NCBI GenBank assembly: GCA_002698785.1
Contig: PAAG01000053.1
Location: 124,001-188,000, forward strand
Direction: 5' to 3'
Origin: Verrucomicrobiales bacterium
GTDB lineage: Bacteria; Verrucomicrobiota; Verrucomicrobiia; Verrucomicrobiales; DEV007
DNA length: 64,000 nucleotides
How positions within the stretch are numbered: position 1 is the stretch's first letter; each line of letters begins with the position of its first letter. Under the pieces are notes generated by a model that saw only the letters and a list, made by a program, of their open reading frames with translations, was not told the DNA's origin and did no database searches. Shown piece by piece: positions 1 through 64,000 of the stretch. Both the position numbers and the translations under genes were made by a program.

Positions 1-180
1 GTCTGTTGCGAAGTTGTTTGCACCAATCCACGTTTGCAGGGCCATGGCATCTTCGGGATGAAGCTTTTCCGGGTTGTCCACAAACGAGCTGAGCTTGTCG
101 TTTCTGCCACAGGAAGTCAGAGCAAATAGGGCGGAAAAAAGAAACGCGATCCGTCGAATCGCTCGAAGGAGGTATTTCAT
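1..180 (-). CDS. lipoprotein of unknown function, N-terminal part (runs off left edge)
   Basis: Reading the minus strand from an ATG at 180 gives 60 uninterrupted codons to the window edge. The first residues are MKYLLRAIRRIAFLFSALFA followed by LTSCG. This is a basic n-region, a hydrophobic core and a typical lipobox with Cys24 as the lipidation site. The mature start (GRNDKLSSFVDNPEKLHPED) is polar. The protein is therefore likely a membrane-anchored lipoprotein whose body lies outside the window. It is divergent from the PH-like gene to the right. No family can be named from 60 residues. An in-frame ATG at 204 exists, but it would put a charged extension in front of the signal peptide. Confidence 0.7.
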   Translation of the reverse strand, partial: MKYLLRAIRRIAFLFSALFALTSCGRNDKLSSFVDNPEKLHPEDAMALQTWIGANNFATD

Positions 181-247
181 GTCTGTGTTCTTGTCGTTTG
201 ACATGCCTCCGCAAAGTAAAGACGGTATAAGCAGAAGGCAATTCCAA

Positions 248-724
248 ATGGCATACTGGCACATGACCAAGAAGGTGGCGAAGCATCCCGAAATCAGGGA
301 AGGCGAGAGGGTGCTGCATGCTTGTTACGGCCTGAGTGCCAGTTTCACACAAATGGGAAACACAGCCGCCTCGGGCCTTTCAGCGGCAGCAAAAAATCAA
401 CCTGGCTTGGGAGGAAATAAAACCGATTTTTGGGATGCCGATTTCGACGGAACGGACGGAATGGCTTCTCCCATAGATAAGACAGGAGTCATGGCCTTAA
501 CTGATCAACGGTTGATCTATTTCAAAAAGCTCTTCGCTATCGGAAGCCCGAAAGAGATTCTTGCCACTTGGCCTGTCGACCAGTTGGTAGATGTTATGTA
601 CGAAGGAAACGTGCTTAGACTCACTTTTTCCGACGGTTCGATGGGAGGCCTCCATGTTCCTGCCGCACAAAAGCCAAAGCGTTTCCTCGAGGCCTTTGAA
701 GAGGTTTCTCGAAATCGTAACTGA
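248..724 (+). CDS. small PH-like domain protein, function unknown
   Basis: A cytosolic protein of about 158 residues with no signal peptide. Residues about 80-150 contain the ALTDQRLIYFKK pattern, then alternating strands and FSDGSMGGLHVP. This resembles bacterial PH-like (bPH) domains, in which a conserved TDRRL-type strand opens the fold. Partner or ligand is unknown. The frame is open further upstream (ATG at 179, TTG at 74), but those starts lie antisense to the signal-peptide codons of the divergent lipoprotein, so I prefer ATG 248 (AGAAGG about 9 nt upstream) or ATG 263. The gap from 181 to 247 would hold promoters for both genes. The family call is an inference from short pattern similarity. 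Confidence 0.6.
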   Translation: MAYWHMTKKVAKHPEIREGERVLHACYGLSASFTQMGNTAASGLSAAAKNQPGLGGNKTDFWDADFDGTDGMASPIDKTGVMALTDQRLIYFKKLFAIGSPKEILATWPVDQLVDVMYEGNVLRLTFSDGSMGGLHVPAAQKPKRFLEAFEEVSRNRN

Positions 725-772
725 GATTTCTGGCAACTTTTGCAATACTCTGGTGTTCATTCATTTATTCCA

Positions 773-1516
773 ATGAACTCTTTTCACATTCCTTCTTCGC
801 GTCGTCGTCTCCTGAAAAGTTTTCTCGCTGGTGCGGGCGGTATTCTGGCTGGTGACATTTATGCCGAAGCCCTGACATTAACGCCGTGGCAAACCGAAGG
901 CCCCTATTTCCCGGATCATTTGCCTCTTGATCAAGATAATGACCTAACAAAAATCATTGGCGGAACTGCACCTGCCGGCGGGGTGATAACGGAGTTTGGC
1001 GGTAGACTGCTCGATTTAGACGGTAAACCCGTTACTGATGCGGCCGTCGAACTTTGGCAGGCGGATAACAATGGCTGCTACATCCACAGTCGGGGCGTCC
1101 AAAAAGGCAAAGAGCGCGACCCGCTCTTCCAAGGCTACGGAAAGATCGCCACTAACGAGAAAGGGGAGTACCGATTCCGAACCATCAAGCCTGGGCTCTA
1201 CACAGGGCGGACGCGTCATTATCACATCGCCGTGGTTCGCGGAAAGGAGCGTCTTCTCACCACTCAACTCTATCATGCTGGCGAGCCCCAGAACGATAGG
1301 GATCGCGTCTTAAATCATATCAAAGACGAAGAGCAGCGCCTTTCAGTGATCCGACCTTTCACTGAATCAGGTTCAGGAAAAGGTGAGCTTGTCGCCACTT
1401 GGGACATCGTTCTCGGGATGACTCCACCGGACCCTGAAGAGCGTCGGGGTAGGCGTATGGGACCACCTCCCGGAGGTCGCCCACCGAGGGACGGTGCGCC
1501 GCCGAGAAATGAGTGA
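773..1516 (+). CDS. Tat-exported intradiol ring-cleavage dioxygenase-like protein
   Basis: A 247-residue protein related to protocatechuate 3,4-dioxygenase and catechol 1,2-dioxygenase, which use non-haem Fe(III) to open catechols between the hydroxyls. The four iron ligands of the family are visible: Tyr103 (NGCYIH), Tyr143 (PGLYTGR), His149 and His151 (RHYHI). The N-terminus has RRR at residues 10-12 followed by a hydrophobic stretch, which indicates Tat export, so the enzyme should act outside the cytoplasm. The tail is a low-complexity Pro/Gly/Arg segment (RRMGPPPGGRPPRDGAPPRN). No other aromatic-catabolism gene is nearby. The natural substrate cannot be named. ATG 773 is chosen because the Tat motif follows it directly. 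Confidence 0.85.
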   Translation: MNSFHIPSSRRRLLKSFLAGAGGILAGDIYAEALTLTPWQTEGPYFPDHLPLDQDNDLTKIIGGTAPAGGVITEFGGRLLDLDGKPVTDAAVELWQADNNGCYIHSRGVQKGKERDPLFQGYGKIATNEKGEYRFRTIKPGLYTGRTRHYHIAVVRGKERLLTTQLYHAGEPQNDRDRVLNHIKDEEQRLSVIRPFTESGSGKGELVATWDIVLGMTPPDPEERRGRRMGPPPGGRPPRDGAPPRNE

Positions 1517-1586
1517 TCGGGGATTCCGGAGAATCATTCTTTCTTAAAGTCGTGAAAGATCGTCTCGCTATCGCCGTATTGGCGAA

Positions 1587-3206
1587 ATGAGACCACCGCT
1601 TTCCCTTGTCGTCGTTTTCCTGTCCTTTGGATTGTTCACTGCATGCACCACTCACAAGGTGGTGACTTCAGGTGGGAACAGTTCTGTCTGTGGTTCGAGC
1701 CTCGTCGCAAAAGCGCCCATCGAAGCCGGGCTGAGTTGGGGGCGACGAACCCAATATGTATCATTGCGAGAAACTCGGGCCGCGGTCGGAGGGGGGATGA
1801 ACCACGAGCGATATGACGATATCGAAGAAAACCCGTTCATCTCTGTTGGGGAGGAACCACGCTCCACGTTTTCTGTCGATGTAGACACGGCTGGCTATGC
1901 CAATGTTCGCAGGCTGATCAAAGAGCGTATGAAAATTCCCGACGGTGCCGTCCGGGTGGAAGAGATGATCAACTATTTCGACTACAACTATCCTCGGCCC
2001 CAGGGCGATGCTCCTTTCGCTGTTGTAGGGGAGGTTGCGAGCTGCCCGTGGGAACCGAAGCATAAACTTGTCCGGGTAGCGTTGCAGGGGAGGGATATAG
2101 AAAAGGAACATGTGGGTTCTGCCAACCTGGTGTTTTTAGTGGATGTGTCAGGTTCGATGTCATCGGAAGACAAGCTTCCTCTTCTAAAGGAAAGCTTGTC
2201 ATTACTCGTCAGTGAACTCGAACCTACGGACCGACTTGCGATTGTGACGTATGCGGGTGCTGCAGGGCTCGTGCTGCCTTCCACTCCTTGCTCGGAGTCT
2301 GATAATATTCTTCGGGCTTTGGATAAACTCTCTGCCGGTGGTTCGACAGCAGGTGGGGAGGGGATCAAGCTAGCCTATCAAACAGCTCGAAAGCATTTCG
2401 TTCAGGGTGGAACCAATCGAGTGATTCTCGCGACGGATGGAGATTTTAATGTTGGAGTTTCCAGCGACAGCGAATTGGTGGATCTGATTGAGAAAGAGGC
2501 CGAATCCGGCGTGTTTCTAAGTGTGTTGGGCTTCGGCGGGGGAAACTTGAACGACTCGATGTTGGAAAAAATATCGGGTCGAGGAAATGGAAATTACGCC
2601 TACATCGACACGAAAAAGGAAGCCAGAAAAGTGCTGGTCGAGCAGCGTGCCGGATCCCTTGTTACGATTGCAAAAGACGTGAAGCTCCAGATCGAGTTCA
2701 ACCCGGCGAAAGCTCAAGCCTATCGACTAATCGGATATGAAAATCGAACCTTGGAAAATCGAGATTTCACGGACGATGAAAAAGACGCAGGTGAGATTGG
2801 CGCCGGGCATCAGGTAACGGCTTTCTACGAAGTCGTGCCATCGGGAGAGGAATTCGAGCAATCGCCGCTGCCGGAATTGCGATATCAGACCGTTTCGGTG
2901 GTGCCGGTTGATTCGCGCAGTGATGAGCTTCTTTCGGTGAAAATACGGTTTAAGCAGCCGGATTCCGACCGAAGTAATGCTGTCGCTTACGTGGTGAAAG
3001 ACGATGACAAGAAATTCAGAAACGCTTCTCCCGATTTCCGTTTCGCGTCGGCGGTCGCTGCCTTCGGCATGACCCTCAAAGGTTCTGAGCACATCAATAC
3101 GGTCGGGAAGAATCAGATCCTCGCGTGGGCTGGCCCAGGAACCAGAAGGGATCCGTATGGATATCGGCGTGAGTTTGTTGAGCTTGTTAGAAAAGCAAGG
3201 ATGTGA
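1587..3206 (+). CDS. vWA-domain lipoprotein, YfbK type
   Basis: A 539-residue exported lipoprotein (signal ending FGLFTAC). The layout is that of YfbK-type proteins: an N-terminal von Willebrand-associated region (about residues 85-150, with FSVDVDTAGYANVRR), a vWA domain (about 175-360) and a C-terminal DUF3520-like region (about 380-535). The MIDAS motif DVSGSM lies near residue 186, so the metal site looks intact. Such proteins are thought to bind protein partners through a divalent metal; the target is unknown. A short inverted repeat (TCGCC, 5-nt loop, GGCGA, 1571-1585) lies directly before the ATG and could affect initiation. It has no coupled neighbour: 70 bp separate it from the dioxygenase and 73 bp from ridA. 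Confidence 0.88.
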   Translation: MRPPLSLVVVFLSFGLFTACTTHKVVTSGGNSSVCGSSLVAKAPIEAGLSWGRRTQYVSLRETRAAVGGGMNHERYDDIEENPFISVGEEPRSTFSVDVDTAGYANVRRLIKERMKIPDGAVRVEEMINYFDYNYPRPQGDAPFAVVGEVASCPWEPKHKLVRVALQGRDIEKEHVGSANLVFLVDVSGSMSSEDKLPLLKESLSLLVSELEPTDRLAIVTYAGAAGLVLPSTPCSESDNILRALDKLSAGGSTAGGEGIKLAYQTARKHFVQGGTNRVILATDGDFNVGVSSDSELVDLIEKEAESGVFLSVLGFGGGNLNDSMLEKISGRGNGNYAYIDTKKEARKVLVEQRAGSLVTIAKDVKLQIEFNPAKAQAYRLIGYENRTLENRDFTDDEKDAGEIGAGHQVTAFYEVVPSGEEFEQSPLPELRYQTVSVVPVDSRSDELLSVKIRFKQPDSDRSNAVAYVVKDDDKKFRNASPDFRFASAVAAFGMTLKGSEHINTVGKNQILAWAGPGTRRDPYGYRREFVELVRKARM

Positions 3207-3279
3207 ACCGCAGAGTTGTTCCTCCGGCATTGCGCATTGTAAAACGGACTACTACTGTGTTATTCACCCTCAAAACTTT

Positions 3280-3720
3280 ATGAGCTACACGCAAAAAGCA
3301 AAAGACCTCGGCATCTCTTTCGAATCTCAGGAACCTGGATACCTCAACATGTGCATTCAGTCTGGAAACCAACTGATCACATCTGGGCATGTCAGTGACA
3401 AAAAGGGAATCCTTGGACAGAATGTTTCCGTCGAGGAAGGCTATGAGGCGGCCAAGGACTGTGCCATCAAGATTCTGAAATCCGTTTACAACACACATGG
3501 AACGCTGGACGACCTGAAAGTTGTGAAGCTTTTCGGCTGCGTTTATTCGGATCAGGGATTTACGGACCAGCACTTGGTGATTAATGGCGCCTCAGATCTC
3601 ATGCACGAGATTTTTGGAAAAGAAGGAGATGGCTACCACGCACGGAGTGCGATGGGCTTCGCTGCTTTGCCCACTGGAGTCGCGGTCGAGATCGAAGCGA
3701 TTTTCGAGATCAAATCCTGA
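3280..3720 (+). CDS. RidA/YjgF-family protein
   Basis: A 146-residue cytosolic protein. RidA-type enzymes deaminate reactive enamine/imine intermediates made by PLP enzymes. The family pattern is clear: SGNQLITSGHVS near the start, a helix with EEGYEAAKDCAIKIL, and the closing ARSAMGFAALPTGVAVEIEAI, whose Arg corresponds to the substrate-carboxylate-binding Arg of active RidA. ATG 3280 is chosen because a longer reading in frame would overlap the vWA gene and add a Cys-rich segment foreign to the family. The stop TGA (3718-3720) touches the ATG of the next gene, so the two are probably co-translated. It belongs to the longer RidA subfamily rather than canonical E. coli RidA. Confidence 0.88.
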   Translation: MSYTQKAKDLGISFESQEPGYLNMCIQSGNQLITSGHVSDKKGILGQNVSVEEGYEAAKDCAIKILKSVYNTHGTLDDLKVVKLFGCVYSDQGFTDQHLVINGASDLMHEIFGKEGDGYHARSAMGFAALPTGVAVEIEAIFEIKS

Positions 3721-4122
3721 ATGTCGGAAATTGTCTGTCCATGCCAGAGCGGAAAGACTTATTCGCTCTGCTGTCAGCCGTTTCATCTCGCGAAGGCGAA
3801 GCCTGAAACTGCGGAGCAGTTGATGCGATCAAGGTATTCTGCATTTGCTTTGCGCCTCGTCGACTTTCTTGTCACTACGACACATCCGAATTCACGAAGT
3901 CCTCGGTTGAAGAGGGATCTGGAAGCGAGCATCGATGAAACAACTTGGATCGGCTTGGAAATTCTCAAAACTTCCGGAGGCGGTTCGGGCGATAAAACAG
4001 GAAAGGTAGAATTCGTTGCGAAATATCGTTTCGGGAAGGATCCGAAAGTTCTCGAGCTTCACGAACATTCACGCTTTCGACGCTTCAAAGGAAACTGGCT
4101 GTATCTGGATGGAAAGGGGTAA
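3721..4122 (+). CDS. ychJ: YchJ-family SEC-C motif protein
   Basis: A 133-residue protein with the SEC-C zinc-knuckle signature at the N-terminus (CPCQSGKTYSLCC), followed by AEQLMRSRYSAFALRLVDFL and an NTF2-like body. Both are diagnostic of the YchJ family. The exact cellular role is not established; SEC-C knuckles bind zinc and often contact other proteins. The gene begins immediately after the ridA-like stop with no gap. It converges on fabF, leaving only 10 bp between stop codons. Confidence 0.88.
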   Translation: MSEIVCPCQSGKTYSLCCQPFHLAKAKPETAEQLMRSRYSAFALRLVDFLVTTTHPNSRSPRLKRDLEASIDETTWIGLEILKTSGGGSGDKTGKVEFVAKYRFGKDPKVLELHEHSRFRRFKGNWLYLDGKG

Positions 4123-4132
4123 GGGAGGAGCC

Positions 4133-5383
4133 CTACTCAGCAAAGCGACTCACAATGAGGGAGGCATTGGTGCCACCGAACCCAAAGGAATTGCTTAGCA
4201 CAGAATCGATTTTTGCCTCACGAGCTTCATGCGGCACGAAGTCCAAGTCACACTTGGGATCGGGATTCTCCAGGTTTATCGTCGGAGGAACGGTCTGAGT
4301 TTCCAAGGCAAGGGCGGAAATCGCGAGCTCCACTCCTCCCGCAGCACCGAGGAGGTGACCGGTCATCGACTTCGTAGAACTGACCACGAGTCCGTTCTTT
4401 GCATGTTCACCAAAAGATGATTTGATCGCTATCGTTTCGGCGATGTCTCCGTGTGCGGTCGAGGTTCCGTGGGCGTTGATGTACTGGATTTTTTCGGGAG
4501 AAATTTTTGCCGCCTTCATCGCACGCTCCATGCATTGGCTTGCCCCAAGGCCTTCAGGATGGGGGGCCGTAGGGTGATAGGCGTCCGCCGAAGTGCCGTA
4601 TCCGGTAAGTTCGCAAATGATATGAGCACCGCGTGCTTTGGCATGCTCCAACTCCTCGAGGATAACTACCCCTGCGCCTTCTCCCATGACGAAACCATCG
4701 CGATCCACGTCAAATGGGCGGGAGGCTCTCTCGGGATCGTCATTTCTTGTGCTCATCGCCCTCATTTTGCTGAAGCCCGCATAGGCAAGTGGTGTGATCG
4801 CCGACTCTGAGCCGCCTGCTATCATGATGTCGGCCTCGGCGAATCGTATCGTTTTCCACGCTTCCCCGATGGCATGGTTTCCCGTCGAGCACGCAGATGT
4901 TACACAGAAATTCGGGCCGGTGATGCCGTAGTCCATCGCGACAATTCCGCCTGCAGCGTTCGCGATCATCATGGGAATGGCGAAAGTGGATACCCGGGAT
5001 GGCCCTCCCTCATCGTAGGCTCGCTGAGTGCGCTCAACGGTCTGGAGTCCGCCGATTCCGGTGCCCAGAATGACTCCGGCGCGATTGGGATCTTGATGGG
5101 AAAAGTCGATGCCTGAGTGAGCGCTCGCCATCTTGGATGCTGTTACGGAGAACTGAATAAATCTTTCGGCTCGCTTTGCGTCGCGGGAGTTCGCAAAAAA
5201 CTGCGAAAAATCGATTCCTTCAACTTCTGCCCCGATCTGGCATTTGTGATTCGATGGATCGAAAGAAGTGATTCGTTTTATGCCGCTGCGCCCGTTTACG
5301 ATATTGTCCCAAAAATCATCGAGATCCCACCCCAATGAGGTGACTACTCCGAGACCGGTAATGACAACGCGCCGAGCTTCCAT
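4133..5383 (-). CDS. fabF: beta-ketoacyl-ACP synthase II
   Basis: A 416-residue elongating ketosynthase of fatty-acid synthesis; it condenses malonyl-ACP with acyl-ACP. The opening RRVVITGLGVVTSLG is typical of FabF. The catalytic Cys is in VTSACSTG (about residue 165). The two histidines are in NAHGTSTAHGD and TGHLLGAAG, and the C-terminal SNSFGFGGTNASL loop is present. ATG 5383 gives the usual FabF length; the upstream in-frame start adds ten atypical residues. Unlike many bacteria, no acpP, fabG or fabD lies beside it. It is divergent from the SMP-30-like gene across about 200 bp. Confidence 0.95.
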   Translation of the reverse strand: MEARRVVITGLGVVTSLGWDLDDFWDNIVNGRSGIKRITSFDPSNHKCQIGAEVEGIDFSQFFANSRDAKRAERFIQFSVTASKMASAHSGIDFSHQDPNRAGVILGTGIGGLQTVERTQRAYDEGGPSRVSTFAIPMMIANAAGGIVAMDYGITGPNFCVTSACSTGNHAIGEAWKTIRFAEADIMIAGGSESAITPLAYAGFSKMRAMSTRNDDPERASRPFDVDRDGFVMGEGAGVVILEELEHAKARGAHIICELTGYGTSADAYHPTAPHPEGLGASQCMERAMKAAKISPEKIQYINAHGTSTAHGDIAETIAIKSSFGEHAKNGLVVSSTKSMTGHLLGAAGGVELAISALALETQTVPPTINLENPDPKCDLDFVPHEAREAKIDSVLSNSFGFGGTNASLIVSRFAE

Positions 5384-5587
5384 AAATGCAAAAGCAGCAA
5401 TGGTCGATCCCATTGCTGAAGATGCAAGTCAGGATGCTGCTCTGAAAATTAGGGAGAATTCCCCAGTTTAAGGGCCTTGGCGATGAGGGGATTGCGTAAT
5501 CAGGTGGTCTCTGGAGGAGGCGGCTCTGTTTCCTGTATCGAGTGGAGTTCTTTACAATCTCACCGTGTTTCGCCAACAATCGGAGAT

Positions 5588-6547
5588 ATGAGACGAGTCA
5601 TACTTATCGGTTTCTGCTTCTTGTGCCTGGTGAGTGGGGCGCCGGCCGGCGAACTCAAGATTGAGGGAAAGGTCGCTTTTGTTGAGGGGCCGGCTTGGAA
5701 ATCCGATGGGAATGTCTATTTCACGGATGTAGAGAATAATCGAATCATGCGCCGGGATCCTGAGGGGAAGATTCATGTTTTTCGTCAGCCATCGGGAAAG
5801 GCGAATGGTCTGGCGTTCGATTCAAAAGGTCGCCTACATGCGTGCGAAGGACACCGGGAAGGAGGAAATCGACGTGTCACGAGAACCGAGTTGGACGGAA
5901 CGATTACCGTTTTGTCTGATCGGTTCGATGGGAAACGCTATAATTCGCCCAATGACTTGGCGATTGATTTCAAGGGACGAATCTATTTTACGGATCCGAG
6001 ATACGGCGGTTACGAAGGTCCGCAGGAAGTAGAGCAGATCGATGCAAAAGGGAAACCAATCGAAGGTGTATATCGAATCGACCTTGATGGGGCGGTGAGC
6101 AGGATCATTTCTCACGAGGTCCAGCGGCCGAATGGGATTGCTATATCTGCAGACGGAAAATACCTCGTCGTCGCAGATAATCATAACGGCCCAGAGGCTG
6201 GCGGACAAAGAATGCTGTGGAGATTCGATCTGAACGGTGAAGGCGAGGTAGAGCGTTCCTCTCGCAAATTACTCTACGATTGGGGTAGCGAGAGAGGGCC
6301 CGATGGAATCTGTATCGGACCAGACGGGAGCATCTACGCCACAGCGGGACTCAATTTTCGAAGCGAACTCGAAACAGCGGACGAGCACAAGGCGGGCGTC
6401 TACATCATCTCGATGGAGGGGAATCGCGTCGGCTTTATTCCCGTGCCGGAGGACATGATTACCAATTGCACCTTCGGAGGGGCGGACGGGAGAACTCTAT
6501 TTATAACTGCCGGGCACAAGCTGTGGAGTATCGGCATTGAGGATTGA
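5588..6547 (+). CDS. exported SMP-30/gluconolactonase-family lactonase
   Basis: A 319-residue protein with a signal peptide (MRRVILIGFCFLCLVSGAPAG) and a six-bladed SMP-30 propeller. Metal-ligand positions of the family are visible: the Glu in FVEGPAW, the Asn in NSPNDLAID and the Asp in GPDGICIGPDG. Family members hydrolyse aldonolactones or related lactones. Export suggests it acts on lactones made in the periplasm, for example by PQQ-type sugar dehydrogenases. GGAG precedes ATG 5588 at very short spacing. It ends at a strong hairpin (6554-6596) shared with the convergent small membrane-protein gene. Confidence 0.88.
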   Translation: MRRVILIGFCFLCLVSGAPAGELKIEGKVAFVEGPAWKSDGNVYFTDVENNRIMRRDPEGKIHVFRQPSGKANGLAFDSKGRLHACEGHREGGNRRVTRTELDGTITVLSDRFDGKRYNSPNDLAIDFKGRIYFTDPRYGGYEGPQEVEQIDAKGKPIEGVYRIDLDGAVSRIISHEVQRPNGIAISADGKYLVVADNHNGPEAGGQRMLWRFDLNGEGEVERSSRKLLYDWGSERGPDGICIGPDGSIYATAGLNFRSELETADEHKAGVYIISMEGNRVGFIPVPEDMITNCTFGGADGRTLFITAGHKLWSIGIED

Positions 6548-6553
6548 AAAGTT

Positions 6554-6596
6554 CAAGGGCTGGCGACCGAGTGAGTGATCGGTCAACCAGCCCTTG
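6554..6596. terminator. bidirectional terminator hairpin
   Basis: A perfect 10-bp outer stem, CAAGGGCTGG (6554-6563) with CCAGCCCTTG (6587-6596), continues after a small bulge into GACCGA (6565-6570) with TCGGTC (6579-6584) around an 8-nt loop. It lies between two convergent stop codons, 6 bp after the lactonase and 26 bp before the end of the small membrane gene. On the minus strand it is followed by TTTT. Confidence 0.7.
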
Positions 6597-6622
6597 ATGC
6601 TGCTGTCTTGGAGATTGTTAAA

Positions 6623-6784
6623 TCAGACAACGCGACGGCCGCGGATAGCGTGGATCAAGAAGAGAACCACACCGACGGCGAGGAGAATCCATCCAATGTT
6701 GATGGCGAGTCCGCCTACACCACCGAAACCGAGGGCTACGGCGATAAGTCCGATTACTAAAAAGAGAATTGCTGCACTAATCAT
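6623..6784 (-). CDS. DUF1328/YtjA-family small membrane protein
   Basis: A 53-residue ORF. It starts MISAAILFLVIGLIAVALGF, continues GGVGGLAINIGWILLAVGVV, and ends LFLIHAIRGRRVV. This matches the two-helix layout of the YtjA (UPF0391/DUF1328) family: helix 1 with ALGFGG at its end, helix 2, and a basic RGRR tail on the cytoplasmic side. Family function is unclear; members are often induced by stress in other bacteria. It is a single-gene unit ending at the shared hairpin to its left. Confidence 0.85.
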   Translation of the reverse strand: MISAAILFLVIGLIAVALGFGGVGGLAINIGWILLAVGVVLFLIHAIRGRRVV

Positions 6785-6909
6785 GGCTATATTTTTCTAT
6801 GTTTGGTTGTGTTGGTTTAGTTAACGCGTCCATTAAGTGCAGATTTGTTTCCAAATCCTCTTTTAAATTCACAACCTGTTTATGATGAGGTAGTTATCTT
6901 TTTAGGGGT

Positions 6910-6935
6910 GGGGATTGGGAAGCACGAAAATCCCC
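6910..6935. terminator. putative terminator hairpin
   Basis: GGGGATT (6910-6916) pairs with AATCCCC (6929-6935) around a 12-nt loop. On the plus strand it is followed by GTTTTT. It sits between the stop of the CRTAC1-like gene (6986, minus) and the small membrane gene. It most likely ends transcripts of the CRTAC1-like gene, although its T-run is on the other strand. Confidence 0.45.
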
Positions 6936-6985
6936 GTTTTTGATGCATTTGCCAACCCATGTCATGCAGTTCGCAAGCCCAGAGA

Positions 6986-9181
6986 TCACTCTTCTTCAAC
7001 GATGAGCAACTGATTTGCTTCAATCATTTCGATTACCTGCGTTTTTCCTGTTTTAGGCCAGAAAACTTCGAGCCGACTAGGCTTCTCTGCACTTCCAAGA
7101 CCAAAATGAAGTTGTAGTGGGTTTGCACCAAAGCTACCGCCCGTATTCATCCACTGGCAGACCCATCTCGGCGGGAAACCGGGTTCTTCCAGAAGAACAG
7201 AGACCCGACAGCCAATTCCATAGCGATCGGAAGTGACACCTTTCAACCGAATCGCGAGCCAATTGCGATTGAAGCCCGGATTGTCAAAAAGAACGTCGTA
7301 GTATTGATCACCGGCAAGGGCGCCTCCCATTTGTTCAAAAATATCGAGGTCGCCATCCTTATCAAAATCGGCCAGAACGACGGCGTGACCTTTCTGAAGG
7401 TGCCCAACGCGGCCTGTTTGTGTCATGTCATAATAGCGTCCGCCGTCGTTGATCAGGAGCAGATTGGGAACCAGAGTGTCATAGTCCGGCATGCCTGTAC
7501 CGAGGTAGATGTCAGGGAACCCGTTATTGGTCAGGTCGCCGAAATTTGCCCCCATTGGCAGCATGGGGCGGAGGAGGCTCGCTTTTTGAGTCGAATTGAT
7601 AAACTTCTTGCCGTCCACATTCTCGTAGAGTTCTGCCTGTGTATACTGGGGAACGGAATTCCCCAGAAGGTAGTTCGCATATTCCGGTGCAGAAGAGGCA
7701 TAGCCGCAAATCAGGATGTCCAGCCAGCCGTCGTTGTTGTAATCAAAAAACCAGGTAGGAAAGTTGCGTTTGTTAGGGAGTTGAGGGCCGAGCATTTGAG
7801 TCACATCTTCAAATGTTCCGTCTCCTGAATTTTTAAACAGTCGGTTGGGAGCCTCCATGCAGGAGAGGACGAGGTCTGGGTAACGATCTCCGTTGAAATC
7901 TCCCCAGGAAACCCCTTTTACGAAAGAACGGATGGCTATGCCTGCTTCCTTTGCGATATCGGTAAATGTTCCTCCGTCATTGCGGAAAAGCTGGCATCCG
8001 CCGATTTCATTTTGGAAGTTTTCGTTTCCGATAAAAAGGTCAAGGTCACCGTCGAGATCGAAGTCGATCCAGTCACTGGTCTGGGTTGGAAGGGCGGGGG
8101 CGGCCAGTCCGACATGATGAGTGACATCGACAAAGAATCCCTTGCCGTTATTTTTCAGAAGTGAGTTGGGATGTTTGCCTTTGTTGCCAAGCCAGGCTCC
8201 GCGGGTCACAAAGAGATCGATGTCTCCGTCGTTGTCGTAGTCAGCCTGTGTGAGGTTCAGCCCGCCATGTATCCCTGCAAATCCCGCATCTCGCTCAGTG
8301 AAGTTGCCGGTTCCGTCGTTCTCGAAGAAATTCATCGCCTTCCCTGGATGCCATGAACTGACAACCAGGTCCAAATCCCCATCTCCATCATAGTCCTCTG
8401 CCGCCGCGCCGCCAGCGAGGCTGAAGGTGTCGACTCCTTTTTCGGCTGCGATATTGTGAAAGGCGGGAAACTGGGCTGATCCATCGGGAAGGGTGCGTTT
8501 CCCTGGGGGGGATTCTTCAGGCAGGGAAATCAGCCATTCCGGGGGAACGCTTTCGGGATACTCCCCGAGTGTCATGTATCCAATATTTAAGAGCCACCCT
8601 AACCAAAGGCGATCGTATTGGTCCATGGCGGCTTTGTTCAACAGGTGCAGGATGAGTTCGATGGCTTTTTCTGAGCCTTCTCTTTCTGTGTGAACTGCCG
8701 CCGCGCTCAAAGGGAAGATACAGCTCTCTGGATTCGGTGATGCACAGCAATTTTCAGTTTCGCCGAGTCTCAGGTATGCTGTTGCCAAAAGGCGAGCGGT
8801 GTCGACGACTCTACGGTTGTGTATCGGGCGCCCTTCGTGGAAACCCTCGACGAGTGTCAGGGCCTCTTCAAAGTGCGCAATCGCTTCGCGTTCCAGCCCT
8901 TGATTCAATTCATTGATAGCAAGCGAAGAGAGAGTTTCGAAACGCTCTGAGACGGTCGATGAGTCCGAAAGTGACGAGAGGTTTTTCCTTTCCAGTTCGA
9001 TCCCGATGGTTCCAAGAAAGAAGTTTTCGGTGGGCGCCAGTTCTTCGATTTTCTTTAGTTCAGCCACCATCTTCTCATGGGAAGCAAGCTCTTCCGTAGT
9101 GAAATCTGAGCCCTGACCGAGCAACGAACAACACAAGCAAATCGCGCCGGATGCCATGGTTTGAATCGACGGGCGGATCAT
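6986..9181 (-). CDS. CRTAC1-family exported protein (FG-GAP/VCBS repeats, ASPIC/UnbV end)
   Basis: A 731-residue protein with a signal peptide (SIQTMASGAICLCCSLLGQG). Residues about 30-230 are helical and include a TPR-like stretch (NQGLEREAIAHFEEALTLVE). The rest is a beta-propeller with repeated calcium-binding FG-GAP signatures (DYDGDGDLDLVVS, DYDNDGDIDLFVT, DFDLDGDLDLFIG, DFDKDGDLDIFEQ). It closes with an ASPIC/UnbV-like domain (RLEVFWPKTGKTQVIEM). Such proteins are common in PVC genomes; the ligand is unknown. A longer frame starts upstream, but ATG 9181 puts the signal peptide at the N-terminus. It is divergent from the phosphodiesterase gene. Confidence 0.88.
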   Translation of the reverse strand: MIRPSIQTMASGAICLCCSLLGQGSDFTTEELASHEKMVAELKKIEELAPTENFFLGTIGIELERKNLSSLSDSSTVSERFETLSSLAINELNQGLEREAIAHFEEALTLVEGFHEGRPIHNRRVVDTARLLATAYLRLGETENCCASPNPESCIFPLSAAAVHTEREGSEKAIELILHLLNKAAMDQYDRLWLGWLLNIGYMTLGEYPESVPPEWLISLPEESPPGKRTLPDGSAQFPAFHNIAAEKGVDTFSLAGGAAAEDYDGDGDLDLVVSSWHPGKAMNFFENDGTGNFTERDAGFAGIHGGLNLTQADYDNDGDIDLFVTRGAWLGNKGKHPNSLLKNNGKGFFVDVTHHVGLAAPALPTQTSDWIDFDLDGDLDLFIGNENFQNEIGGCQLFRNDGGTFTDIAKEAGIAIRSFVKGVSWGDFNGDRYPDLVLSCMEAPNRLFKNSGDGTFEDVTQMLGPQLPNKRNFPTWFFDYNNDGWLDILICGYASSAPEYANYLLGNSVPQYTQAELYENVDGKKFINSTQKASLLRPMLPMGANFGDLTNNGFPDIYLGTGMPDYDTLVPNLLLINDGGRYYDMTQTGRVGHLQKGHAVVLADFDKDGDLDIFEQMGGALAGDQYYDVLFDNPGFNRNWLAIRLKGVTSDRYGIGCRVSVLLEEPGFPPRWVCQWMNTGGSFGANPLQLHFGLGSAEKPSRLEVFWPKTGKTQVIEMIEANQLLIVEEE

Positions 9182-9369
9182 TCTTTTGGTCTCTCTGATG
9201 GGCGATGGAGTGCTGGGGCCTGATAGAGAATACACCGGCAGTAGGAATTGGTTCCGGAAAATTTGAATCAAGTGGTGAATCCCAAGATGCCTAATTCTCC
9301 GTCATGACGCCAAGCGGCTTCTCTTTTCGAATCTGAGAAGGATTGATTTGATATGGAGAAAGTACCTTC

Positions 9370-10755
9370 ATGAAACGTTTTCCAATTCTCTGTTTTCTCC
9401 TCTTTGTTTTGCTCTCCTCGTTTGTTCCTAAAATCTCAGCTGAGCCGAATCAGGACCGTTATGTAGTTCTCGTCTCAATTGATGGCCTCGCGGACTACTA
9501 CTTTGAGGATCCCAAGGCCTTCATGCCAATTATACGAGAGCTGGCCGCGAATGGTGCAAGGTCAAAGAGAATGGAGTGTTCCTTTCCAACTGTGACTTGG
9601 CCGAACCACACCTCGCTCGTCACCGGTGTCCATGCAGGCAAACACGGAGTGCTGGGGAATAATTATTTCGACAGGGAAACGCAGAAAACAGTACCGCTGA
9701 TTCCTGATCCGCTTTTCGATAAGCATGAGATCGTGACTTCTCCCACGGTTTATGATGTGGTCCACGAAGCGGGTCTGAAAACGGCAGGGGTTTGCTGGCC
9801 CGCAAGTCGTCGTGCTGCCACGCTCGACTGGCAGGTGCCGGATGTTTTCGATCAGGCGATTTTCGAGGATTCTAGCACGGCAAGCCTTCTCGAAGAGTTG
9901 AAGGACAAAGGAATCCCATACTGGAAGCAAAATGAATGGTGCAAAATGGGTAACGCTGGGAAGCCGATGCGGGACTGGATGTACACCCGCATTGCTGAGC
10001 ACATTATCACCACGCATATGCCGAATCTGCTTATGGTTCATTTGGTCAGCGTAGACGCCCTGGAGCATGCCACGGGGCGGCAGTCAGAAGAGGCATATTG
10101 GGCGATCGGAGATTCTGACAGATGTGTTCGCGAATTAATCGATGCCACGGAAACGGCGGGCATTCGTGACAAGACCACTTTCTTCGTTTGTGCCGATCAC
10201 GGCTTTATCACCTACACGAAGCAGATCCTGCCAAATATTGTGCTGCGAGAGGAAGGGTTTCGAGAAGGGAAGGGGCTCAAACTTCGTCAGCAGGCGTACG
10301 CCCTGGCCCAGGGGGGAGGTTGCTTTATCTACATTCTGGATGAGGAAAACAAAACTGCCATTCGTGAGCAACTTGCGAAACGGTTTGCCGAGGTCGAAGG
10401 CGTGGAAGTTGTCGTCACTCCAGAAAAGTTTGCGAAATTCGGACACAGAACTCCCGAACAAGATCCGAAGGAGCCGGATTTGATGTTAAGCGCGGCTGAT
10501 GGATACTCGTTTTCTGGAAGTGACAATGGTGATGCAGTGATTACCGAAACAGATGGTCCGAAGGGATCACACGGCTATTCTCCATTTCATAAGTTGATGG
10601 GTGCCACATGTGTCGTTGGTGGAGCGGGGATCAAAGATGGGATCGTCCTTGAGGAAATCAGTAACACTGACGTGGCTCCTACGATTGCTAAGATCCTGGG
10701 TGTCGACATGCCTAGTGCGGATGGGCGCGCGCTTACTGAAATCCTGGAACAGTAA
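9370..10755 (+). CDS. exported NPP-like phosphodiesterase (alkaline phosphatase superfamily)
   Basis: A 461-residue protein with a signal peptide (about residues 1-25). It has the two-zinc site of type I nucleotide pyrophosphatase/phosphodiesterases: Asp in VSIDGLADYY, the nucleophile Thr in TVTWPNHTSLVTG (about residue 75), Asp/His in HLVSVDALEHATG, Asp-His in VCADHGF and His in SHGYSPFH. NPP enzymes cleave phosphodiester or pyrophosphate bonds; the substrate here (nucleotide, phospholipid head group or glycan phosphate) cannot be told. Although it shares the fold of the sulfatases nearby, it has no CxPxR motif and needs no formylglycine. It converges on the SGNH gene with 57 bp between the stop codons. 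Confidence 0.88.
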   Translation: MKRFPILCFLLFVLLSSFVPKISAEPNQDRYVVLVSIDGLADYYFEDPKAFMPIIRELAANGARSKRMECSFPTVTWPNHTSLVTGVHAGKHGVLGNNYFDRETQKTVPLIPDPLFDKHEIVTSPTVYDVVHEAGLKTAGVCWPASRRAATLDWQVPDVFDQAIFEDSSTASLLEELKDKGIPYWKQNEWCKMGNAGKPMRDWMYTRIAEHIITTHMPNLLMVHLVSVDALEHATGRQSEEAYWAIGDSDRCVRELIDATETAGIRDKTTFFVCADHGFITYTKQILPNIVLREEGFREGKGLKLRQQAYALAQGGGCFIYILDEENKTAIREQLAKRFAEVEGVEVVVTPEKFAKFGHRTPEQDPKEPDLMLSAADGYSFSGSDNGDAVITETDGPKGSHGYSPFHKLMGATCVVGGAGIKDGIVLEEISNTDVAPTIAKILGVDMPSADGRALTEILEQ

Positions 10756-10812
10756 TGGTTCGCCCAGCGAGGATTTTTCGCCACGATGATCAATAGCGCC
10801 AAAGGACTGTGA

Positions 10813-11484
10813 TTACTCCTTAGGTAAAAGCGCTTCGATTTCTCTGGCGACCTTTTCTGCCAGAAACTGGGAGCCCTCTTCCTGGTAGTGCAGATCCTGA
10901 GGTTTCTGTAGTTCTTCGAACCGAGGAGTGATCCACGCATTGAGGTCGTTGGTGGGGATGCCGTTTTCCTTCATCACTTTCGCAGCGATCTCGTTGTATT
11001 CCTCTTCACTTCCAAATGTTCGCTCGGGTTTAAGAGGTGGCTCTGGAATGGGGGTAATGGTAGCCCAGATCAATCGCGCGCCTGTCGCTTTCAGTTTCTC
11101 CACGAGGGCACGTAGATTCTTTTCGTAATCAGCTGGTTCGACCTGACGTTTTCCATCGTCCATGTGGCGAAGGTCGTGAATGCCCCAATTAAAATGGATG
11201 ACGTCCCAATTCCCATCGCCCAGCCATTTGTCTATGCTGGCCAGCCCACGCGTGGTGGGGCCACCGTTCGCTGGAATGCGATGAACATTTGCCTTTCCTT
11301 TGAGTAATTCACGAACGGGAACGGTGTAGCCCATTGATATCGAATCTCCAATCAACAATACGCGGGGCAGCTCTTCCACATCTTCTACTGGTACCAGAGA
11401 AGGATTGACTGGGCGCTTGGGTTTCTCAGCAAATGCGATTGCGCAGAAAGAAAGGCAGAGAAATAAACTGATCGGGAGCTTCAT
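10813..11484 (-). CDS. exported SGNH/GDSL-family esterase
   Basis: A 223-residue protein with a signal peptide (MKLPISLFLCLSFCAIAFA). All SGNH blocks are present: GDSISMG (Ser nucleophile, block I), NGGPTTRG (Gly, block II), FNWGIHDL (Asn, block III) and DLHYQEEG (Asp-His, block V). The family removes acyl groups from carbohydrates or lipids, and the glycan-degrading surroundings favour a carbohydrate esterase. ATG 11484 places the signal peptide first; the in-frame extension upstream is Cys/His-rich and unlike a leader. It is divergent from the isomerase gene. Confidence 0.88.
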   Translation of the reverse strand: MKLPISLFLCLSFCAIAFAEKPKRPVNPSLVPVEDVEELPRVLLIGDSISMGYTVPVRELLKGKANVHRIPANGGPTTRGLASIDKWLGDGNWDVIHFNWGIHDLRHMDDGKRQVEPADYEKNLRALVEKLKATGARLIWATITPIPEPPLKPERTFGSEEEYNEIAAKVMKENGIPTNDLNAWITPRFEELQKPQDLHYQEEGSQFLAEKVAREIEALLPKE

Positions 11485-11607
11485 ATAGGAACCGTGACCG
11501 TGCGCACACAAACCGGCAAGCCCGCATTTGAGGCAATAGCGCAAAATGCATCTTTCTCCACGTCATTACGGCATTGCCGGGTTCCGCCCATCCGGCACAA
11601 TGTCGCC

Positions 11608-12537
11608 ATGGGTATGGATCGTCGCCTTTTTCTGAAATCTGCCGCTTTGTTGCCGGGAGCCACTGTTCTCTCCGCTGCTGATGAGGGGGCTTGCCGCCTC
11701 GCCATCGGGACCTATGGGCTGCAGTCAATGCCCCTTGTCGATGCGATTCAGTTGATTGCTGAGACGGGGTACGATGGACTGGAAGTTACTTCGTTTGAGG
11801 GCATGACTGGCTCCCCGGAAGCTCTCGGTGAAAAGTCTGAACGGTCGGAGGTCAGAAAGGTGATCGAAGGTTCCGGGATTCCCCTTGGCGCGTTGATGGC
11901 AGGCATAAAGCCAACAGAAGATGATGCGGCTCACGCTGCTCAACTGGAGGAATTAAAGAGGCTGATTGAATTGGCTCACGACCTTTCTCCGGATTCGCCA
12001 CCAATCATACAGACGATTCTAGGCGGGAAAAGCTGGGAAGATTCGAAGGGACTCTTCCGAGATCGACTGGCGGACTGGTTGCAGGTGGCAGGAGATCAGA
12101 AAGGGACGATTTCCATCAAACCACATCGCAGTCACGCCATGGAAACACCTGAGAATGCGAAATGGCTCATTGAGCAACTCGGCTCCCCCAAACGTCTCGG
12201 CATGGTCTATGACTACAGCCATTATTCCTTCAAGGATCCGGTTCTCAGTATTTCTGAGACTGTTCAGACAGCCCTTCCCATTACCAACTACATCGCAGTT
12301 AAAGATGCCGTACAGGTCGATGGAAAGGTAAGGTTCGCCTTGGCTGGAGAGGGAAAGGCCTGGGATCATGCTGAGATCATTAAAGCCTTTTATGCGGGGG
12401 GATACCGCGGGGATTTCTGCTGCGAAGTCAGCAGCCAGATATGGAGGGCAGAAGGTTATGATCCTGTCAAAGCTACAAAGGTTTGCTATGAAAACATGGC
12501 TGCTGCGTTTGAGCGGGCAGGGGTATCCAGGGCCTGA
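11608..12537 (+). CDS. sugar phosphate isomerase/epimerase-like TIM barrel, exported
   Basis: A 309-residue xylose-isomerase-like TIM barrel. The start MGMDRRLFLKSAALLPGATV carries a Tat-like DRRLFLK motif, common for this family in PVC bacteria. Motifs of the family include TYGLQSMPLVDAIQLIAETG, GYDGLEV and MVYDYSHYSF. The metal-binding acidic residues fall on the expected strands, but I cannot assign each. The reaction is probably isomerisation or epimerisation of a ketose or keto-sugar acid. Six bases separate it from the enolase-superfamily gene, so the two likely form one unit for sugar-acid metabolism. One is marked for export and the other is not, which is odd for a pathway pair. Confidence 0.8.
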   Translation: MGMDRRLFLKSAALLPGATVLSAADEGACRLAIGTYGLQSMPLVDAIQLIAETGYDGLEVTSFEGMTGSPEALGEKSERSEVRKVIEGSGIPLGALMAGIKPTEDDAAHAAQLEELKRLIELAHDLSPDSPPIIQTILGGKSWEDSKGLFRDRLADWLQVAGDQKGTISIKPHRSHAMETPENAKWLIEQLGSPKRLGMVYDYSHYSFKDPVLSISETVQTALPITNYIAVKDAVQVDGKVRFALAGEGKAWDHAEIIKAFYAGGYRGDFCCEVSSQIWRAEGYDPVKATKVCYENMAAAFERAGVSRA

Positions 12538-12543
12538 CTCGTC

Positions 12544-14004
12544 ATGGTATACCACATAGAGTCGATTGATATTTTTGTCCGGAAAATGCCCCCGGACCGC
12601 ATGCTTTTTTCAATCGGGCAGACCGAAGAAGGCGGTGCGGCAAAGGTAGCGAAAAAGAGACGGCCTTTAGCAATACTCTTGGTCCGCATCCATGTCTCTA
12701 CTGATAATGGAATGAGTGCCGTTGGTTGTGCAGGCGACCGTCCATCATTTGGTTGGCTTGATAAAAGAGGCGACAGGACTCCCGACCAGAAGCTTTCTCA
12801 GCTTCTTGATCTTGTTGAGTCCGCCCGAAAGATTTATCTCGATGGTGGGAAGTCGTTTTCCTCAGTCTTTTCTCTCTGGAAGGAGGCGCACGAAGCTGTG
12901 GCATCGCAGTCACGCTTGTTAGATGCTGAGGAACTTATGGGGAGCTATGCTTCAGCCTTATTTGAACGCGCCGTGATAGATGCTGTCTGTCGTTTGGAAA
13001 GCACTCCGTTTTCCTCCGCGGTTCGCAGTAATCTGTTAGGAATTGAGCCAGCTGTCATTCACCCGGAATTGAAGAGCCTGCGCTTTGAAAGGATTTTTCC
13101 GGAGAGGCCTCGAACAAGGTTTCATATTCGCCATACGGTTGGCCATTCTGATCCCATTGATGCGGTAGAACACCGTGTGCGAGACGGGGAACCAGAAACT
13201 CTCAAGGAGTATGCGGAACGGGATGGGTTGAAATATTTTAAGATCAAAATCTCGGGCGATGCTGACACGGACTTGCGTCGATTAGGAGAAATCTGGAACC
13301 GAGTCCTGTCTCGCATCGAAGGGGTGTCCATCACTCTCGATGGAAACGAGGCGTTCACGGATATCGCGGTGTTCGAGGAATTCGTGGATCGTTTTTCTAG
13401 CGATCACCACGGAATGTTCCAGCACACGATGTTTATTGAGCAGCCGATGACAAGGGCGTTGACTCTGGATCCGAAAACAGCGGTCACGGTGAAGCGAATT
13501 GCGGAAAAGAAACCGCTCGTCATAGATGAGGCCGATGGTAGAACCACTGCTTTCCGGGAAGCCTTTGATATTGGTTACGACGGGTGCTCACACAAGAACT
13601 GTAAAGGAGTGTTCAAGTCGCTGCTGAATTGGGCGCTGTGCCACCACTTCGAGAACACTACGGAACGAGAAGTATTTCTCACCGGCGAAGATTTGTCGAA
13701 TATGTCGATAATACCCCTGCACCAGGATTTCGCTGCGCTGGGAGTTTTGAATATTTCTCACTGCGAGCGGAATGGGCACCACTATGGGTATGGCCTATCT
13801 CATTTGAACCGGGGAGAGAAGCGGCGAGTTTCCAAAAACCATTCGGATCTCTATCAAAAGAGAGGTGACGAGTATTTTCTCCGAATTGAAAATGGCCAAG
13901 TCAGGACGGAGTCTTTGCATCAGACTGGTTTTGGTTCCCACACACTGCCCGACTGGAATGCCCTGGTTCCACTTGAAGATTGGAGAGCGTCAGAAAAGGT
14001 GTGA
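12544..14004 (+). CDS. enolase-superfamily enzyme (mandelate racemase/muconate lactonizing type)
   Basis: A 486-residue cytosolic enzyme. The barrel shows the superfamily catalytic elements in order: KxK in LKYFKIKISGD (about residue 235), metal ligands in ITLDGNEAF (Asp, about 264), MFIEQPM (Glu) and LVIDEADG (Asp), then CSHKNCKG with a Lys on the next strand. Members abstract a proton alpha to a carboxylate, usually dehydrating or epimerising acid sugars. It is longer than the roughly 370-400 residues usual for the group, with an expanded C-terminal part rich in His and Asn. Coupling to the upstream isomerase supports a role in sugar-acid breakdown. Specificity is not readable. Confidence 0.8.
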   Translation: MVYHIESIDIFVRKMPPDRMLFSIGQTEEGGAAKVAKKRRPLAILLVRIHVSTDNGMSAVGCAGDRPSFGWLDKRGDRTPDQKLSQLLDLVESARKIYLDGGKSFSSVFSLWKEAHEAVASQSRLLDAEELMGSYASALFERAVIDAVCRLESTPFSSAVRSNLLGIEPAVIHPELKSLRFERIFPERPRTRFHIRHTVGHSDPIDAVEHRVRDGEPETLKEYAERDGLKYFKIKISGDADTDLRRLGEIWNRVLSRIEGVSITLDGNEAFTDIAVFEEFVDRFSSDHHGMFQHTMFIEQPMTRALTLDPKTAVTVKRIAEKKPLVIDEADGRTTAFREAFDIGYDGCSHKNCKGVFKSLLNWALCHHFENTTEREVFLTGEDLSNMSIIPLHQDFAALGVLNISHCERNGHHYGYGLSHLNRGEKRRVSKNHSDLYQKRGDEYFLRIENGQVRTESLHQTGFGSHTLPDWNALVPLEDWRASEKV

Positions 14005-14122
14005 TATGGATGTTGCTCTCTGAACGTTGAATCAGGAGCCCTTCCCATTAAGGGGGGGAGTAACTGAGTTCCTTAACTGACTGGATCAGACAAGCGGTAT
14101 CCGGCTGAGAGAAGAAAGTGGC

Positions 14123-14150
14123 TTGCGGGATGATTTTTAGTTGTTATAGT
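14123..14150 (+). promoter_or_regulatory. possible sigma70-type promoter
   Basis: TTGCGG (14123-14128), a 16-bp spacer and TATAGT (14145-14150) lie 85 bp before the beta-barrel gene start, in an AT-rich part of the 14005-14234 gap. The -10 box matches 5 of 6; the -35 box matches weakly. Confidence 0.3.
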
Positions 14151-14234
14151 AAATGGAAATTTTTGAAAGTTTAATCTTTCACTGATTATCTCGTAACTCC
14201 AAGCGAGAGACCGCATTCTCGAACCGCAACAATA

Positions 14235-15065
14235 ATGAATTTGAATACCTTTTTCACTGGCTTCCTTGTGACCGGGGCGGCAGTAATGGTAGCCATCTCA
14301 GGGGAAAAACAGCCTGTTTACTCCGGCAAGGGCCTCGTCGAAGAGTCTACGAATTATCAGATTCAGGCATTGAACCCCTTGGCAGAAGTCCAGACTTTTG
14401 CCGTGGAGAACTATTACATGTCCGATTTTCAAGGGTTCAGCGACGATGCAAACCAGTTGCTCCTTAGGTATGCAGATCCTTTTTCGGTCGGGGGAACAGA
14501 TTGGCTGTTCAAGGCTACTTTGCCAATCAATCACTACCCTGATGGAACCGGTTCGACTGAGACCGGATTGGGTGACCTGACGATACAAACCTGCTATCTG
14601 TTTGAAACGAGCAATCCCAACGTAAGCTTCGGTATTGGGCCTTCGTTCCGTTTCCCAACAGCAACGGATGGAGCCATTCTGGGCCACGAAAAATGGTCAG
14701 CAGGGCTGGCAAACACGTATTTCAATGGAGCGGACGAGAAGTTTCAGTTCGGATACACTCTCTCGTGGATGCAGAGCTTTGCGGGAGATTCGGGGCGTGG
14801 CCATTATCATGTTGGCGCCTTCCAGCCTTTTATGTTCTACCAGCTTGGAAATGGCTGGTACACCGGAACGGCTCCTATTTGGATGTATGATTTCAGCAAT
14901 GATTCCTACAGTATTCCTCTCGGGTTGAGATTGGGAAGAGTAATGGAAATGCAGAACGGATCGATCATGAATGCTTTCGTCGAACCGCAGATTGCTGTTT
15001 TCGATCACGGACCGGCACTTCCTAATTGGCAGATCTTCGCCGGAATTAGAATCCAGTGCTGGTAA
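14235..15065 (+). CDS. putative outer-membrane beta-barrel protein
   Basis: A 276-residue protein with an N-terminal hydrophobic leader (MNLNTFFTGFLVTGAAVMVA). The body alternates hydrophobic and polar residues, is rich in Gly, Tyr, Phe and Trp, and ends in an aromatic-terminal strand (GIRIQCW). Segments such as KATLPINHYP, GLGDLTIQTCYLF and FGIGPSFRFPTAT recall the MetA/phenol-degradation type of transporter-like barrels. Cargo is unknown. It stands alone after a 230-bp gap and ends at a hairpin shared with the convergent sulfatase. Confidence 0.65.
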   Translation: MNLNTFFTGFLVTGAAVMVAISGEKQPVYSGKGLVEESTNYQIQALNPLAEVQTFAVENYYMSDFQGFSDDANQLLLRYADPFSVGGTDWLFKATLPINHYPDGTGSTETGLGDLTIQTCYLFETSNPNVSFGIGPSFRFPTATDGAILGHEKWSAGLANTYFNGADEKFQFGYTLSWMQSFAGDSGRGHYHVGAFQPFMFYQLGNGWYTGTAPIWMYDFSNDSYSIPLGLRLGRVMEMQNGSIMNAFVEPQIAVFDHGPALPNWQIFAGIRIQCW

Positions 15066-15102
15066 GCCAGAAGCGTGCTTCGTGGAAGGAGAACCGCCCC
15101 CA

Positions 15103-15127
15103 ACAAGAGCTACTGTTTAGCTCTTGT
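15103..15127. terminator. bidirectional terminator hairpin overlapping sulfatase stop
   Basis: A perfect 9-bp stem, ACAAGAGCT (15103-15111) with AGCTCTTGT (15119-15127), surrounds a 7-nt loop. It lies 38 bp after the barrel gene and includes the last codons and stop of the convergent sulfatase. No long T-run follows on either side. Confidence 0.6.
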
Positions 15128-16540
15128 ATTTGCGGGATTCGGCTCCGGCATTCCAGCCTTCACGTCAGACCTCCATGTGTGAAGCTTCTCTAAAAGGATG
15201 TCACGTTGATCGGGGTTTGTTTCAGCAAGGTCGTTTGATTCCCTGATGTCTTTGGCGAGGTCATAAAGCTTAACAGCACCTCCCTCCCCAAGGAGCTCGA
15301 TTAATTTCCAATCGCCTGAGCGGATGGCACTCACGGGTGATGTTGTCGAATAGTAGTGGGGATAGTGGAAGTAGAGTTCCTTTCGAGGGAGAGATGCTTC
15401 AGTATCTGTCAGCAACGAACTGAAATCGACTCCATCGACGGCAGTTGTAGATTGCTTGCTCAATCCGGCGACTGACAAGATTGTTGGGAAGAAATCTGTA
15501 GAAATAACAGGTTCATCGCAAATCTCTCCTGCGGAGGTCTCAGGACTTGGTGTGCGAATAATTAGTGGCACACGGATACCGCCCTCGTGGCAGGAACCCT
15601 TTCCGGACTTCAGTGGGAAGTTGTTTGCCACCAGTATATCCTTGTGGAGCTTGCAGAGGTTCACATATCCGCCGTTGTCAGAGGTAAAGAGCACCAGTGT
15701 GTTGTCTGCGAGTCCAAGTGTTTCAATTTTATCCAACACGCGGCCAACGTTTTCGTCGAGGCTTTCTACCATGGCGGCGTAGTGCGGATTTTTTTGAACC
15801 GAATCCGGCGTGATCTTGTTCTCATACTTTTCGACCAATTCGGGCTTACCCTCGATCGGTGTGTGCACGGTGTAGTACCAGAGGTTAAGGAAAACAGGCC
15901 GTTCGGATTTTGATTCCTGTTCGAGAATCTCAATGGCCTTGTCCGTCAGGGCATCTGTCAGGTAGTCCCCTTCTTCTCCCGGCTCCAGATCGGGTACATA
16001 TCGCCAGTCGCGGAAATAACCGTCTCCATTGTAGGGGTAGAAAAAGGTCTGAGGTGCGCCCCATAAAGTGCCCCCGATGTTTTGGTGGAATCCGTGGGCT
16101 TGTGGGTAAGCACCCGCCCTTCCCAGGTGCCATTTCCCGACATGCGCGCAGTAGTATCCATTATTATTGAGCACTTCTGCGAGGGTGGTCTCTTCAAGGG
16201 GAAGCGAGTCGCGACAGACCGGTTCGAGTAGTTCCCGATTCCCGCGCTCAAGAGCTGCTTCTCTCCAGATTGTCATCTGGAGTCGAGCGGGGTGTTTTCC
16301 TGTCAGGATAGAGGCGCGGGTGGGAGTGCAGACGGGAGAGGCTGAATAGGCGTCCGTGAATCGTACGCCTTCGGAGGCCAGGCGGTCGAGGTTGGGGGTC
16401 TCGTGGAGGTCGCTTCCGTAGCAGGCCAAGTCCGCCCATCCGAGGTCGTCTGCTACGATCAGCACTATGTTCGGCCGTTGGGACGCTGATGCGCCGACTA
16501 TTGCGAAGAAACAAAGGAGGAAGTGGAGAAGGGGTTTCAT
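15110..16540 (-). CDS. exported sulfatase (CTPTR type)
   Basis: A 476-residue arylsulfatase-family enzyme with a signal peptide (HFLLCFFAIVGASAS). Metal and active-site elements are NIVLIVADDLGWAD, the formylglycine motif CTPTR (Cys is converted after translation), HVGKWHLG and FTSDNGG. It removes sulfate esters, presumably from a glycan in the periplasm or outside the cell. Its ATG overlaps the stop of the upstream sialidase-fold gene by 4 nt (ATGA), so the two are translationally coupled and likely act on one substrate. Substrate position and sugar cannot be read from the sequence. Confidence 0.93.
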   Translation of the reverse strand: MKPLLHFLLCFFAIVGASASQRPNIVLIVADDLGWADLACYGSDLHETPNLDRLASEGVRFTDAYSASPVCTPTRASILTGKHPARLQMTIWREAALERGNRELLEPVCRDSLPLEETTLAEVLNNNGYYCAHVGKWHLGRAGAYPQAHGFHQNIGGTLWGAPQTFFYPYNGDGYFRDWRYVPDLEPGEEGDYLTDALTDKAIEILEQESKSERPVFLNLWYYTVHTPIEGKPELVEKYENKITPDSVQKNPHYAAMVESLDENVGRVLDKIETLGLADNTLVLFTSDNGGYVNLCKLHKDILVANNFPLKSGKGSCHEGGIRVPLIIRTPSPETSAGEICDEPVISTDFFPTILSVAGLSKQSTTAVDGVDFSSLLTDTEASLPRKELYFHYPHYYSTTSPVSAIRSGDWKLIELLGEGGAVKLYDLAKDIRESNDLAETNPDQRDILLEKLHTWRSDVKAGMPEPNPANTRAKQ

Positions 16541-17586
16541 TCTTTGATAGCTAAGTTTGCGAGATAGATCGCGGTGATTTCATTTCCGCTTTCGTCTTTT
16601 TCATGGCTCGAGTACCACGAAATTACACCAGTACCATCATCGAGTTCAACGAAACCCGGGTAGGAATTGTCTCCTCCGCTCGGCAACTCCGCAAATTGAT
16701 GCAGGCTTTCGTCTTCCAGCCAATAGAGTGCGGTCTTTGGTCCGTTCCCTGTGCTTCGGCGTCCGCCTACAAGATATCGATTGCCCCATTTTGTGAGGAG
16801 CGGCCCGCCGACGTAATCTTCGAAATCAATCCGCTTCATTTCTTTCCAGGGTGGATCTGCTCTTACCAGGTGAGCTGGTGCACTTCCACTGCGACTGACG
16901 GCGAGCAGAGATCCATCATCTTCGAAGAGGAATGCCGTTTCATCACCGCGGTCGGGTTGGAAAAGGGAATGGAATTTCCAAACAAGACCGTCGTCGCTTA
17001 CCAGCATCGCGGATTCTACAACTCGGGCAGGCGGGTCTTCTCCAACTTGCTCAGAATAGGCTTTCTTCCGTCTTCCACAGAGATAGGCCTTGTCTCCATA
17101 AGTCGCAGCTCGCCAGATATAATGGCCGTATGTTCCTTCCAGCTGTATCGGAGCCGTCCACGAACTACCGTCCTCCGAGTGCACAGCATACCCGAGATGT
17201 TGATTTATATTGTAGTCTTCTCGAGGAAGGGTGTCGTCGCCTGTCCACCAAGTCCCGGTGTAAACGAATAGCCTGTCTTGGAAAATGAGGAAATGAGGGT
17301 CCCGGACATCTCGTCGCTTTACCGAGAATTCATACTCCTGTTTCCACTCTTTTGTGTCTGTACTGGAGAGGATCAGGATTCGGGAAGTTGGGTGTACCAT
17401 GTGACCGTCGGGACAGGTGCGGAACGTGAGCCAGAACTTGCCTTTCCATCGAATCATGTCGGTGAAAGCGTTGTGTTCACCGTTGTGAAAGACGCGTCGT
17501 ATATTCGTCACTTCAACTTGAGGTAGGTCGTCAGTGAAGGCCGAGAAGGGAAACGCGGAGAACAGAATTAGAAACCAGAAACGCAT
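16537..17586 (-). CDS. exported sialidase-fold (BNR/Asp-box-like) protein
   Basis: A 349-residue protein with a signal peptide (MRFWFLILFSAFPFSAFT) and a propeller-like body of repeats such as ILILSSTDTKEWKQE, GYAVHSEDGSSW and LVSDDGLVWKF, which resemble Asp-box turns. RDPHFLIFQDRLFVYTG is also typical of sialidase-superfamily and five-bladed propeller hydrolases. It may be an exo-hydrolase or a glycan-binding propeller; true sialidase activity is unproven, and I do not see a clear arginine triad. It is translationally coupled to the sulfatase. A longer in-frame reading starts before ATG 17586 but has no leader character. It is divergent from the next barrel gene. Confidence 0.75.
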   Translation of the reverse strand: MRFWFLILFSAFPFSAFTDDLPQVEVTNIRRVFHNGEHNAFTDMIRWKGKFWLTFRTCPDGHMVHPTSRILILSSTDTKEWKQEYEFSVKRRDVRDPHFLIFQDRLFVYTGTWWTGDDTLPREDYNINQHLGYAVHSEDGSSWTAPIQLEGTYGHYIWRAATYGDKAYLCGRRKKAYSEQVGEDPPARVVESAMLVSDDGLVWKFHSLFQPDRGDETAFLFEDDGSLLAVSRSGSAPAHLVRADPPWKEMKRIDFEDYVGGPLLTKWGNRYLVGGRRSTGNGPKTALYWLEDESLHQFAELPSGGDNSYPGFVELDDGTGVISWYSSHEKDESGNEITAIYLANLAIKE

Positions 17587-17770
17587 GAACGAGTTATAAA
17601 GATTGCTCCGGACCGACTCCATAACGTGTTGAGGGGAGGGGAGGAAAATGGGATGTCGATTCCTTAACTGTGCATTTATTGTTCTTTGTTGTGCAGTGAT
17701 TGTGAGAAAGTGACGACTTTGAGTTGTTTTTATTGCATGGAAATCTGGCGGCGATATCTGATTCGGTATC

Positions 17771-18733
17771 ATGACACGCATTCTCAGTTGCTCACTATTG
17801 GCAGGGTGCCTTCTCGCCGGTTCGTTCTCGAAGGCGGGAGACCTTGGTTATTCGAAAGAAGTCATCGAGATGACTGAGATGGATCCCTGGGCAGACACGA
17901 TTCGCCCAATAACGAATCCGACCCACTTCGACCTCGCGATTCCCCAGAATATCATTCACCCGATTTTCATCTACAACTCCATGCCGAGCACGGTAGATAC
18001 GATCATTGGCGGTGTTCCGCTCGGCGGTCACTACGAGGTGTATGCTCTCCAGATTGAGCTGGCCCTCAACGAGAGACTTTCAATCAATGCAACGAAAGAC
18101 GGCTACATCAAGTTCCGTCCGGACAACACACTGAAGACAACGGAGGGCTTCGCCAATATTGGTGCCGGCGTTAAGTATGCATGGCTGCTTCGTCCCGAGG
18201 AAAGGCTCGCATCGAATTTCCAGCTTCTCTTTGAATTCCCTTCCGGTCATACCGAAGTCTGGCAGGGCGAGGGAGACGGAGTGATCATCCCGTCGGTTTC
18301 GACCTTGAAACATTTTGGTGGTCTCCAGCTCGCAAATCAGTTCGGCTTCAAGCTTCCGGTCGATTCGGATGCCGAGAGCTCTATTTTCTACACCAGTGCG
18401 CATGTCAGCTACAAACTCACCGAATGGTTTTATCCTTTGGCAGAGATCAACTATTTCCGTGTCATGGATGCGGGCGATGGGCGGGCACGTTTCGGCGAGC
18501 AACTGGGTGGAGCGCTTCCTTCACTCCCTACCTTTGAGGCGGGGGATCTCGTGAACTGGGGAGCATCGAATGCAGGAATGAATCCTGATTTCGTTACTGG
18601 AGCACTTGGCTTTCGCCTGATTTGCCCGAATCAGCCGGTCACAGTTGGTTTCGCCTGGGAAACTCCACTTACCACTGAAAGCGAAGGTCTCATGGACAAT
18701 CGCTTCACGGTGGACATGACCATCAAGTTCTAA
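17771..18733 (+). CDS. putative outer-membrane beta-barrel protein
   Basis: A 320-residue protein with a signal peptide (MTRILSCSLLAGCLLAGSFS). Strand-like segments run through the body (LQIELALNERLSINAT, FANIGAGVKYAWLL, FTVDMTIKF) and it ends in Phe, as outer-membrane barrels do. The family cannot be named. It shares a 185-bp divergent region with the sialidase-fold/sulfatase pair and may be its transport partner, which is inference only. A strong GC-rich hairpin follows the stop. Confidence 0.65.
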   Translation: MTRILSCSLLAGCLLAGSFSKAGDLGYSKEVIEMTEMDPWADTIRPITNPTHFDLAIPQNIIHPIFIYNSMPSTVDTIIGGVPLGGHYEVYALQIELALNERLSINATKDGYIKFRPDNTLKTTEGFANIGAGVKYAWLLRPEERLASNFQLLFEFPSGHTEVWQGEGDGVIIPSVSTLKHFGGLQLANQFGFKLPVDSDAESSIFYTSAHVSYKLTEWFYPLAEINYFRVMDAGDGRARFGEQLGGALPSLPTFEAGDLVNWGASNAGMNPDFVTGALGFRLICPNQPVTVGFAWETPLTTESEGLMDNRFTVDMTIKF

Positions 18734-18751
18734 GGTGGATTTACTTTATTG

Positions 18752-18772
18752 CGGGGGATGCCGTATCCCCCG
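18752..18772 (+). terminator. terminator-like hairpin after barrel gene
   Basis: CGGGGGAT (18752-18759) pairs perfectly with ATCCCCCG (18765-18772) around GCCGT. It is followed by TAAAA rather than a T-run. It lies 18 bp after the barrel stop codon and 21 bp before the next start. Confidence 0.5.
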
Positions 18773-18776
18773 TAAA

Positions 18777-18795
18777 ATGGCAGCCTTTCTGCCAT
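18777..18795 (+). promoter_or_regulatory. hairpin covering the start codon of the PhoPQ-related hydrolase gene
   Basis: ATGGCAG (18777-18783) pairs perfectly with CTGCCAT (18789-18795) around CCTTT. The 3' arm contains the first two bases of the ATG at 18794, so in mRNA this stem could hide the initiation codon. No obvious Shine-Dalgarno sequence lies elsewhere in front of the gene. Confidence 0.4.
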
Positions 18796-20221
18796 GCGAC
18801 TCTTTCTTATACTCTCGCTCCTTTTGCCCTGTTTCTCTTCGCTCAGGGCCGAGGAGCTTTTTGATCTTGAGGCGATTCGGGATGTGGAGTCCCTGGAAAT
18901 CGAAGTCGTTCAGGACTGGAAACAGGCGCCAAAGGATCCTGCAGTAAGGCAGAAACTGATCGAGGTCACGGTGTGCGAATGGTGGCCGGGGCAAAAGGTG
19001 CGATTGCCCGTAACGCTCAATGCACCAGCAGGTCGTGGCCCTTGCCGTAATGTGATTGTGGCAAACCAGGGACTTGCTGCGAAGCCCGCTCTTCCTGTTG
19101 GTGGTCAACTGGAACTGTTAAAAGAACAGGGCGTCGGTGTTGTCCTGATCGGGATGGGCACCATCGATGCGATGGAGCCAAAGGGGCAATTACATCTGGG
19201 AATGCGGAAGCAGTTGCTCGAGACAAAAGATGTTCGCTACACACCTGCATGGATCTGGGGAATGAGCCAGATGCGGGGGTTGACAGCCGCGATGTCTGAA
19301 CCTGCTGTTTTCCGCCCGGAGAAAGTGCTCACTACAGGTGGGTCGAAACGAGGAGTGGCATCTGCAATGGCTGGTATTTTTGACGATCGGTTTACGGCTA
19401 TCCTTCCTGTGGTGGCGCCTATGCTGGGTAACCCGGGCACTCCCGTTCTCGTGGTGGGAACGGAGCCAGAAGAACTCACGGAAATCGATGACGAGTTTTA
19501 CGAAACAATTTCCCCGGAAGCGAAGAAAGCTTTGAAAGAAAGAGCCGTTAGGCGAGCTACGCAGCGAGTTGGCCTTGCCGATGCAGAGGCTGCTGGCTGG
19601 ACTCGTGAAGAAATGGAAGAGATGGCGGACAAAGTGTGGGATCCGTGCCGCATTGTTTCTTATCTGCCGGTATTGGAACGTCGTGGATTAGAGATTTTCT
19701 ACAACGTGGGAACGAATGATAGTGTTTCCCCGGCATTGCCCGAGTTGGGGACTCTTCTGCCGGATTTTCCGATCTGTATCATACCCGGTGGGCAACATGG
19801 TGGACCGCAGACGGCAGGCTTTTCCAAACAGGTTCCGAAGCAGAAAGAGATCCAAGACAATCTGGTGAGTTTTGCTCGTCATCACTTCTTCAGTGAGCGA
19901 GGTATGCCTGAGGCGCCTGTGATCAATTTTGGAACGGGCGACGATGGGATCGAAGTGACAGTGACTTTCTCGGATGACACTGATCCAGAGAAGAATGAAA
20001 TGTGGTGGTGTTATGATAGGTCGAAAGTCTATACGCTCCCGTTCGAGTTCGATGAGTGGGAGTCGGCTGTCTTGGTGAAAAACGAAGACGGAACGTATTC
20101 AGTCACCATTCCGATCGAGGAGGGCGCTGACACGATCGACTTCCTTTCTCTGCACACCGATACGGAAAACGAACTTCCGATTACTTTTTCGAGTCCGTAT
20201 CGACGGGTGTCGGTGAAGTAG
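18794..20221 (+). CDS. exported PhoPQ-activated pathogenicity-related (PqaA-like) alpha/beta hydrolase
   Basis: A 475-residue protein with a signal peptide (MRLFLILSLLLPCFSSLRA). Features of the PhoPQ-related family are CEWWPGQKVRLPVTLN early, the nucleophile elbow TTGGSKRGVASAM (Ser about residue 186), a helical lid, NVGTNDSVSP (acid region) and PGGQHGGPQ (His). A beta-rich C-terminal domain (about residues 380-475) follows. In other bacteria the biochemical role of the family is poorly known. The 3' end overlaps the convergent esterase gene by 41 bp. It has its own start region with two stacked hairpins. Confidence 0.8.
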   Translation: MRLFLILSLLLPCFSSLRAEELFDLEAIRDVESLEIEVVQDWKQAPKDPAVRQKLIEVTVCEWWPGQKVRLPVTLNAPAGRGPCRNVIVANQGLAAKPALPVGGQLELLKEQGVGVVLIGMGTIDAMEPKGQLHLGMRKQLLETKDVRYTPAWIWGMSQMRGLTAAMSEPAVFRPEKVLTTGGSKRGVASAMAGIFDDRFTAILPVVAPMLGNPGTPVLVVGTEPEELTEIDDEFYETISPEAKKALKERAVRRATQRVGLADAEAAGWTREEMEEMADKVWDPCRIVSYLPVLERRGLEIFYNVGTNDSVSPALPELGTLLPDFPICIIPGGQHGGPQTAGFSKQVPKQKEIQDNLVSFARHHFFSERGMPEAPVINFGTGDDGIEVTVTFSDDTDPEKNEMWWCYDRSKVYTLPFEFDEWESAVLVKNEDGTYSVTIPIEEGADTIDFLSLHTDTENELPITFSSPYRRVSVK

Positions 20222-21326
20222 CGAGGAAGTGCTCGAAGAACTGGTAGATTACTTCGTTGGATTCTTCGTTAGGGCCGTGATCGGGGCGGTTCTGCATGGC
20301 AACACGCTTGTCGTATCCGAGCAGTTTATTGACCTCGATTGTGTGGTTGAGAGCCTGCCATCTTGAGGGAGGATCTTCGCTGCCGCCCGAAACGAGGAAT
20401 GGGCGCGGAGCCATGAGCGAGTGTAGTTCGTGGAGGTCTCTGCCTTGTTCAAGCAACTCTGGGTAGAGGCCTCTCATAGGATTATCTTCTGATGGCACGC
20501 CGCGCTTTCGCCATGGCTTCGGGTGATATCCGAGATACCATGGCTCCCAGTAATTCACACTGGGGCGGGTGTCGAAGGTGATGCCTGGATCGGACCATGC
20601 AGCGCAGGCGAACTTGTCATACAGGCAAGAACCAAACATGGCCCACTTGCCGCCGAAAGAGTGTCCGACGATCCCGATGCGGGAAGCATCAACCTCGGGG
20701 AGGTCGGCGAGGACATGGTAGGCGTTGGCGGCGGCGTAGCCCAACATGGAGAGAGGTTGGACTTTGGTGTCTTCGATGGAGGGCCAGTAGAGGGAATATT
20801 CTTTTGCTTCTGTCGCTTCGGTGGTGCCGATGGAAAGAGTGACAAATCCTCGTTTCGTCAATTGATAGGCGAAGTCGCGAAGTTCGTTGCCCAATCCGAT
20901 GGCTGTTTCCGGTTCGTAGTAGACGGTAACGACGGCAGGGGCGGGAGTGGATGTGGGGTTGTTAGGAACGAGAAGGTAGCCTGTGGTTTTTTCTTCCGGT
21001 GTCCAGAGGAAGCGGACGGTGTGTTGGGTGAAATCCTCGCGTTTCTCGCTTTTGAGGATTTCCACCTCTGGTTCGGTGAAGACTTCAGGCCAATGGCCCA
21101 TGAGGTCGTGCCACTGTTCAAGAATCTCCGTGCGCCGTTTCTGCCAGTCTTCGGCGGTAGCGACTTGGGTGCCGTCCTTGAACAGTAGGGGCGAACGGAA
21201 GTCTCCTTTTTCACCTGCCCATTTTGTGGGAGGAGTGAAATAGGGAGCGATCGAATTTGGGATGTCCCCGGCAAACAAGGACGAAGCGATCAGGAAACAA
21301 ATCAGGGTGTAACCAAGTTCCCGCAT
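20181..21326 (-). CDS. exported alpha/beta hydrolase, carbohydrate-esterase-like
   Basis: A 381-residue enzyme with a signal peptide (LGYTLICFLIASSLFA). The alpha/beta core carries the nucleophile in IGIVGHSFGGKWAM (about residue 224), HSLMAPRPFLVSGGSEDP before the acid residue, and a C-terminal RPDHGPNEE with the likely His. The NYWEPWYLGYHP stretch and the APRP strand recall CE15 glucuronoyl esterases and acetylxylan-esterase-type enzymes, but neither is certain. Its ATG lies 1 nt after the stop of the sulfatase-esterase fusion gene, a tight two-gene unit that points to deacylation of the same sulfated glycan. Confidence 0.8.
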   Translation of the reverse strand: MRELGYTLICFLIASSLFAGDIPNSIAPYFTPPTKWAGEKGDFRSPLLFKDGTQVATAEDWQKRRTEILEQWHDLMGHWPEVFTEPEVEILKSEKREDFTQHTVRFLWTPEEKTTGYLLVPNNPTSTPAPAVVTVYYEPETAIGLGNELRDFAYQLTKRGFVTLSIGTTEATEAKEYSLYWPSIEDTKVQPLSMLGYAAANAYHVLADLPEVDASRIGIVGHSFGGKWAMFGSCLYDKFACAAWSDPGITFDTRPSVNYWEPWYLGYHPKPWRKRGVPSEDNPMRGLYPELLEQGRDLHELHSLMAPRPFLVSGGSEDPPSRWQALNHTIEVNKLLGYDKRVAMQNRPDHGPNEESNEVIYQFFEHFLATSPTPVDTDSKK

Positions 21327-21327
21327 T

Positions 21328-23724
21328 CTATTTTTCTGCTCCTGCTTTGGCCCTATCAATCAGAAAGTCGACGAGTTCCTGACAATGAAAGAATCCTTCC
21401 CAAAGATTATGGCCTTGTTCGTCGACCTTGATGATATGGAAGACATCGTAGGCGTCGTTCACGCGGTAGATTGCTTCGAGTGCTTCTGAGTTGTCGGCGA
21501 GGGGAACGACCTTGTCGTCTTTGCCGTGAATGATGAAGACAGGAATCTCGGCTTTTGCCAGGACGTCCGCTTTCTTGATCGGATTGAGTTCGTCTTCTTT
21601 TGCGAGCAGCTCCTCTTCGGAGAGTCCGTAGACTGGGGCTGCATTTTTCGTTTTCGGATAGGTGGTAAAATCGAATACGGGATAGATGCCGCCGATTCCA
21701 GCAACTCGTTCGGGATGTTCAATCGCCCAACTGCTGACCCAGAGTCCTCCGCGACTGCGGCCGAGGAGCGCCGGAGTTTCTGAGTATCCTCGGGAAACCA
21801 TCTCCTCATAGAGTGCGTCGAAGTAGGGGAAAGCTTTCGGGCTGCCATATGCCTCGCCTACGTCGATACCTGCGACAGCGATTCCCGCTTTGAGAAACTG
21901 CTCGTACATCCAGCTTTCGTTTTTGTCTGGGTACTTTGGCAGGGTAGGTCCGTAGAAAATCCATGGCTTTCCTTCGGCAGGGAATTCGGATTTCATGACG
22001 AAGGCTTTTCTCCCTTTCAGGAAGAATGACTCGCCATTGATGAGAACCTGCCCTTTTGATTTGGCAGCATCTTGGGCCTCCAGCATTTTGCTGGGGCGCC
22101 CCGTTTTTCCTTTCGCCTTTTCGAGAGCTTCTTCGGAGAGGTCGCGTGTGGCGAGTTCGATGGTGTCTTTGAGTTGCTGTTCCCAGCGGCTCGCCAGGTA
22201 TTCCAACTGTTCCGGATTCACGATGGCGAGGTCTGTGGATTCGTCGCGGTCTTCAGCGACGTTGTAGAGTTCCCACGATTCGCCTTTGGGAGCGACGGCT
22301 TTCCAGTCGCCCATCCGGATGGCCTTGTGACCATCGTGGAACCACCAGAGAAATTCATGATCGACACTGTTGTCTTCGGTGAAAGTTGGGACGAGAGAGC
22401 GCCCGGGGCTTGGAGGTGCTTCTTCCGGAAAGCAGGTTCCGGCGAGTTGCAGAATGGTGGGGACGACATCCACGACATGTCCGGGGTTGCTGCGGAAATC
22501 GCCTTTCGCCTCAATTCCTTTTGGCCAGGAAACGAGGAAGGGAGTGGAGGTTCCGCCCTCGTGCGTCCACGTCTTGTGGCGACGAAAAGGGGTGTTGCTA
22601 GAGGTCGACCAACCAGGGCCGAGGCAGAGGTAGGTTTCGGCGCTTCCCATCGGTGCACTCGGGTCGTGGCCATCGGCGCGCACCATGATCTCGGCGCTGG
22701 CACCGTTGTCGGAGAGAAAAATCACGAGGGTGTTTTCCCATTCTCCCATTGATTTGATCTGGTCGAAAATGCGTCCGATTTCGATATCCATGCGGTCGAT
22801 CATAGCGGCGTGAATCTCCATTTTGTCTGCCTGGAATTTCTTCTGCTCGTCGTTCAGGCTTTTCCATGGGACAGGCTTGTTCACCTCTCCGGGGCCGAGG
22901 ATCTCGAAGGCGTCGTCGAAATGGTATGGCGGTCCAAGATCGCGTTCGACTCGGGAGAGTTCGGTGACGCCAGCAGAGTCCAGGACTCCCATTTCTTTCT
23001 GACGGCGAAAGCGCTTGCTGCGGATGACGTCCCAGCCTTCATCGTATTTGCCATCATACTTGGCGATGTCTTCGGGAAGGGCGTGGAGAGGGAAATGGGG
23101 AGCGGCGAAGGCCACGTAGTGAAAGAAAGGTTCATCTGAGTGATTCGCTGCGTGGTCCTTGAGGACTTCGAGGGCGTGGTCGGCTACGGCAATGGTTCCA
23201 TAGTAACCGGAATCTTTCTCAACTGGGGGCAGTTCTTCATCGTCTTTGTAGTGTTTGGTGGGATTGAAGAAGCGGCTCTGGTCTTTCAGGAGGTAGGAAT
23301 GGTCAAAGCCTTCAGCGACGGGCATCCCATCGATGTGCCACTTCCCTGTATGGTAGGAGCGGTAGCCCTGCGGTTTCAATAGTTTGGGAAGTAGCTGAGC
23401 CCACTCTGGTCGCTTGCCCGTGTTTCCTCCACCACTGGGGACATTGGGAAGTGTGTCGCGGCGGATCTGTTGCGCGTAAAAGCCGGTGAGGAGAGAGCTT
23501 CGAGTGGGCCAGCAACGGGCGGTGTTGTACATTTGCGTGTAGCGCAGTCCGTTCTCAGCGATCGAGTCGAGATTGGGGGTAGCAATTTCTCCCCCGTAAC
23601 AGCCAAGATCAGAATACCCGAGGTCGTCCGCCATGATGAGAAGGACATTGGGCTTTGGCGATTCGTCTGCCGCAGATAGAGTCGATGCAACGGCCAAGAG
23701 GAGGAGGGAGAAAAGTCGTCTCAT
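21328..23724 (-). CDS. exported sulfatase fused to an alpha/beta hydrolase (esterase) domain
   Basis: A 798-residue two-domain enzyme with a signal peptide (MRRLFSLLLLAVASTLSAAD). Residues about 25-530 are a complete sulfatase: NVLLIMADDLGYSD, the formylglycine motif CWPTR (Cys about 72), HTGKWHIDG and FLSDNGAS. A Lys-rich linker (about 535-560) leads to an alpha/beta hydrolase of about 240 residues with GRSRGGLW (Ser about 655), IIHGKDDKVVP (Asp) and DEQGHNLW (His), so the triad looks complete. The frame is continuous, so this is a true fusion and not two genes. It should remove both a sulfate and an ester group from one substrate outside the cytoplasm. It is co-transcribed with the esterase after it. 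Confidence 0.9.
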   Translation of the reverse strand: MRRLFSLLLLAVASTLSAADESPKPNVLLIMADDLGYSDLGCYGGEIATPNLDSIAENGLRYTQMYNTARCWPTRSSLLTGFYAQQIRRDTLPNVPSGGGNTGKRPEWAQLLPKLLKPQGYRSYHTGKWHIDGMPVAEGFDHSYLLKDQSRFFNPTKHYKDDEELPPVEKDSGYYGTIAVADHALEVLKDHAANHSDEPFFHYVAFAAPHFPLHALPEDIAKYDGKYDEGWDVIRSKRFRRQKEMGVLDSAGVTELSRVERDLGPPYHFDDAFEILGPGEVNKPVPWKSLNDEQKKFQADKMEIHAAMIDRMDIEIGRIFDQIKSMGEWENTLVIFLSDNGASAEIMVRADGHDPSAPMGSAETYLCLGPGWSTSSNTPFRRHKTWTHEGGTSTPFLVSWPKGIEAKGDFRSNPGHVVDVVPTILQLAGTCFPEEAPPSPGRSLVPTFTEDNSVDHEFLWWFHDGHKAIRMGDWKAVAPKGESWELYNVAEDRDESTDLAIVNPEQLEYLASRWEQQLKDTIELATRDLSEEALEKAKGKTGRPSKMLEAQDAAKSKGQVLINGESFFLKGRKAFVMKSEFPAEGKPWIFYGPTLPKYPDKNESWMYEQFLKAGIAVAGIDVGEAYGSPKAFPYFDALYEEMVSRGYSETPALLGRSRGGLWVSSWAIEHPERVAGIGGIYPVFDFTTYPKTKNAAPVYGLSEEELLAKEDELNPIKKADVLAKAEIPVFIIHGKDDKVVPLADNSEALEAIYRVNDAYDVFHIIKVDEQGHNLWEGFFHCQELVDFLIDRAKAGAEK

Positions 23725-23876
23725 AGGTGGGGATTTCGGGAAAGTGTAGTGTTGAATTCTTGCGATGAAAATGATGAAAGAGTCACGTCTTTCGCTACTT
23801 TCATGTCGCGATGGAAACGCCATTGCGTCTGAATCCGGGCTTTGCTTTTCCTGACACGATCAGACAGTATCGGCTC

Positions 23877-25445
23877 ATGAAATTGAAAATCCCCTTTGTG
23901 ACGGTCGTTACGATTGTAGCGATGTGTGCCGGAATCGCCCGGGCGGAGTTGAAACTGCCATCGATTATTGGTGATCATATGGTTCTGCAGCAGAAGCAAG
24001 AAAACCCCATCTGGGGTTGGGACGAACCTGGCACGGAAGTGACGGTTACCATTGGTGACCAGGTAAAGAAGGGTAAAGCGGGCGAGGATGGTAAATGGAC
24101 AGTGAAGCTGGACGCGATGGATGCGAGTTTCGATCCTGCGACGTTGACGATCGAGGGAACTTCGAAGAAAGAATTTTCCGATGTGCTGGTTGGAGAAGTG
24201 TGGATGTGCTCCGGGCAGTCGAACATGGGAATGACCGTTTCCGGTGACTGGAAGGCGAAGGTGGAGTCCCTCGCGTCGAACCATCCTGCCCTGCGATTGA
24301 TCACGGTTCCTCGAGTGGGAACGCAGGAACTGCAGAATGATTTCAACGGCCAATGGGAGGCGGCGAATTCGGAGAACTGTCTGCGTTTCACTGCTGTTGG
24401 CTTTTTCTTCGGTCGATACCTGCATGAGATCCTCGATGTGCCGGTTGGATTAATCAACAATGCCTGGGGTGGATCGGCTGCCGAAGCCTGGGTGCGACGT
24501 GAGTCGTTGGAGAAAGATCCTCGCTTTGCTTCCCTGATGGAAGGTTGGGTAGGGCGTGAGAAGTATCTGCAATCCGAAGAGGCGACGGCGAACTATGAGA
24601 AAGACGTAGCTGCCTGGGAGGAGAAAGTGAAGGCAGCCAAAGAGGCGGGTCAGAAGCCTCCTCGCAAGCCATCGTCCCCTGAATCTCAGCTGAGCGGGAA
24701 TGCTCGTCCGGGTAACATTTTTGCTGGAGTGGTGTATCCAACACTCCCTTATGGAATGAAGGGTGTGATCTGGTATCAGGGTGAAAGCAATGCCGGGCGT
24801 GCCTGGGAATATCGGAAGCTGTTTCCCTACATGATTGAGCAGTGGCGTGCTGAGTGGGGGCAGGGTGATTTCCCTTTTTACTGGGTGCAGCTTGCTGATT
24901 ACAAGGACGAGGTCGCGCAGCCGGGTGAGAGCAGTTGGGCCGAGCTTCGCGAAGCGCAGACGATGACGATGTCCCTGCCGAATACGGGAGAGGCTGTGAT
25001 TATCGATCTGGGAGAAGCGAACGATATTCATCCGAAGAAGAAGTACGACGTGGCAGCTCGTCTGGTGTTGTGGGCGCTGGCGAAAGACTATGGAATGGGA
25101 GATATTGAGCCGCAGAGCCCGACCTTCCAGGAAATGAGTGTGGATGGAAAGAAGGCGACCCTGACATTCGACCACGTCAATGGTGGTTTGCGGACGGTCG
25201 ATGTAAATGAAGTTCGTGGTTTTGCGATTTGCGGGGAAGACAAGAAGTGGGTCTGGGCGGATGCGAAGATCACAGGCAGCAACACCATCGAGGTTTGGAG
25301 CGACGAGGTGGAGGCGCCTGTGGCGGTTCGCTATGCGTGGGCCGAGAATCCGGTCTGTAATGTGTATTCGAAGGAAGGCCTGCCGCTGACTCCTTTCCGG
25401 ACGGACGACTTTCCGATGATCACGAAGCCTCAAGGGGCCAAGTGA
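23877..25445 (+). CDS. exported sialate O-acetylesterase family enzyme
   Basis: A 522-residue protein with a signal peptide (IPFVTVVTIVAMCAGIARA). The SASA/SGNH elements are CSGQSNMGM (Ser nucleophile, about residue 120), GVIWYQGESNAG and ANDIHPKKKYD (Asp-His). An N-terminal Ig-like domain (LPSIIGDHMVLQQ, GWDEPGTEVTVTIG) precedes the catalytic part, the usual layout. The family removes O-acetyl groups from sialic acids or from xylan and other glycans. It is divergent from the sulfatase-esterase operon across 152 bp, so the two may share control. ATG 23877 is taken because the leader follows it. Confidence 0.92.
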   Translation: MKLKIPFVTVVTIVAMCAGIARAELKLPSIIGDHMVLQQKQENPIWGWDEPGTEVTVTIGDQVKKGKAGEDGKWTVKLDAMDASFDPATLTIEGTSKKEFSDVLVGEVWMCSGQSNMGMTVSGDWKAKVESLASNHPALRLITVPRVGTQELQNDFNGQWEAANSENCLRFTAVGFFFGRYLHEILDVPVGLINNAWGGSAAEAWVRRESLEKDPRFASLMEGWVGREKYLQSEEATANYEKDVAAWEEKVKAAKEAGQKPPRKPSSPESQLSGNARPGNIFAGVVYPTLPYGMKGVIWYQGESNAGRAWEYRKLFPYMIEQWRAEWGQGDFPFYWVQLADYKDEVAQPGESSWAELREAQTMTMSLPNTGEAVIIDLGEANDIHPKKKYDVAARLVLWALAKDYGMGDIEPQSPTFQEMSVDGKKATLTFDHVNGGLRTVDVNEVRGFAICGEDKKWVWADAKITGSNTIEVWSDEVEAPVAVRYAWAENPVCNVYSKEGLPLTPFRTDDFPMITKPQGAK

Positions 25446-25467
25446 TTTTGTGTATTTGAGAGGTAGG

Positions 25468-26640
25468 CTACTGACCGACCGTGCTGAAGAAGATCTTGAG
25501 ATTCTTCGTCTGGCGGGCGGCGGCTACGATGTCGGCAAGGCCGTCGCCGTTGAGGTCGGCGGCCTTGATGTCTTCGACGGCAAGTTGAGGGCCGCTAACT
25601 TTGGTTTCGCGCCATTCGGTGCCGTCTTCGTTGAGGGGCGTGTAGAATGAGATGCCTGGGTCGCCCGCTCCTTTGGGATGCATGGCACGCCAGCCTACGA
25701 CCACCTGGTCGGAGCCGATGCCTAGGTAGTCGGCGATGGCGATGGCGTGGCCATCGATGAGGTCGTTGTTGAGGATGGCGGCTTCGGTCCAGCGGACTTC
25801 GTCTTCGGCAGGTTCGGTATACACGGCGGACTGGGTACCGTGCATGGGCTCGACGGTGGCGATGAAACGTTTGCCGCCGGGGAGCTTGCCGTCGCGGATT
25901 TCACCGGCGAAATCGTCTGTGAGCTTCATGGGGTTCCAGCCGTCCTCGGCGCGGTCGAAATACCAGACACCTTCCTTGGCAGCGACGATGAGTTCTTCTT
26001 CAGGGTCGTCATCCCAGTTCACGGGGTGGAAGTTGTGGGAGAGGTGAAGAAAGTTGGCGATAACGTTGGTCTTCCACTCCCCGTTCTTGGGATCTTCAGG
26101 GACAATGTATTCGTGGATCTTCAGGCCTGCCCCAATTCCGTCGAGCGTGGCTTTTCCTCGGAGAGGTTTGACGACGAGCGTCTGACTGCCGTCGGGGGTG
26201 GTGATCCAGTGCATACGGTGGGTGCTGGGCTCGTGGGGAAGGGAAACGGGCGTCCACTTCTGTGTTCGGTCCTCCGGGGCGATGAGGTAGGTGACCGCGC
26301 CGTCTTTGATGGTTTCGCGGAAGTTCCACTGGCCTCCGACAGCGATCTCGCATTTGCCATCGCCATCGATGTCCTGCGCGGCGATGCAGACGTTGTCCCG
26401 CTCGGTGAGGTTTTCAGCGATGATGTGCTTGGTCCAGCTGGGATTCTCGTACCACTGGATCGTGGATTTGTCGGCAAGAAGAATATCGGTTTTGCCGTCG
26501 CCGTTGACGTCTTCGAGCTGGAGGCCGTAGCCGATTTCGATCTGGTCGATTTCTTTTTCTTCCCAGGTGAACTCCGGAGGATCGGCTGCGTTTGCGATGC
26601 TGGCCGCGAAAAGACAAAGGGCGAGATAAGGGAGTTTCAT
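25468..26640 (-). CDS. exported FG-GAP/VCBS repeat propeller protein
   Basis: A 390-residue protein with a signal peptide (MKLPYLALCLFAASIANA). Calcium-binding FG-GAP repeats are visible (DVNGDGKTDILLAD, DIDGDGKCEIAVGG, DLNGDGLADIVAAA), giving an integrin-alpha-like seven-bladed propeller. It probably binds a ligand or glycan rather than being an enzyme; the ligand is unknown. It converges on the sialate O-acetylesterase gene (22 bp apart). Its upstream region is the 385-bp gap to the next sulfatase, which holds an inverted repeat. Confidence 0.85.
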   Translation of the reverse strand: MKLPYLALCLFAASIANAADPPEFTWEEKEIDQIEIGYGLQLEDVNGDGKTDILLADKSTIQWYENPSWTKHIIAENLTERDNVCIAAQDIDGDGKCEIAVGGQWNFRETIKDGAVTYLIAPEDRTQKWTPVSLPHEPSTHRMHWITTPDGSQTLVVKPLRGKATLDGIGAGLKIHEYIVPEDPKNGEWKTNVIANFLHLSHNFHPVNWDDDPEEELIVAAKEGVWYFDRAEDGWNPMKLTDDFAGEIRDGKLPGGKRFIATVEPMHGTQSAVYTEPAEDEVRWTEAAILNNDLIDGHAIAIADYLGIGSDQVVVGWRAMHPKGAGDPGISFYTPLNEDGTEWRETKVSGPQLAVEDIKAADLNGDGLADIVAAARQTKNLKIFFSTVGQ

Positions 26641-26744
26641 GCGGGTAGTTTTGAATGGGAGCGCGCTAGGGTCGATGAAAAATGATTGCTGACGGACACG
26701 GATTTACGCAGATGGGAGAAAAAATGTTAATAAATGACAACGTT

Positions 26745-26765
26745 TTCGTTTTTGGGGGAAACGAA
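26745..26765. repeat. inverted repeat upstream of FG-GAP gene
   Basis: TTCGTTT (26745-26751) and AAACGAA (26759-26765) are perfect 7-bp arms around TTGGGGG. It lies 105 bp before the FG-GAP gene start. It could be an operator or a small mRNA hairpin. Confidence 0.35.
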
Positions 26766-26998
26766 CGGTCGGGGGCAAAATGAGGGGAAATGATGGGGAT
26801 TTTTTTAGGAGGTAGGAGTTAGTAGTTGGGAGACAGAATTGCTGTTTTCGTATGGCGCGGGAATTTAAGGCAGTACATGGTGATACCTGCTTATTCTAAC
26901 ATAAACAGAAAATTATGTCGAGATTGAACGGGGCGGGATGGCCACGGTCCTGGGATTGCGCTGGTTTGTCCACACTTGTGATGCAAATGCATTGCAGG

Positions 26999-27016
26999 CT
27001 TCGACTGAAGTCGAAG
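26999..27016 (-). terminator. possible terminator after sulfatase
   Basis: CTTCGACT (26999-27006) and AGTCGAAG (27009-27016) form a perfect 8-bp palindrome with a 2-nt centre, 9 bp after the stop of the minus-strand sulfatase. The practical stem would be 7 bp with a 4-nt loop. No T-run follows, so it could also be a binding site. Confidence 0.35.
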
Positions 27017-27025
27017 TTACAGAAG

Positions 27026-28324
27026 TTACGGGCCGACTTCTTTTTCCCAGGCGGTGATTTTTGACTGGAGGGTTTTGACTAGGTCGGGGTGGTTTTCTGC
27101 TTCGTTGGTGGTTTCGGCGATGTCGAGTTCGAGGTTGTAGAGCTGGATGGGTTGGCCCTCTATCTCGAGGAGTTTCCAGGCTCCGTCGCGGACGGCTCGG
27201 CGAACTTCTACGTTCTTGCGCTTTGGACCGGGGCGACTGCGCCAGAAGAGGGTGCGTTCGATGGGGGCTTTCTCTCCGGTGAGGATGGGGGTGAGGTCGA
27301 TACCGTCTTCGACCGATGGATCGGCGGGGATGCCAGCAAGTCGGGCGAAGGTAGCGGACCAGTCCATAGTGATGGCGACCTGGCGGGTGGTTTTTCCGGC
27401 AGGAATGGTTCCGGTCCAGCGGGCGATGCAGGGAACGCGGATGCCTCCTTCATAAAGGGTGCCTTTGTAGTCCCGCATGGGCGTGTTGCGTGAGTAGGTG
27501 TGGCCTCCGTTGTCAGAGGTGAATACGATGAGGGTGTTTTCGCCGAGGCCTTGTTTGTCGATGAGATCGATGACCTCTCCGATGCCCTGATCCATGCGTT
27601 CAACCATGGCGATGTAGGTTTCGCGATCGCCGGTCTGCCAGGATTTTTTCTTCGGCTCGACGAGTTTGCCTTCATCGTCAGGGCCCTGCCACGGGAAGTG
27701 CGGAGCGGGATGGGATAGGTAGAGGAAGAAGGGATTCTCCTTGTTCTCTTCGATGAAGGCGAGGGCATCTTCGGTGACGAGGTCGGTGCTGTAGCCTTCG
27801 CGTTTTACAGATTCGGTATCGCGCCAGAGGTCGTGGACACCGATGCGGTCCATATGCTGGAAGTAGTGGTGGTTGCCACCGAGGAGGCCAAAGAAATGGT
27901 CGAAGCCCTGGGCGGTGGGCTGACGATTGTCATCGTAGCCGAGATGCCATTTGCCGGAGAGTCCGTTGGTGTAGCCAGATTCTTTCAGGCGAGTGGCGAC
28001 AGTGGTGCCACCGGGTGGAATGCCGCGTCCCATCTCCTGATAAGTCAGGGCGTTTTCCATTCCGACACGTTGCTGGTAGCGCCCCGTGAGGAAGGCCATA
28101 CGGGTGGGAGAGCAGATGGCACCGTTTGCGTAGGCGTCGGTGAATCGGATGCCTTCGCTGGCGAGTTTGTCGAGGTTGGGTGTGGCAATGTCAGGTGCGC
28201 CGTAGCAACCGAGGTCACCGTAGCCGAGATCGTCGGCGAGGATGAAGATGATGTTGGGGGTGGGTTTGGCAGTGGCCAATGTCACTGTCAAGAGCGACAG
28301 AGAGAGTAAAAAGGTTTTGAGCAT
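27026..28324 (-). CDS. exported sulfatase (CSPTR type)
   Basis: A 432-residue arylsulfatase-family enzyme with a signal peptide (FLLSLSLLTVTLATA). Diagnostic parts are IIFILADDLGYGDLGC, CSPTRMAFLTGR (Cys to formylglycine), LSGKWHLGYDD and VFTSDNGGHTY. It is shorter at the C-terminus than its neighbours. The gene starts 12 bp after the stop of the Xre-type antitoxin and is the last gene of a closely spaced minus-strand string beginning at 36096. Its expression may therefore depend on the antitoxin promoter. Confidence 0.92.
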   Translation of the reverse strand: MLKTFLLSLSLLTVTLATAKPTPNIIFILADDLGYGDLGCYGAPDIATPNLDKLASEGIRFTDAYANGAICSPTRMAFLTGRYQQRVGMENALTYQEMGRGIPPGGTTVATRLKESGYTNGLSGKWHLGYDDNRQPTAQGFDHFFGLLGGNHHYFQHMDRIGVHDLWRDTESVKREGYSTDLVTEDALAFIEENKENPFFLYLSHPAPHFPWQGPDDEGKLVEPKKKSWQTGDRETYIAMVERMDQGIGEVIDLIDKQGLGENTLIVFTSDNGGHTYSRNTPMRDYKGTLYEGGIRVPCIARWTGTIPAGKTTRQVAITMDWSATFARLAGIPADPSVEDGIDLTPILTGEKAPIERTLFWRSRPGPKRKNVEVRRAVRDGAWKLLEIEGQPIQLYNLELDIAETTNEAENHPDLVKTLQSKITAWEKEVGP

Positions 28325-28336
28325 GTCTGTAGGGGA

Positions 28337-28723
28337 TTATTGGAAAGTGCCCTGCCGGAGTTGGTGGACCATTTCCCAGAGTTGGTGAGACTCGCCTGCG
28401 GTGATGAGGGAGATGGGAGTTGCTTTGCCGAAGGCCGGATTGGGGGTGTGGAGCCAATCTGCGAGAGCCTCGCTGTCGCCAGCCAAGTCGGTGAGAGCCT
28501 GGATGAGGTGGACCGTTTCGGTGATGGGACGCTGGACTTTTTCAGGGATATCCATGGCTTTTTCGTAGGTCGCGAGCTTGCGTTCCGAAAAATCCGCCAT
28601 CTCGGCAAAGAGCTTTCGAGAGATGCCTCTTTCCCGACGCCATTCCATGAGGGCTGGACCGCTTTTGATGGTGCGTGGGGTAGCCTGGTAAACAGTGGCA
28701 GGAGATTCCGTTACCTTTGTCAT
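28337..28723 (-). CDS. Xre/MbcA/ParS-type antitoxin (DUF2384)
   Basis: A 128-residue protein. The central helix-turn-helix-like part (ALMEWRRERGISRKLFAEM) is followed by the C-terminal toxin-binding domain with the family pattern WLHTPNPAFGKATPISLI and LWEMVHQLRQGTF. Members neutralise RES toxins and repress their own promoter. It lies downstream of its toxin gene, the reverse of the common order. ATG 28723 follows two copies of a palindromic repeat within 62 bp. The frame is open to a TTG at 28804, but that extension only translates the repeats (FLQFCSF twice) and is unlikely to be protein. Confidence 0.88.
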   Translation of the reverse strand: MTKVTESPATVYQATPRTIKSGPALMEWRRERGISRKLFAEMADFSERKLATYEKAMDIPEKVQRPITETVHLIQALTDLAGDSEALADWLHTPNPAFGKATPISLITAGESHQLWEMVHQLRQGTFQ

Positions 28724-28733
28724 GGAATTACTG

Positions 28734-28785
28734 AAGCTGCAAAATTGCAGGAAATCAAGATAAAAGCTGCAAAATTGCAGGAAAT
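28734..28785. promoter_or_regulatory. twin palindromic operators upstream of the antitoxin gene
   Basis: A 22-bp sequence beginning AAGCTGCAAAATTGCAGG occurs twice, at 28734-28755 and 28764-28785, 30 bp apart (about three helical turns). Each copy contains CTGCAA-AA-TTGCAG, a perfect 6-bp inverted repeat with a 2-bp centre, the usual form of an operator for a dimeric HTH protein. The pair sits between the RES stop codon and the Xre ATG, so it most likely binds the antitoxin and controls an internal promoter. Confidence 0.7.
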
Positions 28786-29372
28786 TAGGGTCGTGGCCAT
28801 TCAACCTCGTGGATTACTTCCAAGATGCTGTCAGGGGCGAGATTTTGTGGGAATGCGACCAGGTTGGTTCCATTGGGCGACGCGGCGCTGGGAATAAGAA
28901 TCGCTTCGACCCCGTTCTCGTAGAATGCGCGGCCCCACGCCTGTGTAATGGATTCATGGCCTAATTGGTTTTCATTTCGCCAGTCCGTATGGAGGATTGT
29001 CTTTGCGGCAAGCTTTAGTCTCTGGCGGACTTTTCCATCGCATAAATTGATGACGGTTTCGCACTTGGTGTGAGCGGTTACCAAGACCATGGGAGTTGAT
29101 CTGGCATCTGGGAAGCCATAGTAGCGATTAGCAGCAAGCGCTTCGGCGAGAGCCGTTTCAGGCTTTTGGGAAGTATAAGTGGTTAACACTTCGCCTTTCG
29201 CCATCCAGCGCCCATTGGAAAAGAGTGACCCTTTTCCTGCAAACATATCGATGGCGGAAGAATATTTCGGGTCAACGAAACGGAAGACATCGCCTGCAAA
29301 ATCCGTGGCGATCTCAGAGACTCTCTTCCCCAAGCGGGAAGAGAAATTGTCGTATTCCGAATGGGGAACCAT
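28785..29372 (-). CDS. RES-domain toxin
   Basis: A 195-residue cytosolic protein. RES toxins deplete NAD+ in known cases. The three name-giving residues are present: Arg in VFRFVDP, Glu in ETALAEAL and Ser in AILIPSAASPNGTN. GSLFSNGRWMAKGEVLTTYTS matches the conserved NAD-site region. An AGGA sits before ATG 29372. The start lies only 6 nt after the stop of the PQQ dehydrogenase gene, leaving no room for its own promoter except inside that gene. It stands upstream of the antitoxin. Confidence 0.88.
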   Translation of the reverse strand: MVPHSEYDNFSSRLGKRVSEIATDFAGDVFRFVDPKYSSAIDMFAGKGSLFSNGRWMAKGEVLTTYTSQKPETALAEALAANRYYGFPDARSTPMVLVTAHTKCETVINLCDGKVRQRLKLAAKTILHTDWRNENQLGHESITQAWGRAFYENGVEAILIPSAASPNGTNLVAFPQNLAPDSILEVIHEVEWPRP

Positions 29373-29378
29373 TTCCTG

Positions 29379-32006
29379 CTAAAACTCCACCCAATCCAGA
29401 TTCATCATGTGGCCTTTGCCTTCGGGGTTGGTGAATTTGATGTAGAGGTCGCCGCGTTCGGGGGTGGGGGTGATGGGGAACTCGATGGTAACCCAGTTGT
29501 TCCAGTCGCCGGTGGGTTTGGCTTCGGTTTTTCCTAACAAGATTCCCTCGGGGGAGCCGTGGCGGATTTCGATGATGCCTCCGGTAGTGCCGCTGGAGTA
29601 ATGTGCCGTTGCCTTGGTGCGGTCGGTGAGGTTGACGTCTTTGAAGAGAATCCAGCTGTTGTTCATGATGGAGCCGGCGTTCTTGCTGGTGACGTTGAGG
29701 CCTTCGTGCGCGTCTGACTGTTCGGCTTCGAGGCGGGGGGAGCGGAGGCGGATGGTGGCCGCTGCGCTGAAGGGAGCGATGGGCGGGGCGCCTCCGTCAA
29801 GGTAGGTTGCCTCGACGATGAAGATGCCGGGGGGCATTTCTTTGTTGTCGTTTTTCACGGGCCTGGGAATGGGGAGGTCGCCGCTGAGTCCAGAGAGGAC
29901 GGATTCGGTTTCTTCTTCGGCGAGGGAGAAGATCCACTCGGCCATCTGGCGGGACTGCTCGACTCCGTGCTGGGGGTGGGGGATCATCGGGATCTCGCCC
30001 CAGATGCCGCTGGAGCCGGTGACGATGCGCTTGGCGACTTCGTCGAGGGCGTGCTCCTGGTCTTTGTATTTTGCAGCGACTTCTTTGTAGGATGGTCCGA
30101 CGAGTTTCCGGTCGACCATGTGGCAGTTGAAGCAGTCGCTTTTCTTCATGATCTCGAGTCCGGGCGGAAGCGTCTCGGCGGAAGTGAGCGAGGGCTCGAT
30201 TTCGGAGAACTTTCCGGGGACGAGCTGATGAAATATTTTGACTCTGTCAGGGGCGGGATCGGTGTCTTCGGCGTCGGTGATTTTCAGCTGAAAGGGGACA
30301 GGCTTTTGCAGGTCGTAGAAGTCGCCATCCTGTGGGGTTTCGAAGGTGACCTTTGGGGGATCGTTGCCGACGAGGACGGGAATGGATGAGGTGGCGGAGG
30401 ACCCGTGCTGATCGGTGACGGTGAGGACGGCCTGGTAGGCGCCGATGGTGCCAAAGGCGATGGTGGGATTGGCGGCGGTCTCTTTGTATTCGTCACTGCC
30501 GGGGACGATTTTCCACTCGTAGGTGAATTCGTCTCCATCGGGGTCTGTGGTGCCTTCGGAGGAGAAGGTGACTTCGAGGGGCGGCTTGCCTGCGGTTCCG
30601 GTAGCGCTCATCTGGATTTTGGGTGGGCGGTTGCCACGGATGTAGTCGATGCGGACGAGTTTGGAGTCAGGATTGGTGCCCCAGGTTTCTCCGTATTCGA
30701 AGAGGTAGAGGGCTCCGTCGGGACCGAAGGTCATATCGACGGGGCGCTGGAAGGGGTAGTCGGGCATGAACTCTTCGAGAGAGACGATGTTGGAATTTTC
30801 GTCGAGATTGACGGCAAAGATCCAGTGACGACTCCACTCGTAGATGAAGAGGGTGTTGTCGAACTGGTCGGGTAGTTTGGTCTCGCTCTTGAGATCCTTG
30901 TTGTAATGATAGACGGGTCCGGCGCAGGCGGTGCGGCCTCCGGTGCGGAGCATTGGGAAGTCTTCCGTTTCGTTTCGGTGGTAGTAGATGAAGGCGGGAG
31001 TTGCCGGAGGGAGCGTTTGTACGCCTTTGCTGTTGGGGGAGGCGTTGACGGGGGCTGCGGGATCCTGTGTTGGTCCGATCTTCCCGGTGGCGAAGTCGAC
31101 ATCAGGGTAAGCGAGGTTTGGACCGATAAAATAAGGCCAGCCGAAGTTGCCGGCTTTCTTTGCCTGGTTGATCTCGTCGTGTCCGGCAGGGCCTCGGTCG
31201 CCGGGGGAGCCAGCGTCAGGTCCGACTTCGCCCCAGTAGAGATAGCCGGTTTTCTGGTCGACAGAGATTCGCCAAGGGTTGCGGCACCCCATGACGTAAA
31301 TTTCGGGGAGACCTTCGGAGCCATCTTTGGGGAAGAGGTTTCCTTCGGGCACTTCGTAAGTGCCGTCTGCGGTGGGTTTGATACGGAGGACTTTTCCGTT
31401 GTAGCTGAATTTGTTGGAAGCCGATTTCTGGGCGTCCCACGGCATGCGGTCAGGGCGCTCGTCGATGGGCGCGAAACCCTTGGAATCTCCGGCAGGGTGG
31501 GTGTTGTCACCGGTGGCGATGAAGAGGCATCCGTCGGGACCGAATTCAAGAGAGCCTGCATGGTGGCAGCACTGGAGTCGCTGTTCTTCGAACTTGAGGA
31601 GGAGTTTCTCGGACGCGAGGTCGAGTTTGTCGCCATTCATTTTGAATCGGCTGACGTGCTGGCCGGAAAAGTCGGGCGGGGAATACTGGAGGTAGATCCA
31701 CTGGTTGTTGGGGAAATCGGGATCGAGGGCCATGCCGATGAGGCCGTTTTCCTGCTGATTCGTGATATCGAGTTCGCCGGCGAGGGTGGTCTGGCTGGTG
31801 TCGGGGTGATAGATGGATAGCTTTCCGCTGATCTCGATGAAGAAAAGTCGGCCGTCAGGCGCGACTTCCAGCTCCATGGGGCGGTCGAGGCCTGTGAGGA
31901 GAGTGGTAGGGGTAAGGCGTGAGGGATCGTAGTCAGCAGCGAAGGCCGAGGGAAGGTTCGCGCCGATTAGAGTAACGAGTGCAAGCAGGAGAATGCGGGG
32001 ATTCAT
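29379..32006 (-). CDS. exported modular PQQ-dependent sugar dehydrogenase with PKD, cytochrome c and CBM-like domains
   Basis: An 875-residue protein with a signal peptide (ILLLALVTLIGANLPSAFA). Order of parts: a glucose/sorbosone-dehydrogenase propeller (about 30-450, with LDRPMELEVAPDGRLFFIE, CHHAGSLEFGPDG and MGCRNPWRISV), a PKD domain (about 465-550, SEGTTDPDGDEFTYEWKI), a second Ig-like domain, a class I cytochrome c (CFNCH near residue 624, with a later Met candidate), then a CBM6-like C-terminal domain (EAEQSDAHEG to NLDWVEF). It would oxidise a sugar and pass electrons to its own haem, possibly while bound to a glycan. An 89-bp gap separates it from the caspase gene. It runs straight into the RES gene. 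Confidence 0.9.
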   Translation of the reverse strand: MNPRILLLALVTLIGANLPSAFAADYDPSRLTPTTLLTGLDRPMELEVAPDGRLFFIEISGKLSIYHPDTSQTTLAGELDITNQQENGLIGMALDPDFPNNQWIYLQYSPPDFSGQHVSRFKMNGDKLDLASEKLLLKFEEQRLQCCHHAGSLEFGPDGCLFIATGDNTHPAGDSKGFAPIDERPDRMPWDAQKSASNKFSYNGKVLRIKPTADGTYEVPEGNLFPKDGSEGLPEIYVMGCRNPWRISVDQKTGYLYWGEVGPDAGSPGDRGPAGHDEINQAKKAGNFGWPYFIGPNLAYPDVDFATGKIGPTQDPAAPVNASPNSKGVQTLPPATPAFIYYHRNETEDFPMLRTGGRTACAGPVYHYNKDLKSETKLPDQFDNTLFIYEWSRHWIFAVNLDENSNIVSLEEFMPDYPFQRPVDMTFGPDGALYLFEYGETWGTNPDSKLVRIDYIRGNRPPKIQMSATGTAGKPPLEVTFSSEGTTDPDGDEFTYEWKIVPGSDEYKETAANPTIAFGTIGAYQAVLTVTDQHGSSATSSIPVLVGNDPPKVTFETPQDGDFYDLQKPVPFQLKITDAEDTDPAPDRVKIFHQLVPGKFSEIEPSLTSAETLPPGLEIMKKSDCFNCHMVDRKLVGPSYKEVAAKYKDQEHALDEVAKRIVTGSSGIWGEIPMIPHPQHGVEQSRQMAEWIFSLAEEETESVLSGLSGDLPIPRPVKNDNKEMPPGIFIVEATYLDGGAPPIAPFSAAATIRLRSPRLEAEQSDAHEGLNVTSKNAGSIMNNSWILFKDVNLTDRTKATAHYSSGTTGGIIEIRHGSPEGILLGKTEAKPTGDWNNWVTIEFPITPTPERGDLYIKFTNPEGKGHMMNLDWVEF

Positions 32007-32095
32007 AGAAGGTCCGAATATGAAGCGGGAAGGCTAGGCGGGTCCAGCCTTTATGGCCACGGCGTGTGTGCGTGGGAGCGTTGTAGTGCCAACGG

Positions 32096-33697
32096 CTACT
32101 CTTTTACTAGAGCGACCCGAAAGCCGATCGAACGATGGCGAAGGTCCGGGAGGCCGTATCCACGAGAAGATGCTCGGGCGGAGTGCTGTTCTTCCATCCA
32201 GCTGCCACCGCGGAAAACACGGGTATCACCAGATGCAGGGCCTTTGGGGTCGTATACAGGAAGGTCGCGATAGTCGGGCTGGTAGAAATCCTGACACCAT
32301 TCCCAGACGTTGCCCTGCATGTCGAAAAGACCGTAGGCGTTTGCCTTTTTCGACCGGACTGTTGCGGAACCGTCGTAGGTGGCGATGACTCCGAGGTCCC
32401 ACGAGTCTCCGGTGAACGAAGCGGTGGAGCCAGCGCGGCAGGCATATTCCCACTGTGCCTCGGTGGGGAGGCGATAGGAGTATCCTTCGGGGAGTTTGCC
32501 TTTTTCTCGTTCGAAATCGGTGAGGCGTTTACAAAACTCGACGGCTTCGGCGTAGCTGACGTAGTAGATTGGGTTCTCAGGACCTTGCCCGAAATCAGAG
32601 ACACCAGTGAAGCCTGCAGCTCGCCGCTGCTCGTGAATGTCGGTCCCCATGAGGGCTTTCCATTGGGACTGTGTCACTTCGGTGTCGCTGAGGAAATAGG
32701 ACGTGAGGGTGATGTTGCGAGGAGGCTGTTCGTCCCGGTTGCCATCGCCGACAAGGTCTCCCATTTTGTATTGCCCATTATCGATGAGGACCATCTTCAT
32801 GCCGGAGAGATTGGAAAAGGTCGACTCGGGTGCTCTGGTAGTAGGTTTGGGTTTCGGCATGGGAGTCGTCGGCGTAGGAGCTGATGCGCTGGTGTCGTTA
32901 AAGACGAACTTGATCCCTTTGAGTCCGAGTTTGTTGTATTCGGCGGGGAGTTGAATCATGTAGCGCGGATCCTGAGCATTTCGTTCGGATGAGAGTGCGT
33001 TGACTTCTTCGCGGGTTTTGGCGAAGACTTCCATCACACTGAGTCCGGGCTCGATGAGGTTGTTTGTCAGGATCTCGGTGAAGAGGCCGTCGTTGGCAAC
33101 TTCCCCGGCATCTGCGGAATAACTGACCAGCATGCCGAGAGGGGCAGAGACGCGTGCGAGGCCACGTGCACCACCGAGTGAGCGGGTTTTCCCTCCGCTG
33201 GTGACGGGAATAGGATTGTCCCGGCAGGCGTCGAGGATGATGAGTTTTAGGTCGGCCTGGGTGAGTTCTATCTCGTCCATGACGACATTGAGCGACAGCA
33301 TTTTGCGCCGTAGGCGGCGCTTGGTGGCATCGACTGAGGTTTCGATGTTGTCGGCGATGTTGGAATCGCTGGTGAGGAGGAAGTTCTCGCCGTGATATTC
33401 GATGCCGTGTCCGGCGAAGAAGAACATGGCGCATTCGGCGCTACGCGCCTTACTCATGAACTTGTCGATGCCGTCGAGGGCGTCGTCGAGGCTGGGGTCT
33501 TCGAGTAGATGGACATCGAAGGGGGAAGCCATTTTTTGAAGTGCCTCCGACATGAGACGGGCATCGCGAACAGCTCCGTCGAGGTCGGGGACAGAGTCAG
33601 TAGCATACTGATCCACGCCAATGATGAGAGCGATACGATCGGCCGCGTTGACGGTGCCAATGCACGCAAGAATGAGGAATAGAAGGAACGCTCTCAT
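32096..33697 (-). CDS. exported caspase-like protease fused to an FGE-like (sulfatase-modifying-factor fold) domain
   Basis: A 533-residue protein with a signal peptide (MRAFLLFLILACIGTVNAAD). Residues about 22-260 are a peptidase C14 domain with the catalytic dyad in FFAGHGIEY (His about 97) and IILDACRDNP (Cys about 158). A Pro/Thr/Lys linker (TPTTPMPKPKPTTRAP) leads to an FGE/SUMF1-fold domain (about 295-533: GQYKMGD, SDTEVTQSQWKALMG, YRLPTEAQWEYACRAG, GNVWEWCQD, FRGGSWMEEQHSARASS). The two catalytic Cys of true FGE, expected just after RGGSW, are missing, so this part is probably a binding module. Its ATG overlaps the stop of the 800-residue gene (ATGA); an ATG nine bases earlier is also possible. 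Confidence 0.88.
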   Translation of the reverse strand: MRAFLLFLILACIGTVNAADRIALIIGVDQYATDSVPDLDGAVRDARLMSEALQKMASPFDVHLLEDPSLDDALDGIDKFMSKARSAECAMFFFAGHGIEYHGENFLLTSDSNIADNIETSVDATKRRLRRKMLSLNVVMDEIELTQADLKLIILDACRDNPIPVTSGGKTRSLGGARGLARVSAPLGMLVSYSADAGEVANDGLFTEILTNNLIEPGLSVMEVFAKTREEVNALSSERNAQDPRYMIQLPAEYNKLGLKGIKFVFNDTSASAPTPTTPMPKPKPTTRAPESTFSNLSGMKMVLIDNGQYKMGDLVGDGNRDEQPPRNITLTSYFLSDTEVTQSQWKALMGTDIHEQRRAAGFTGVSDFGQGPENPIYYVSYAEAVEFCKRLTDFEREKGKLPEGYSYRLPTEAQWEYACRAGSTASFTGDSWDLGVIATYDGSATVRSKKANAYGLFDMQGNVWEWCQDFYQPDYRDLPVYDPKGPASGDTRVFRGGSWMEEQHSARASSRGYGLPDLRHRSIGFRVALVKE

Positions 33698-36096
33698 GGT
33701 CTCCATTTCATCTCGGTTAGGGTGAAGTGACCTATGTCTTCGAGGGGCGGGAGGGTGGTGGTGAGTTGGTAGTCTTCGGGGGGGGAGAAAAGCAGGGTGA
33801 TGCGTTCGCTGCCGGGGGCTTCGGCGATGACGCCTCCGATATCACTTTCGACTCCGAAATAGTAGCCGAGCGGTTTTTGATTTTTGAAGACTTCGGCGAA
33901 AGTGGCACCTGTAGAAATACCATTTCTCATCTGCATGTTTGTCGATCTCGCTTCGAACATCGTGGGATCGCCGGTGCCATAATCGGTTACTGTCAGGACT
34001 TCGGCGGAGCCAAGGTAGGCTTTGAAGCCGGGGTATTCACCTCCTTCATCGTAGAGGGTGGCAGGCTTGACGGTCAGGTTTGGTAATTTTTGCCTCAAGG
34101 TGGCGAGATCGAGTTTTGTTAAGTGATCGATGCCCATGGCGCCATTTTCTTCCATGAGGAGTTCGACCAGGCCGATGCCTTCGTTGTCGTCGTGGGATTC
34201 GATGAGGAGTTCAGGAATGCCGCGAGTGGTAAAATAGTTTGGATCATATGCCTGGATGACTCGCTGAAGAAGGTCGGCAAAGGCGTCGTAAGAGCCATCG
34301 CAGGCACGGCGCATCCAGAATCGGAGGCCAGTGAGGTAGACCATCTGTTCTGTCCAGTCGGAGGAATACCCTTCGAAGAGCGTCTGGGCGAGGTCTCCTT
34401 CGAGCAGGTAGTAGTACTCGGGAAGGGTCTGGTTTTCGAGGTGCCCGAGGTAAACGTTTTTCTGCCGCTCCAATTCATCCGGGTTTTCCTGCCAGTAATG
34501 GAGGGCCTCCTGAAAGTGTTTTGCGGTGGATTGAAATTTCGCTTCGTAGAGCGGTCGAGTTACTCTTACGAACGTGTCGCCGAGCAAGGGAGAAAGGTTG
34601 CGAGAAATGTCCGAGATGACCTCGGGATCGTAGTGGCCAAAGTCGAATCGAGATTCGGTATCGAGAAAGCCGGGGGAATGCGGGCTGGAGAGAAAGAGAG
34701 GGCGGCGTGTCAGGATCTCAAGATTGGTGAAATTCAGGAAGCCTCCGAAGACATTGTAGAGGTGAATTACGCCATCGTCGTGACCGGTGAATTTCTTTTC
34801 GTACTCGTCGACGGTCGGGGGCTGGGTCAGCCAAGTAGTGGCGTTTGAGAGAAGGAAGGTTTCCAGCTTTTCCCAATTGGTTGGGACGGGTTTGTAGTCG
34901 GGGAGCTCGGAGGAAACGAGGGAGAGATTGCCTGAGTTGTAGTCGAATTTCAGGGCCAGTTCCAAGAACGCGTTGTAGCGGGGACCTTCGAATTTTGATG
35001 AGATGTCGTATTCGAGATTCAAGGTGCCGTCCGCATTGAAATCCTTGATCATAATAAATCCTTCGGCGGTATCAGAATCGATCGCGTAGGGATGGTCGTT
35101 CTCTCTGAGGACTTCGATCGCTATCGATGAAAGGGATTGGGTGAGATTAGTCAGGACGGTGGCGGAATTGTTTTCAACGCGGTAGATCTCGGCAACAGGG
35201 GTGTAGAAACGGGCATCGAAACCGATTGCGACATGCGTGCTGTCCGAGTTCCATTCTGTCCACATGTAGAGGTTCCCCTGGGGTTGGAAAACGGAGTCGA
35301 TGGTTTGCAGGATGGAGCCATCGGTGATAGAAATAAGGTGCAGGTCGAATTCCTCCACTCCCAGTTTCTCGAGGTATTCGTAGTCCTGCTCGTATGCGAG
35401 CCAGTCGGGGTTAGTGACCCCGCGCATTCCCCAGGCGAAAGCGTATTTGCCGTTGGGAGAAACTGAATTGAGCCGAATTCGGTAGGGGAATGTGAGGAAG
35501 TCGGGGCTGCCTCCGGGCCACTGCGAGATCACACGCGCTGCTTTTACAATTTCCTCAGCGCGATCCTCTTCATCGGCGTAGATGATTTTGGCTGCCTCCG
35601 TATCGAAGTCATCGTTTATGGTGTGGGAAACGTTTGAGATGTCGAGGGAGCCTCCTTTAGGCAGGTAGGCATCGCGATACATCTCGCGAATGACATTTTC
35701 GTTGTTGAGGTAATAGCGGCGTTCGCTGATACCAACTTTCTTGTCGGATTCGTTCCACCATTCCGAACGGTGGTACACGAATATGAGCTGATTTCCGTAG
35801 CCCCACATTTCCTGGATCGTGACGTCGTCACCGTCGCGGCGTTCATTTTTCAATTTGGTGAAGTTTTTTTCAGGGTGGAACCAAATGTCGATTTTCCCAA
35901 GGAAGTAGTCGTTGTCGGAATGGGTGGCATCGACTGAGATATGCTGCATGGAGGGCAGGGCATTCTCGATTTCATTGAACCTATCGACGATGCTCGTGAT
36001 CGTGGCGTCGATTTGTGCGAGTGCAGAGAGAGGTGCGATGGACGCGAGTCCAATCACTGCAAAGGCTGTTGCCGCAGTTCGTTTGAAGTGAGTCAT
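33694..36096 (-). CDS. large exported protein of unknown function, coupled to the caspase gene
   Basis: An 800-residue protein with a signal peptide (TAATAFAVIGLASIAPLSALA) and a strong Shine-Dalgarno (AAGGAGG, 10 nt before ATG). I recognise no family. The first third includes IDIWFHPEKNFTKLKNERRDG, reminiscent of outer-membrane-lipoprotein-sorting type folds. Parts of the middle (NSVSPNGKYAFAWGMRG, WTEWNSDSTHVAIGF) look like propeller blades. The second half is helical, rich in Glu, Leu and Tyr. No transmembrane segment other than the leader and no obvious catalytic motif. The 4-nt overlap with the caspase/FGE-like gene suggests the products work together, possibly as substrate or regulator of the protease. 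Confidence 0.75.
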   Translation of the reverse strand: MTHFKRTAATAFAVIGLASIAPLSALAQIDATITSIVDRFNEIENALPSMQHISVDATHSDNDYFLGKIDIWFHPEKNFTKLKNERRDGDDVTIQEMWGYGNQLIFVYHRSEWWNESDKKVGISERRYYLNNENVIREMYRDAYLPKGGSLDISNVSHTINDDFDTEAAKIIYADEEDRAEEIVKAARVISQWPGGSPDFLTFPYRIRLNSVSPNGKYAFAWGMRGVTNPDWLAYEQDYEYLEKLGVEEFDLHLISITDGSILQTIDSVFQPQGNLYMWTEWNSDSTHVAIGFDARFYTPVAEIYRVENNSATVLTNLTQSLSSIAIEVLRENDHPYAIDSDTAEGFIMIKDFNADGTLNLEYDISSKFEGPRYNAFLELALKFDYNSGNLSLVSSELPDYKPVPTNWEKLETFLLSNATTWLTQPPTVDEYEKKFTGHDDGVIHLYNVFGGFLNFTNLEILTRRPLFLSSPHSPGFLDTESRFDFGHYDPEVISDISRNLSPLLGDTFVRVTRPLYEAKFQSTAKHFQEALHYWQENPDELERQKNVYLGHLENQTLPEYYYLLEGDLAQTLFEGYSSDWTEQMVYLTGLRFWMRRACDGSYDAFADLLQRVIQAYDPNYFTTRGIPELLIESHDDNEGIGLVELLMEENGAMGIDHLTKLDLATLRQKLPNLTVKPATLYDEGGEYPGFKAYLGSAEVLTVTDYGTGDPTMFEARSTNMQMRNGISTGATFAEVFKNQKPLGYYFGVESDIGGVIAEAPGSERITLLFSPPEDYQLTTTLPPLEDIGHFTLTEMKWRP

Positions 36097-36314
36097 TTTC
36101 CGGGTTCCTCCTTTTATCCTATGAGCTGGATGTATGGTGTCCAGTCCAATGGTTTCGAAGGTGACGAATCCACCGGGACGAATATGTCACGACAATCTGA
36201 ATTCGGGGAAAAAAGATCCGCGAACGGACCCGCGTAGTCGTATTTTTGCTTGATCGCGTGAAAGTTGCTGAAATTCTTTTCGTTCTGAATCGTTTCAAAA
36301 GCGACCTGATTTTG

Positions 36315-37769
36315 ATGAAGCTTCTTTCCCCTGCTGTTGCTTTCCTGTTTTGCATTCAACTTTCCTTTCTCTCTGCTGCTGAGGCACCTGTGGAGAAGGA
36401 GGGGAAGGACGCACGTCCGAACATTATTCTCGTGATGTCTGACGACCAGGGGTGGGGCGACGTTGGGTACAATGGGCATCCAATTTTGAAAACGCCCAAT
36501 CTGGACACCGCTGCGAGAGAGGGCCTGCGGTTTGATCGATTTTACGCTGCGGCTCCTTCCTGTTCTCCGACGCGGGCCAGTGTTTTGACGGGGCGCAATC
36601 CGAATCGAATGGGGGTTTTCAGTTGGGGGCATGCGATTCGGCCCCAGGAAGTCACGATCGCTGAAGTTCTTAAGCGAGAGGGTTATGTGACAGGGCATTT
36701 TGGTAAATGGCATCTCGGGTCGGTGAAGGCGGATAGTCCGGTAAATCCGGGAAACAACGGATTCGATCGCTGGGTAAGCGCGCCAAATTTCTACGATAAC
36801 AATCCGACGATGAGCGATCAGGGGCGGGAGGTGAAAATGAAAGGGGAAAGCAGCGCGATCGCTGTCGATGCCGCACTGGACTGGATGAAGGATGCCGTCA
36901 AAGGGGATGCACCGATTTTTGCCGTGATCTGGTTTGGTTCGCCGCACCTGCCCTACAACTCTGATTCGGCAAATGAGACGCTCTACTCGGATCAGCGGAA
37001 AAAGATGCGGGAGTATTTGGGGGAGCTGACGGGGATCGATAATGCTTACGGGAGGTTGAGGGACTCCCTGACGGAATTTGGAATCCGCGACAATACGCTG
37101 CTCTGGTATACGAGTGACAATGGAGCGCTACGCAAAGTAGGGAGTAGTGGTGGTGCCCGTGGTGGGAAGCATAGTGTCTACGAAGGCGGCTTGCTGGTCC
37201 CGGCGGTGCTGGAGTGGCCGGCCGTAATTAAAGAGCACAAGTCTTCTCCGGTGAGGTGTACTACAAACGATATGTTTCCGACGATCATGGATATCGTGGG
37301 AGTACCGCTTGATAATTTCCCTGTCCTTGATGGTATCAGCTTGATGCCTCTGATCACGGGTAATGTGAGTGTGCGGCCAGAGCCTCTTGGCTTTTGGAAT
37401 GTGAACATCCCGGGGCAGTTTCGCCAGTCGGATGGGATCGTGAAAAAAGTGCTGCCGAGCTTCGAGAACTGGAGCGACAACAAGATCGAGAGGGTTACCA
37501 AGCGTGTGGAGGCGGTTCCGAAGCAGAAATGGCCTCTGGATGTGTATCGGGGACATGCTGCGTGGATTTCCGGAGACTGGAAACTGCACCGCTTTTCCAT
37601 GAGCGAAGGGCAGAAGGTGAAGTGGGAACTCTATAACCTGGCCTCAGACCCAAAGGAGAATCACGATGTGTCGAAGCAATATCCCGAAATCGTTAACGAA
37701 CTCCAGGTAGATTTCGAAGCGTGGTTGAAGAGCGTCGTTCAAAGTCTGAACGGCGAAGATTATCAGTAG
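36315..37769 (+). CDS. exported sulfatase (CSPTR type)
   Basis: A 484-residue arylsulfatase-family enzyme with a signal peptide (SPAVAFLFCIQLSFLSAAE). Key elements are NIILVMSDDQGWGDVGYNG, CSPTRASVLTGRNP, FGKWHLGSVKA and YTSDNGALR. DDQGWGD differs from the DDLGYGD of the other sulfatases here and marks a different subfamily. Single gene, divergent from the 800-residue/caspase operon over 218 bp, with no coupled partner. ATG 36315 is chosen for its leader; the frame extends upstream without leader character. Confidence 0.92.
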   Translation: MKLLSPAVAFLFCIQLSFLSAAEAPVEKEGKDARPNIILVMSDDQGWGDVGYNGHPILKTPNLDTAAREGLRFDRFYAAAPSCSPTRASVLTGRNPNRMGVFSWGHAIRPQEVTIAEVLKREGYVTGHFGKWHLGSVKADSPVNPGNNGFDRWVSAPNFYDNNPTMSDQGREVKMKGESSAIAVDAALDWMKDAVKGDAPIFAVIWFGSPHLPYNSDSANETLYSDQRKKMREYLGELTGIDNAYGRLRDSLTEFGIRDNTLLWYTSDNGALRKVGSSGGARGGKHSVYEGGLLVPAVLEWPAVIKEHKSSPVRCTTNDMFPTIMDIVGVPLDNFPVLDGISLMPLITGNVSVRPEPLGFWNVNIPGQFRQSDGIVKKVLPSFENWSDNKIERVTKRVEAVPKQKWPLDVYRGHAAWISGDWKLHRFSMSEGQKVKWELYNLASDPKENHDVSKQYPEIVNELQVDFEAWLKSVVQSLNGEDYQ

Positions 37770-37975
37770 TGCTTTCCGTTCGGTAGGTGTGCGCGAGGGC
37801 CAAAAAGGCCGCCCAATCTAGCAACCGTGGGTGATTTCGTTTCCACTGTTGAATGTTCGGGAAGCTGTCAGTTTCCATCTTCAATACATTTCATGAATGT
37901 AATGGGGATGAGTAGTAAGGTAATATTAAATAAAATTACCAGAATAAATGAATTGACTGTTTCGACGGGTCTGGG

Positions 37976-37999
37976 AAATTATCACTGATAAGATAATTT
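37976..37999. promoter_or_regulatory. nested palindromes upstream of the exopolysaccharide operon
   Basis: AAATTATC (37976-37983) and GATAATTT (37992-37999) are perfect 8-bp arms around 8 nt. Inside them TTATCA-C-TGATAA (37979-37991) forms a second perfect palindrome sharing the left arm. A TTGACT lies about 20 bp upstream (from 37953). The site is 55 bp before the first gene of the operon, a natural position for a repressor or activator. Confidence 0.45.
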
Positions 38000-38053
38000 T
38001 CATATTTTGTTCGCAGGATTGATAAACTCCCTGCGCGACCAGATTCACACTTT

Positions 38054-39472
38054 ATGTTCGCCAGTCGTCATCAGGGGATCATTCGCCTGTTCTTTATTCT
38101 CCAGCAGTTAGGAGTTTTGGCACTGCTGTGGACGATCTATCCGCTGGTGAATTGGCTGCGATTCGACTGGGAATTGTCTATGGGGCCCTACCGGGAAGCA
38201 GGATTGCTATTGTTCGCGGCGGCACTTGTTGAAATTTTTTCCCGCGATCCTGAGTCCCGGGCGATGTCGGGGTTGAGTCGAAGGAGGCTTGCATCCATCA
38301 GTCACAGGCAGACGCTTTTTGCCCTGGTTTCCATTCTGGGAACCATGGTCATGTTGAAAGACGACAGTCTGTCCCGTGTCTTTCTCGTTACGTTTTTCCT
38401 CTGCTATTTCATCTGGATATACTGGACCAACCAATATGGGTTCCGGCTTCTGCACCAGTTTCTCTACAAAACCGGAGCCAAGGGCAATTCGGGAGCTGTT
38501 CTGATTGGAAAGCCGGACGATGTAGGCCGGTTCTGTACGGATGCGGATTCGCCGAAAACGCCGGGTACGGATATCCTCGGATATATTCCCGATCCTGCAG
38601 GGGTGGAGGGTGGAGCGCTTAGCCTTTCCATTCCACAATTGGGAGAGTTTGCGGATATTCGTAGGGTTTGCGAGGAGACGCGAGCCCGTGTTCTGCTTTT
38701 GTTAGGGTTGCGAGATCGTCCAGATGTGGTGTCACCCGTAAAACAGGTTTCCGGGGAACTGGGATTGCGGACGATGTGGATCGAGGATGTGGATACCCAT
38801 TATGGGAAAGATTCCCATCCGTTTTACTCGGGGCGGTTTTCGGTGGTTTCACATATTCGGGAGCCGCTGGAAGATCCAACAAACCGAGCCATCAAGCGGT
38901 GTTTTGACTTGGTGTTTTCGACATTGGGAATCATGGCCCTGCTTCCACCGTTGGTGGTTTATGTGAAAGCGGTGCAGATGATGTTTGCGCGAGGACCTCT
39001 TTTTTACCGCCAGCAGAGGACGGGACGTAATGGGGAGGTATTCGAAATCCTGAAATTTCGTTCGATGTATTTCTGCGAGAAGGATGAGTTCGAGCAGGCA
39101 AGGCCGGGAGATAGTCGCGTTTACCCTGGGGCTCGTCTGTTGAGGAGATTGAGCATTGATGAGTTTCCACAATTGATCAACGTCTTCCGCGGCGACATGA
39201 GTGTGGTGGGACCCAGGCCGCATCCTATTCCTCTGGATGAGAGGCTCTCGAAAGAGAATCCGGTGTATCGAATGCGCCACCTGTCGAAGCCTGGCATCAC
39301 AGGTTTAGCGCAGAGCAGAGGCTGGCGGGGAGAAACGAAGAGCGGGAGACAGCTCGCGAATCGAACTCGTCTCGATCTTTTTTACATCAAGAAGTGGTCC
39401 CTTGGTTTCGACATTCGGATCATTTTCGAAACGATTCCTCAATTCATCAAACCTCCCAAGACCGCGGTCTGA
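38054..39472 (+). CDS. polyprenyl-phosphate sugar-1-phosphate transferase (exopolysaccharide initiation)
   Basis: A 472-residue membrane enzyme. Four to five N-terminal helices (about residues 10-135) are followed by a CoA-binding-like region (GAVLIGKPDDVGRF) and the C-terminal bacterial sugar transferase domain (about 275-472). That domain has the diagnostic KRCFDLVFS, PLFYRQQRTGRNGEVFEILK, KFRSMY, LSIDEFPQLINVFRGDMS and VGPRPHPIPLDE. It loads the first sugar phosphate onto undecaprenyl phosphate, starting repeat-unit assembly. First gene of a same-strand run to 45808. It resembles WcaJ/PssY-type enzymes; which sugar is used cannot be told. Confidence 0.93.
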   Translation: MFASRHQGIIRLFFILQQLGVLALLWTIYPLVNWLRFDWELSMGPYREAGLLLFAAALVEIFSRDPESRAMSGLSRRRLASISHRQTLFALVSILGTMVMLKDDSLSRVFLVTFFLCYFIWIYWTNQYGFRLLHQFLYKTGAKGNSGAVLIGKPDDVGRFCTDADSPKTPGTDILGYIPDPAGVEGGALSLSIPQLGEFADIRRVCEETRARVLLLLGLRDRPDVVSPVKQVSGELGLRTMWIEDVDTHYGKDSHPFYSGRFSVVSHIREPLEDPTNRAIKRCFDLVFSTLGIMALLPPLVVYVKAVQMMFARGPLFYRQQRTGRNGEVFEILKFRSMYFCEKDEFEQARPGDSRVYPGARLLRRLSIDEFPQLINVFRGDMSVVGPRPHPIPLDERLSKENPVYRMRHLSKPGITGLAQSRGWRGETKSGRQLANRTRLDLFYIKKWSLGFDIRIIFETIPQFIKPPKTAV

Positions 39473-39502
39473 GTCGATCGAAGCCCCCGCCCAATTTTCA
39501 AG

Positions 39503-41533
39503 ATGCAGGAAGATTCAAGACAGCATGTAAAAGACGCGCCCGATTCCCAGTTTCGATGGCTGGAAATCGATGGCAGCGATTTGCGTTTTTTGATTCGAAA
39601 GCATCTCGCGCTCGCACTTTTCCTGGTCTTTCTGTGTGCTGCAATTGGTTTTTTACTAACAAAAGTACTGCGGCCTGTTTTCACCAGTCAGGCCGTGGTG
39701 TATCTGCGACCGAATTTCGAGAAGGACATCGAGTTGCAGAATTCTTTCTCCAAGCTCGATGACGACGATTCACTGCGCTCGGTGGAAATGGCGATGGTCT
39801 CCGACACTGTCATCCTGAATACGATCGAGAGACTGGGTTTGCGGGATGAGGAGGAATATCTGGGGCCTACTTACATCGGCCTTCCTCCACGGACAGATTA
39901 TGCGGTGTTGAAGCGAATTCGGAAGAGATACAAATCGAAACTGATTCCTAACACTCGTCTTGTGGAACTCAAAGGAAAGGACTACTCGGCAGAGCGAAGC
40001 AAACTGATCGTGGAAACGATGATCGAGGAGTTTCTCGCTCACTTGAAAGCCGAGAGAGACCGAAAACAAAAAGTTCTTCGAGCTACTCTAGTGGAGCAGG
40101 CTGATGCGGCCCTGGCGGAAGCACTTGAATCGGAGAAGAAGTTGGAGGCTTTCCGCGCCGAAAACCCGGAGATGATCGTAGAGCAGGACAGTGAAGTCTT
40201 TCAAGAGCGACTGTTGCAATATGGAGAGGCACTGAACGATGCGATTGCTGAGAAGTCTGATCTCGAAGGAACTCTTCTTTCGTTGAAGAACATCGATCCG
40301 AAAGAAGAGCCATATCGCATCTTCCAGATTCTCCAGAACCGGAACAGCGAATACCTCTCTGACCTGATGAGAATGCATGCGGAAGCAAAGTCGAAATTGG
40401 CTTCTGTTGCGGAAAGGAATACGGCTGACCATCCCTCGTATCGAGAGGCTGCGGGAGAGTTGAAAGAAGTGGAGGCGACCATTGCCAAGTACGCGACCGA
40501 AATGAAAAGCGGTTTGGATTCTGAGTTCCAGGCTGCGTCGAGCAAGGTGGATAAGTTCTCCGAAGACCTGGCAAAGGTGCAGAAAGAGTTTGTCTCCTTC
40601 AAGTCGAAGAGTGCCGAGTTTCGGGGTATCAAAGAGACGATAGATCGGAGTTGGAACACCTACTCTTCCCTGCAGGAGAAGGTTACCGATCTCGATCTGT
40701 ATCCGGAGACCGAGTTGAATTTTGTGACTGTGATTTCCCGACCTATCGTTCCGGATAAGAAGTCCGCCCCGAAGGGGTCTCTTTGGGCTGCTGGAGGAGG
40801 GGTGTTAGGGATGATCCTTGTTGCCGGGATTCTCGGATGGCGATACCGCAATGGGCTTCCTATTACGGACGAGACGCAGGTAAATTCATTTCCCGGTGTC
40901 GAATCGATCGGGCGCCTCGAAGTCCCTCGAAAGGCGAAGGTCGGAGAACCTGTGGGCAGAGAATGGCTGAACCCGGCTATCGCTGTTTGCCGCTCAAGAA
41001 TCCTCCACGTTAGTGCGGTTGGTCCTGGAATGTCTGTTACGAGAGTTCCTTCGGCGATTGCTCAGACTTATGCGACGAAGAATATCCGGACTCTGGTGAT
41101 CTCCATCCGAGAGACTGCGGAAGAACCTATTCCAGAGCTCAAGCCGGACGACACCCAAATGTTGACTACTCTGGATTGGTCTATCGAGAGGCTCCTCGAA
41201 CCTGAGCAATTAGTGCGAAAGATGGCTCGGTGCCTGGAGAGCTTTGACAGGATTATCCTGGATACAACTGCGGTGAAGTCGCGTGCGGCACGAGATGCAG
41301 TCGCATCGATAGTGGAAGCGAATGTAATTGCCATTGTCGAGGAAGTTTCCACCCGGCAGGAATTGAAGGTCGTAGTCGACCAGTTGAGAGGCGCTGGGGC
41401 TGAAAAGGTTTCTGCTTTGCTGCTGCGCGAACGCAGGCGGATCAAGAAAACAGAACTACTGGAGAGCGGCACAGAATCTATCCCTGAGTTTTCGAAGATA
41501 CGGGAACTTTCCGGGCGTGCAGCCGTGATGTGA
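39503..41533 (+). CDS. Wzz-type chain-length protein with degenerate BY-kinase-like domain
   Basis: A 676-residue inner-membrane protein. TM1 is at about 34-56 and TM2 at about 426-448, bracketing a long coiled-coil periplasmic part (about 180-400, with LEKKLEAFRAENPE-like heptads), the Wzz/polysaccharide co-polymerase layout. Residues about 475-676 resemble the cytoplasmic tyrosine autokinase domain. The Walker A site reads VSAVGPGMSVTRVPSAIAQ with no GK(S/T), and Walker A' and B are replaced by LVISIRE and RIILDTTAV without the usual acidic pattern. There is also no C-terminal Tyr cluster. It probably controls chain length without kinase activity. The stop overlaps the next start (GTGA). 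Confidence 0.85.
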   Translation: MQEDSRQHVKDAPDSQFRWLEIDGSDLRFLIRKHLALALFLVFLCAAIGFLLTKVLRPVFTSQAVVYLRPNFEKDIELQNSFSKLDDDDSLRSVEMAMVSDTVILNTIERLGLRDEEEYLGPTYIGLPPRTDYAVLKRIRKRYKSKLIPNTRLVELKGKDYSAERSKLIVETMIEEFLAHLKAERDRKQKVLRATLVEQADAALAEALESEKKLEAFRAENPEMIVEQDSEVFQERLLQYGEALNDAIAEKSDLEGTLLSLKNIDPKEEPYRIFQILQNRNSEYLSDLMRMHAEAKSKLASVAERNTADHPSYREAAGELKEVEATIAKYATEMKSGLDSEFQAASSKVDKFSEDLAKVQKEFVSFKSKSAEFRGIKETIDRSWNTYSSLQEKVTDLDLYPETELNFVTVISRPIVPDKKSAPKGSLWAAGGGVLGMILVAGILGWRYRNGLPITDETQVNSFPGVESIGRLEVPRKAKVGEPVGREWLNPAIAVCRSRILHVSAVGPGMSVTRVPSAIAQTYATKNIRTLVISIRETAEEPIPELKPDDTQMLTTLDWSIERLLEPEQLVRKMARCLESFDRIILDTTAVKSRAARDAVASIVEANVIAIVEEVSTRQELKVVVDQLRGAGAEKVSALLLRERRRIKKTELLESGTESIPEFSKIRELSGRAAVM

Positions 41534-42624
41534 CGAAAACAATCGTGAAACTCGGAATTCCATACGCAAATGTGAAGGCCTGTATTCCAGCAGCCGTGCT
41601 GGTGGCTGTGAACGTTACCAATCTGTTTGGTCCGACTGTTCAGCTGTTTGCTGTCGTTGCCTTGCTGTTTGTTTTTTCCGGGCATCTCAAGCTTGAGATG
41701 GGGAGGTCATGGGTTTGGGTTTTGTATTTCCTGGTATGTATTGCTGTCGGAATTCTCGCGTACGGACCCCACCAGGCGGTGATTAAAGCGGGGAAGCTAA
41801 TCCTGTTTGTGGGAGCTTCTTTCCTGACTGTGCGGGGGGCTCACGATGGGAATCGTTTTCCTGCTTTGCTCGCGTTGCGCGCTTTCCTAGTGCTTTGTTT
41901 CCTGAATGTGGGGTATGCAATCGCTGTAGGTGAGTCGGTCTTCAGGGCCGGGTTCCTGATTGAGTTTTCGATCTACAGTTCCTATACGATTGCAATACTG
42001 GTCTACCTCGCTCGGCCCGAGCTGAAGGTGTATGATAGGGTTCTCGCATACTCTTTCCTTGCCCTATGCGGATCGACAATGGGGATGCTCCTTTTGATCG
42101 CAGCAGAGTTTGTCGGGCGGAAATTTCGGCCGCGAACGATCGTTGCCCTCGTGGCGAGCCTTCCGATTGGATTGTGGGCGCTTAACCTCTTGATGAATAT
42201 ACGGGGGAAGGCGCTCTCCCTCGATTACCTGGCCACGAGTGACCGAGCGAACCTATTGATGACGTTCTGGGATACGACATTACATTCCCTAACATTCGTT
42301 CAATGGGTTTTCGGTGTTGGCGTGGGCTCACCGCTGCATCACTTCCTGACTCCGAACTCGGGATTCAACGAGTACCTTCTCGATTTGGGAGAAGACGGAA
42401 TCTATTCGTTCTGTCTGCATAATGAGGTGTTGCGCATCCTTTGCGACTTCGGGTTGGTAGGGTTGTTCATTGTCGTGGCCCGCCTGACAACCGTCTGCTC
42501 GAAGCCTGTCCTGCTCCTGTTAGCAATCGGGATGATTACGAATTCTTATCTCTATTCTTTCTCCGGTGCTTTGATTGCATCCGGCTTGTTTAATCCCAAA
42601 CCGCTTGAACCTGGTTATGACTGA
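41530..42624 (+). CDS. O-antigen polymerase/ligase-like membrane protein (Wzy candidate)
   Basis: A 364-residue polytopic protein with about ten hydrophobic segments and one larger periplasmic loop (about 245-300, including TTLHSLTFVQWVFGVGVGSP and LHNEVLRILCDFGLVG). GVGxG and the HNExLRxLxxxGxxG pattern are shared by Wzy polymerases and WaaL ligases. Inside this operon, Wzy is more likely. It starts with GTG and overlaps the preceding gene by 4 nt. Confidence 0.8.
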   Translation: MTKTIVKLGIPYANVKACIPAAVLVAVNVTNLFGPTVQLFAVVALLFVFSGHLKLEMGRSWVWVLYFLVCIAVGILAYGPHQAVIKAGKLILFVGASFLTVRGAHDGNRFPALLALRAFLVLCFLNVGYAIAVGESVFRAGFLIEFSIYSSYTIAILVYLARPELKVYDRVLAYSFLALCGSTMGMLLLIAAEFVGRKFRPRTIVALVASLPIGLWALNLLMNIRGKALSLDYLATSDRANLLMTFWDTTLHSLTFVQWVFGVGVGSPLHHFLTPNSGFNEYLLDLGEDGIYSFCLHNEVLRILCDFGLVGLFIVVARLTTVCSKPVLLLLAIGMITNSYLYSFSGALIASGLFNPKPLEPGYD

Positions 42625-42670
42625 ACCGCATGTAACCTTTGCAAATCCTCCAAAAAAGGGTGGTGAAACC

Positions 42671-43456
42671 ATGAAAGATACCGCGACGATTGCCGTGTGC
42701 ATTGTTGGTCGAAACGCGAGTTCCTACATCGGAGATGCGTTGGATTCGTTGCTTGTTCAGTCGGTCCCGGCAAATGAGGTGATTTACTACGACGATGGGT
42801 CGACCGACGACACATTACGAATTGTCCGAGAGTTCGAAGGATTGTTGCCAGGACTTCGTGTGATTGAGGGAGGCAAGAATGTCGGAATTTCCGCTGCCAG
42901 GAATCGAGCCAACCAGCTTGTCGAATCCGACTTTATCGCTGTGCTTGATGCAGATGACATTCTCGATGCGACGGCGATTGAGTCCTATCTCGATTTTCTC
43001 GAGAGAAATCCAAAGGTGGATTTGGCATATGGGAACTCCTGGATTTTTCAAGGAGATCCGGAATCAGGCTTTGTCAGGCAGTATCCCCGGTTTCGAACAG
43101 CGAGGGAGGGGATTCGTTCAGTGCTCGGTGCGCCTCTCTTGCCGATGAAACATTCCAGTATCATGTATCGGAGGGAAACGATTGAAGCACTTGGAGGATA
43201 TGACGAAAGCTTTCCTATCAAGGTTGACATTGAATTGTTCCTCCGCTTCCTCAGTGGTGGACTAGTCGTCCAGAAGATCGACAAGACGATTTCACTTCAT
43301 CGAAAGCACAGAGGGCAAGTGAGCACTCGTAGAATTGGAGGATTGTCGGCCTATCGACGCCTGGTGTCACTTTACGAGCCGAACCTTTTCGTCCGTGCTG
43401 GCCTTCTTTCGACTCGGGTTCCTGCGGAAGTTGCCAAGTGGATGATCCGAGGCTGA
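42671..43456 (+). CDS. family 2 glycosyltransferase of the exopolysaccharide operon
   Basis: A 261-residue GT-A enzyme. Nucleotide-sugar site motifs are ICVG-type AVCIVGRNASSYIG, YYDDGSTDDTLRIV and FIAVLDADDILDA (the DxD-like metal site). A GGYDESF acceptor-side motif follows. It adds a sugar to the lipid-linked repeat unit at the cytoplasmic face. ATG 42671 has AGGGTGG upstream; an in-frame ATG at 42617 overlapping the Wzy stop is also possible and would add 18 residues. It is the only recognisable glycosyltransferase in the operon besides the initiating enzyme. Confidence 0.9.
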   Translation: MKDTATIAVCIVGRNASSYIGDALDSLLVQSVPANEVIYYDDGSTDDTLRIVREFEGLLPGLRVIEGGKNVGISAARNRANQLVESDFIAVLDADDILDATAIESYLDFLERNPKVDLAYGNSWIFQGDPESGFVRQYPRFRTAREGIRSVLGAPLLPMKHSSIMYRRETIEALGGYDESFPIKVDIELFLRFLSGGLVVQKIDKTISLHRKHRGQVSTRRIGGLSAYRRLVSLYEPNLFVRAGLLSTRVPAEVAKWMIRG

Positions 43457-43460
43457 CCAA

Positions 43461-44378
43461 ATGAACGAAAAGCTTAAGAACATTGTGCTGGATGTCGTTC
43501 GGCATTCGCCGCTAGATCCAGAGTCGCAGGAGAAGTTGTTGTATTGGGGAAAGTTCCGTGATTCTCTGAACCTTGAGAACCCCCTGACATACAACGAAAA
43601 AGTCAATTGGAGGAAGTTGCGTTGTCGGAATCCACTTTATGTTACCTGCGCAGACAAATTAGCGGCTCGGGAATATGTGAAAGAGAAGATCGGGGGCGAG
43701 TATCTGATCCCGCTTCTTTACAGCGGAGAGTCGATAACTCCTGAGGTGCTCGCTGCTCTCGGTGACGATATTGTCGTTAAAGCAAACCACGACTCGGGAT
43801 CTGCGGTGATCATTCGAAAGAACTCGATTGAGGAGGCGCGGAAGGCATGCAAGCGCATGGATGAGGCGCTTGCGTATGATTTTGGTAAGGAGACGAACCA
43901 GTGGTGGTATGCCGAGATCCCAAGAAGGGTCATGGTAGAATCCCTTATTCTGAATGAAGAAGGTGTTCTCGCGTATGATTTTAAGTTTTTTGTCTTTCGG
44001 CAGCCTGATGGTAAGAGACCGAAGATGTATATCCAGCTGGACTGCGATCGAGGGACTCCGAATTACCATCGTGCTTTTTATAACGAAGATCATGTGCAGG
44101 TAGAGAGTTCCGGGCAGGGTGTTGTCCTGGATGGAGTTCCGAATAAGAAACGGGATTTTCCGGAATTAGAGAATTATGACGAGTTTGTCAGGATTGTGCA
44201 CAAGCTGGCAGATGATTTTGACCACGTGCGTGTGGATATGTATTACGCAAGGGGGCGAATCTATTTCGGTGAGCTGACATTCTCGGATGGGGGAGGAAGG
44301 AGTGAGTGGCACCCGAACGATCTGGATCGTGAATTGGGGGACTGCTGGCATCTGGACACGTCGTATCAGACGGGTTGA
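43461..44378 (+). CDS. TupA-like ATP-grasp protein
   Basis: A 305-residue cytosolic protein. The family pattern is clear: LTYNEKVNWRKLR, YVTCADKLAAREYVKEKIG, DDIVVKANHDSGSAVI and the ATP-grasp end VRVDMYYARGRIYFGELTF with conserved Asp/Glu metal ligands. TupA enzymes join an acidic group to glutamate-type acceptors in teichuronopeptide. In Gram-negative polysaccharide loci homologues are thought to attach amino acids or similar groups by amide bonds. Here it would decorate the repeat unit. It starts 4 nt after the glycosyltransferase stop and its own stop overlaps the flippase start (TGATG). Confidence 0.88.
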   Translation: MNEKLKNIVLDVVRHSPLDPESQEKLLYWGKFRDSLNLENPLTYNEKVNWRKLRCRNPLYVTCADKLAAREYVKEKIGGEYLIPLLYSGESITPEVLAALGDDIVVKANHDSGSAVIIRKNSIEEARKACKRMDEALAYDFGKETNQWWYAEIPRRVMVESLILNEEGVLAYDFKFFVFRQPDGKRPKMYIQLDCDRGTPNYHRAFYNEDHVQVESSGQGVVLDGVPNKKRDFPELENYDEFVRIVHKLADDFDHVRVDMYYARGRIYFGELTFSDGGGRSEWHPNDLDRELGDCWHLDTSYQTG

Positions 44379-45808
44379 TGAATGGTTCGGATCGAGAGAA
44401 TGATGCTCGCGAAAATGAAGGACACCGCTCGATAAGAAACGTGTCCATTCGCAGGGCGATTTCGACCTCTCTCGCCTCGAAGGTAAGCACTGCGGTGCTC
44501 CAGTTTGTTTCCCTGCCCGTGGCGGCAAGGGCGATGGGTCGGGAGGAATTTGGAATTTACGCGACGGTATCGACTGCGGTACTCCTCGTCTTGATCCTGC
44601 AGATGGGAGTAGGTCCGGCACTGGCCAGGGGGATTTCTTCTGCAGCAGCCAGGCGTGACCGTGATCGAGAGGCGCTGTTTTTCTGGAATGGGGCTTTCCT
44701 CGTCGGATTGCTGGTCTTTCTGGGGATGGTAATCGGTGCCGTCTTTGTCCTCTATGTCCCGATCCCTCTTCTGTTCGGCGAGGAATATCGTGGCTGGGAA
44801 CCAGAAATGAAATCAGGGATCTGGACCGGACTGGTTCTCATTGGTGGGCTTCTCCTGGTTTCTCACACCGATCGGGTTCGGGAGGGCTATATGGAGGCTT
44901 ACACCGTGAATGCCTGGGGAGCATTTGGGAACCTTGTTGGCGCGGCCGCGGTGTTCGTTGGTGTGCGCTACTTTCCGTCTGTTCCTTTTCTTCTGCTCGC
45001 CATCTATTGCCCTAACGTACTGGCGAGAGTTGCGAACTCTGTCTTTCTACTACGAGACAGGCGCTATCTTCTGAAGCGCGAGAATGTTCGATTTGATCGT
45101 TCCACGATACGAGAGCTTGTGGGTGATGGAGTCTCTTTCTCAGCAACAACGTTTTTCGTATATGTGGTAGAGTTCGGATTGTGTGGTCTCCTGATCGGGC
45201 GATTGGCGGGACCAGGGGAGGTTGCTGTGTTCCAAGTATTGATGACGGTAACGACCTCATTCGAAGGTCTTCTTACCATGGTGGGTACGCCTGTCTGGGC
45301 AGCTCTAGCAGATGCAAAAGAGAAGAACGATATTTCCTGGATGAAAGACTCCATCCAAAGATACTATCGGTATCTATTCTTGCTGACCGTGGCGGTTGGG
45401 CTTGGAGAGATAGCTCTCGGACCGATTCTTTTTCCGTGGTGGTACGGAGAGGAGTTCTCCGTGGGCCGGGCTGTTTTCGCCGGTCATGCTTTGTTTCTGG
45501 CGGCGTTGGGTTGGAGAGAGGTGAATCGGTTTATTACGGTTGGTCTAGGTCTGTTGCCGAAAACCGTATGGCCCATTCTTGGGGGCGCTGCTGCTGGACT
45601 GATACTTGGGGTTCCAGGAATGCATCTTTTCGGAATGTCGGCGCTCTTTATTGGATTGGGAGTGGGAGCGCTGTTCGTGCCCGGGTTGATCTTGCCAATT
45701 CAAATTCGGAAAGTGTTGATGCAAGGTTTGCAGAAAGAAAGCGAAGCTCACCCGTCTGTGGATTCCAGCCTGACACAGGCGACATCTCCCTCGGCGTTGC
45801 GGCAATAG
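44378..45808 (+). CDS. Wzx-type oligosaccharide flippase
   Basis: A 476-residue MATE/MOP-type membrane protein with about 12-14 hydrophobic segments. The N-terminal SIRRAISTSLASKVSTAVLQFVSLPVAARAMGREEFGIYAT is the classic flippase opening (shown here in parts: ASKVSTAVLQFVSL, MGREEFGIYAT). It turns lipid-linked repeat units to the periplasmic face for Wzy. Last gene of the operon. ATG 44378 overlaps the previous stop by 1 nt. Its 3' 61 bp overlap the convergent quinoprotein gene. Confidence 0.9.
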   Translation: MNGSDRENDARENEGHRSIRNVSIRRAISTSLASKVSTAVLQFVSLPVAARAMGREEFGIYATVSTAVLLVLILQMGVGPALARGISSAAARRDRDREALFFWNGAFLVGLLVFLGMVIGAVFVLYVPIPLLFGEEYRGWEPEMKSGIWTGLVLIGGLLLVSHTDRVREGYMEAYTVNAWGAFGNLVGAAAVFVGVRYFPSVPFLLLAIYCPNVLARVANSVFLLRDRRYLLKRENVRFDRSTIRELVGDGVSFSATTFFVYVVEFGLCGLLIGRLAGPGEVAVFQVLMTVTTSFEGLLTMVGTPVWAALADAKEKNDISWMKDSIQRYYRYLFLLTVAVGLGEIALGPILFPWWYGEEFSVGRAVFAGHALFLAALGWREVNRFITVGLGLLPKTVWPILGGAAAGLILGVPGMHLFGMSALFIGLGVGALFVPGLILPIQIRKVLMQGLQKESEAHPSVDSSLTQATSPSALRQ

Positions 45809-46950
45809 ATGTTCCCATTCGAGAGAACTGGTGAAGTCCAACATTTGCCCTCCAGAATTTTTTGTCGATGGACAGGCTGAAACTCTTTCGGGTTCGCTTT
45901 GAATATGGTGAGCGTTCCTTGATCGAATAAGATAACTTTCGATTCGGTGGACATGAGGCCTCCGCTGCCGAATCCTTCCTGCAACCAGACTGTTTCGCCT
46001 GTGGAGGCATCGGTGCAAATCAGTTCCGTCGGGCGGTGGGTTGTTCCGTGGAGGGAATAAAGATATCCGTCGATGTGAACGCCAGGGTTGAAATACCATT
46101 TCAAGTCTTTCTGCTCCCACACTGTCTCTGGCTTTCCCGATGCCAGCGATATTAACGATGTGCCGCTGCTGGAAGAGACGACAAACTCATTGGGTGAAAT
46201 GATTACGGGGTCGGCGGCATTTACATCGCGGCTCGATTTCCAGAGAACTTCCCAGGTCTTTGATCCATCCTTGGAGTTGATTCCCATGATCGACTTTGCT
46301 GAAAACAAGAGGTGCGTAGTTCCTGTCTCCGGATGAGAGAACGGAACAAAGGAAGCGTATCCTGAGGTGTCGTTGTCAGGAAACCATACTGTCTCACCTG
46401 TTTCGCGCGCGAGAGCGAGCCCCTGACGACCTACGTTGTAGAGAATGTTTTCTCCGTCGATGACAGGGGAGCAGGCGAAGCTCCACTCGGGAAGTTCCAA
46501 GTCGTGATCGGAGACAAGGTTTCGATCCCGGAGAACTTCGCCCGTCTCAAGATCGAGGCGAAAGGCATGGCCCTTCTTGCTGAGTGTGTATACGGAACCT
46601 TCGTGGATGGTGGGAGTGCCGCCGGGGCCACCCTCATAGTAAAGTGGATCCAGTTCGCAGTCGTAGGTGTGTTTCCATAGGACTTCGCCCGAATTGGCAT
46701 CGAGGCACCAGATTGTATCCTGGTCGTCTTTGTTTCCCATTGTCAGGACTCGATTACCCACAACCGAAACGGTGCAGAAGCCAATGCCCACATTTCTCGT
46801 CCACGCGACGGGAAGTTGTTTGGGAAGATCTTCAGGGATCGATTCAGCCGAGACTCCGTCAAGGTTTGGGCCTCGCCAGTTCAGCCAATCTGCAGCCATT
46901 GCTGCCTGGCAAGTGAATACGAAAAGGGGGAGTAATCGAGAGAATGCCAT
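45748..46950 (-). CDS. exported PQQ-like beta-propeller (quinoprotein-type) protein
   Basis: A 400-residue protein with a signal peptide (LLPLFVFTCQAAMA) followed by DWLNWRGPNLDGVSAE, the usual opening of PQQ-like-repeat proteins in PVC bacteria. Propeller blades are marked by repeats such as CLDANSGEVLWKHTYD, RLDLETGEVLRDRN, ALARETGETVWFP and CTDASTGETVWLQ. No cytochrome domain and no clear PQQ-ligand set, so it may be a scaffold or sensor, not a dehydrogenase. ATG 46950 gives the leader; an open frame continues upstream without one. Divergent from the vWA-like gene and overlapping the flippase at the 3' end. Confidence 0.82.
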   Translation of the reverse strand: MAFSRLLPLFVFTCQAAMAADWLNWRGPNLDGVSAESIPEDLPKQLPVAWTRNVGIGFCTVSVVGNRVLTMGNKDDQDTIWCLDANSGEVLWKHTYDCELDPLYYEGGPGGTPTIHEGSVYTLSKKGHAFRLDLETGEVLRDRNLVSDHDLELPEWSFACSPVIDGENILYNVGRQGLALARETGETVWFPDNDTSGYASFVPFSHPETGTTHLLFSAKSIMGINSKDGSKTWEVLWKSSRDVNAADPVIISPNEFVVSSSSGTSLISLASGKPETVWEQKDLKWYFNPGVHIDGYLYSLHGTTHRPTELICTDASTGETVWLQEGFGSGGLMSTESKVILFDQGTLTIFKANPKEFQPVHRQKILEGKCWTSPVLSNGNIYCRNAEGDVACVRLESTDG

Positions 46951-47025
46951 CTGTTGGGAAATGTAGAACGATGGCGCAAAACTATTCAATACACTCCATT
47001 GCGTGCGGGGTTCCGTCATGAGAGC

Positions 47026-48489
47026 ATGGAAGGGACGATGATTGTTTTTTTGCGGATCCTTACTGTGTGCATCGTGCTTCTGATGGGAGGGCAGCCTGTG
47101 CAGGCGCAGGGCGAGGTTGGAAGGTTGGGAATTTTGCTGGATACGAGTCCAGAAATGGGGGCGATTGTGCCGCAGGTTCGAAAAGAGGTTCGCCTTCTGA
47201 ATGAAAAATTGAAGGCTATAGGGAGAGCGCCGGTTGTCCTGCATGAGTTCAGTGGGGCTGCACTGGCACCTGAGGGATCGTTCTCGGTCCCGGGTACGAA
47301 GAATGTCTGGTATGCAATAAAGGAATTGTTCAATGAGAAGCAAGTCGATGGGATCTACTGGATCACCGCGCTCAAAGGGATGCAGAGCGGGCGCGCAATG
47401 TTTGAACTAGGGGAGTTACTGGAGTCCCGACTGGAAGAGAAACCTGATTGCATTCCGCTGACCATTCGGAATATCTGGCAAGAGCAGGTGCAGGAGGGTG
47501 CCGAATGGATACTGGAACCGCCGGGGCAGGAGATTGATCCGCTCGGCGATACGAAGTTCCCGTCCGAGTGGTTTGATGTTTTGTCGGTTGGTCAGGGGTA
47601 TCTCATCCGGTCCTGGATGGTCGCGCCTCATGAGTTTGTCGCGCAGTTTGGGTATCCTCCCAGAATTGTGTCCCCCTATGTGTTGAGGGTAATGAATATC
47701 GAACAGCGATCTGTTTCAATGGATACCCGGTGGGCGACTACTCTGGATCGTCAATATGGTCTTAGGTTCGTTAGGGAGGACGAAGTATGGGCAGACTCTT
47801 TAACGGGGAGGGGCTGGTTTGAGAAATCGACGCTCACTCCTTTCTTTGATGAAGAGACATTGGCCACACGCAATGAGGTGGTGTTTGCTGACCTGTGCCG
47901 AAGGGAATCGATTGAGCAGGATCTAGAGCGTGTTGATGGAAACCGGGTGGGAATTCTCTTTGGTTTCGGTTTTCTTGAAAAGGATCTTGAGCGGTTCAAG
48001 TCGATGCCGGAGAACAAAAGGAGAGATTCGCGGATGCGCTACATTTCGGATATGAGCCAGTTGGTGAATGAGGCGCGTCAGCACATGAATGCATATGAGC
48101 CGCAGGATGACCGCATTTACCAGATGGAGTTCGTCAAGCTGCAAGGTCCCAGTGCGAAGCTAACTGAGGAGGATAGATATGCCTTTGCGATGGCGCGTCT
48201 GGTCAGGGAAGAAGAAGTGGATGCGATTTATCTTTTTACCAACGGCTACACGGGAGGAAGGGAATACGGGCGTTTCCGTGTCAACGTTCCCTTGATGGCA
48301 GCAGCAATTCGCGAGGCGGGTGTGAAACTCTATGTGCGCGTCCCCTATGAAATGGGTGTCGTTCCGATGGACTTGCAGCAGCTTGCAATCGCGAGTGGTG
48401 GTGGTGTTTTCCAGGGGGCAGAGGGCGACGAAGACTGGGCGATTGAAATGCCGAAAGCGAAGTGGCCAGAGGAGGTCGTGACAGAGTAG
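47026..48489 (+). CDS. exported protein with two tandem degenerate vWA-like domains
   Basis: A 487-residue protein with a signal peptide (FLRILTVCIVLLMGGQPVQA). The mature part opens with GRLGILLDTSPEMGAIVPQV, where DTSPEM stands in the place of the MIDAS DxSxS, and continues as alternating strands and helices. A second similar unit begins NRVGILFGFGFL (about residue 305) without MIDAS residues and ends LQQLAIASGGGVFQG, which matches the closing strand-helix of vWA domains. No other family is recognised. It may be a metal-poor adhesion or scaffold protein. ATG 47026 or 47038 could be the start; GGAAGGGA precedes the latter. It stands beside an unrelated hydrolase gene. Confidence 0.65.
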   Translation: MEGTMIVFLRILTVCIVLLMGGQPVQAQGEVGRLGILLDTSPEMGAIVPQVRKEVRLLNEKLKAIGRAPVVLHEFSGAALAPEGSFSVPGTKNVWYAIKELFNEKQVDGIYWITALKGMQSGRAMFELGELLESRLEEKPDCIPLTIRNIWQEQVQEGAEWILEPPGQEIDPLGDTKFPSEWFDVLSVGQGYLIRSWMVAPHEFVAQFGYPPRIVSPYVLRVMNIEQRSVSMDTRWATTLDRQYGLRFVREDEVWADSLTGRGWFEKSTLTPFFDEETLATRNEVVFADLCRRESIEQDLERVDGNRVGILFGFGFLEKDLERFKSMPENKRRDSRMRYISDMSQLVNEARQHMNAYEPQDDRIYQMEFVKLQGPSAKLTEEDRYAFAMARLVREEEVDAIYLFTNGYTGGREYGRFRVNVPLMAAAIREAGVKLYVRVPYEMGVVPMDLQQLAIASGGGVFQGAEGDEDWAIEMPKAKWPEEVVTE

Positions 48490-48493
48490 GTTT

Positions 48494-49444
48494 TTACTTC
48501 CACTCCCAGATATCTTTCTCGACGAGGTGGCAGTCTTTTCTGACAGCGTTGGACTGCAGCCATGCTTTTGCCGAGGCGTCGTCTTTGAGATATGCATCCC
48601 AGAAGCGAGTGCTGATTTTCTGAATGGCCGGATGATGATGTTCGATACGCTGATCGATGCCAGGGAAAATGCGGTCGGAGAAGGCTGAGTGTTCTGCCCC
48701 CTCGAAGACGAGCTGGTATTTGTCACCGGCAGGCATGGCGGAGTAGACTTCTTTTCGAGATTCTGGTGACTGGTTTGGATCGATGGGGCTGCCGTCATTT
48801 GTTCCTGTCATGCACAGAACGGGTGAGGAGATTTCGCCGAAGGCGCGCTCCGATGCGATCGCTCGGCTGGCGGAGGGGCTCATGGGGAGAAACGCATCAA
48901 TCCTTGGATCGTGAAATGTTCGATTTCCCATGAATTTCTGACCCATCAATCCCTGTGTGGTCACGGCTCCAAAACTGTGACCGGTTAACCCGATCTTCTC
49001 AAGATCGAGCTTTCCCTGTAGCGGATGGCTTTCTTCCTTATTCCATTTTTCCAACTGGTCGATCACGAACGGAACATCCTGATAGCGGTCGAGAGTGGCC
49101 TGAAGGTTGGCGGCCTGCTTCAAGGTGGAGAGGCGCTCGCGAAGGGGGGCGGATTTCCAAACTGATTCGTCGCTTCCGATGTGCTGCATGAAAACTGCGA
49201 CATACCCGTGCGACGCCCAATACTCCCCGAGGTAGACGCTATTGTTACGAGAACCACCGAGTCCGTGAGAAAAGAGGATGACCGGTCGAGGCGTCTCTGC
49301 GGGAGTGAGATAGACTTTGATGGGGATGACCCGATCTCTGCTCGAATCAGTGGGATCGAGAAGTAGCTCTTGTACAGAGGTGTTTTCCGCTTTAATCAAA
49401 AGCGGAATGAGAAGGAGGGCGATGATAGCAGACCGAAGGCTCAT
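48494..49444 (-). CDS. exported alpha/beta hydrolase (PAF-acetylhydrolase/dienelactone-hydrolase-like)
   Basis: A 316-residue enzyme with a signal peptide (SAIIALLLIPLLIKA). The oxyanion loop is FSHGLGGSR, the nucleophile elbow is LTGHSFGAVTT (Ser about residue 156), the acid is in TGTNDGSPID and the His in EGAEHSAF. The order and spacing match the PAF-acetylhydrolase-like family annotated as dienelactone hydrolases. Substrate unknown, probably a short-chain ester. It ends 4 bp from the convergent vWA-like gene. Confidence 0.85.
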   Translation of the reverse strand: MSLRSAIIALLLIPLLIKAENTSVQELLLDPTDSSRDRVIPIKVYLTPAETPRPVILFSHGLGGSRNNSVYLGEYWASHGYVAVFMQHIGSDESVWKSAPLRERLSTLKQAANLQATLDRYQDVPFVIDQLEKWNKEESHPLQGKLDLEKIGLTGHSFGAVTTQGLMGQKFMGNRTFHDPRIDAFLPMSPSASRAIASERAFGEISSPVLCMTGTNDGSPIDPNQSPESRKEVYSAMPAGDKYQLVFEGAEHSAFSDRIFPGIDQRIEHHHPAIQKISTRFWDAYLKDDASAKAWLQSNAVRKDCHLVEKDIWEWK

Positions 49445-49486
49445 GCTGTAGTAAACAGCGAGAGCGGTGGATGGTTGCGGAAAGAA

Positions 49487-50902
49487 TTAGTCGCCAACTG
49501 TTTTCAGTATCCAGGAACTGATGAGTTCGAGCGTGGGAATGTCGAAGGTCTCTTCAATGAGAGCGTATTCTGTGAAGGCTCCTGTTTTTGCATTCTGGAA
49601 CAGGTGATTGAGGTTGGGGATCTTGTGGGTCTCAACGTTCTTATTGCCACCCTTGTCGAGGGCCTCTTCGATCTTCTTTAAATTTGGTTCTGGTAGGACC
49701 TGGGTGTCTTTCTCTCCGTTCAGGGCGAGGACTGGGCAGGACACATTTTCGAGAGTGGGAACGGGATCATAGGTCATCAGGAATTTCGTCCAGGGTGTTT
49801 CTGCGTTCCCCATGTTGGTTTCCTGAATTGTCTTGAAAGGCTCGGCTTTCTTTTTGTCCTCTGGAGAGAGAGCCTCCCACCATTCCTTGGTTCTGCGGGA
49901 GACTTCTTCTACCGGGAAAGGGGAACCATCTGGTGCGTCGTAGTAGGCATAGAGTTCTTCATTCAGGGTGATTGCGGAGGTGATGGCTTCGTCGCTCAGA
50001 CCTGCCTGCTTCAGGAGAATCTTACTTTGTTGTTGGGCTATCACGCGGAGGGATAGGCCGGGGGCAGCAAGGTAAACATGGTAGGCGGCCTTGGGATTAT
50101 CAACGAAGGCCAATGGTGCGATATAGCCGCCTTCACTATGGCCAATCATGCCGATGGCTTCCTTATTGATCTTCGCGTGAGTGCTCAGGAATTCCCATGC
50201 AGCATTGGCGTCGGTTGCGAAGTCTTTCGTCGTGGCATTGCCAAAGTCGCCCTCTGATTCTCCGACGCCTCTATCGTCGTAGCGTAGAACTGCGATGCCT
50301 TCTCTTGTGAGATGGTCGGCGATGACGGCGAATGGTCTATGGCCCATAATCTCTTCGTCACGGTTCTGCGGGCCGGAGCCAGAAATGAGAATTGCCGCCG
50401 GAAACGGGCCATCTCCTTTGGGTAGTGTCAGGGTTCCTGCAAGGGTGATGTTGGCGCTTTTGTTTTCGAACTCGATTTCCTCAGAAAGATAAGGAAACGG
50501 GGGCTTTGGGTCTTGAGGGCGCTTTGGCGGTGCTTGCGCTTTTTCGGGCTTGAGGTTGAGAGGTAGCTTGTTTCCGAGTTGCTCCCATGTTCCTGCCAGT
50601 TTTTTTGGATCAGTATTGAGAGTTGCTGTGTAGGTTCCCGCGACGGCAGGGATAGTGGCAGTGAATTGGTCACCTTCGAGCATGATGTCTGAGAGGGGGA
50701 ATGACTGGTCGCTTTGCTGTGGGCTTTTCATTGTTCCCGCCAGTTCTCCGTCGGTCATCTCGAAAGTGAACTCGACGCGAAGTTTGGCGGCTCCCATGTC
50801 TATCGAACCTCCCCACTCGCCGACGAGGTCTTCGGAAGTCTGCGCGGCGGAGAATGTAACGAAGCTCAATAGGACAAATACAAAACCAAGGGGACTCTTC
50901 AT
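49487..50902 (-). CDS. exported alpha/beta hydrolase with N-terminal beta domain
   Basis: A 471-residue protein with a signal peptide (LGFVFVLLSFVTFSAA). Residues about 20-130 form a lipocalin-like beta domain (GEWGGSIDMGAAKLRVEF, LAGTWEQLGNKLPL). The rest is an alpha/beta hydrolase: SGSGPQNRDEE (oxyanion), IGMIGHSEGGYIAP (Ser about residue 251), LNGEKDTQVLP (Asp) and NLNHLFQ (His). This two-part layout is common in bacterial secreted esterases and S9-like peptidases. Separate from the preceding hydrolase by 42 bp on the same strand, so the two may be co-expressed. Confidence 0.85.
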   Translation of the reverse strand: MKSPLGFVFVLLSFVTFSAAQTSEDLVGEWGGSIDMGAAKLRVEFTFEMTDGELAGTMKSPQQSDQSFPLSDIMLEGDQFTATIPAVAGTYTATLNTDPKKLAGTWEQLGNKLPLNLKPEKAQAPPKRPQDPKPPFPYLSEEIEFENKSANITLAGTLTLPKGDGPFPAAILISGSGPQNRDEEIMGHRPFAVIADHLTREGIAVLRYDDRGVGESEGDFGNATTKDFATDANAAWEFLSTHAKINKEAIGMIGHSEGGYIAPLAFVDNPKAAYHVYLAAPGLSLRVIAQQQSKILLKQAGLSDEAITSAITLNEELYAYYDAPDGSPFPVEEVSRRTKEWWEALSPEDKKKAEPFKTIQETNMGNAETPWTKFLMTYDPVPTLENVSCPVLALNGEKDTQVLPEPNLKKIEEALDKGGNKNVETHKIPNLNHLFQNAKTGAFTEYALIEETFDIPTLELISSWILKTVGD

Positions 50903-50959
50903 CCGTGCATAATGATGAATTTGAGCTCAAATAGGCGATTACAAAAGTGTGTCGAATTT

Positions 50960-52585
50960 CTACGGCGCGGATGATGCCGTTTCGAAAGACCAGAATTGAC
51001 CGTCGCTATTACGGAGGAAGGAGCGTACGTAAAGAGTTGAGTCAAATTTGATTCCTTCAATGATCTGCTCATTTTTGCCTTCTTGAAGCGAGATCAATCG
51101 GATTTCGTTCTCCCAGCGGTCTTTGAATGTCAGCCCTTCCTCATCTCCCCAGTAGAGAAAGGCCTCGGCATTTTCTCCTGTGTTTCGAACGTTGTAGGTG
51201 ATACGGGCTTTTTCGCCGGAGCGTTCGACTTTTGAAATGGAGATCTCGCTTGGTACTTGTGTGAGGAACTCAAGATCATCTGTGTCGAGGTATTCCACAT
51301 CGGGTTTTCCTGAGTAAGGGAGTTCGATATCTTCGCCGTTGTTTGGCGGGTCTTGAAAGGTCCAGCCGCCCGTGGCGAGGTAGAACCATCCGTCTTCGGT
51401 AATGCCTCGATCCGTGTGGGTGTATCCGGTCTCTTTGTCGATGTTTCCGTTTTGCATTCGGTCGAGGGGATACCATTTGCCGCTTTCATCCATGACCCAG
51501 CCCCGGTAGCGCATGGTGCGTTTGTAAGGGCCGGTTCGCTGTACGGGAGCCGGGCCGGGGACTTCAACAAAGCTGCCGACCCAGAGCGAGTCGAGCGGTT
51601 TGCCTTTGTTGTATTTCTTTCCAGCTCCAAAGAGGTGCCAGCGATTTTCGTCGGAGGCGAAAAAGTAGCTGTAGTAGGTGTCGTATTTCGCACCCGGTTC
51701 GACGCGAAGGGCAAGTGCCTGGCTTTGCCCCTGTCGTCCTTCGAGTGGTTCCCAATCGCGGACTTTTACTCCCGTGCCTTCGTGGTCAAATCCGCCGAAG
51801 GTTGCGTTTGGATTTCCGATTGCGATGAGGTGGGAGAGTTGCTCGAGAGGGGGCTGAGATTCGTTTCGCCCGAAGGACCAGAGGGAAAAGTTGAAGCTTG
51901 TATTCACGGTGCCATCGGCATTCCAGGTCGGTCCGTAGTAGCCGAAGGGTGTTGTGATAGGGCTGTAAAAGTTCAGGTCGCCAGGGACGGCATCCATTTC
52001 CATTATCCAAAGACGAACCTTATCAGGGGATTTTGAACTCTCGAATTTCGTATGAGCTGCAGCGGGGCGCCATCGCTTTCGGACGACGGAGGCGCCTGTA
52101 GCTGGTGGGCCGGTGATACGTATGTTTGATACGCTGCTGGAGGACGAAGATCTTGTGCAGGTCAACTGCAGTGTGTGAAAGCCGGGGGACGATACGAACA
52201 GGGATTTCTCTCCATTCAATGACAACTCAAAGTCGCCGCCTTCTGATTGGAGGTCGATTCTCAGCTCTCCGGTCTTTGGGAAATAGAGTCCCCATTCTGC
52301 CTGCTCGCCCGGATCCCATCCTGTAATTTTTGAAAAGGATGAGCCTTTGTTTAATTCGTCGATGTCGGGATCTTTTGCAGGGCCTTCTGCTTTGAGACCA
52401 AGCTTCGGGAAAAACGATTCATTGGGAGTCAGGATCAAAGTGTCGTCCTGAGTGGTCTGGACCATCAGGTAGTGGCCGTGTTGATCGGGAAGCTCCATCC
52501 ATGTGATGGGAGATTTCGTCTGGCCTTCAGTCTGTGCGTAGTAAGGCAGAGCCAACCCGGCGAGAAGCAGGAGTAGAGGTCTCAT
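50960..52585 (-). CDS. exported DUF3472-like protein
   Basis: A 541-residue protein with a signal peptide (MRPLLLLLAGLALPYYAQ). The first third is beta-rich (GEQAEWGLYFPKTGELRID, typical of DUF5077-like domains). The middle (about 200-400) contains FGYYGPTWNADGTVNTSFNF, FGGFDHEGTG and YSYFFASDENRW, which match my memory of DUF3472. A C-terminal fibronectin-like part (about 440-541) closes it. Function of the family is unknown. Its ATG overlaps the stop of the lactonase gene by 4 nt, so it acts in the same setting. Confidence 0.7.
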   Translation of the reverse strand: MRPLLLLLAGLALPYYAQTEGQTKSPITWMELPDQHGHYLMVQTTQDDTLILTPNESFFPKLGLKAEGPAKDPDIDELNKGSSFSKITGWDPGEQAEWGLYFPKTGELRIDLQSEGGDFELSLNGEKSLFVSSPGFHTLQLTCTRSSSSSSVSNIRITGPPATGASVVRKRWRPAAAHTKFESSKSPDKVRLWIMEMDAVPGDLNFYSPITTPFGYYGPTWNADGTVNTSFNFSLWSFGRNESQPPLEQLSHLIAIGNPNATFGGFDHEGTGVKVRDWEPLEGRQGQSQALALRVEPGAKYDTYYSYFFASDENRWHLFGAGKKYNKGKPLDSLWVGSFVEVPGPAPVQRTGPYKRTMRYRGWVMDESGKWYPLDRMQNGNIDKETGYTHTDRGITEDGWFYLATGGWTFQDPPNNGEDIELPYSGKPDVEYLDTDDLEFLTQVPSEISISKVERSGEKARITYNVRNTGENAEAFLYWGDEEGLTFKDRWENEIRLISLQEGKNEQIIEGIKFDSTLYVRSFLRNSDGQFWSFETASSAP

Positions 52586-53676
52586 CTGGTGATGAGGTCT
52601 GAGATCTTCTTATCCCATTGGAGTGTTCCGACGCGCTTCAGATTTCCTCCGTCTTCGATTTGGTAGGCCATGAGAGTGCCGGCTTCGAATCCTGTCGCGA
52701 GGAGATATTTTCCATCAGGCGAAAGGGCGAGCCCCCAGGGGATTTTGTCGGCTGGAGTAAGTCCAAGATGTTTAATTTTCCCGTCTTCCATGATGCCATA
52801 GCGGGAGATCCAGTCGAAGTCGTGTTTGTGTCCGCGGATTCCTGCGAAGAGATATTTTCCATCCGGAGTGATCACGATATCGGAGGAACTAACTCCTTCT
52901 GCTGGTGCTTCTTGACCTGTAATGTCGCAGACCTGAAGGAGGGTGAGGTGTCCACTCTCCGCTCTGCGATAGGCTGATACTCCAAGACTCTGTTCGTTGC
53001 TAAAGTACAGCACCGGGAGAGACGGGTGGTAAGCCAGATGTCTCGGTCCTGTGCCCTCGGGAGGGTTCGCGTTCAGTGGTTTGAGAGGTGAAATTTTGCC
53101 GGTTTCAGATTCGAAGGAATACTGGTAGAGAGCATTCGTATCCTTCACGTAGGGAATGTAGATCGAGCGGTTATCGGGCGATGTGAGGACGCAGTGGGCA
53201 TTTTTTCTGCCTTCGTCCAGTTTCGCAACGGTCTTCCAGGGGACGTCGTCTTCGGACAGCGCGTAAACGTCGACATTGCCGTTGCTGTAGTTCGCCCCGA
53301 GTAAAAAGCGGTTTTTCCGGTCGAGGCTGATGTAGGAGTATCCGTGAATCAGGGGGAACGGGATTATCTCGGATTTCTTCCCCCCCTCATCGAGTCGAAT
53401 CGCGGCACCTGGAGTTACTCCGTTTTCCTCGGAGCGATTGGAAGCAAGATAGAGAAGTGGTTTTTCCGGATGAGCGGTGATGGTGGCAGCGGAAAAGCCA
53501 AGGTCGACTTTCTCAACTGTTTTAAGGTCGATGTTGTCTTCGGAAGGTGTGGCCGAAATGATCCAGAGGGTATTCGATTCTCTACTGGGAGCGTAGACGT
53601 GAAACGTGTCGTCGGCGTGAAGCGAGGATGCTCCGTAGGATAAGACAAGGGTGAGGAGGAAACCGGGGAGTTTCAT
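52582..53676 (-). CDS. exported lactonase-family seven-bladed propeller (6-phosphogluconolactonase-like fold)
   Basis: A 364-residue protein with a signal peptide (LPGFLLTLVLSYGASSLHA). Blade motifs of the YkgB/Pgl type are present: TITAHPEKPLLYLASN, GYSYISLDRKNRFLLGANY, GPRHLAYHPSLPVLYFSNE and WGLALSPDGKYLLATG. The cytosolic members open 6-phosphogluconolactone; an exported copy more likely acts on, or binds, other sugar lactones. It is the first gene of a two-gene unit with the DUF3472-like gene. Divergent from the peroxidase gene, with a palindrome between them. Confidence 0.85.
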   Translation of the reverse strand: MKLPGFLLTLVLSYGASSLHADDTFHVYAPSRESNTLWIISATPSEDNIDLKTVEKVDLGFSAATITAHPEKPLLYLASNRSEENGVTPGAAIRLDEGGKKSEIIPFPLIHGYSYISLDRKNRFLLGANYSNGNVDVYALSEDDVPWKTVAKLDEGRKNAHCVLTSPDNRSIYIPYVKDTNALYQYSFESETGKISPLKPLNANPPEGTGPRHLAYHPSLPVLYFSNEQSLGVSAYRRAESGHLTLLQVCDITGQEAPAEGVSSSDIVITPDGKYLFAGIRGHKHDFDWISRYGIMEDGKIKHLGLTPADKIPWGLALSPDGKYLLATGFEAGTLMAYQIEDGGNLKRVGTLQWDKKISDLITR

Positions 53677-53831
53677 AGTTGGGACATTCAAAGGTAACCG
53701 TGATTAGCTGATTTCCGCAATGGCTCTTTCGGACCAAATTTGTCGTAACTTGAGTGACTTCCTTCTGGGGCGCGAAACTATTGTGCAGTATCTGGATCGA
53801 GCTGGAAAACCAAATCATTGCGTCATCGATC

Positions 53832-53847
53832 ATGACAGATTTGTCAT
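53832..53847. promoter_or_regulatory. inverted repeat in the lactonase/peroxidase divergent region
   Basis: ATGACA (53832-53837) and TGTCAT (53842-53847) are perfect 6-bp arms around GATT. It lies near the middle of the 289-bp gap between two divergent genes, a place from which a regulator could affect both. No convincing -10/-35 pair was identified nearby. Confidence 0.35.
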
Positions 53848-53965
53848 TCCAGTGACCTGAATTCAGTCATCCTGCTCGGTTATGTTGAGGGTGAAATGAA
53901 ACCGACCTGTGGATTCCTCCGCCCGCCGGTCTCAAAAACTAAAAACCCTAACAAAACCCAGTTGA

Positions 53966-55774
53966 ATGAAAAATACATCGATTCTCATTCGTCACATGTT
54001 GATTGTGAGTGTGGCTTGCGCCTCCCTCGCACGCGGTGAAGAACAAAATTCCCAACCAGATCGTCGTCCGGCGGGAATACCTCGGGCTATGACGCCACGC
54101 CCAATACCACGGCCGGCGACACATAGTGGCCCGGTAAGTGACGGGGCTGCCCTGGATTTTCCGCTGGAGTCGCGAAGTATTGACGGGCAAGGAAACAATC
54201 TCACCCACACCGAGTGGGGTGCAGCGGAGACAGTAGTCGTTCGACTGGCACCAAATGCTTATGAAGATGGGGTGGGGACGCCGGCCGGAACCGATCGCCC
54301 GAGCGCTCGAGAAGTGAGCAATGCGGTTTTCGCTCAGACGACGACTAGGGCGAATCGCTACGGTGTCACCGATTACCTCTGGCAATGGGGGCAGTTTCTG
54401 GATCACGATATTGTCGAGACTCCGACGATCGATCCCGCGGAGGCATTCGACATACTAGTCCCGACAGGTGATGCGTATTTCGATCCCTTCAGCACGGGGA
54501 CGCAAACAATCCCGCTGAATCGCTCTCTCTATGAGGAGGTCGATGGAGTAAGGCAGCAGGTGAATGCGATCACGGGATACATTGATGCCTCGAATGTCTA
54601 TGGCTCTGATGACACGCGTGCTTTTGCCCTGCGGACTTTGGACGGAACAGGGAAATTGAAGACGAGCGATGGGAACCTTCTCCCCTTTAATGAAGAAGGG
54701 CTTCCCAATGCGCCGACTACCGATTCGTTCTTGTTCCTGGCGGGAGATGTCCGAGCAAACGAGCAGATCGGGCTTACATCGATGCACACTCTATTCGTGC
54801 GTGAACACAATTACTGGGCAGGGGAGTTTGCCGCTGCGGATCCTAGTCTCAGTGGAGAAGACCTGTATCAGATGGCGCGGACGATGGTAGCGGCGGAAAT
54901 GCAATGCATCACCTATCGTGAGTTTCTTCCTCTATTGATCGGGCGGGACGGGCTGACGTTTTACCGAGGCTACAAAGCACATCTTGAGCCGACGATCAGT
55001 AATGAATTTGGTGTGGCAGCTTATCGCGTGGGTCACACAATGCTGTCGCCTCAACTGCTTCGAGTAGATGCAAACGGAAACGAAGCGCCTGAAGGGCACC
55101 TCGATCTCGCGAGTGCTTTCTTTAATCCTTCGGAGATCATTTCGTATGATATCGATTCCATATTGCGAGGGCTGGCATCACAGACTTGTCAGGAAATCGA
55201 CGCTCAATTGATCGACGATGTGCGGAACTTTCTCTTCGGGCCTCCCGGGGCAGGTGGGTTCGATCTGGCTGCATTGAATATTCAGCGAGGTCGTGACCAC
55301 GGAATCCCTGGCTACAACCAGCTTCGGAAAGACATTGGACTCGGCTCAGTATCTGGCTTTGATGAAATTTCCTCCGACGCGGAAGTTGTTGCCAGGCTGG
55401 AATCCATTTACGACACGGTGGACGATGTTGATGCGTGGGTGGGCTTGCTAGCGGAAGACCACGTTGAGGGAACGATGGTGGGAGAGTGTGTCGGAGCGAT
55501 TCTCGCGGATCAGTTCATTCGGCTTCGCGATGGCGATCGGTTCTTTTACAAAACGTATTTGCCAGGACCGCTGGCGAAGTTGGTCGAAGAGCAGACGCTG
55601 GCGACGATTATTCGTCGAAACACGGAAATTGGAGATGAGCTCCCTGACAATGTCTTTCTCCCCGGTGAGCCGATTCTGGGGCCTGCCAAACCTCCAGTTG
55701 CTGCTCCCGCTAAGAAGAAAAAGAAGAAGAACAGAAACAAAAAGAAAAATCGCAGGAACCGCCGGAATACCTGA
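53966..55774 (+). CDS. exported animal-type haem peroxidase with basic C-terminal tail
   Basis: A 602-residue member of the peroxidase-cyclooxygenase (myeloperoxidase-like) superfamily, with a signal peptide ending near SLARG. Distal Gln, Asp and His are in WGQFLDHDI (Gln about 143, Asp 146, His 147), the catalytic Arg and second haem-ester Glu in VRANEQIGL (about 262-265), and the proximal His in AYRVGHTML (about 357). Both carboxylates that can form haem esters are therefore kept, and Gln replaces the Met special to myeloperoxidase, as in lactoperoxidase. It would use H2O2 to oxidise halides or aromatics outside the cytoplasm. The last 20 or so residues are almost only Lys, Arg and Asn. It stands alone and converges on a sulfatase. 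Confidence 0.92.
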   Translation: MKNTSILIRHMLIVSVACASLARGEEQNSQPDRRPAGIPRAMTPRPIPRPATHSGPVSDGAALDFPLESRSIDGQGNNLTHTEWGAAETVVVRLAPNAYEDGVGTPAGTDRPSAREVSNAVFAQTTTRANRYGVTDYLWQWGQFLDHDIVETPTIDPAEAFDILVPTGDAYFDPFSTGTQTIPLNRSLYEEVDGVRQQVNAITGYIDASNVYGSDDTRAFALRTLDGTGKLKTSDGNLLPFNEEGLPNAPTTDSFLFLAGDVRANEQIGLTSMHTLFVREHNYWAGEFAAADPSLSGEDLYQMARTMVAAEMQCITYREFLPLLIGRDGLTFYRGYKAHLEPTISNEFGVAAYRVGHTMLSPQLLRVDANGNEAPEGHLDLASAFFNPSEIISYDIDSILRGLASQTCQEIDAQLIDDVRNFLFGPPGAGGFDLAALNIQRGRDHGIPGYNQLRKDIGLGSVSGFDEISSDAEVVARLESIYDTVDDVDAWVGLLAEDHVEGTMVGECVGAILADQFIRLRDGDRFFYKTYLPGPLAKLVEEQTLATIIRRNTEIGDELPDNVFLPGEPILGPAKPPVAAPAKKKKKKNRNKKKNRRNRRNT

Positions 55775-55788
55775 TGCAGGAGGAAGGA

Positions 55789-57183
55789 TTACTTCTTCTT
55801 ACCCGATTTTTTCCTTGTTTGTAGTGTTAGAGTCGGAGCGTATGCCTCGTCACCGGAGACTCCGGGGCGAGGCAGTCGTGTTTTTGGGTCTTTTGGTTTT
55901 CCGACGGGACGAGAGTTTTCTGCGAGTTCGACTTCGAAGGACTGGAAGAGCGGTTGGATCCTCTTTACTACTTCGGGGTTTTCTGAGGACACGTCTTTTG
56001 ATTCTGCGATGTCTGCTTCGAGATCGTAGAGTTCTCCGTTTTTCGACAGCTTCCATTTTCCCGAGCGGACTGATGTCAGGCCATTGCCCTGGTTGTAGTA
56101 AAACGTATCGTGCGGAGACTTGGCGCCTTTTTCTGCAAGGAGGAGAGGGGAAATATCTTTTCCGTCGATGACTCGGTCGGTGGGAACGTTTCCGCCGGAA
56201 AGCTTTGCGAATGTGGGAAAGAGATCCATTGCGGTGATGACTTCGTCGCAGGTGGAGTCGGCGGGGATCGTGCCGGGCCACCAGGCGAGGGTGGGTTCGC
56301 GAAACCCACCTTCCCAGTGAGTGCCTTTTCCACCTCGGAGCGGAGCGTTGCTACAGCCTCGGGCTCCGCCGTTGTCTGATGTGAAAATAACGAGAGTGTT
56401 TTCGGCAAGGTCGAGCTCGCGAATGGTGTCGAGAATTTGACCCGTGCTCCAGTCTACTTCTTCGATTTGAGCTTCGGTTTCGTTCTCAGCATTGGCCATG
56501 AACTCAGGGCTGGCCGCTCTTGGGTGATGGACAAACGCATGAGGTAAATAGACGAAAAATGGCTGGTCTTTGTTTTTACGGATGAAGTCTGTCGCGGCTC
56601 CTGTGAACTGTCGGCAGAGGGCAGCCTGTGCATCCATGTCAGGAACTTTCCCGACTACCTCGTGACCTTTCAAAATGGGAAGTTCCGGGAACGGCCAACT
56701 GTTGTGCTCTGGCCACATATCATTGGAGTAAGGAATGCCAAAGTAGGTGTCGAATCCCTGGTCAGTAGGGAGATAACCATCCTGATCGCCAAGGTGCCAT
56801 TTCCCGAAACAGCCGGTAGCGTACCCTTTTTCTTTCAGCATCTCGGCGATGGTGATTTCGTCAGGATGAAGGGCGTGGGCATCGCCAGGGAATAGAACTG
56901 CATGATCCGAACCGCGACCAAGTCCGACTCGGCGGGGGTAGGAGCCTGTCATGAGCGCTGCTCTGGAGGGAGTGCAGACAGAAGCGGCGACGTAGAATGT
57001 CGTCAGCTTCATTCCCTCTGCGGCCATGCGGTCGAGGTTGGGCGTGTCGTTGATGGTGGAGCCAAAGGGACCGATGTCGCCGTAGCCCAAGTCGTCGATA
57101 AAAATGACGACGTAGTTTGGTGCAGCGAAAATGGGTGAAACCGAGAGAATGAACGCGAGCAGGAAACCGGTGGGGATTTTCAT
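55789..57183 (-). CDS. exported sulfatase (CTPSR type)
   Basis: A 464-residue arylsulfatase-family enzyme with a signal peptide (GFLLAFILSVSPIFA). Key parts are VVIFIDDLGYGDIGPFG, VCTPSRAALMTGSYPRR (formylglycine Cys), FGKWHLGDQDGYLPTDQGFD and IFTSDNGGARG. The YPRRVGL and QGFDTYFGIPYSNDMWP stretches are those of the arylsulfatase A-like subfamily. It starts 24 bp after the stop of a sialidase-fold gene, repeating the arrangement at 15110-17586. Confidence 0.93.
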   Translation of the reverse strand: MKIPTGFLLAFILSVSPIFAAPNYVVIFIDDLGYGDIGPFGSTINDTPNLDRMAAEGMKLTTFYVAASVCTPSRAALMTGSYPRRVGLGRGSDHAVLFPGDAHALHPDEITIAEMLKEKGYATGCFGKWHLGDQDGYLPTDQGFDTYFGIPYSNDMWPEHNSWPFPELPILKGHEVVGKVPDMDAQAALCRQFTGAATDFIRKNKDQPFFVYLPHAFVHHPRAASPEFMANAENETEAQIEEVDWSTGQILDTIRELDLAENTLVIFTSDNGGARGCSNAPLRGGKGTHWEGGFREPTLAWWPGTIPADSTCDEVITAMDLFPTFAKLSGGNVPTDRVIDGKDISPLLLAEKGAKSPHDTFYYNQGNGLTSVRSGKWKLSKNGELYDLEADIAESKDVSSENPEVVKRIQPLFQSFEVELAENSRPVGKPKDPKTRLPRPGVSGDEAYAPTLTLQTRKKSGKKK

Positions 57184-57207
57184 CTCCGAAGGGGATACCG
57201 GTTTCCC

Positions 57208-58434
57208 CTATTTGTGTCGAGGCCGCAAGCGCGTGTCGATTTCATCGAGGGATACTTTCATCACTTCCATGGTCTGCTTGGCACCGGAAAATGCGATGAG
57301 TAGTGCACCGTCGTGTTCAATCATGTGCGGGTAGTCGATATGGCGATTCCCCACGAGAAAAAATAGATGGGTGTAGACGAGGCCGTCGGGACTGATGGCG
57401 AGAGTGAGGGGATCTCGCCTTTTGGGATTGGTGTTGGAGACAAGAGCGTAGTATCCACGCGAAGTCCGCAGGGCGAAAAACTTGCTCTTCGCGTCGGGGA
57501 AATTGGTAGTCACCATTTCGCTCCAGCTCTTTCCGTTGTCAGTGGAAAAGGCTCGCAGCAATCGTTTCGACCCGCTGTTGTCACGGAGTAGGCCGACAAG
57601 GTTTTTTCCATCGGGGAGGACGTACCAGTAAGGCTCTTCGGGTTTCTGTTTTCCCCCGTAAGATGCCATGGGCTGGATGGCCCAGTCGTCGAAACTCTTC
57701 ACTCCACCCACCATAGTGGTGACTTGCCGGACGTGGTCTCTGCGACTCATCATCCATTCGCCAGAGGGGAGTTTTTTCGGGGGGAAGTTGTTCATGGAAT
57801 CGTCACGAACGGTTCCGTGAGGTTCCCATTTTTTCGCTTCTTTATTCCAATGGAAGGCTTCCAGGCTGAGTCCTTCTCCTTCGTATCCTGGTGCGTTAAA
57901 ATGCGTGGCGAGGGCAAGCATTTCGTCATCTCGAATCCAATACCCGCGAGCGATCCAGCCGAATCCTTCTTTTCGAGGTGGGCCGGACAGGTCGTCAGGT
58001 TTGCTCCATGTGATACCGTCTTCACTGGTGGCATAAGAAACCCGAGTGCCTGGTTGGTCGTGGCCGGGAACAAGATTCCGATGCTGCGCTGGTGTCGCTC
58101 CTCTTTTGGGAACGCCGGGACCATCGCTCCACATCGCCCAGTAGCGATCCTGAAACCACGCGATGTAGGCGTGCTGGTGCACCCAGGTTCCCTGTTTGTC
58201 ACGGACGTCGCTGATAATGGTGTGACTTCCTTGCAGTTTAGGGAGGGAAAAAAGATCAATTGCTTCGGGATCTGTTCCTGTCCCCTCCAGATTCAGCATA
58301 AGGGCACTGTTAGGATTTTCTTCCGGGTCTGGTTGGGAAAGGTCGGCGGTAAATGCGGGTGACGACAAAAACAGAATTGCCGAACAAATCCGAACTGGCG
58401 AAAAGCGGAACAACGAAGTGAAATGCCTCAACAT
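57208..58434 (-). CDS. exported sialidase-fold (exo-alpha-sialidase-like) protein
   Basis: A 408-residue protein with a leader (VRICSAILFLSSPAFTA). The propeller body holds Asp-box-like turns (VSYATSEDGITWSKP, RAFSTDNGKSWSEM) and an HIDYPHMIEHDGALLIAFSG end typical of sialidase-superfamily proteins. The substrate is not fixed: related proteins include true sialidases, but the arginine triad is not obvious here. It is followed closely by a sulfatase and preceded by 37 bp and the epoxidase gene, so all may lie on one transcript, although the cyclase/epoxidase pair is functionally unrelated. Confidence 0.78.
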   Translation of the reverse strand: MLRHFTSLFRFSPVRICSAILFLSSPAFTADLSQPDPEENPNSALMLNLEGTGTDPEAIDLFSLPKLQGSHTIISDVRDKQGTWVHQHAYIAWFQDRYWAMWSDGPGVPKRGATPAQHRNLVPGHDQPGTRVSYATSEDGITWSKPDDLSGPPRKEGFGWIARGYWIRDDEMLALATHFNAPGYEGEGLSLEAFHWNKEAKKWEPHGTVRDDSMNNFPPKKLPSGEWMMSRRDHVRQVTTMVGGVKSFDDWAIQPMASYGGKQKPEEPYWYVLPDGKNLVGLLRDNSGSKRLLRAFSTDNGKSWSEMVTTNFPDAKSKFFALRTSRGYYALVSNTNPKRRDPLTLAISPDGLVYTHLFFLVGNRHIDYPHMIEHDGALLIAFSGAKQTMEVMKVSLDEIDTRLRPRHK

Positions 58435-58471
58435 CTCGCGAGTCTGACGATGAATACACGAGAGGTCAAAC

Positions 58472-59821
58472 TCAGACCCGGCGCGATTTCAGACCAGTCA
58501 GCGAGCTTCCAAACGGAACCAGTCGCGAAGATGAAGGCTTTGCGAGCAGGTAGAGCAATTTCCCGATCGATCCCAAGGTAGGCAACACTTGAAGCTGTTG
58601 CATTCGGAGGGATGCACTGACTGATCCAGTAACAGCCAGCTGAATTCCTCGGAAGAACGATTGGCTGAAGCGAAGAAAGTTGGTCTCTTCTCCCGCGAGG
58701 AGTCGCATCGTCCGCGTTCTCTCGACGGGATATTTTCGCCACATCTGATAGATGGCCTGCCGTATGTCACGGGCGCCCTTGTCTTTTCTTGAGAATGCTT
58801 CGTAGAGGGCTACCGCGAGAATTTCGGGAACATAACTGCGAGTCAGTCGCTCTCGTTCGAACTCCCGGAATGTGTGGGATCGGGCAAGGGCATCGGCGTC
58901 ATGAAAGCCCAGGGTCATTCCCATTGCTGTAAGGGGATGATGATAGCCTACGGCATCTCCCACCAGTGGAAAATCATCCGTGCCGTAAAACGACCGAGGC
59001 ATGAATTGGTTGGGGCGAACGGAGAGCGGGTCACGCTCCAGAGCTATTGCCATCGCGTGTGCCAGGTCAGGAGGGAGGGTGGGGCAATATTCCTCCAGAA
59101 GCAGTGTCTTTTTGCAACCGGCATCACGAAATACATGGACCGGAACATCAAGGCAGGCACGGACGGTATTCTTTGCGGCGCGATACATGATGATCGGCCC
59201 CGGAGCTTTCAGAAACACGTGTCCGTATCCTTCGTGAGGGAGAGACGCCGCGTCGAGGGATACTCCCACCATGTAGGAGAGTAATCTGGGGCGACGGTTT
59301 TCTCCCAGTTTCGAACGAATCATCGAACGGCGACCGTCGGCCCCAACGATTTGGGATGCTGAAATTTCTCGTAAAGAGTCAGTTGTTTTGTCCTGATAAC
59401 TGACGATACCTTTTTCGAGTCTATTGACTTCGGCAAAAGGCAGAAAGGTGATGTTGTTGCTGGATTCGGCTTTCGAACGAAGAGATTTTACCAGCCCAAG
59501 ATGGTCACAGACAAAGCCTGATTCGCCTGCGGGATAGTCGAGGCAGACTGGCTCGCTGTCATCATCTGGATAAATGACGAACCCTTTGCCGCGGGCATAG
59601 TCAGAGTCAGCAAGAGAATCCAGGGGGATGTCGTATTTCTGCAACACCTCCAAACCTGCTGGATGGAGCCATTCACCCGCGAATTTCTTCGTGGGGTAGG
59701 GGTTGCTTTCCAGCATCGTGACGGATTGGCCGGACTCGGCGAGAGCGATCGCGGCAAGGCATCCAACGGGGCCAGCGCCAATGATCGCCGTATCGGTCAA
59801 GACTTGAGATGGATGTCGCAT
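58472..59821 (-). CDS. squalene epoxidase (squalene monooxygenase) homologue
   Basis: A 449-residue FAD-dependent monooxygenase. FAD-binding parts are TAIIGAGPVGCLAAIALAES (residues about 12-31), QIVGADGRRSMIRSKLG and VGDAVGYHHPLTAMGMTLG (about 290). The last matches the GDA-x-x-xRHPLT-x-GGMT block of squalene epoxidases. The C-terminal ILAVALYEAFSRKDKGARD aligns by eye with the helical end of the eukaryotic enzymes. It would make 2,3-oxidosqualene from squalene with O2. It lies 76 bp after the oxidosqualene-cyclase gene on the same strand, the arrangement expected for a bacterial sterol or cyclic triterpenol pathway. A less specific geranylgeranyl-reductase-like oxidoreductase is the main alternative. 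Confidence 0.85.
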   Translation of the reverse strand: MRHPSQVLTDTAIIGAGPVGCLAAIALAESGQSVTMLESNPYPTKKFAGEWLHPAGLEVLQKYDIPLDSLADSDYARGKGFVIYPDDDSEPVCLDYPAGESGFVCDHLGLVKSLRSKAESSNNITFLPFAEVNRLEKGIVSYQDKTTDSLREISASQIVGADGRRSMIRSKLGENRRPRLLSYMVGVSLDAASLPHEGYGHVFLKAPGPIIMYRAAKNTVRACLDVPVHVFRDAGCKKTLLLEEYCPTLPPDLAHAMAIALERDPLSVRPNQFMPRSFYGTDDFPLVGDAVGYHHPLTAMGMTLGFHDADALARSHTFREFERERLTRSYVPEILAVALYEAFSRKDKGARDIRQAIYQMWRKYPVERTRTMRLLAGEETNFLRFSQSFFRGIQLAVTGSVSASLRMQQLQVLPTLGSIGKLLYLLAKPSSSRLVPFGSSLTGLKSRRV

Positions 59822-59897
59822 GCCCCTTTGAGAAGGAGAGTTATTTAAAAACTCCGAAGTAAATTCTAGTCAGTGTCCGACGAAAAACAAGTCCGCT

Positions 59898-61886
59898 TTA
59901 TGTAACTCCTGCGCCGCATTCGAGATTTTCATTCCTTTTGTGGAGCAAGAGAGCGCGAAGCGGGAAGATGCGCCGATACAATCGGTAGTCCAGAACAGCA
60001 CTGCGGAAGAAGATTCCCGTTCCTCTTTGGTCCGGCCAGTTTCCGTTTTCATCGAGCTTTTCGACCAGAAATGAGATTCCCCGTTCAATAGGTTCCTGAA
60101 ATTGAGGAAGTTTCAGGGATTGCAGTCCGATTAGAGCCCATGCTGTTTGGGTGCAATTCGGTGGCCCATCGATCCATTTTTCATGGTACGAAGCTTCGTG
60201 GCTTTCTCCCCAGCTTCCATCTTCGTGCTGTTTTGAGACGAGCCAATTTCCAGCAGCGATGAGTTCGGCAGCGTCGTGCTTTGACCCACCTGCAATCAGG
60301 CCTCGTATGCCGAACATCGTTCCGTAAAGATAACAGATTCCCCAACCGCCAAACCAGGAACCGTCGTGCTTTTGCTGCTTGAGGAGCCAGGCAGCGGCCA
60401 TTGATTCGGATTGGAGTGAAAGCTGATATTCCGTCGAAGATTTCTGATATCCGAGATGAGCCCGTGCTGTTACGAGAGCTTCAATGCAGGAGGCTGTGCA
60501 TTCGACCCAGGAGTGTTCGACCATGGAGTTGCCAAACATTTCCGCTGGATTCAGCCAGTCCAAGGTGCTGCGGCAACGTCGTGCTTCGTAACTGCCGAAT
60601 CCGCCGTCGGGATTTTGTCGACTCAGAATGAAATTGACCGCACTTTCAATGCGGTCTTTCGAAATGGTTAGGTCCTCTTTGTTCTGCAGGAGGGCAACCA
60701 GTGCTTCCGCTGTGCAATCACTGACGGGCCAGAAATGGGAGGCATGGCCAAAGCAAAAACCACCCATGGGGTCTGATCGAAACTGCCTCCCGATCGTCGG
60801 GCTGCTACTCAAAATCTGTTCTCGAGCGAGCGCTTCGCGGGCTTTTTGAATTCCCGGAGTGTCGATTTCGGTTCCTAATGCCTGAAGGGCGAAGGCTGTG
60901 TCCCACGTCATGCTTCGTGCACCCGCAATTCGCATTCCGCCGACGTCGTCTACAAAGATCCATTCCTTTAGTTGATTGAAAAGGTAATCAAGTTCTGCCC
61001 TGGTCCCACCCGCCACGTGCAAAGTTACGATGCTGAGGAGGCCACTCATCGGTGAAATGAATCGACCTCCTGTGGTTTCGAGGTCATCTCGTATCAGCTG
61101 TAAGATCCTTTTCTCGGCTATCTTGCGAAGCGGTTTGAAGGGCATGCTTTCGAACAGATGGCCGAGGAAATAGAAACACTTCAGCGCCCGACCCGGTGGG
61201 CTACAAACTTCCTCTCCACGAAGCATTGAGGAAGCATTGTCGAAAAGGTCCTGGGAGTAACCTTCAGGGAAGAGTTCTTCTCGGATCTTGGAGATAGACT
61301 CATCCTCTTGTGTAGTGCTTTTCCTCCCGTAAAGGAATGCCATCGGGGCATAGATAAGGCGGGTGTGGCAATAGTAGTTGGAGGGATGAAGAGCGATCCA
61401 TTTGGGGATCAGCCATAGCTCTGGCAAGATCGGGCGAACTCCTTTCCATTCGAACAAATGCATCAATGCGAGCCAGAATTTTCCCCAGGATGGAATTGCC
61501 AGGACGCCTTTTCCTGAGGTGATGAATTCTTGAGCCCGAATCAGTAATTCGTCTTTTCCATCCATCCCGAGCAGTCGTGATGCGACGTAGACCAAGGTCG
61601 TAACAAACAAGTAGGGCTGTGAATCTGGGTGCATCCCCCAAAGCCCGTCCTCATGGCGTGTGTATTCGAATTGTTTGAGGATTTTCTGTTTCTCCTCCTC
61701 CGGAATCTTCCTTCCGATAAAATAACAGACGATCACATATTGAGCCGGGAGAATTGGGCACCAGACCACTTCTCCTTCCCATCCGCCCTCATCCAGCTGC
61801 AGCGAGAGAAGGCGATTGGAAGAACGCTTCCACGCATCCTCCACTTCTTGTGAAGCGGGTTTTGAGGGCTGCTTATTCGATTCCAT
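59898..61886 (-). CDS. oxidosqualene cyclase-type triterpene cyclase
   Basis: A 662-residue cyclase. It carries the oxidosqualene-cyclase acid motif VSDCTAEAL (Asp390, Cys391), not the DxDDTA of squalene-hopene cyclases. A second Cys in WVECTAS (Cys463) corresponds to the other H-bond partner of the catalytic Asp in lanosterol synthase. Further matches are HPSNYYCHTRLIYAPMAFLYG (shown in two parts: HPSNYYCH, RLIYAPMAFLYG), MTWDTAFALQALG, QW-type repeats (QNPDGGFGSYE, QKHDGSWFGGWGICY, QHEDGSWGES) and a C-terminal RRIFPLRAL. It should be a monotopic membrane enzyme cyclising 2,3-oxidosqualene; lanosterol, cycloartenol, parkeol or arborinol are possible products. ATG 61886 is used; the longer frame starts with TTG. 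Confidence 0.9.
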   Translation of the reverse strand: MESNKQPSKPASQEVEDAWKRSSNRLLSLQLDEGGWEGEVVWCPILPAQYVIVCYFIGRKIPEEEKQKILKQFEYTRHEDGLWGMHPDSQPYLFVTTLVYVASRLLGMDGKDELLIRAQEFITSGKGVLAIPSWGKFWLALMHLFEWKGVRPILPELWLIPKWIALHPSNYYCHTRLIYAPMAFLYGRKSTTQEDESISKIREELFPEGYSQDLFDNASSMLRGEEVCSPPGRALKCFYFLGHLFESMPFKPLRKIAEKRILQLIRDDLETTGGRFISPMSGLLSIVTLHVAGGTRAELDYLFNQLKEWIFVDDVGGMRIAGARSMTWDTAFALQALGTEIDTPGIQKAREALAREQILSSSPTIGRQFRSDPMGGFCFGHASHFWPVSDCTAEALVALLQNKEDLTISKDRIESAVNFILSRQNPDGGFGSYEARRCRSTLDWLNPAEMFGNSMVEHSWVECTASCIEALVTARAHLGYQKSSTEYQLSLQSESMAAAWLLKQQKHDGSWFGGWGICYLYGTMFGIRGLIAGGSKHDAAELIAAGNWLVSKQHEDGSWGESHEASYHEKWIDGPPNCTQTAWALIGLQSLKLPQFQEPIERGISFLVEKLDENGNWPDQRGTGIFFRSAVLDYRLYRRIFPLRALLLHKRNENLECGAGVT

Positions 61887-62005
61887 GGATTGGGAAGGAA
61901 GTGCTCTACATAGCTGCAAACCAGAGGATTTCGAAACATTTCGAATTGCCGTTTACAGGGCGCTTGTGACTTTAAATCGTTGGAAGGAATTGCTACGCTT
62001 TTTGA

Positions 62006-63172
62006 ATGGAGTGTTTTTCCTCGTTCCGGTATTTCGTCTGGTTGGGAATTCTGTGCTGTCTTTCAGTGAAAGGTTTTGCAGTGGAAAAACCGAAAGAAGT
62101 AGCCGGCAAAGCTGATGTGCTACGCCATGTCAAAAAGCAGTTCGGTTCGTTTGAAGGCATCGGCGAGAACGGAGAAGTGCGGTTGATGCTGGAAGGGAAT
62201 CACGAAGTCACTTCGTGGCCTTTGCTGCCTGATGCGGAAATCCGGGTAGATGGATGGTGGGGACGAGTGGACCAGTTTGCTCAAAAGGATCGAGTCTGGG
62301 TTTGGTTTGCGGTGAATCGAAAGAAAGATCCCACAGCGATTCTCTTGCTGGCAGACGAGATATCGGAACAGGATATTCATGGAAAACCCTACACCGTTGA
62401 GAGCGTTGAAGGTGGCGTTGCGACATTTTACATTCCGGGGGAGAAAAAGGTAGCGCCGAGGAAGTTGGAAGTGAGAGGTCGCGACCTCAACCGGGATGAT
62501 GTCGGATATCTCCAATCAGCAAACGGTGCAGTTCGCCGTTTTTTGACCGTTGTGGAGTTTGAGAAAGCGAAACAAGAGCAAAGGGACTTTCTGCGGCAAC
62601 GGTGGCGCTCCGAAGGATTACCCGGGACTGTTTCTTTTCTTCATCCTCTGAGCGGAGAAATGGAGTTGTATCTGGACCATGAAGCGATGCGATGGGCGAG
62701 ATATCTCCAAAAGGGAGATGAAGTTGTTTTTGGAAACAAGATCGACGGAAGTGCGCAGGTAAAGTTTGTCGAGCCTTGGCGTGAGCGAACTCGATTACGG
62801 ATCGTTTCTAACAGCGGGATGGATCAGTTTGAGATGAAACTGGGACAAAGAGTTCTGCTCAAGGTGCGTGAGCCGCCCGTGGATGTGCAGCAGTCAGATT
62901 TGCCAACAGATATCGGGCGTTTAGACGATGAGGAACAACGTATCGATTGGTTTCTATCGACTCTGTATTGTCCGTGTGGAATCGCCGGAGATAGATGCAC
63001 CGGAATGTATTACACGCTGGCCAGCTGCAATGTAAACACCTGCGGCGCTCCGAACGATATGAAGGCAATTCTCAAGAAGTACATGAGCGAGGGGATGGGA
63101 GACGTTGAGATCTTCGAGGAGCTGAGGGCGCAAAAGGGACGAGACGTCTGGCAACCGCATCTTTTACGGTAA
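62006..63172 (+). CDS. exported protein with C-terminal CcmH-like cysteine module
   Basis: A 388-residue protein with a leader (RYFVWLGILCCLSVKGFA). Residues about 30-300 are beta-rich, unlike anything I recognise (EIRVDGWWGRVDQFAQKDRV, YLQKGDEVVFGNKIDG). Residues about 315-388 read STLYCPCGIAGDRC, LASCNVNTCGAPNDMKAI, then a helix pair with SEGMGDVEIFEELRAQKG. The Cys arrangement and the following helices resemble CcmH/NrfF-type haem-ligation or metal-chaperone modules. It may handle thiols or metal in the periplasm. Divergent from the cyclase gene (119 bp), 56 bp before the glycosyltransferase. Confidence 0.65.
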   Translation: MECFSSFRYFVWLGILCCLSVKGFAVEKPKEVAGKADVLRHVKKQFGSFEGIGENGEVRLMLEGNHEVTSWPLLPDAEIRVDGWWGRVDQFAQKDRVWVWFAVNRKKDPTAILLLADEISEQDIHGKPYTVESVEGGVATFYIPGEKKVAPRKLEVRGRDLNRDDVGYLQSANGAVRRFLTVVEFEKAKQEQRDFLRQRWRSEGLPGTVSFLHPLSGEMELYLDHEAMRWARYLQKGDEVVFGNKIDGSAQVKFVEPWRERTRLRIVSNSGMDQFEMKLGQRVLLKVREPPVDVQQSDLPTDIGRLDDEEQRIDWFLSTLYCPCGIAGDRCTGMYYTLASCNVNTCGAPNDMKAILKKYMSEGMGDVEIFEELRAQKGRDVWQPHLLR

Positions 63173-63228
63173 TGAAAATATTGAGAGGCATTTGCAATCG
63201 TTTGCGCGATGCCTGATAGGACGGAGAA

Positions 63229-63960
63229 ATGTTTCCCTCAAGACCCAAGCCGCTTCCTGAACTGGATGAAGGTTTCCTCCTTTCGGTGGTGATTCCCGTC
63301 TACAACGAGATTGGAACACTGGAAGAGATCTTCGAGCGCGTTCAGAATGTTGAGATTCCGAAAGAAATTGTCTTTGTAGACGATGGTTCAACGGACGGAT
63401 CACGAGAAGTCCTGGAAAAGTTTGAAGGAGAGGATAATGTCAGGGTAATTTTCCACGAGAAAAATAGAGGGAAAGGCGCAGCCCTACGGACGGGATTTGA
63501 AGCCTGTCAGGGGCAAGTTGTAGTGATTCAGGATGCGGACCTGGAATATGATCCGCGAGATTTCTGGAAGATCTTGCGCCCCTATTTCGAAGCGGATGCC
63601 GACGTCGTCTACGGTTCACGATTTCTTGTCGATGAATACGCGAGGGTCCATTTGTATTTCCATTACCTCGGTAATCGTTTCCTGACCAATTTAAGCAACA
63701 TCACAACCGGGCTCAATCTGACCGACATGGAAACGTGTTACAAATCGTTCCGTAGGGAGGTGCTGCAGGGTATCGAAATCGAGTCGCGGGGATTCACCGT
63801 CGAAGCCGAGCTGACCGCGAAAGTGGCGAAGAAGCAGGTGAAGGTTTTCGAGGTTCCAATCAATTACGCGGGCCGCAATTACAGCGAAGGGAAGAAGATC
63901 ACCTGGAAGGATGGTGTCGCCACGCTATGGGCGATTCTTTACTTTCGGTTCAAGAGGTAA
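63229..63960 (+). CDS. family 2 glycosyltransferase (polyprenyl-phosphate sugar synthase-like)
   Basis: A 243-residue cytosolic GT-A enzyme, similar in plan to dolichyl/undecaprenyl-phosphate mannose or glucose synthases. Motifs are LSVVIPVYNEIGTLEEIFE, IVFVDDGSTDGSREVLE, NRGKGAALRTGFE and VIQDADLEYDPRDF (DxD metal site), then GSRFL, TDMETCYKSFRREVL and the FEVPINYAGRNYSEGKKI end. It lacks the C-terminal membrane helices some members have. It would move a sugar from a nucleotide donor to a polyprenyl phosphate. GGAG precedes ATG 63229. Last complete gene of the window; 40 bp of non-coding sequence follow. Confidence 0.9.
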   Translation: MFPSRPKPLPELDEGFLLSVVIPVYNEIGTLEEIFERVQNVEIPKEIVFVDDGSTDGSREVLEKFEGEDNVRVIFHEKNRGKGAALRTGFEACQGQVVVIQDADLEYDPRDFWKILRPYFEADADVVYGSRFLVDEYARVHLYFHYLGNRFLTNLSNITTGLNLTDMETCYKSFRREVLQGIEIESRGFTVEAELTAKVAKKQVKVFEVPINYAGRNYSEGKKITWKDGVATLWAILYFRFKR

Positions 63961-64000
63961 AAGGGACAACAGTCCTGAGTTTCCTATTGGATGAAGGTGT

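Follow-up and report, generated by a model that had tools for sequence, protein, structure and literature searches.

Oxidosqualene cyclase and squalene epoxidase genes in a Verrucomicrobiales genome: a candidate minimal sterol pathway

The window, a stretch of 64,000 nucleotides from a Verrucomicrobiales bacterium, contains two adjoining and intact genes on the reverse strand. The upstream gene (59898..61886 (-)) encodes an oxidosqualene cyclase (OSC) of the Group 1 type, with 662 aa from its ATG or 673 aa from a second open start, a TTG at 61919. It is followed on the same strand, after a gap of 76 bp, by a gene for a 449-aa squalene epoxidase (SQE; squalene monooxygenase; 58472..59821 (-)). 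The cyclase scored 458 bits with TIGR01787 (squalene/oxidosqualene cyclases), above the cut-off of 322.7, and 260 bits with the hopene cyclase model TIGR01507, below the cut-off of 431. With TIGR03463 (2,3-oxidosqualene cyclase) it obtained 596 bits, under the curated cut-off of 851. That cut-off was passed by 32 and missed by 27 of the 59 matching genomes of the order Methylococcales and reached in 0 of the 74 genomes of the Akkermansiaceae-type family, indicating that it is narrower than the protein family. Among solved structures, the cyclase is matched best by human lanosterol synthase (1w6k; E 1.3e-112, compared with 2e-49 for squalene-hopene cyclase, SHC), and the predicted fold (pLDDT 88.6) matches human OSC with a Z of 43.0 (2.0 Å over 639 residues) versus 41.6 for SHC. 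Judged by sequence and by rooted trees, the cyclase is nearer OSC than SHC.

The SQE contains a Pfam SE domain that scored 97.6 bits against a cut-off of 20.1. Among 14 control genomes, this model placed E. coli and Caulobacter over the cut-off at an E of 1e-3 and none at 1e-6. The protein carries the squalene-epoxidase FAD block HPLTxxGMT, seen as GDAVGYHHPLTAMGMT at 58913..58960 (-), and the solved structure closest to it is that of human squalene monooxygenase (E 1.9e-31; next relative, 8.6e-7). No NCBIfam model reached its cut-off among the best 25 of 55 matches, and the geranylgeranyl reductase model, which would have pointed to a different kind of FAD protein, gave 60 bits against a cut-off of 158.8. 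Given the full-length open frames and such profile scores, the OSC/SQE pair is no chance match. The window SQE groups with SQEs that adjoin or accompany OSCs. A 35-row tree held the window, 33 loci matching at 1e-10 and human SQLE, without G004 and G008; a 30-row tree included both of the latter and omitted 7 near duplicates. In the 30-row tree, the window SQE lies within a clade of SQEs from its own family (window, G008, G019 and G061; support 100/98; 46-50% identity), with that of G008 the nearest. As the ingroup rows came from OSC-bearing loci or genomes and included no reductase, these trees show placement among SQEs only.

The catalytic residues of the cyclase were located by alignment to human lanosterol synthase (LSS), whose residue roles we take to apply at the corresponding window positions. 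VSDCTAE (60705..60725 (-); human V453, D455, C456) provides the catalytic acid Asp and its first Cys partner, and VECT (60495..60506 (-)) provides the second Cys partner (human C533). In addition to D455, C456 and C533, the cyclase keeps H232, W387, F444, Y503, W581, F696, Y704 and Y707 (human numbering), and it lacks the DxDD acid motif of SHCs. The motifs, gene places and intergenic distance that a sequence-only reading of this DNA had reported, VSDCTAE, VECT and GDAVGYHHPLTAMGMT among them, are all confirmed, and its claim that the acid Asp and both Cys partners are kept is borne out by the alignment.

The cyclase also carries the Group 1 signature residues for which it was tested, Group 1 standing here for 24 Methylococcales rows assigned by branching and score, in trees built without the Gemmata, Methylococcus and Eudoraea reference sequences. 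GEVVWC (61758..61775 (-)) replaces GDYGGP in the Y98 region of human LSS; the form GEMVWC occurs in 24/24 Group 1 rows and in L049 and L091, the two loci with the closest cyclases found. VWC at 99-101, Y230, A381 and F697 are shared by the window cyclase and all 24 Group 1 rows and occur in 0 of 27 other OSC rows. The gap at 383, A700 and L702 are likewise present in every Group 1 row and in 1, 2 and 1, respectively, of the 27 others. H449 and V453 were dropped as Group 1 marks because 21 and 5 of those other rows carry them too. Two residues are private to the window cyclase, V51 at the place of human Y98 (M in Group 1, L049 and L091) and F396 at the place of human G450 (R/H/C in Group 1; G in L049 and L091), and these suggest that its product may differ from lanosterol or parkeol.

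In a 45-row tree of chosen rows, including 6 of the 24 Group 1 loci, the window, L049 and L091 cyclases formed one clade (support 100/99) that joined the bacteria-only Group 1 lanosterol-synthase lineage (97/94). The window row alone joined Group 1 with a support of 89/87 in a 33-row tree with 8 of the 24 loci. In a first tree of 54 rows, without Group 1, the trio of window, L049 and L091 had branched outside every other OSC; the idea of a deep-branching new OSC lineage was dropped when adding Group 1 rows brought the clade to Group 1 and the majority of its unusual residues turned out to be shared with that group. The 54-row tree took 8 of 29 Pseudomonadota SHC rows and left out L054, L056, L057, L064, L068, L077 and L099; rows dropped from the trees were L059, L067, L071, L090 and L101 (second copies of family loci) and L096 and L098 (too short). 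The window cyclase stood apart from SHCs in all three trees, and its position is with Group 1 and separate from the clade holding the eukaryotic OSCs. Its branch is long (1.47, 1.55 and 1.9 in the 54-, 45- and 33-row trees, respectively). Its exact place is not firm by these sequence comparisons; AU tests gave a p of 0.043 for the clade lying outside all other OSCs and of 0.10 for Group 1 branching first, which keeps the deepest branch order open.

The L049 (JAJDVG010000003.1) and L091 (JAPOTY010000014.1) cyclases, which share 44-45% identity with that of the window, come from gammaproteobacterial MAGs and are parts of SQE-OSC fusion proteins. They belong to the same clade and have the same Group 1 signature, but each is a single protein (1128 and 1120 aa) in the order SQE-OSC, whereas in the window OSC comes first and SQE follows as a separate gene. 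Their operons also hold SdmB-like, SdmA (E 3e-123 in L049) and ERG24 genes, of which the window holds none. The L049 operon further contains an SMT gene and a P450 gene with what we take to be a CYP51-like motif, both absent from the window locus. Fused SMO/OSC homologs are mentioned in a passage of PMC10070321. The Group 1 bacterial lanosterol synthases of the Methylococcus type resemble the window cyclase in lineage, signature residues and an SQE near the OSC. However, the Methylococcales rows are only 37-40% identical to it, it falls under the TIGR03463 cut-off that 32 Methylococcales genomes pass, and their SQEs sit in another branch of the SQE tree.

The window genome is a metagenome-assembled genome (MAG; 95.9% complete, 5.0% contamination), and gene absences from it are therefore no proof. 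It contains two squalene/phytoene-synthase-type (SQS_PSY) genes, so the check for a squalene synthase suggested in the sequence-only reading did find candidates; their best solved relatives, however, are phytoene and dehydrosqualene synthases. Since both could serve carotenoids, their part in supplying squalene is putative. The earlier observation that the window has no sterol-modifying genes extends to the whole MAG, in which ERG4/ERG24, SdmA, SdmB and SMT found no match and neither of the two P450s looks CYP51-like, in a search that covered these five. The stronger P450, L102 (C2:119789), shares 23% identity with the L049 P450 and lacks its YQFTVPIFGRGVAYD-type stretch, which we take to be a CYP51 mark, although no database match named either protein CYP51; its best NCBIfam match, below cut-off, is pentalenene oxygenase. 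The second P450, L113, has a shorter sequence and only a weak match to that of L049. A cyclase-like pair elsewhere in the genome (C31/L038), considered as a second OSC, is SHC-like (DADDT).

We favor, with a probability of roughly 0.7, the view that OSC and SQE here constitute a minimal sterol pathway to lanosterol and/or parkeol. Either or both of the SQS_PSY-type enzymes would probably supply squalene, which SQE, judging by its family, would convert with FAD and O2 to 2,3-oxidosqualene. The DCTAE aspartate of the Group 1 OSC would then protonate the epoxide, and cyclization via the protosteryl cation would give lanosterol and/or its isomer parkeol, a product indicated by the lineage of the enzyme, by its conserved catalytic residues and by the sterol operons in which its closest relatives are found. 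The search turned up neither SMT nor any C-14/C-4 demethylation gene of a type known from bacteria, and the cyclase product is therefore probably left as a C30 sterol without further modification, which is also the case in Gemmata obscuriglobus. Passages of PMC6606645 and PMC4919349 describe that organism as having the same two genes and making lanosterol and parkeol. As in the window, its SQMO-OSC genes are co-located in a member of the PVC superphylum, with no modifying genes listed in those passages; Gemmata belongs to the Planctomycetota and the window to the Verrucomicrobiota, and the likeness is one of description, not of compared sequences. According to PMC6606645, sterol production had been reported from no planctomycete other than Gemmata. 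The view that only a few bacteria carry this gene pair is out of date, as PMC10202945 counts both enzymes in 103 isolates and 21 MAGs. The ability is rare but already recognized in bacteria, and it is met here in a group in which little work has been done on it; we recognized no paper on sterols of this Akkermansiaceae-type family among those listed in our literature search.

An unlikely alternative is that the cyclase belongs to Group 1 but has diverged through drift in its pocket, so that it would make from oxidosqualene another 3-hydroxy C30 triterpenol than lanosterol or parkeol, beside an epoxidase that accompanies unrelated cyclases in sister genomes. Its long branch, its identities of just 44-45% with the closest cyclases found and 37-40% with Group 1, the private V51 and F396, and a genome search that found no sterol-modifying genes demanding a sterol would all fit such drift, but the checked catalytic residues and Group 1 signature are retained and the nearest relatives lie within sterol operons. 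If true, a family that swaps cyclases and keeps its epoxidase would offer a natural experiment on how bacterial sterols diversify.

Considerably less probable is an arborane (isoarborinol-type) synthase. Eudoraea makes isoarborinol, and bacterial OSCs that make arboranes were reportedly described by Banta in 2017; the lack of downstream sterol genes found in the MAG would suit such a product. However, passages of PMC4919349 place Eudoraea in Group 2a and limit Group 1 to bacterial lanosterol synthases, and the window enzyme goes with Group 1. Of the sterol or arborane product put forward in the sequence-only reading, this placement favors a sterol of the lanosterol/parkeol type, and its broader claim, that oxidosqualene is turned into a cyclic triterpenol, is still the most plausible one. 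Neither outcome named in that reading as refuting it appeared, since the cyclase was not placed with SHCs and the FAD protein does not resemble geranylgeranyl reductases. Least probable of all is an SHC-like cyclase acting on squalene next to an unrelated FAD-dependent oxygenase or reductase. The predicted fold resembles SHC almost as closely as OSC, the N-terminal GEVVWC...AQYV stretch looks like SHC and the Pfam SE model lacks full specificity, but this stretch is a Group 1 trait, DxDD is absent, and DCTAE, both Cys residues, H232 and Y503 are kept. The FAD protein has the HPLTxxGMT block, finds its best solved relative in squalene monooxygenase, groups with SQEs beside OSCs and co-occurs with OSC.

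Indeed, among the 74 family genomes, OSC was found in six and SQE in five, all five among the six (Fisher p 3.7e-7, uncorrected for relatedness). A weak cyclase match in another genome, G012, is SHC-like. The family cyclases fall in five separate tree places, and the one SQE lineage of the window, G008, G019 and G061 is paired with three different cyclase lineages. The G019 and G061 cyclases belong to another lineage, 33% identical to that of the window, and the cyclase fragments of G008 are nearest Methyloceanibacter and myxobacterial OSCs. These placements, the new element here, point to repeated cyclase gain and replacement within the family. How bacteria make sterols matters for the origin of these lipids and for the interpretation of sterane fossils. 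A bare, Gemmata-like candidate pathway in Verrucomicrobiota together with the mixed cyclase lineages would suggest that PVC bacteria have acquired such genes, and replaced their cyclases, repeatedly; the family cyclases are an enzyme set whose products can be directly compared. The loci differ in one more respect. An HpnN-like transporter was rejected as part of the window locus, the genome having partial, weak matches elsewhere only, whereas G019 and G061 have such a transporter, of the RND type, next to the OSC.

The OSC (oxidosqualene cyclase) gene lies on the minus strand at 59898–61886 when read from an ATG, or begins at a TTG at 61919, and encodes both SQHop_cyclase domains. The SQE (squalene epoxidase) gene follows on the same strand after 76 bp (58472–59821) and encodes SE and FAD_binding_3 domains (Pfam for both genes). 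Downstream on this strand come a BNR-repeat gene, 37 bp after SQE, and then a sulfatase gene. Just upstream of OSC, on the opposite strand, 62006–63172 encodes a 388 aa protein that neither Pfam nor NCBIfam matched at E 1e-3. The pair lies on a 325 kb contig of a 7.0 Mb Verrucomicrobiota MAG from an Akkermansiaceae-type family (95.9% complete, 5.0% contamination), and its G + C content per kb (50–54%) is within the surrounding range of 50–56%.

The Pfam SE model by itself is unspecific, matching 2 of 14 control genomes at E 1e-3 and 0 of 14 at 1e-6; the top solved relative of SQE is human squalene monooxygenase (E 1.9e-31; runner-up 8.6e-7). OSC scored 458 bits with TIGR01787 (cut-off 322.7), 596 bits with the 2,3-oxidosqualene cyclase model TIGR03463, below its cut-off of 851, and 260 bits with the hopene cyclase model TIGR01507, missing the cut-off. 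Its top solved relative is human lanosterol synthase (LSS; E 1.3e-112), with squalene-hopene cyclase (SHC) at E 2e-49. The predicted OSC structure (24 rows; pLDDT 88.6, pTM 0.90) aligned with human OSC (Z 43.0, 2.0 Å, 639 residues) and with SHC (Z 41.6, 2.5 Å, 602 residues); judged from this model, fold alone does not tell the two enzymes apart.

A single pattern-based scan across the named genome collection yielded 53 loci containing a relative. The closest, L049 and L091 from gammaproteobacterial MAGs, encode OSCs 45% identical to that of the window, while all other loci reached at most 37% in the best segment. In an initial tree of 54 rows with SHCs as outgroup, from which Group 1, the bacteria-only lanosterol synthase lineage, was absent, these three OSCs fell outside all others, a placement that was abandoned once Group 1 rows were added. 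These rows came from the Methylococcales-type order of L072, in which 59 of 151 genomes have an OSC, 32 above and 27 below the TIGR03463 cut-off. We assign the above-cut-off class to Group 1, since its members are bacteria and it lies outside the clade with eukaryotes, as PMC4919349 describes that group; no row bears the name Methylococcus.

With six such rows added (45 rows), the cyclase assignment of the sequence-only reading was borne out by phylogeny against the SHC outgroup. The three-member clade (support 100/99) united with Group 1 at 97/94, and the window OSC without L049 and L091 still did so at 89/87. The opposite side (100/99) comprised the other 27 OSC rows, human LSS and a plant OSC among them. 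For the deepest OSC branches, whose order is tentative, AU tests gave p 0.043 for the three-member clade outside all other OSCs and p 0.10 for Group 1 first.

Residues were compared in human numbering between 24 Group 1 and 27 other OSC rows. VWC at 99–101 and the replacements of W230 by Y, T381 by A and N697 by F are found in the window OSC and 24/24 Group 1 rows and in 0/27 others; the gap at 383, A700 and L702 are likewise in 24/24, and in 1/27, 2/27 and 1/27 others, respectively. H449 and V453 are also common to the window and Group 1 but unspecific (21/27 and 5/27 other rows). The unusual OSC N-terminus is a trait of the lineage and not of hopene cyclases. The window OSC retains H232, W387, F444, D455, C456, Y503, C533, W581, F696, Y704 and Y707, and the motifs quoted in the sequence-only reading proved correct. 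Two residues are private to the window OSC: V in place of Y98 (M in Group 1, L049 and L091) and F at 450 (R, H or C in Group 1, G in L049 and L091).

Unlike the window genes, SQE and OSC in L049 and L091 are fused in one protein (1128 and 1120 aa). By content, both loci are sterol operons. The L049 fusion neighbors an SdmB-like gene, SdmA (E 3e-123 and 411 bits with the 4beta-methylsterol monooxygenase model, below the cut-off of 600), ERG4/ERG24, SMT (Sterol_MT_C), an FA-hydroxylase and a P450 that, by motif, is presumably CYP51-like. The L091 fusion adjoins SdmB, SdmA and ERG24 homologs, with HpnC and HpnD genes close by. L049 proteins as queries found SdmA (82%), SdmB (75%) and, on a different contig, the P450 (71%) in the L091 genome, where no close SMT was found. 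SMO (SQE)/OSC fusions and Group 1 OSCs of sponge metagenomes are already published (PMC10070321). When a profile of the three-member clade was run, no additional member turned up among 387 Verrucomicrobiota (19 matches including that of the window, with 271 bits for the next best; the other 18 are 24–29% identical to the window OSC, and three placed in the tree fell with SHCs) or among 398 Pseudomonadota (48 genomes match; L049's own 1300 bits, next best 245). Fusions of another kind, in which SQE and a squalene/phytoene-synthase domain are joined in either order, adjoin OSCs in one Polyangiaceae MAG and one Flavobacteriales MAG (L079 2448–5870 and L085 137–2677).

The sequence-only reading had noted no sterol-modifying genes in the window, and this extends to the whole MAG for the five searched. 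ERG4/ERG24 was not found in the window genome or its five OSC-bearing relatives and is present in the genomes of both L049 and L091. SdmA, SdmB and SMT gave no match in the window genome at E 1e-3 with L049 queries, which did find an SMT (44%) in its relative G014; neither of the two window-genome P450s is CYP51-like. Two squalene/phytoene-synthase-type genes are present, by a Pfam model that also matches 7 of the 14 control genomes. The first is closest to HpnD (240 bits against a cut-off of 278.6) and CrtM, and the second is divergent; either may be a source of squalene. The genome also has an SHC-like two-gene pair (L038 8864–11547, contig C31; one product of 597 aa, bearing DADDT, the other of 297 aa), and weak TIGR03463 matches in frames of ~600–700 aa occur in many genomes of the family.

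Our best reading of these genes is a minimal pathway in which SQE would convert squalene to oxidosqualene and OSC would cyclize it to lanosterol and/or parkeol, the predicted product, left unmodified. In Gemmata obscuriglobus two co-located genes likewise make lanosterol and parkeol and are required for laboratory growth (PMC6606645). Group 1 OSCs are described as lanosterol synthases only, and a Verrucomicrobia OSC is previously listed, in PMC4919349. Given its long branch and private residues, the window OSC may instead make a different triterpenol. Of the two products proposed earlier, a sterol or an arborane, the sterol stands as the best reading and the arborane is disfavoured because the Eudoraea OSC is placed in Group 2a by the same source.

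Among 74 genomes of the window genome's family, six have an OSC (the window genome, G004, G008, G014, G019 and G061), five an SQE at E 1e-6 (all but G014) and 68 neither (Fisher p 3.7e-7 for co-occurrence, uncorrected for relatedness). The six OSCs occupy five places in trees, G008 by BLAST only: the window OSC in Group 1; G004 with Bacteroidota and lower-scoring Methylococcales rows; G008, in pieces, closest to Methyloceanibacter and myxobacterial OSCs; and two separate places within a clade rich in myxobacteria, one shared by G019 and G061, the other held by G014. The window SQE forms one clade with those of G008, G019 and G061 (100/98), nearest that of G008 (50% identity, 98/94), and without G008 its grouping with G019 and G061 has support of 100/99. 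The SQEs of the L049 and L091 fusions lie outside this clade within the same larger one, and Group 1 Methylococcales SQEs fall in a different clade. The OSCs of G019 and G061 are of another lineage, 33% identical to that of the window. One SQE lineage thus appears with three OSC lineages in this family, for which the simplest reading, we infer, would be cyclase replacement; this pattern and the five cyclase placements merit attention. The G008 fragments are spread over three small contigs, so misbinning is possible there and linkage only putative.

In G004, of the same genus as the window genome, OSC and SQE (L218 1330–2712) look as if acquired together, both being nearest those of a Chitinophagales MAG (L065; 64% and 60%, respectively). 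The G014 OSC is 64% identical to a gammaproteobacterial OSC and has an SMT gene (Sterol_MT_C) directly upstream; alongside them is an RND/MMPL transporter that has a small match to the sterol-sensing domain (E 4e-7) (L042 4231–9875, also the same genus). HpnN-like RND transporters, possibly triterpenol exporters, adjoin OSC in G019, again of this genus, and G061 (L044 7426–10092 and L043 5890–8604; E 8.5e-115 and 2.7e-111, below the model cut-off). Elsewhere in the window, 53966–55774 encodes a haem peroxidase of the animal type (PF03098, E 4.6e-154) whose tail is rich in Lys, Arg and Asn, 32096–33706 a single protein with caspase-type peptidase and sulfatase-modifying-factor domains, and 38054–45808 an exopolysaccharide-type cluster with a sugar transferase, a Wzy_C-like protein (below cut-off) and a polysaccharide flippase.
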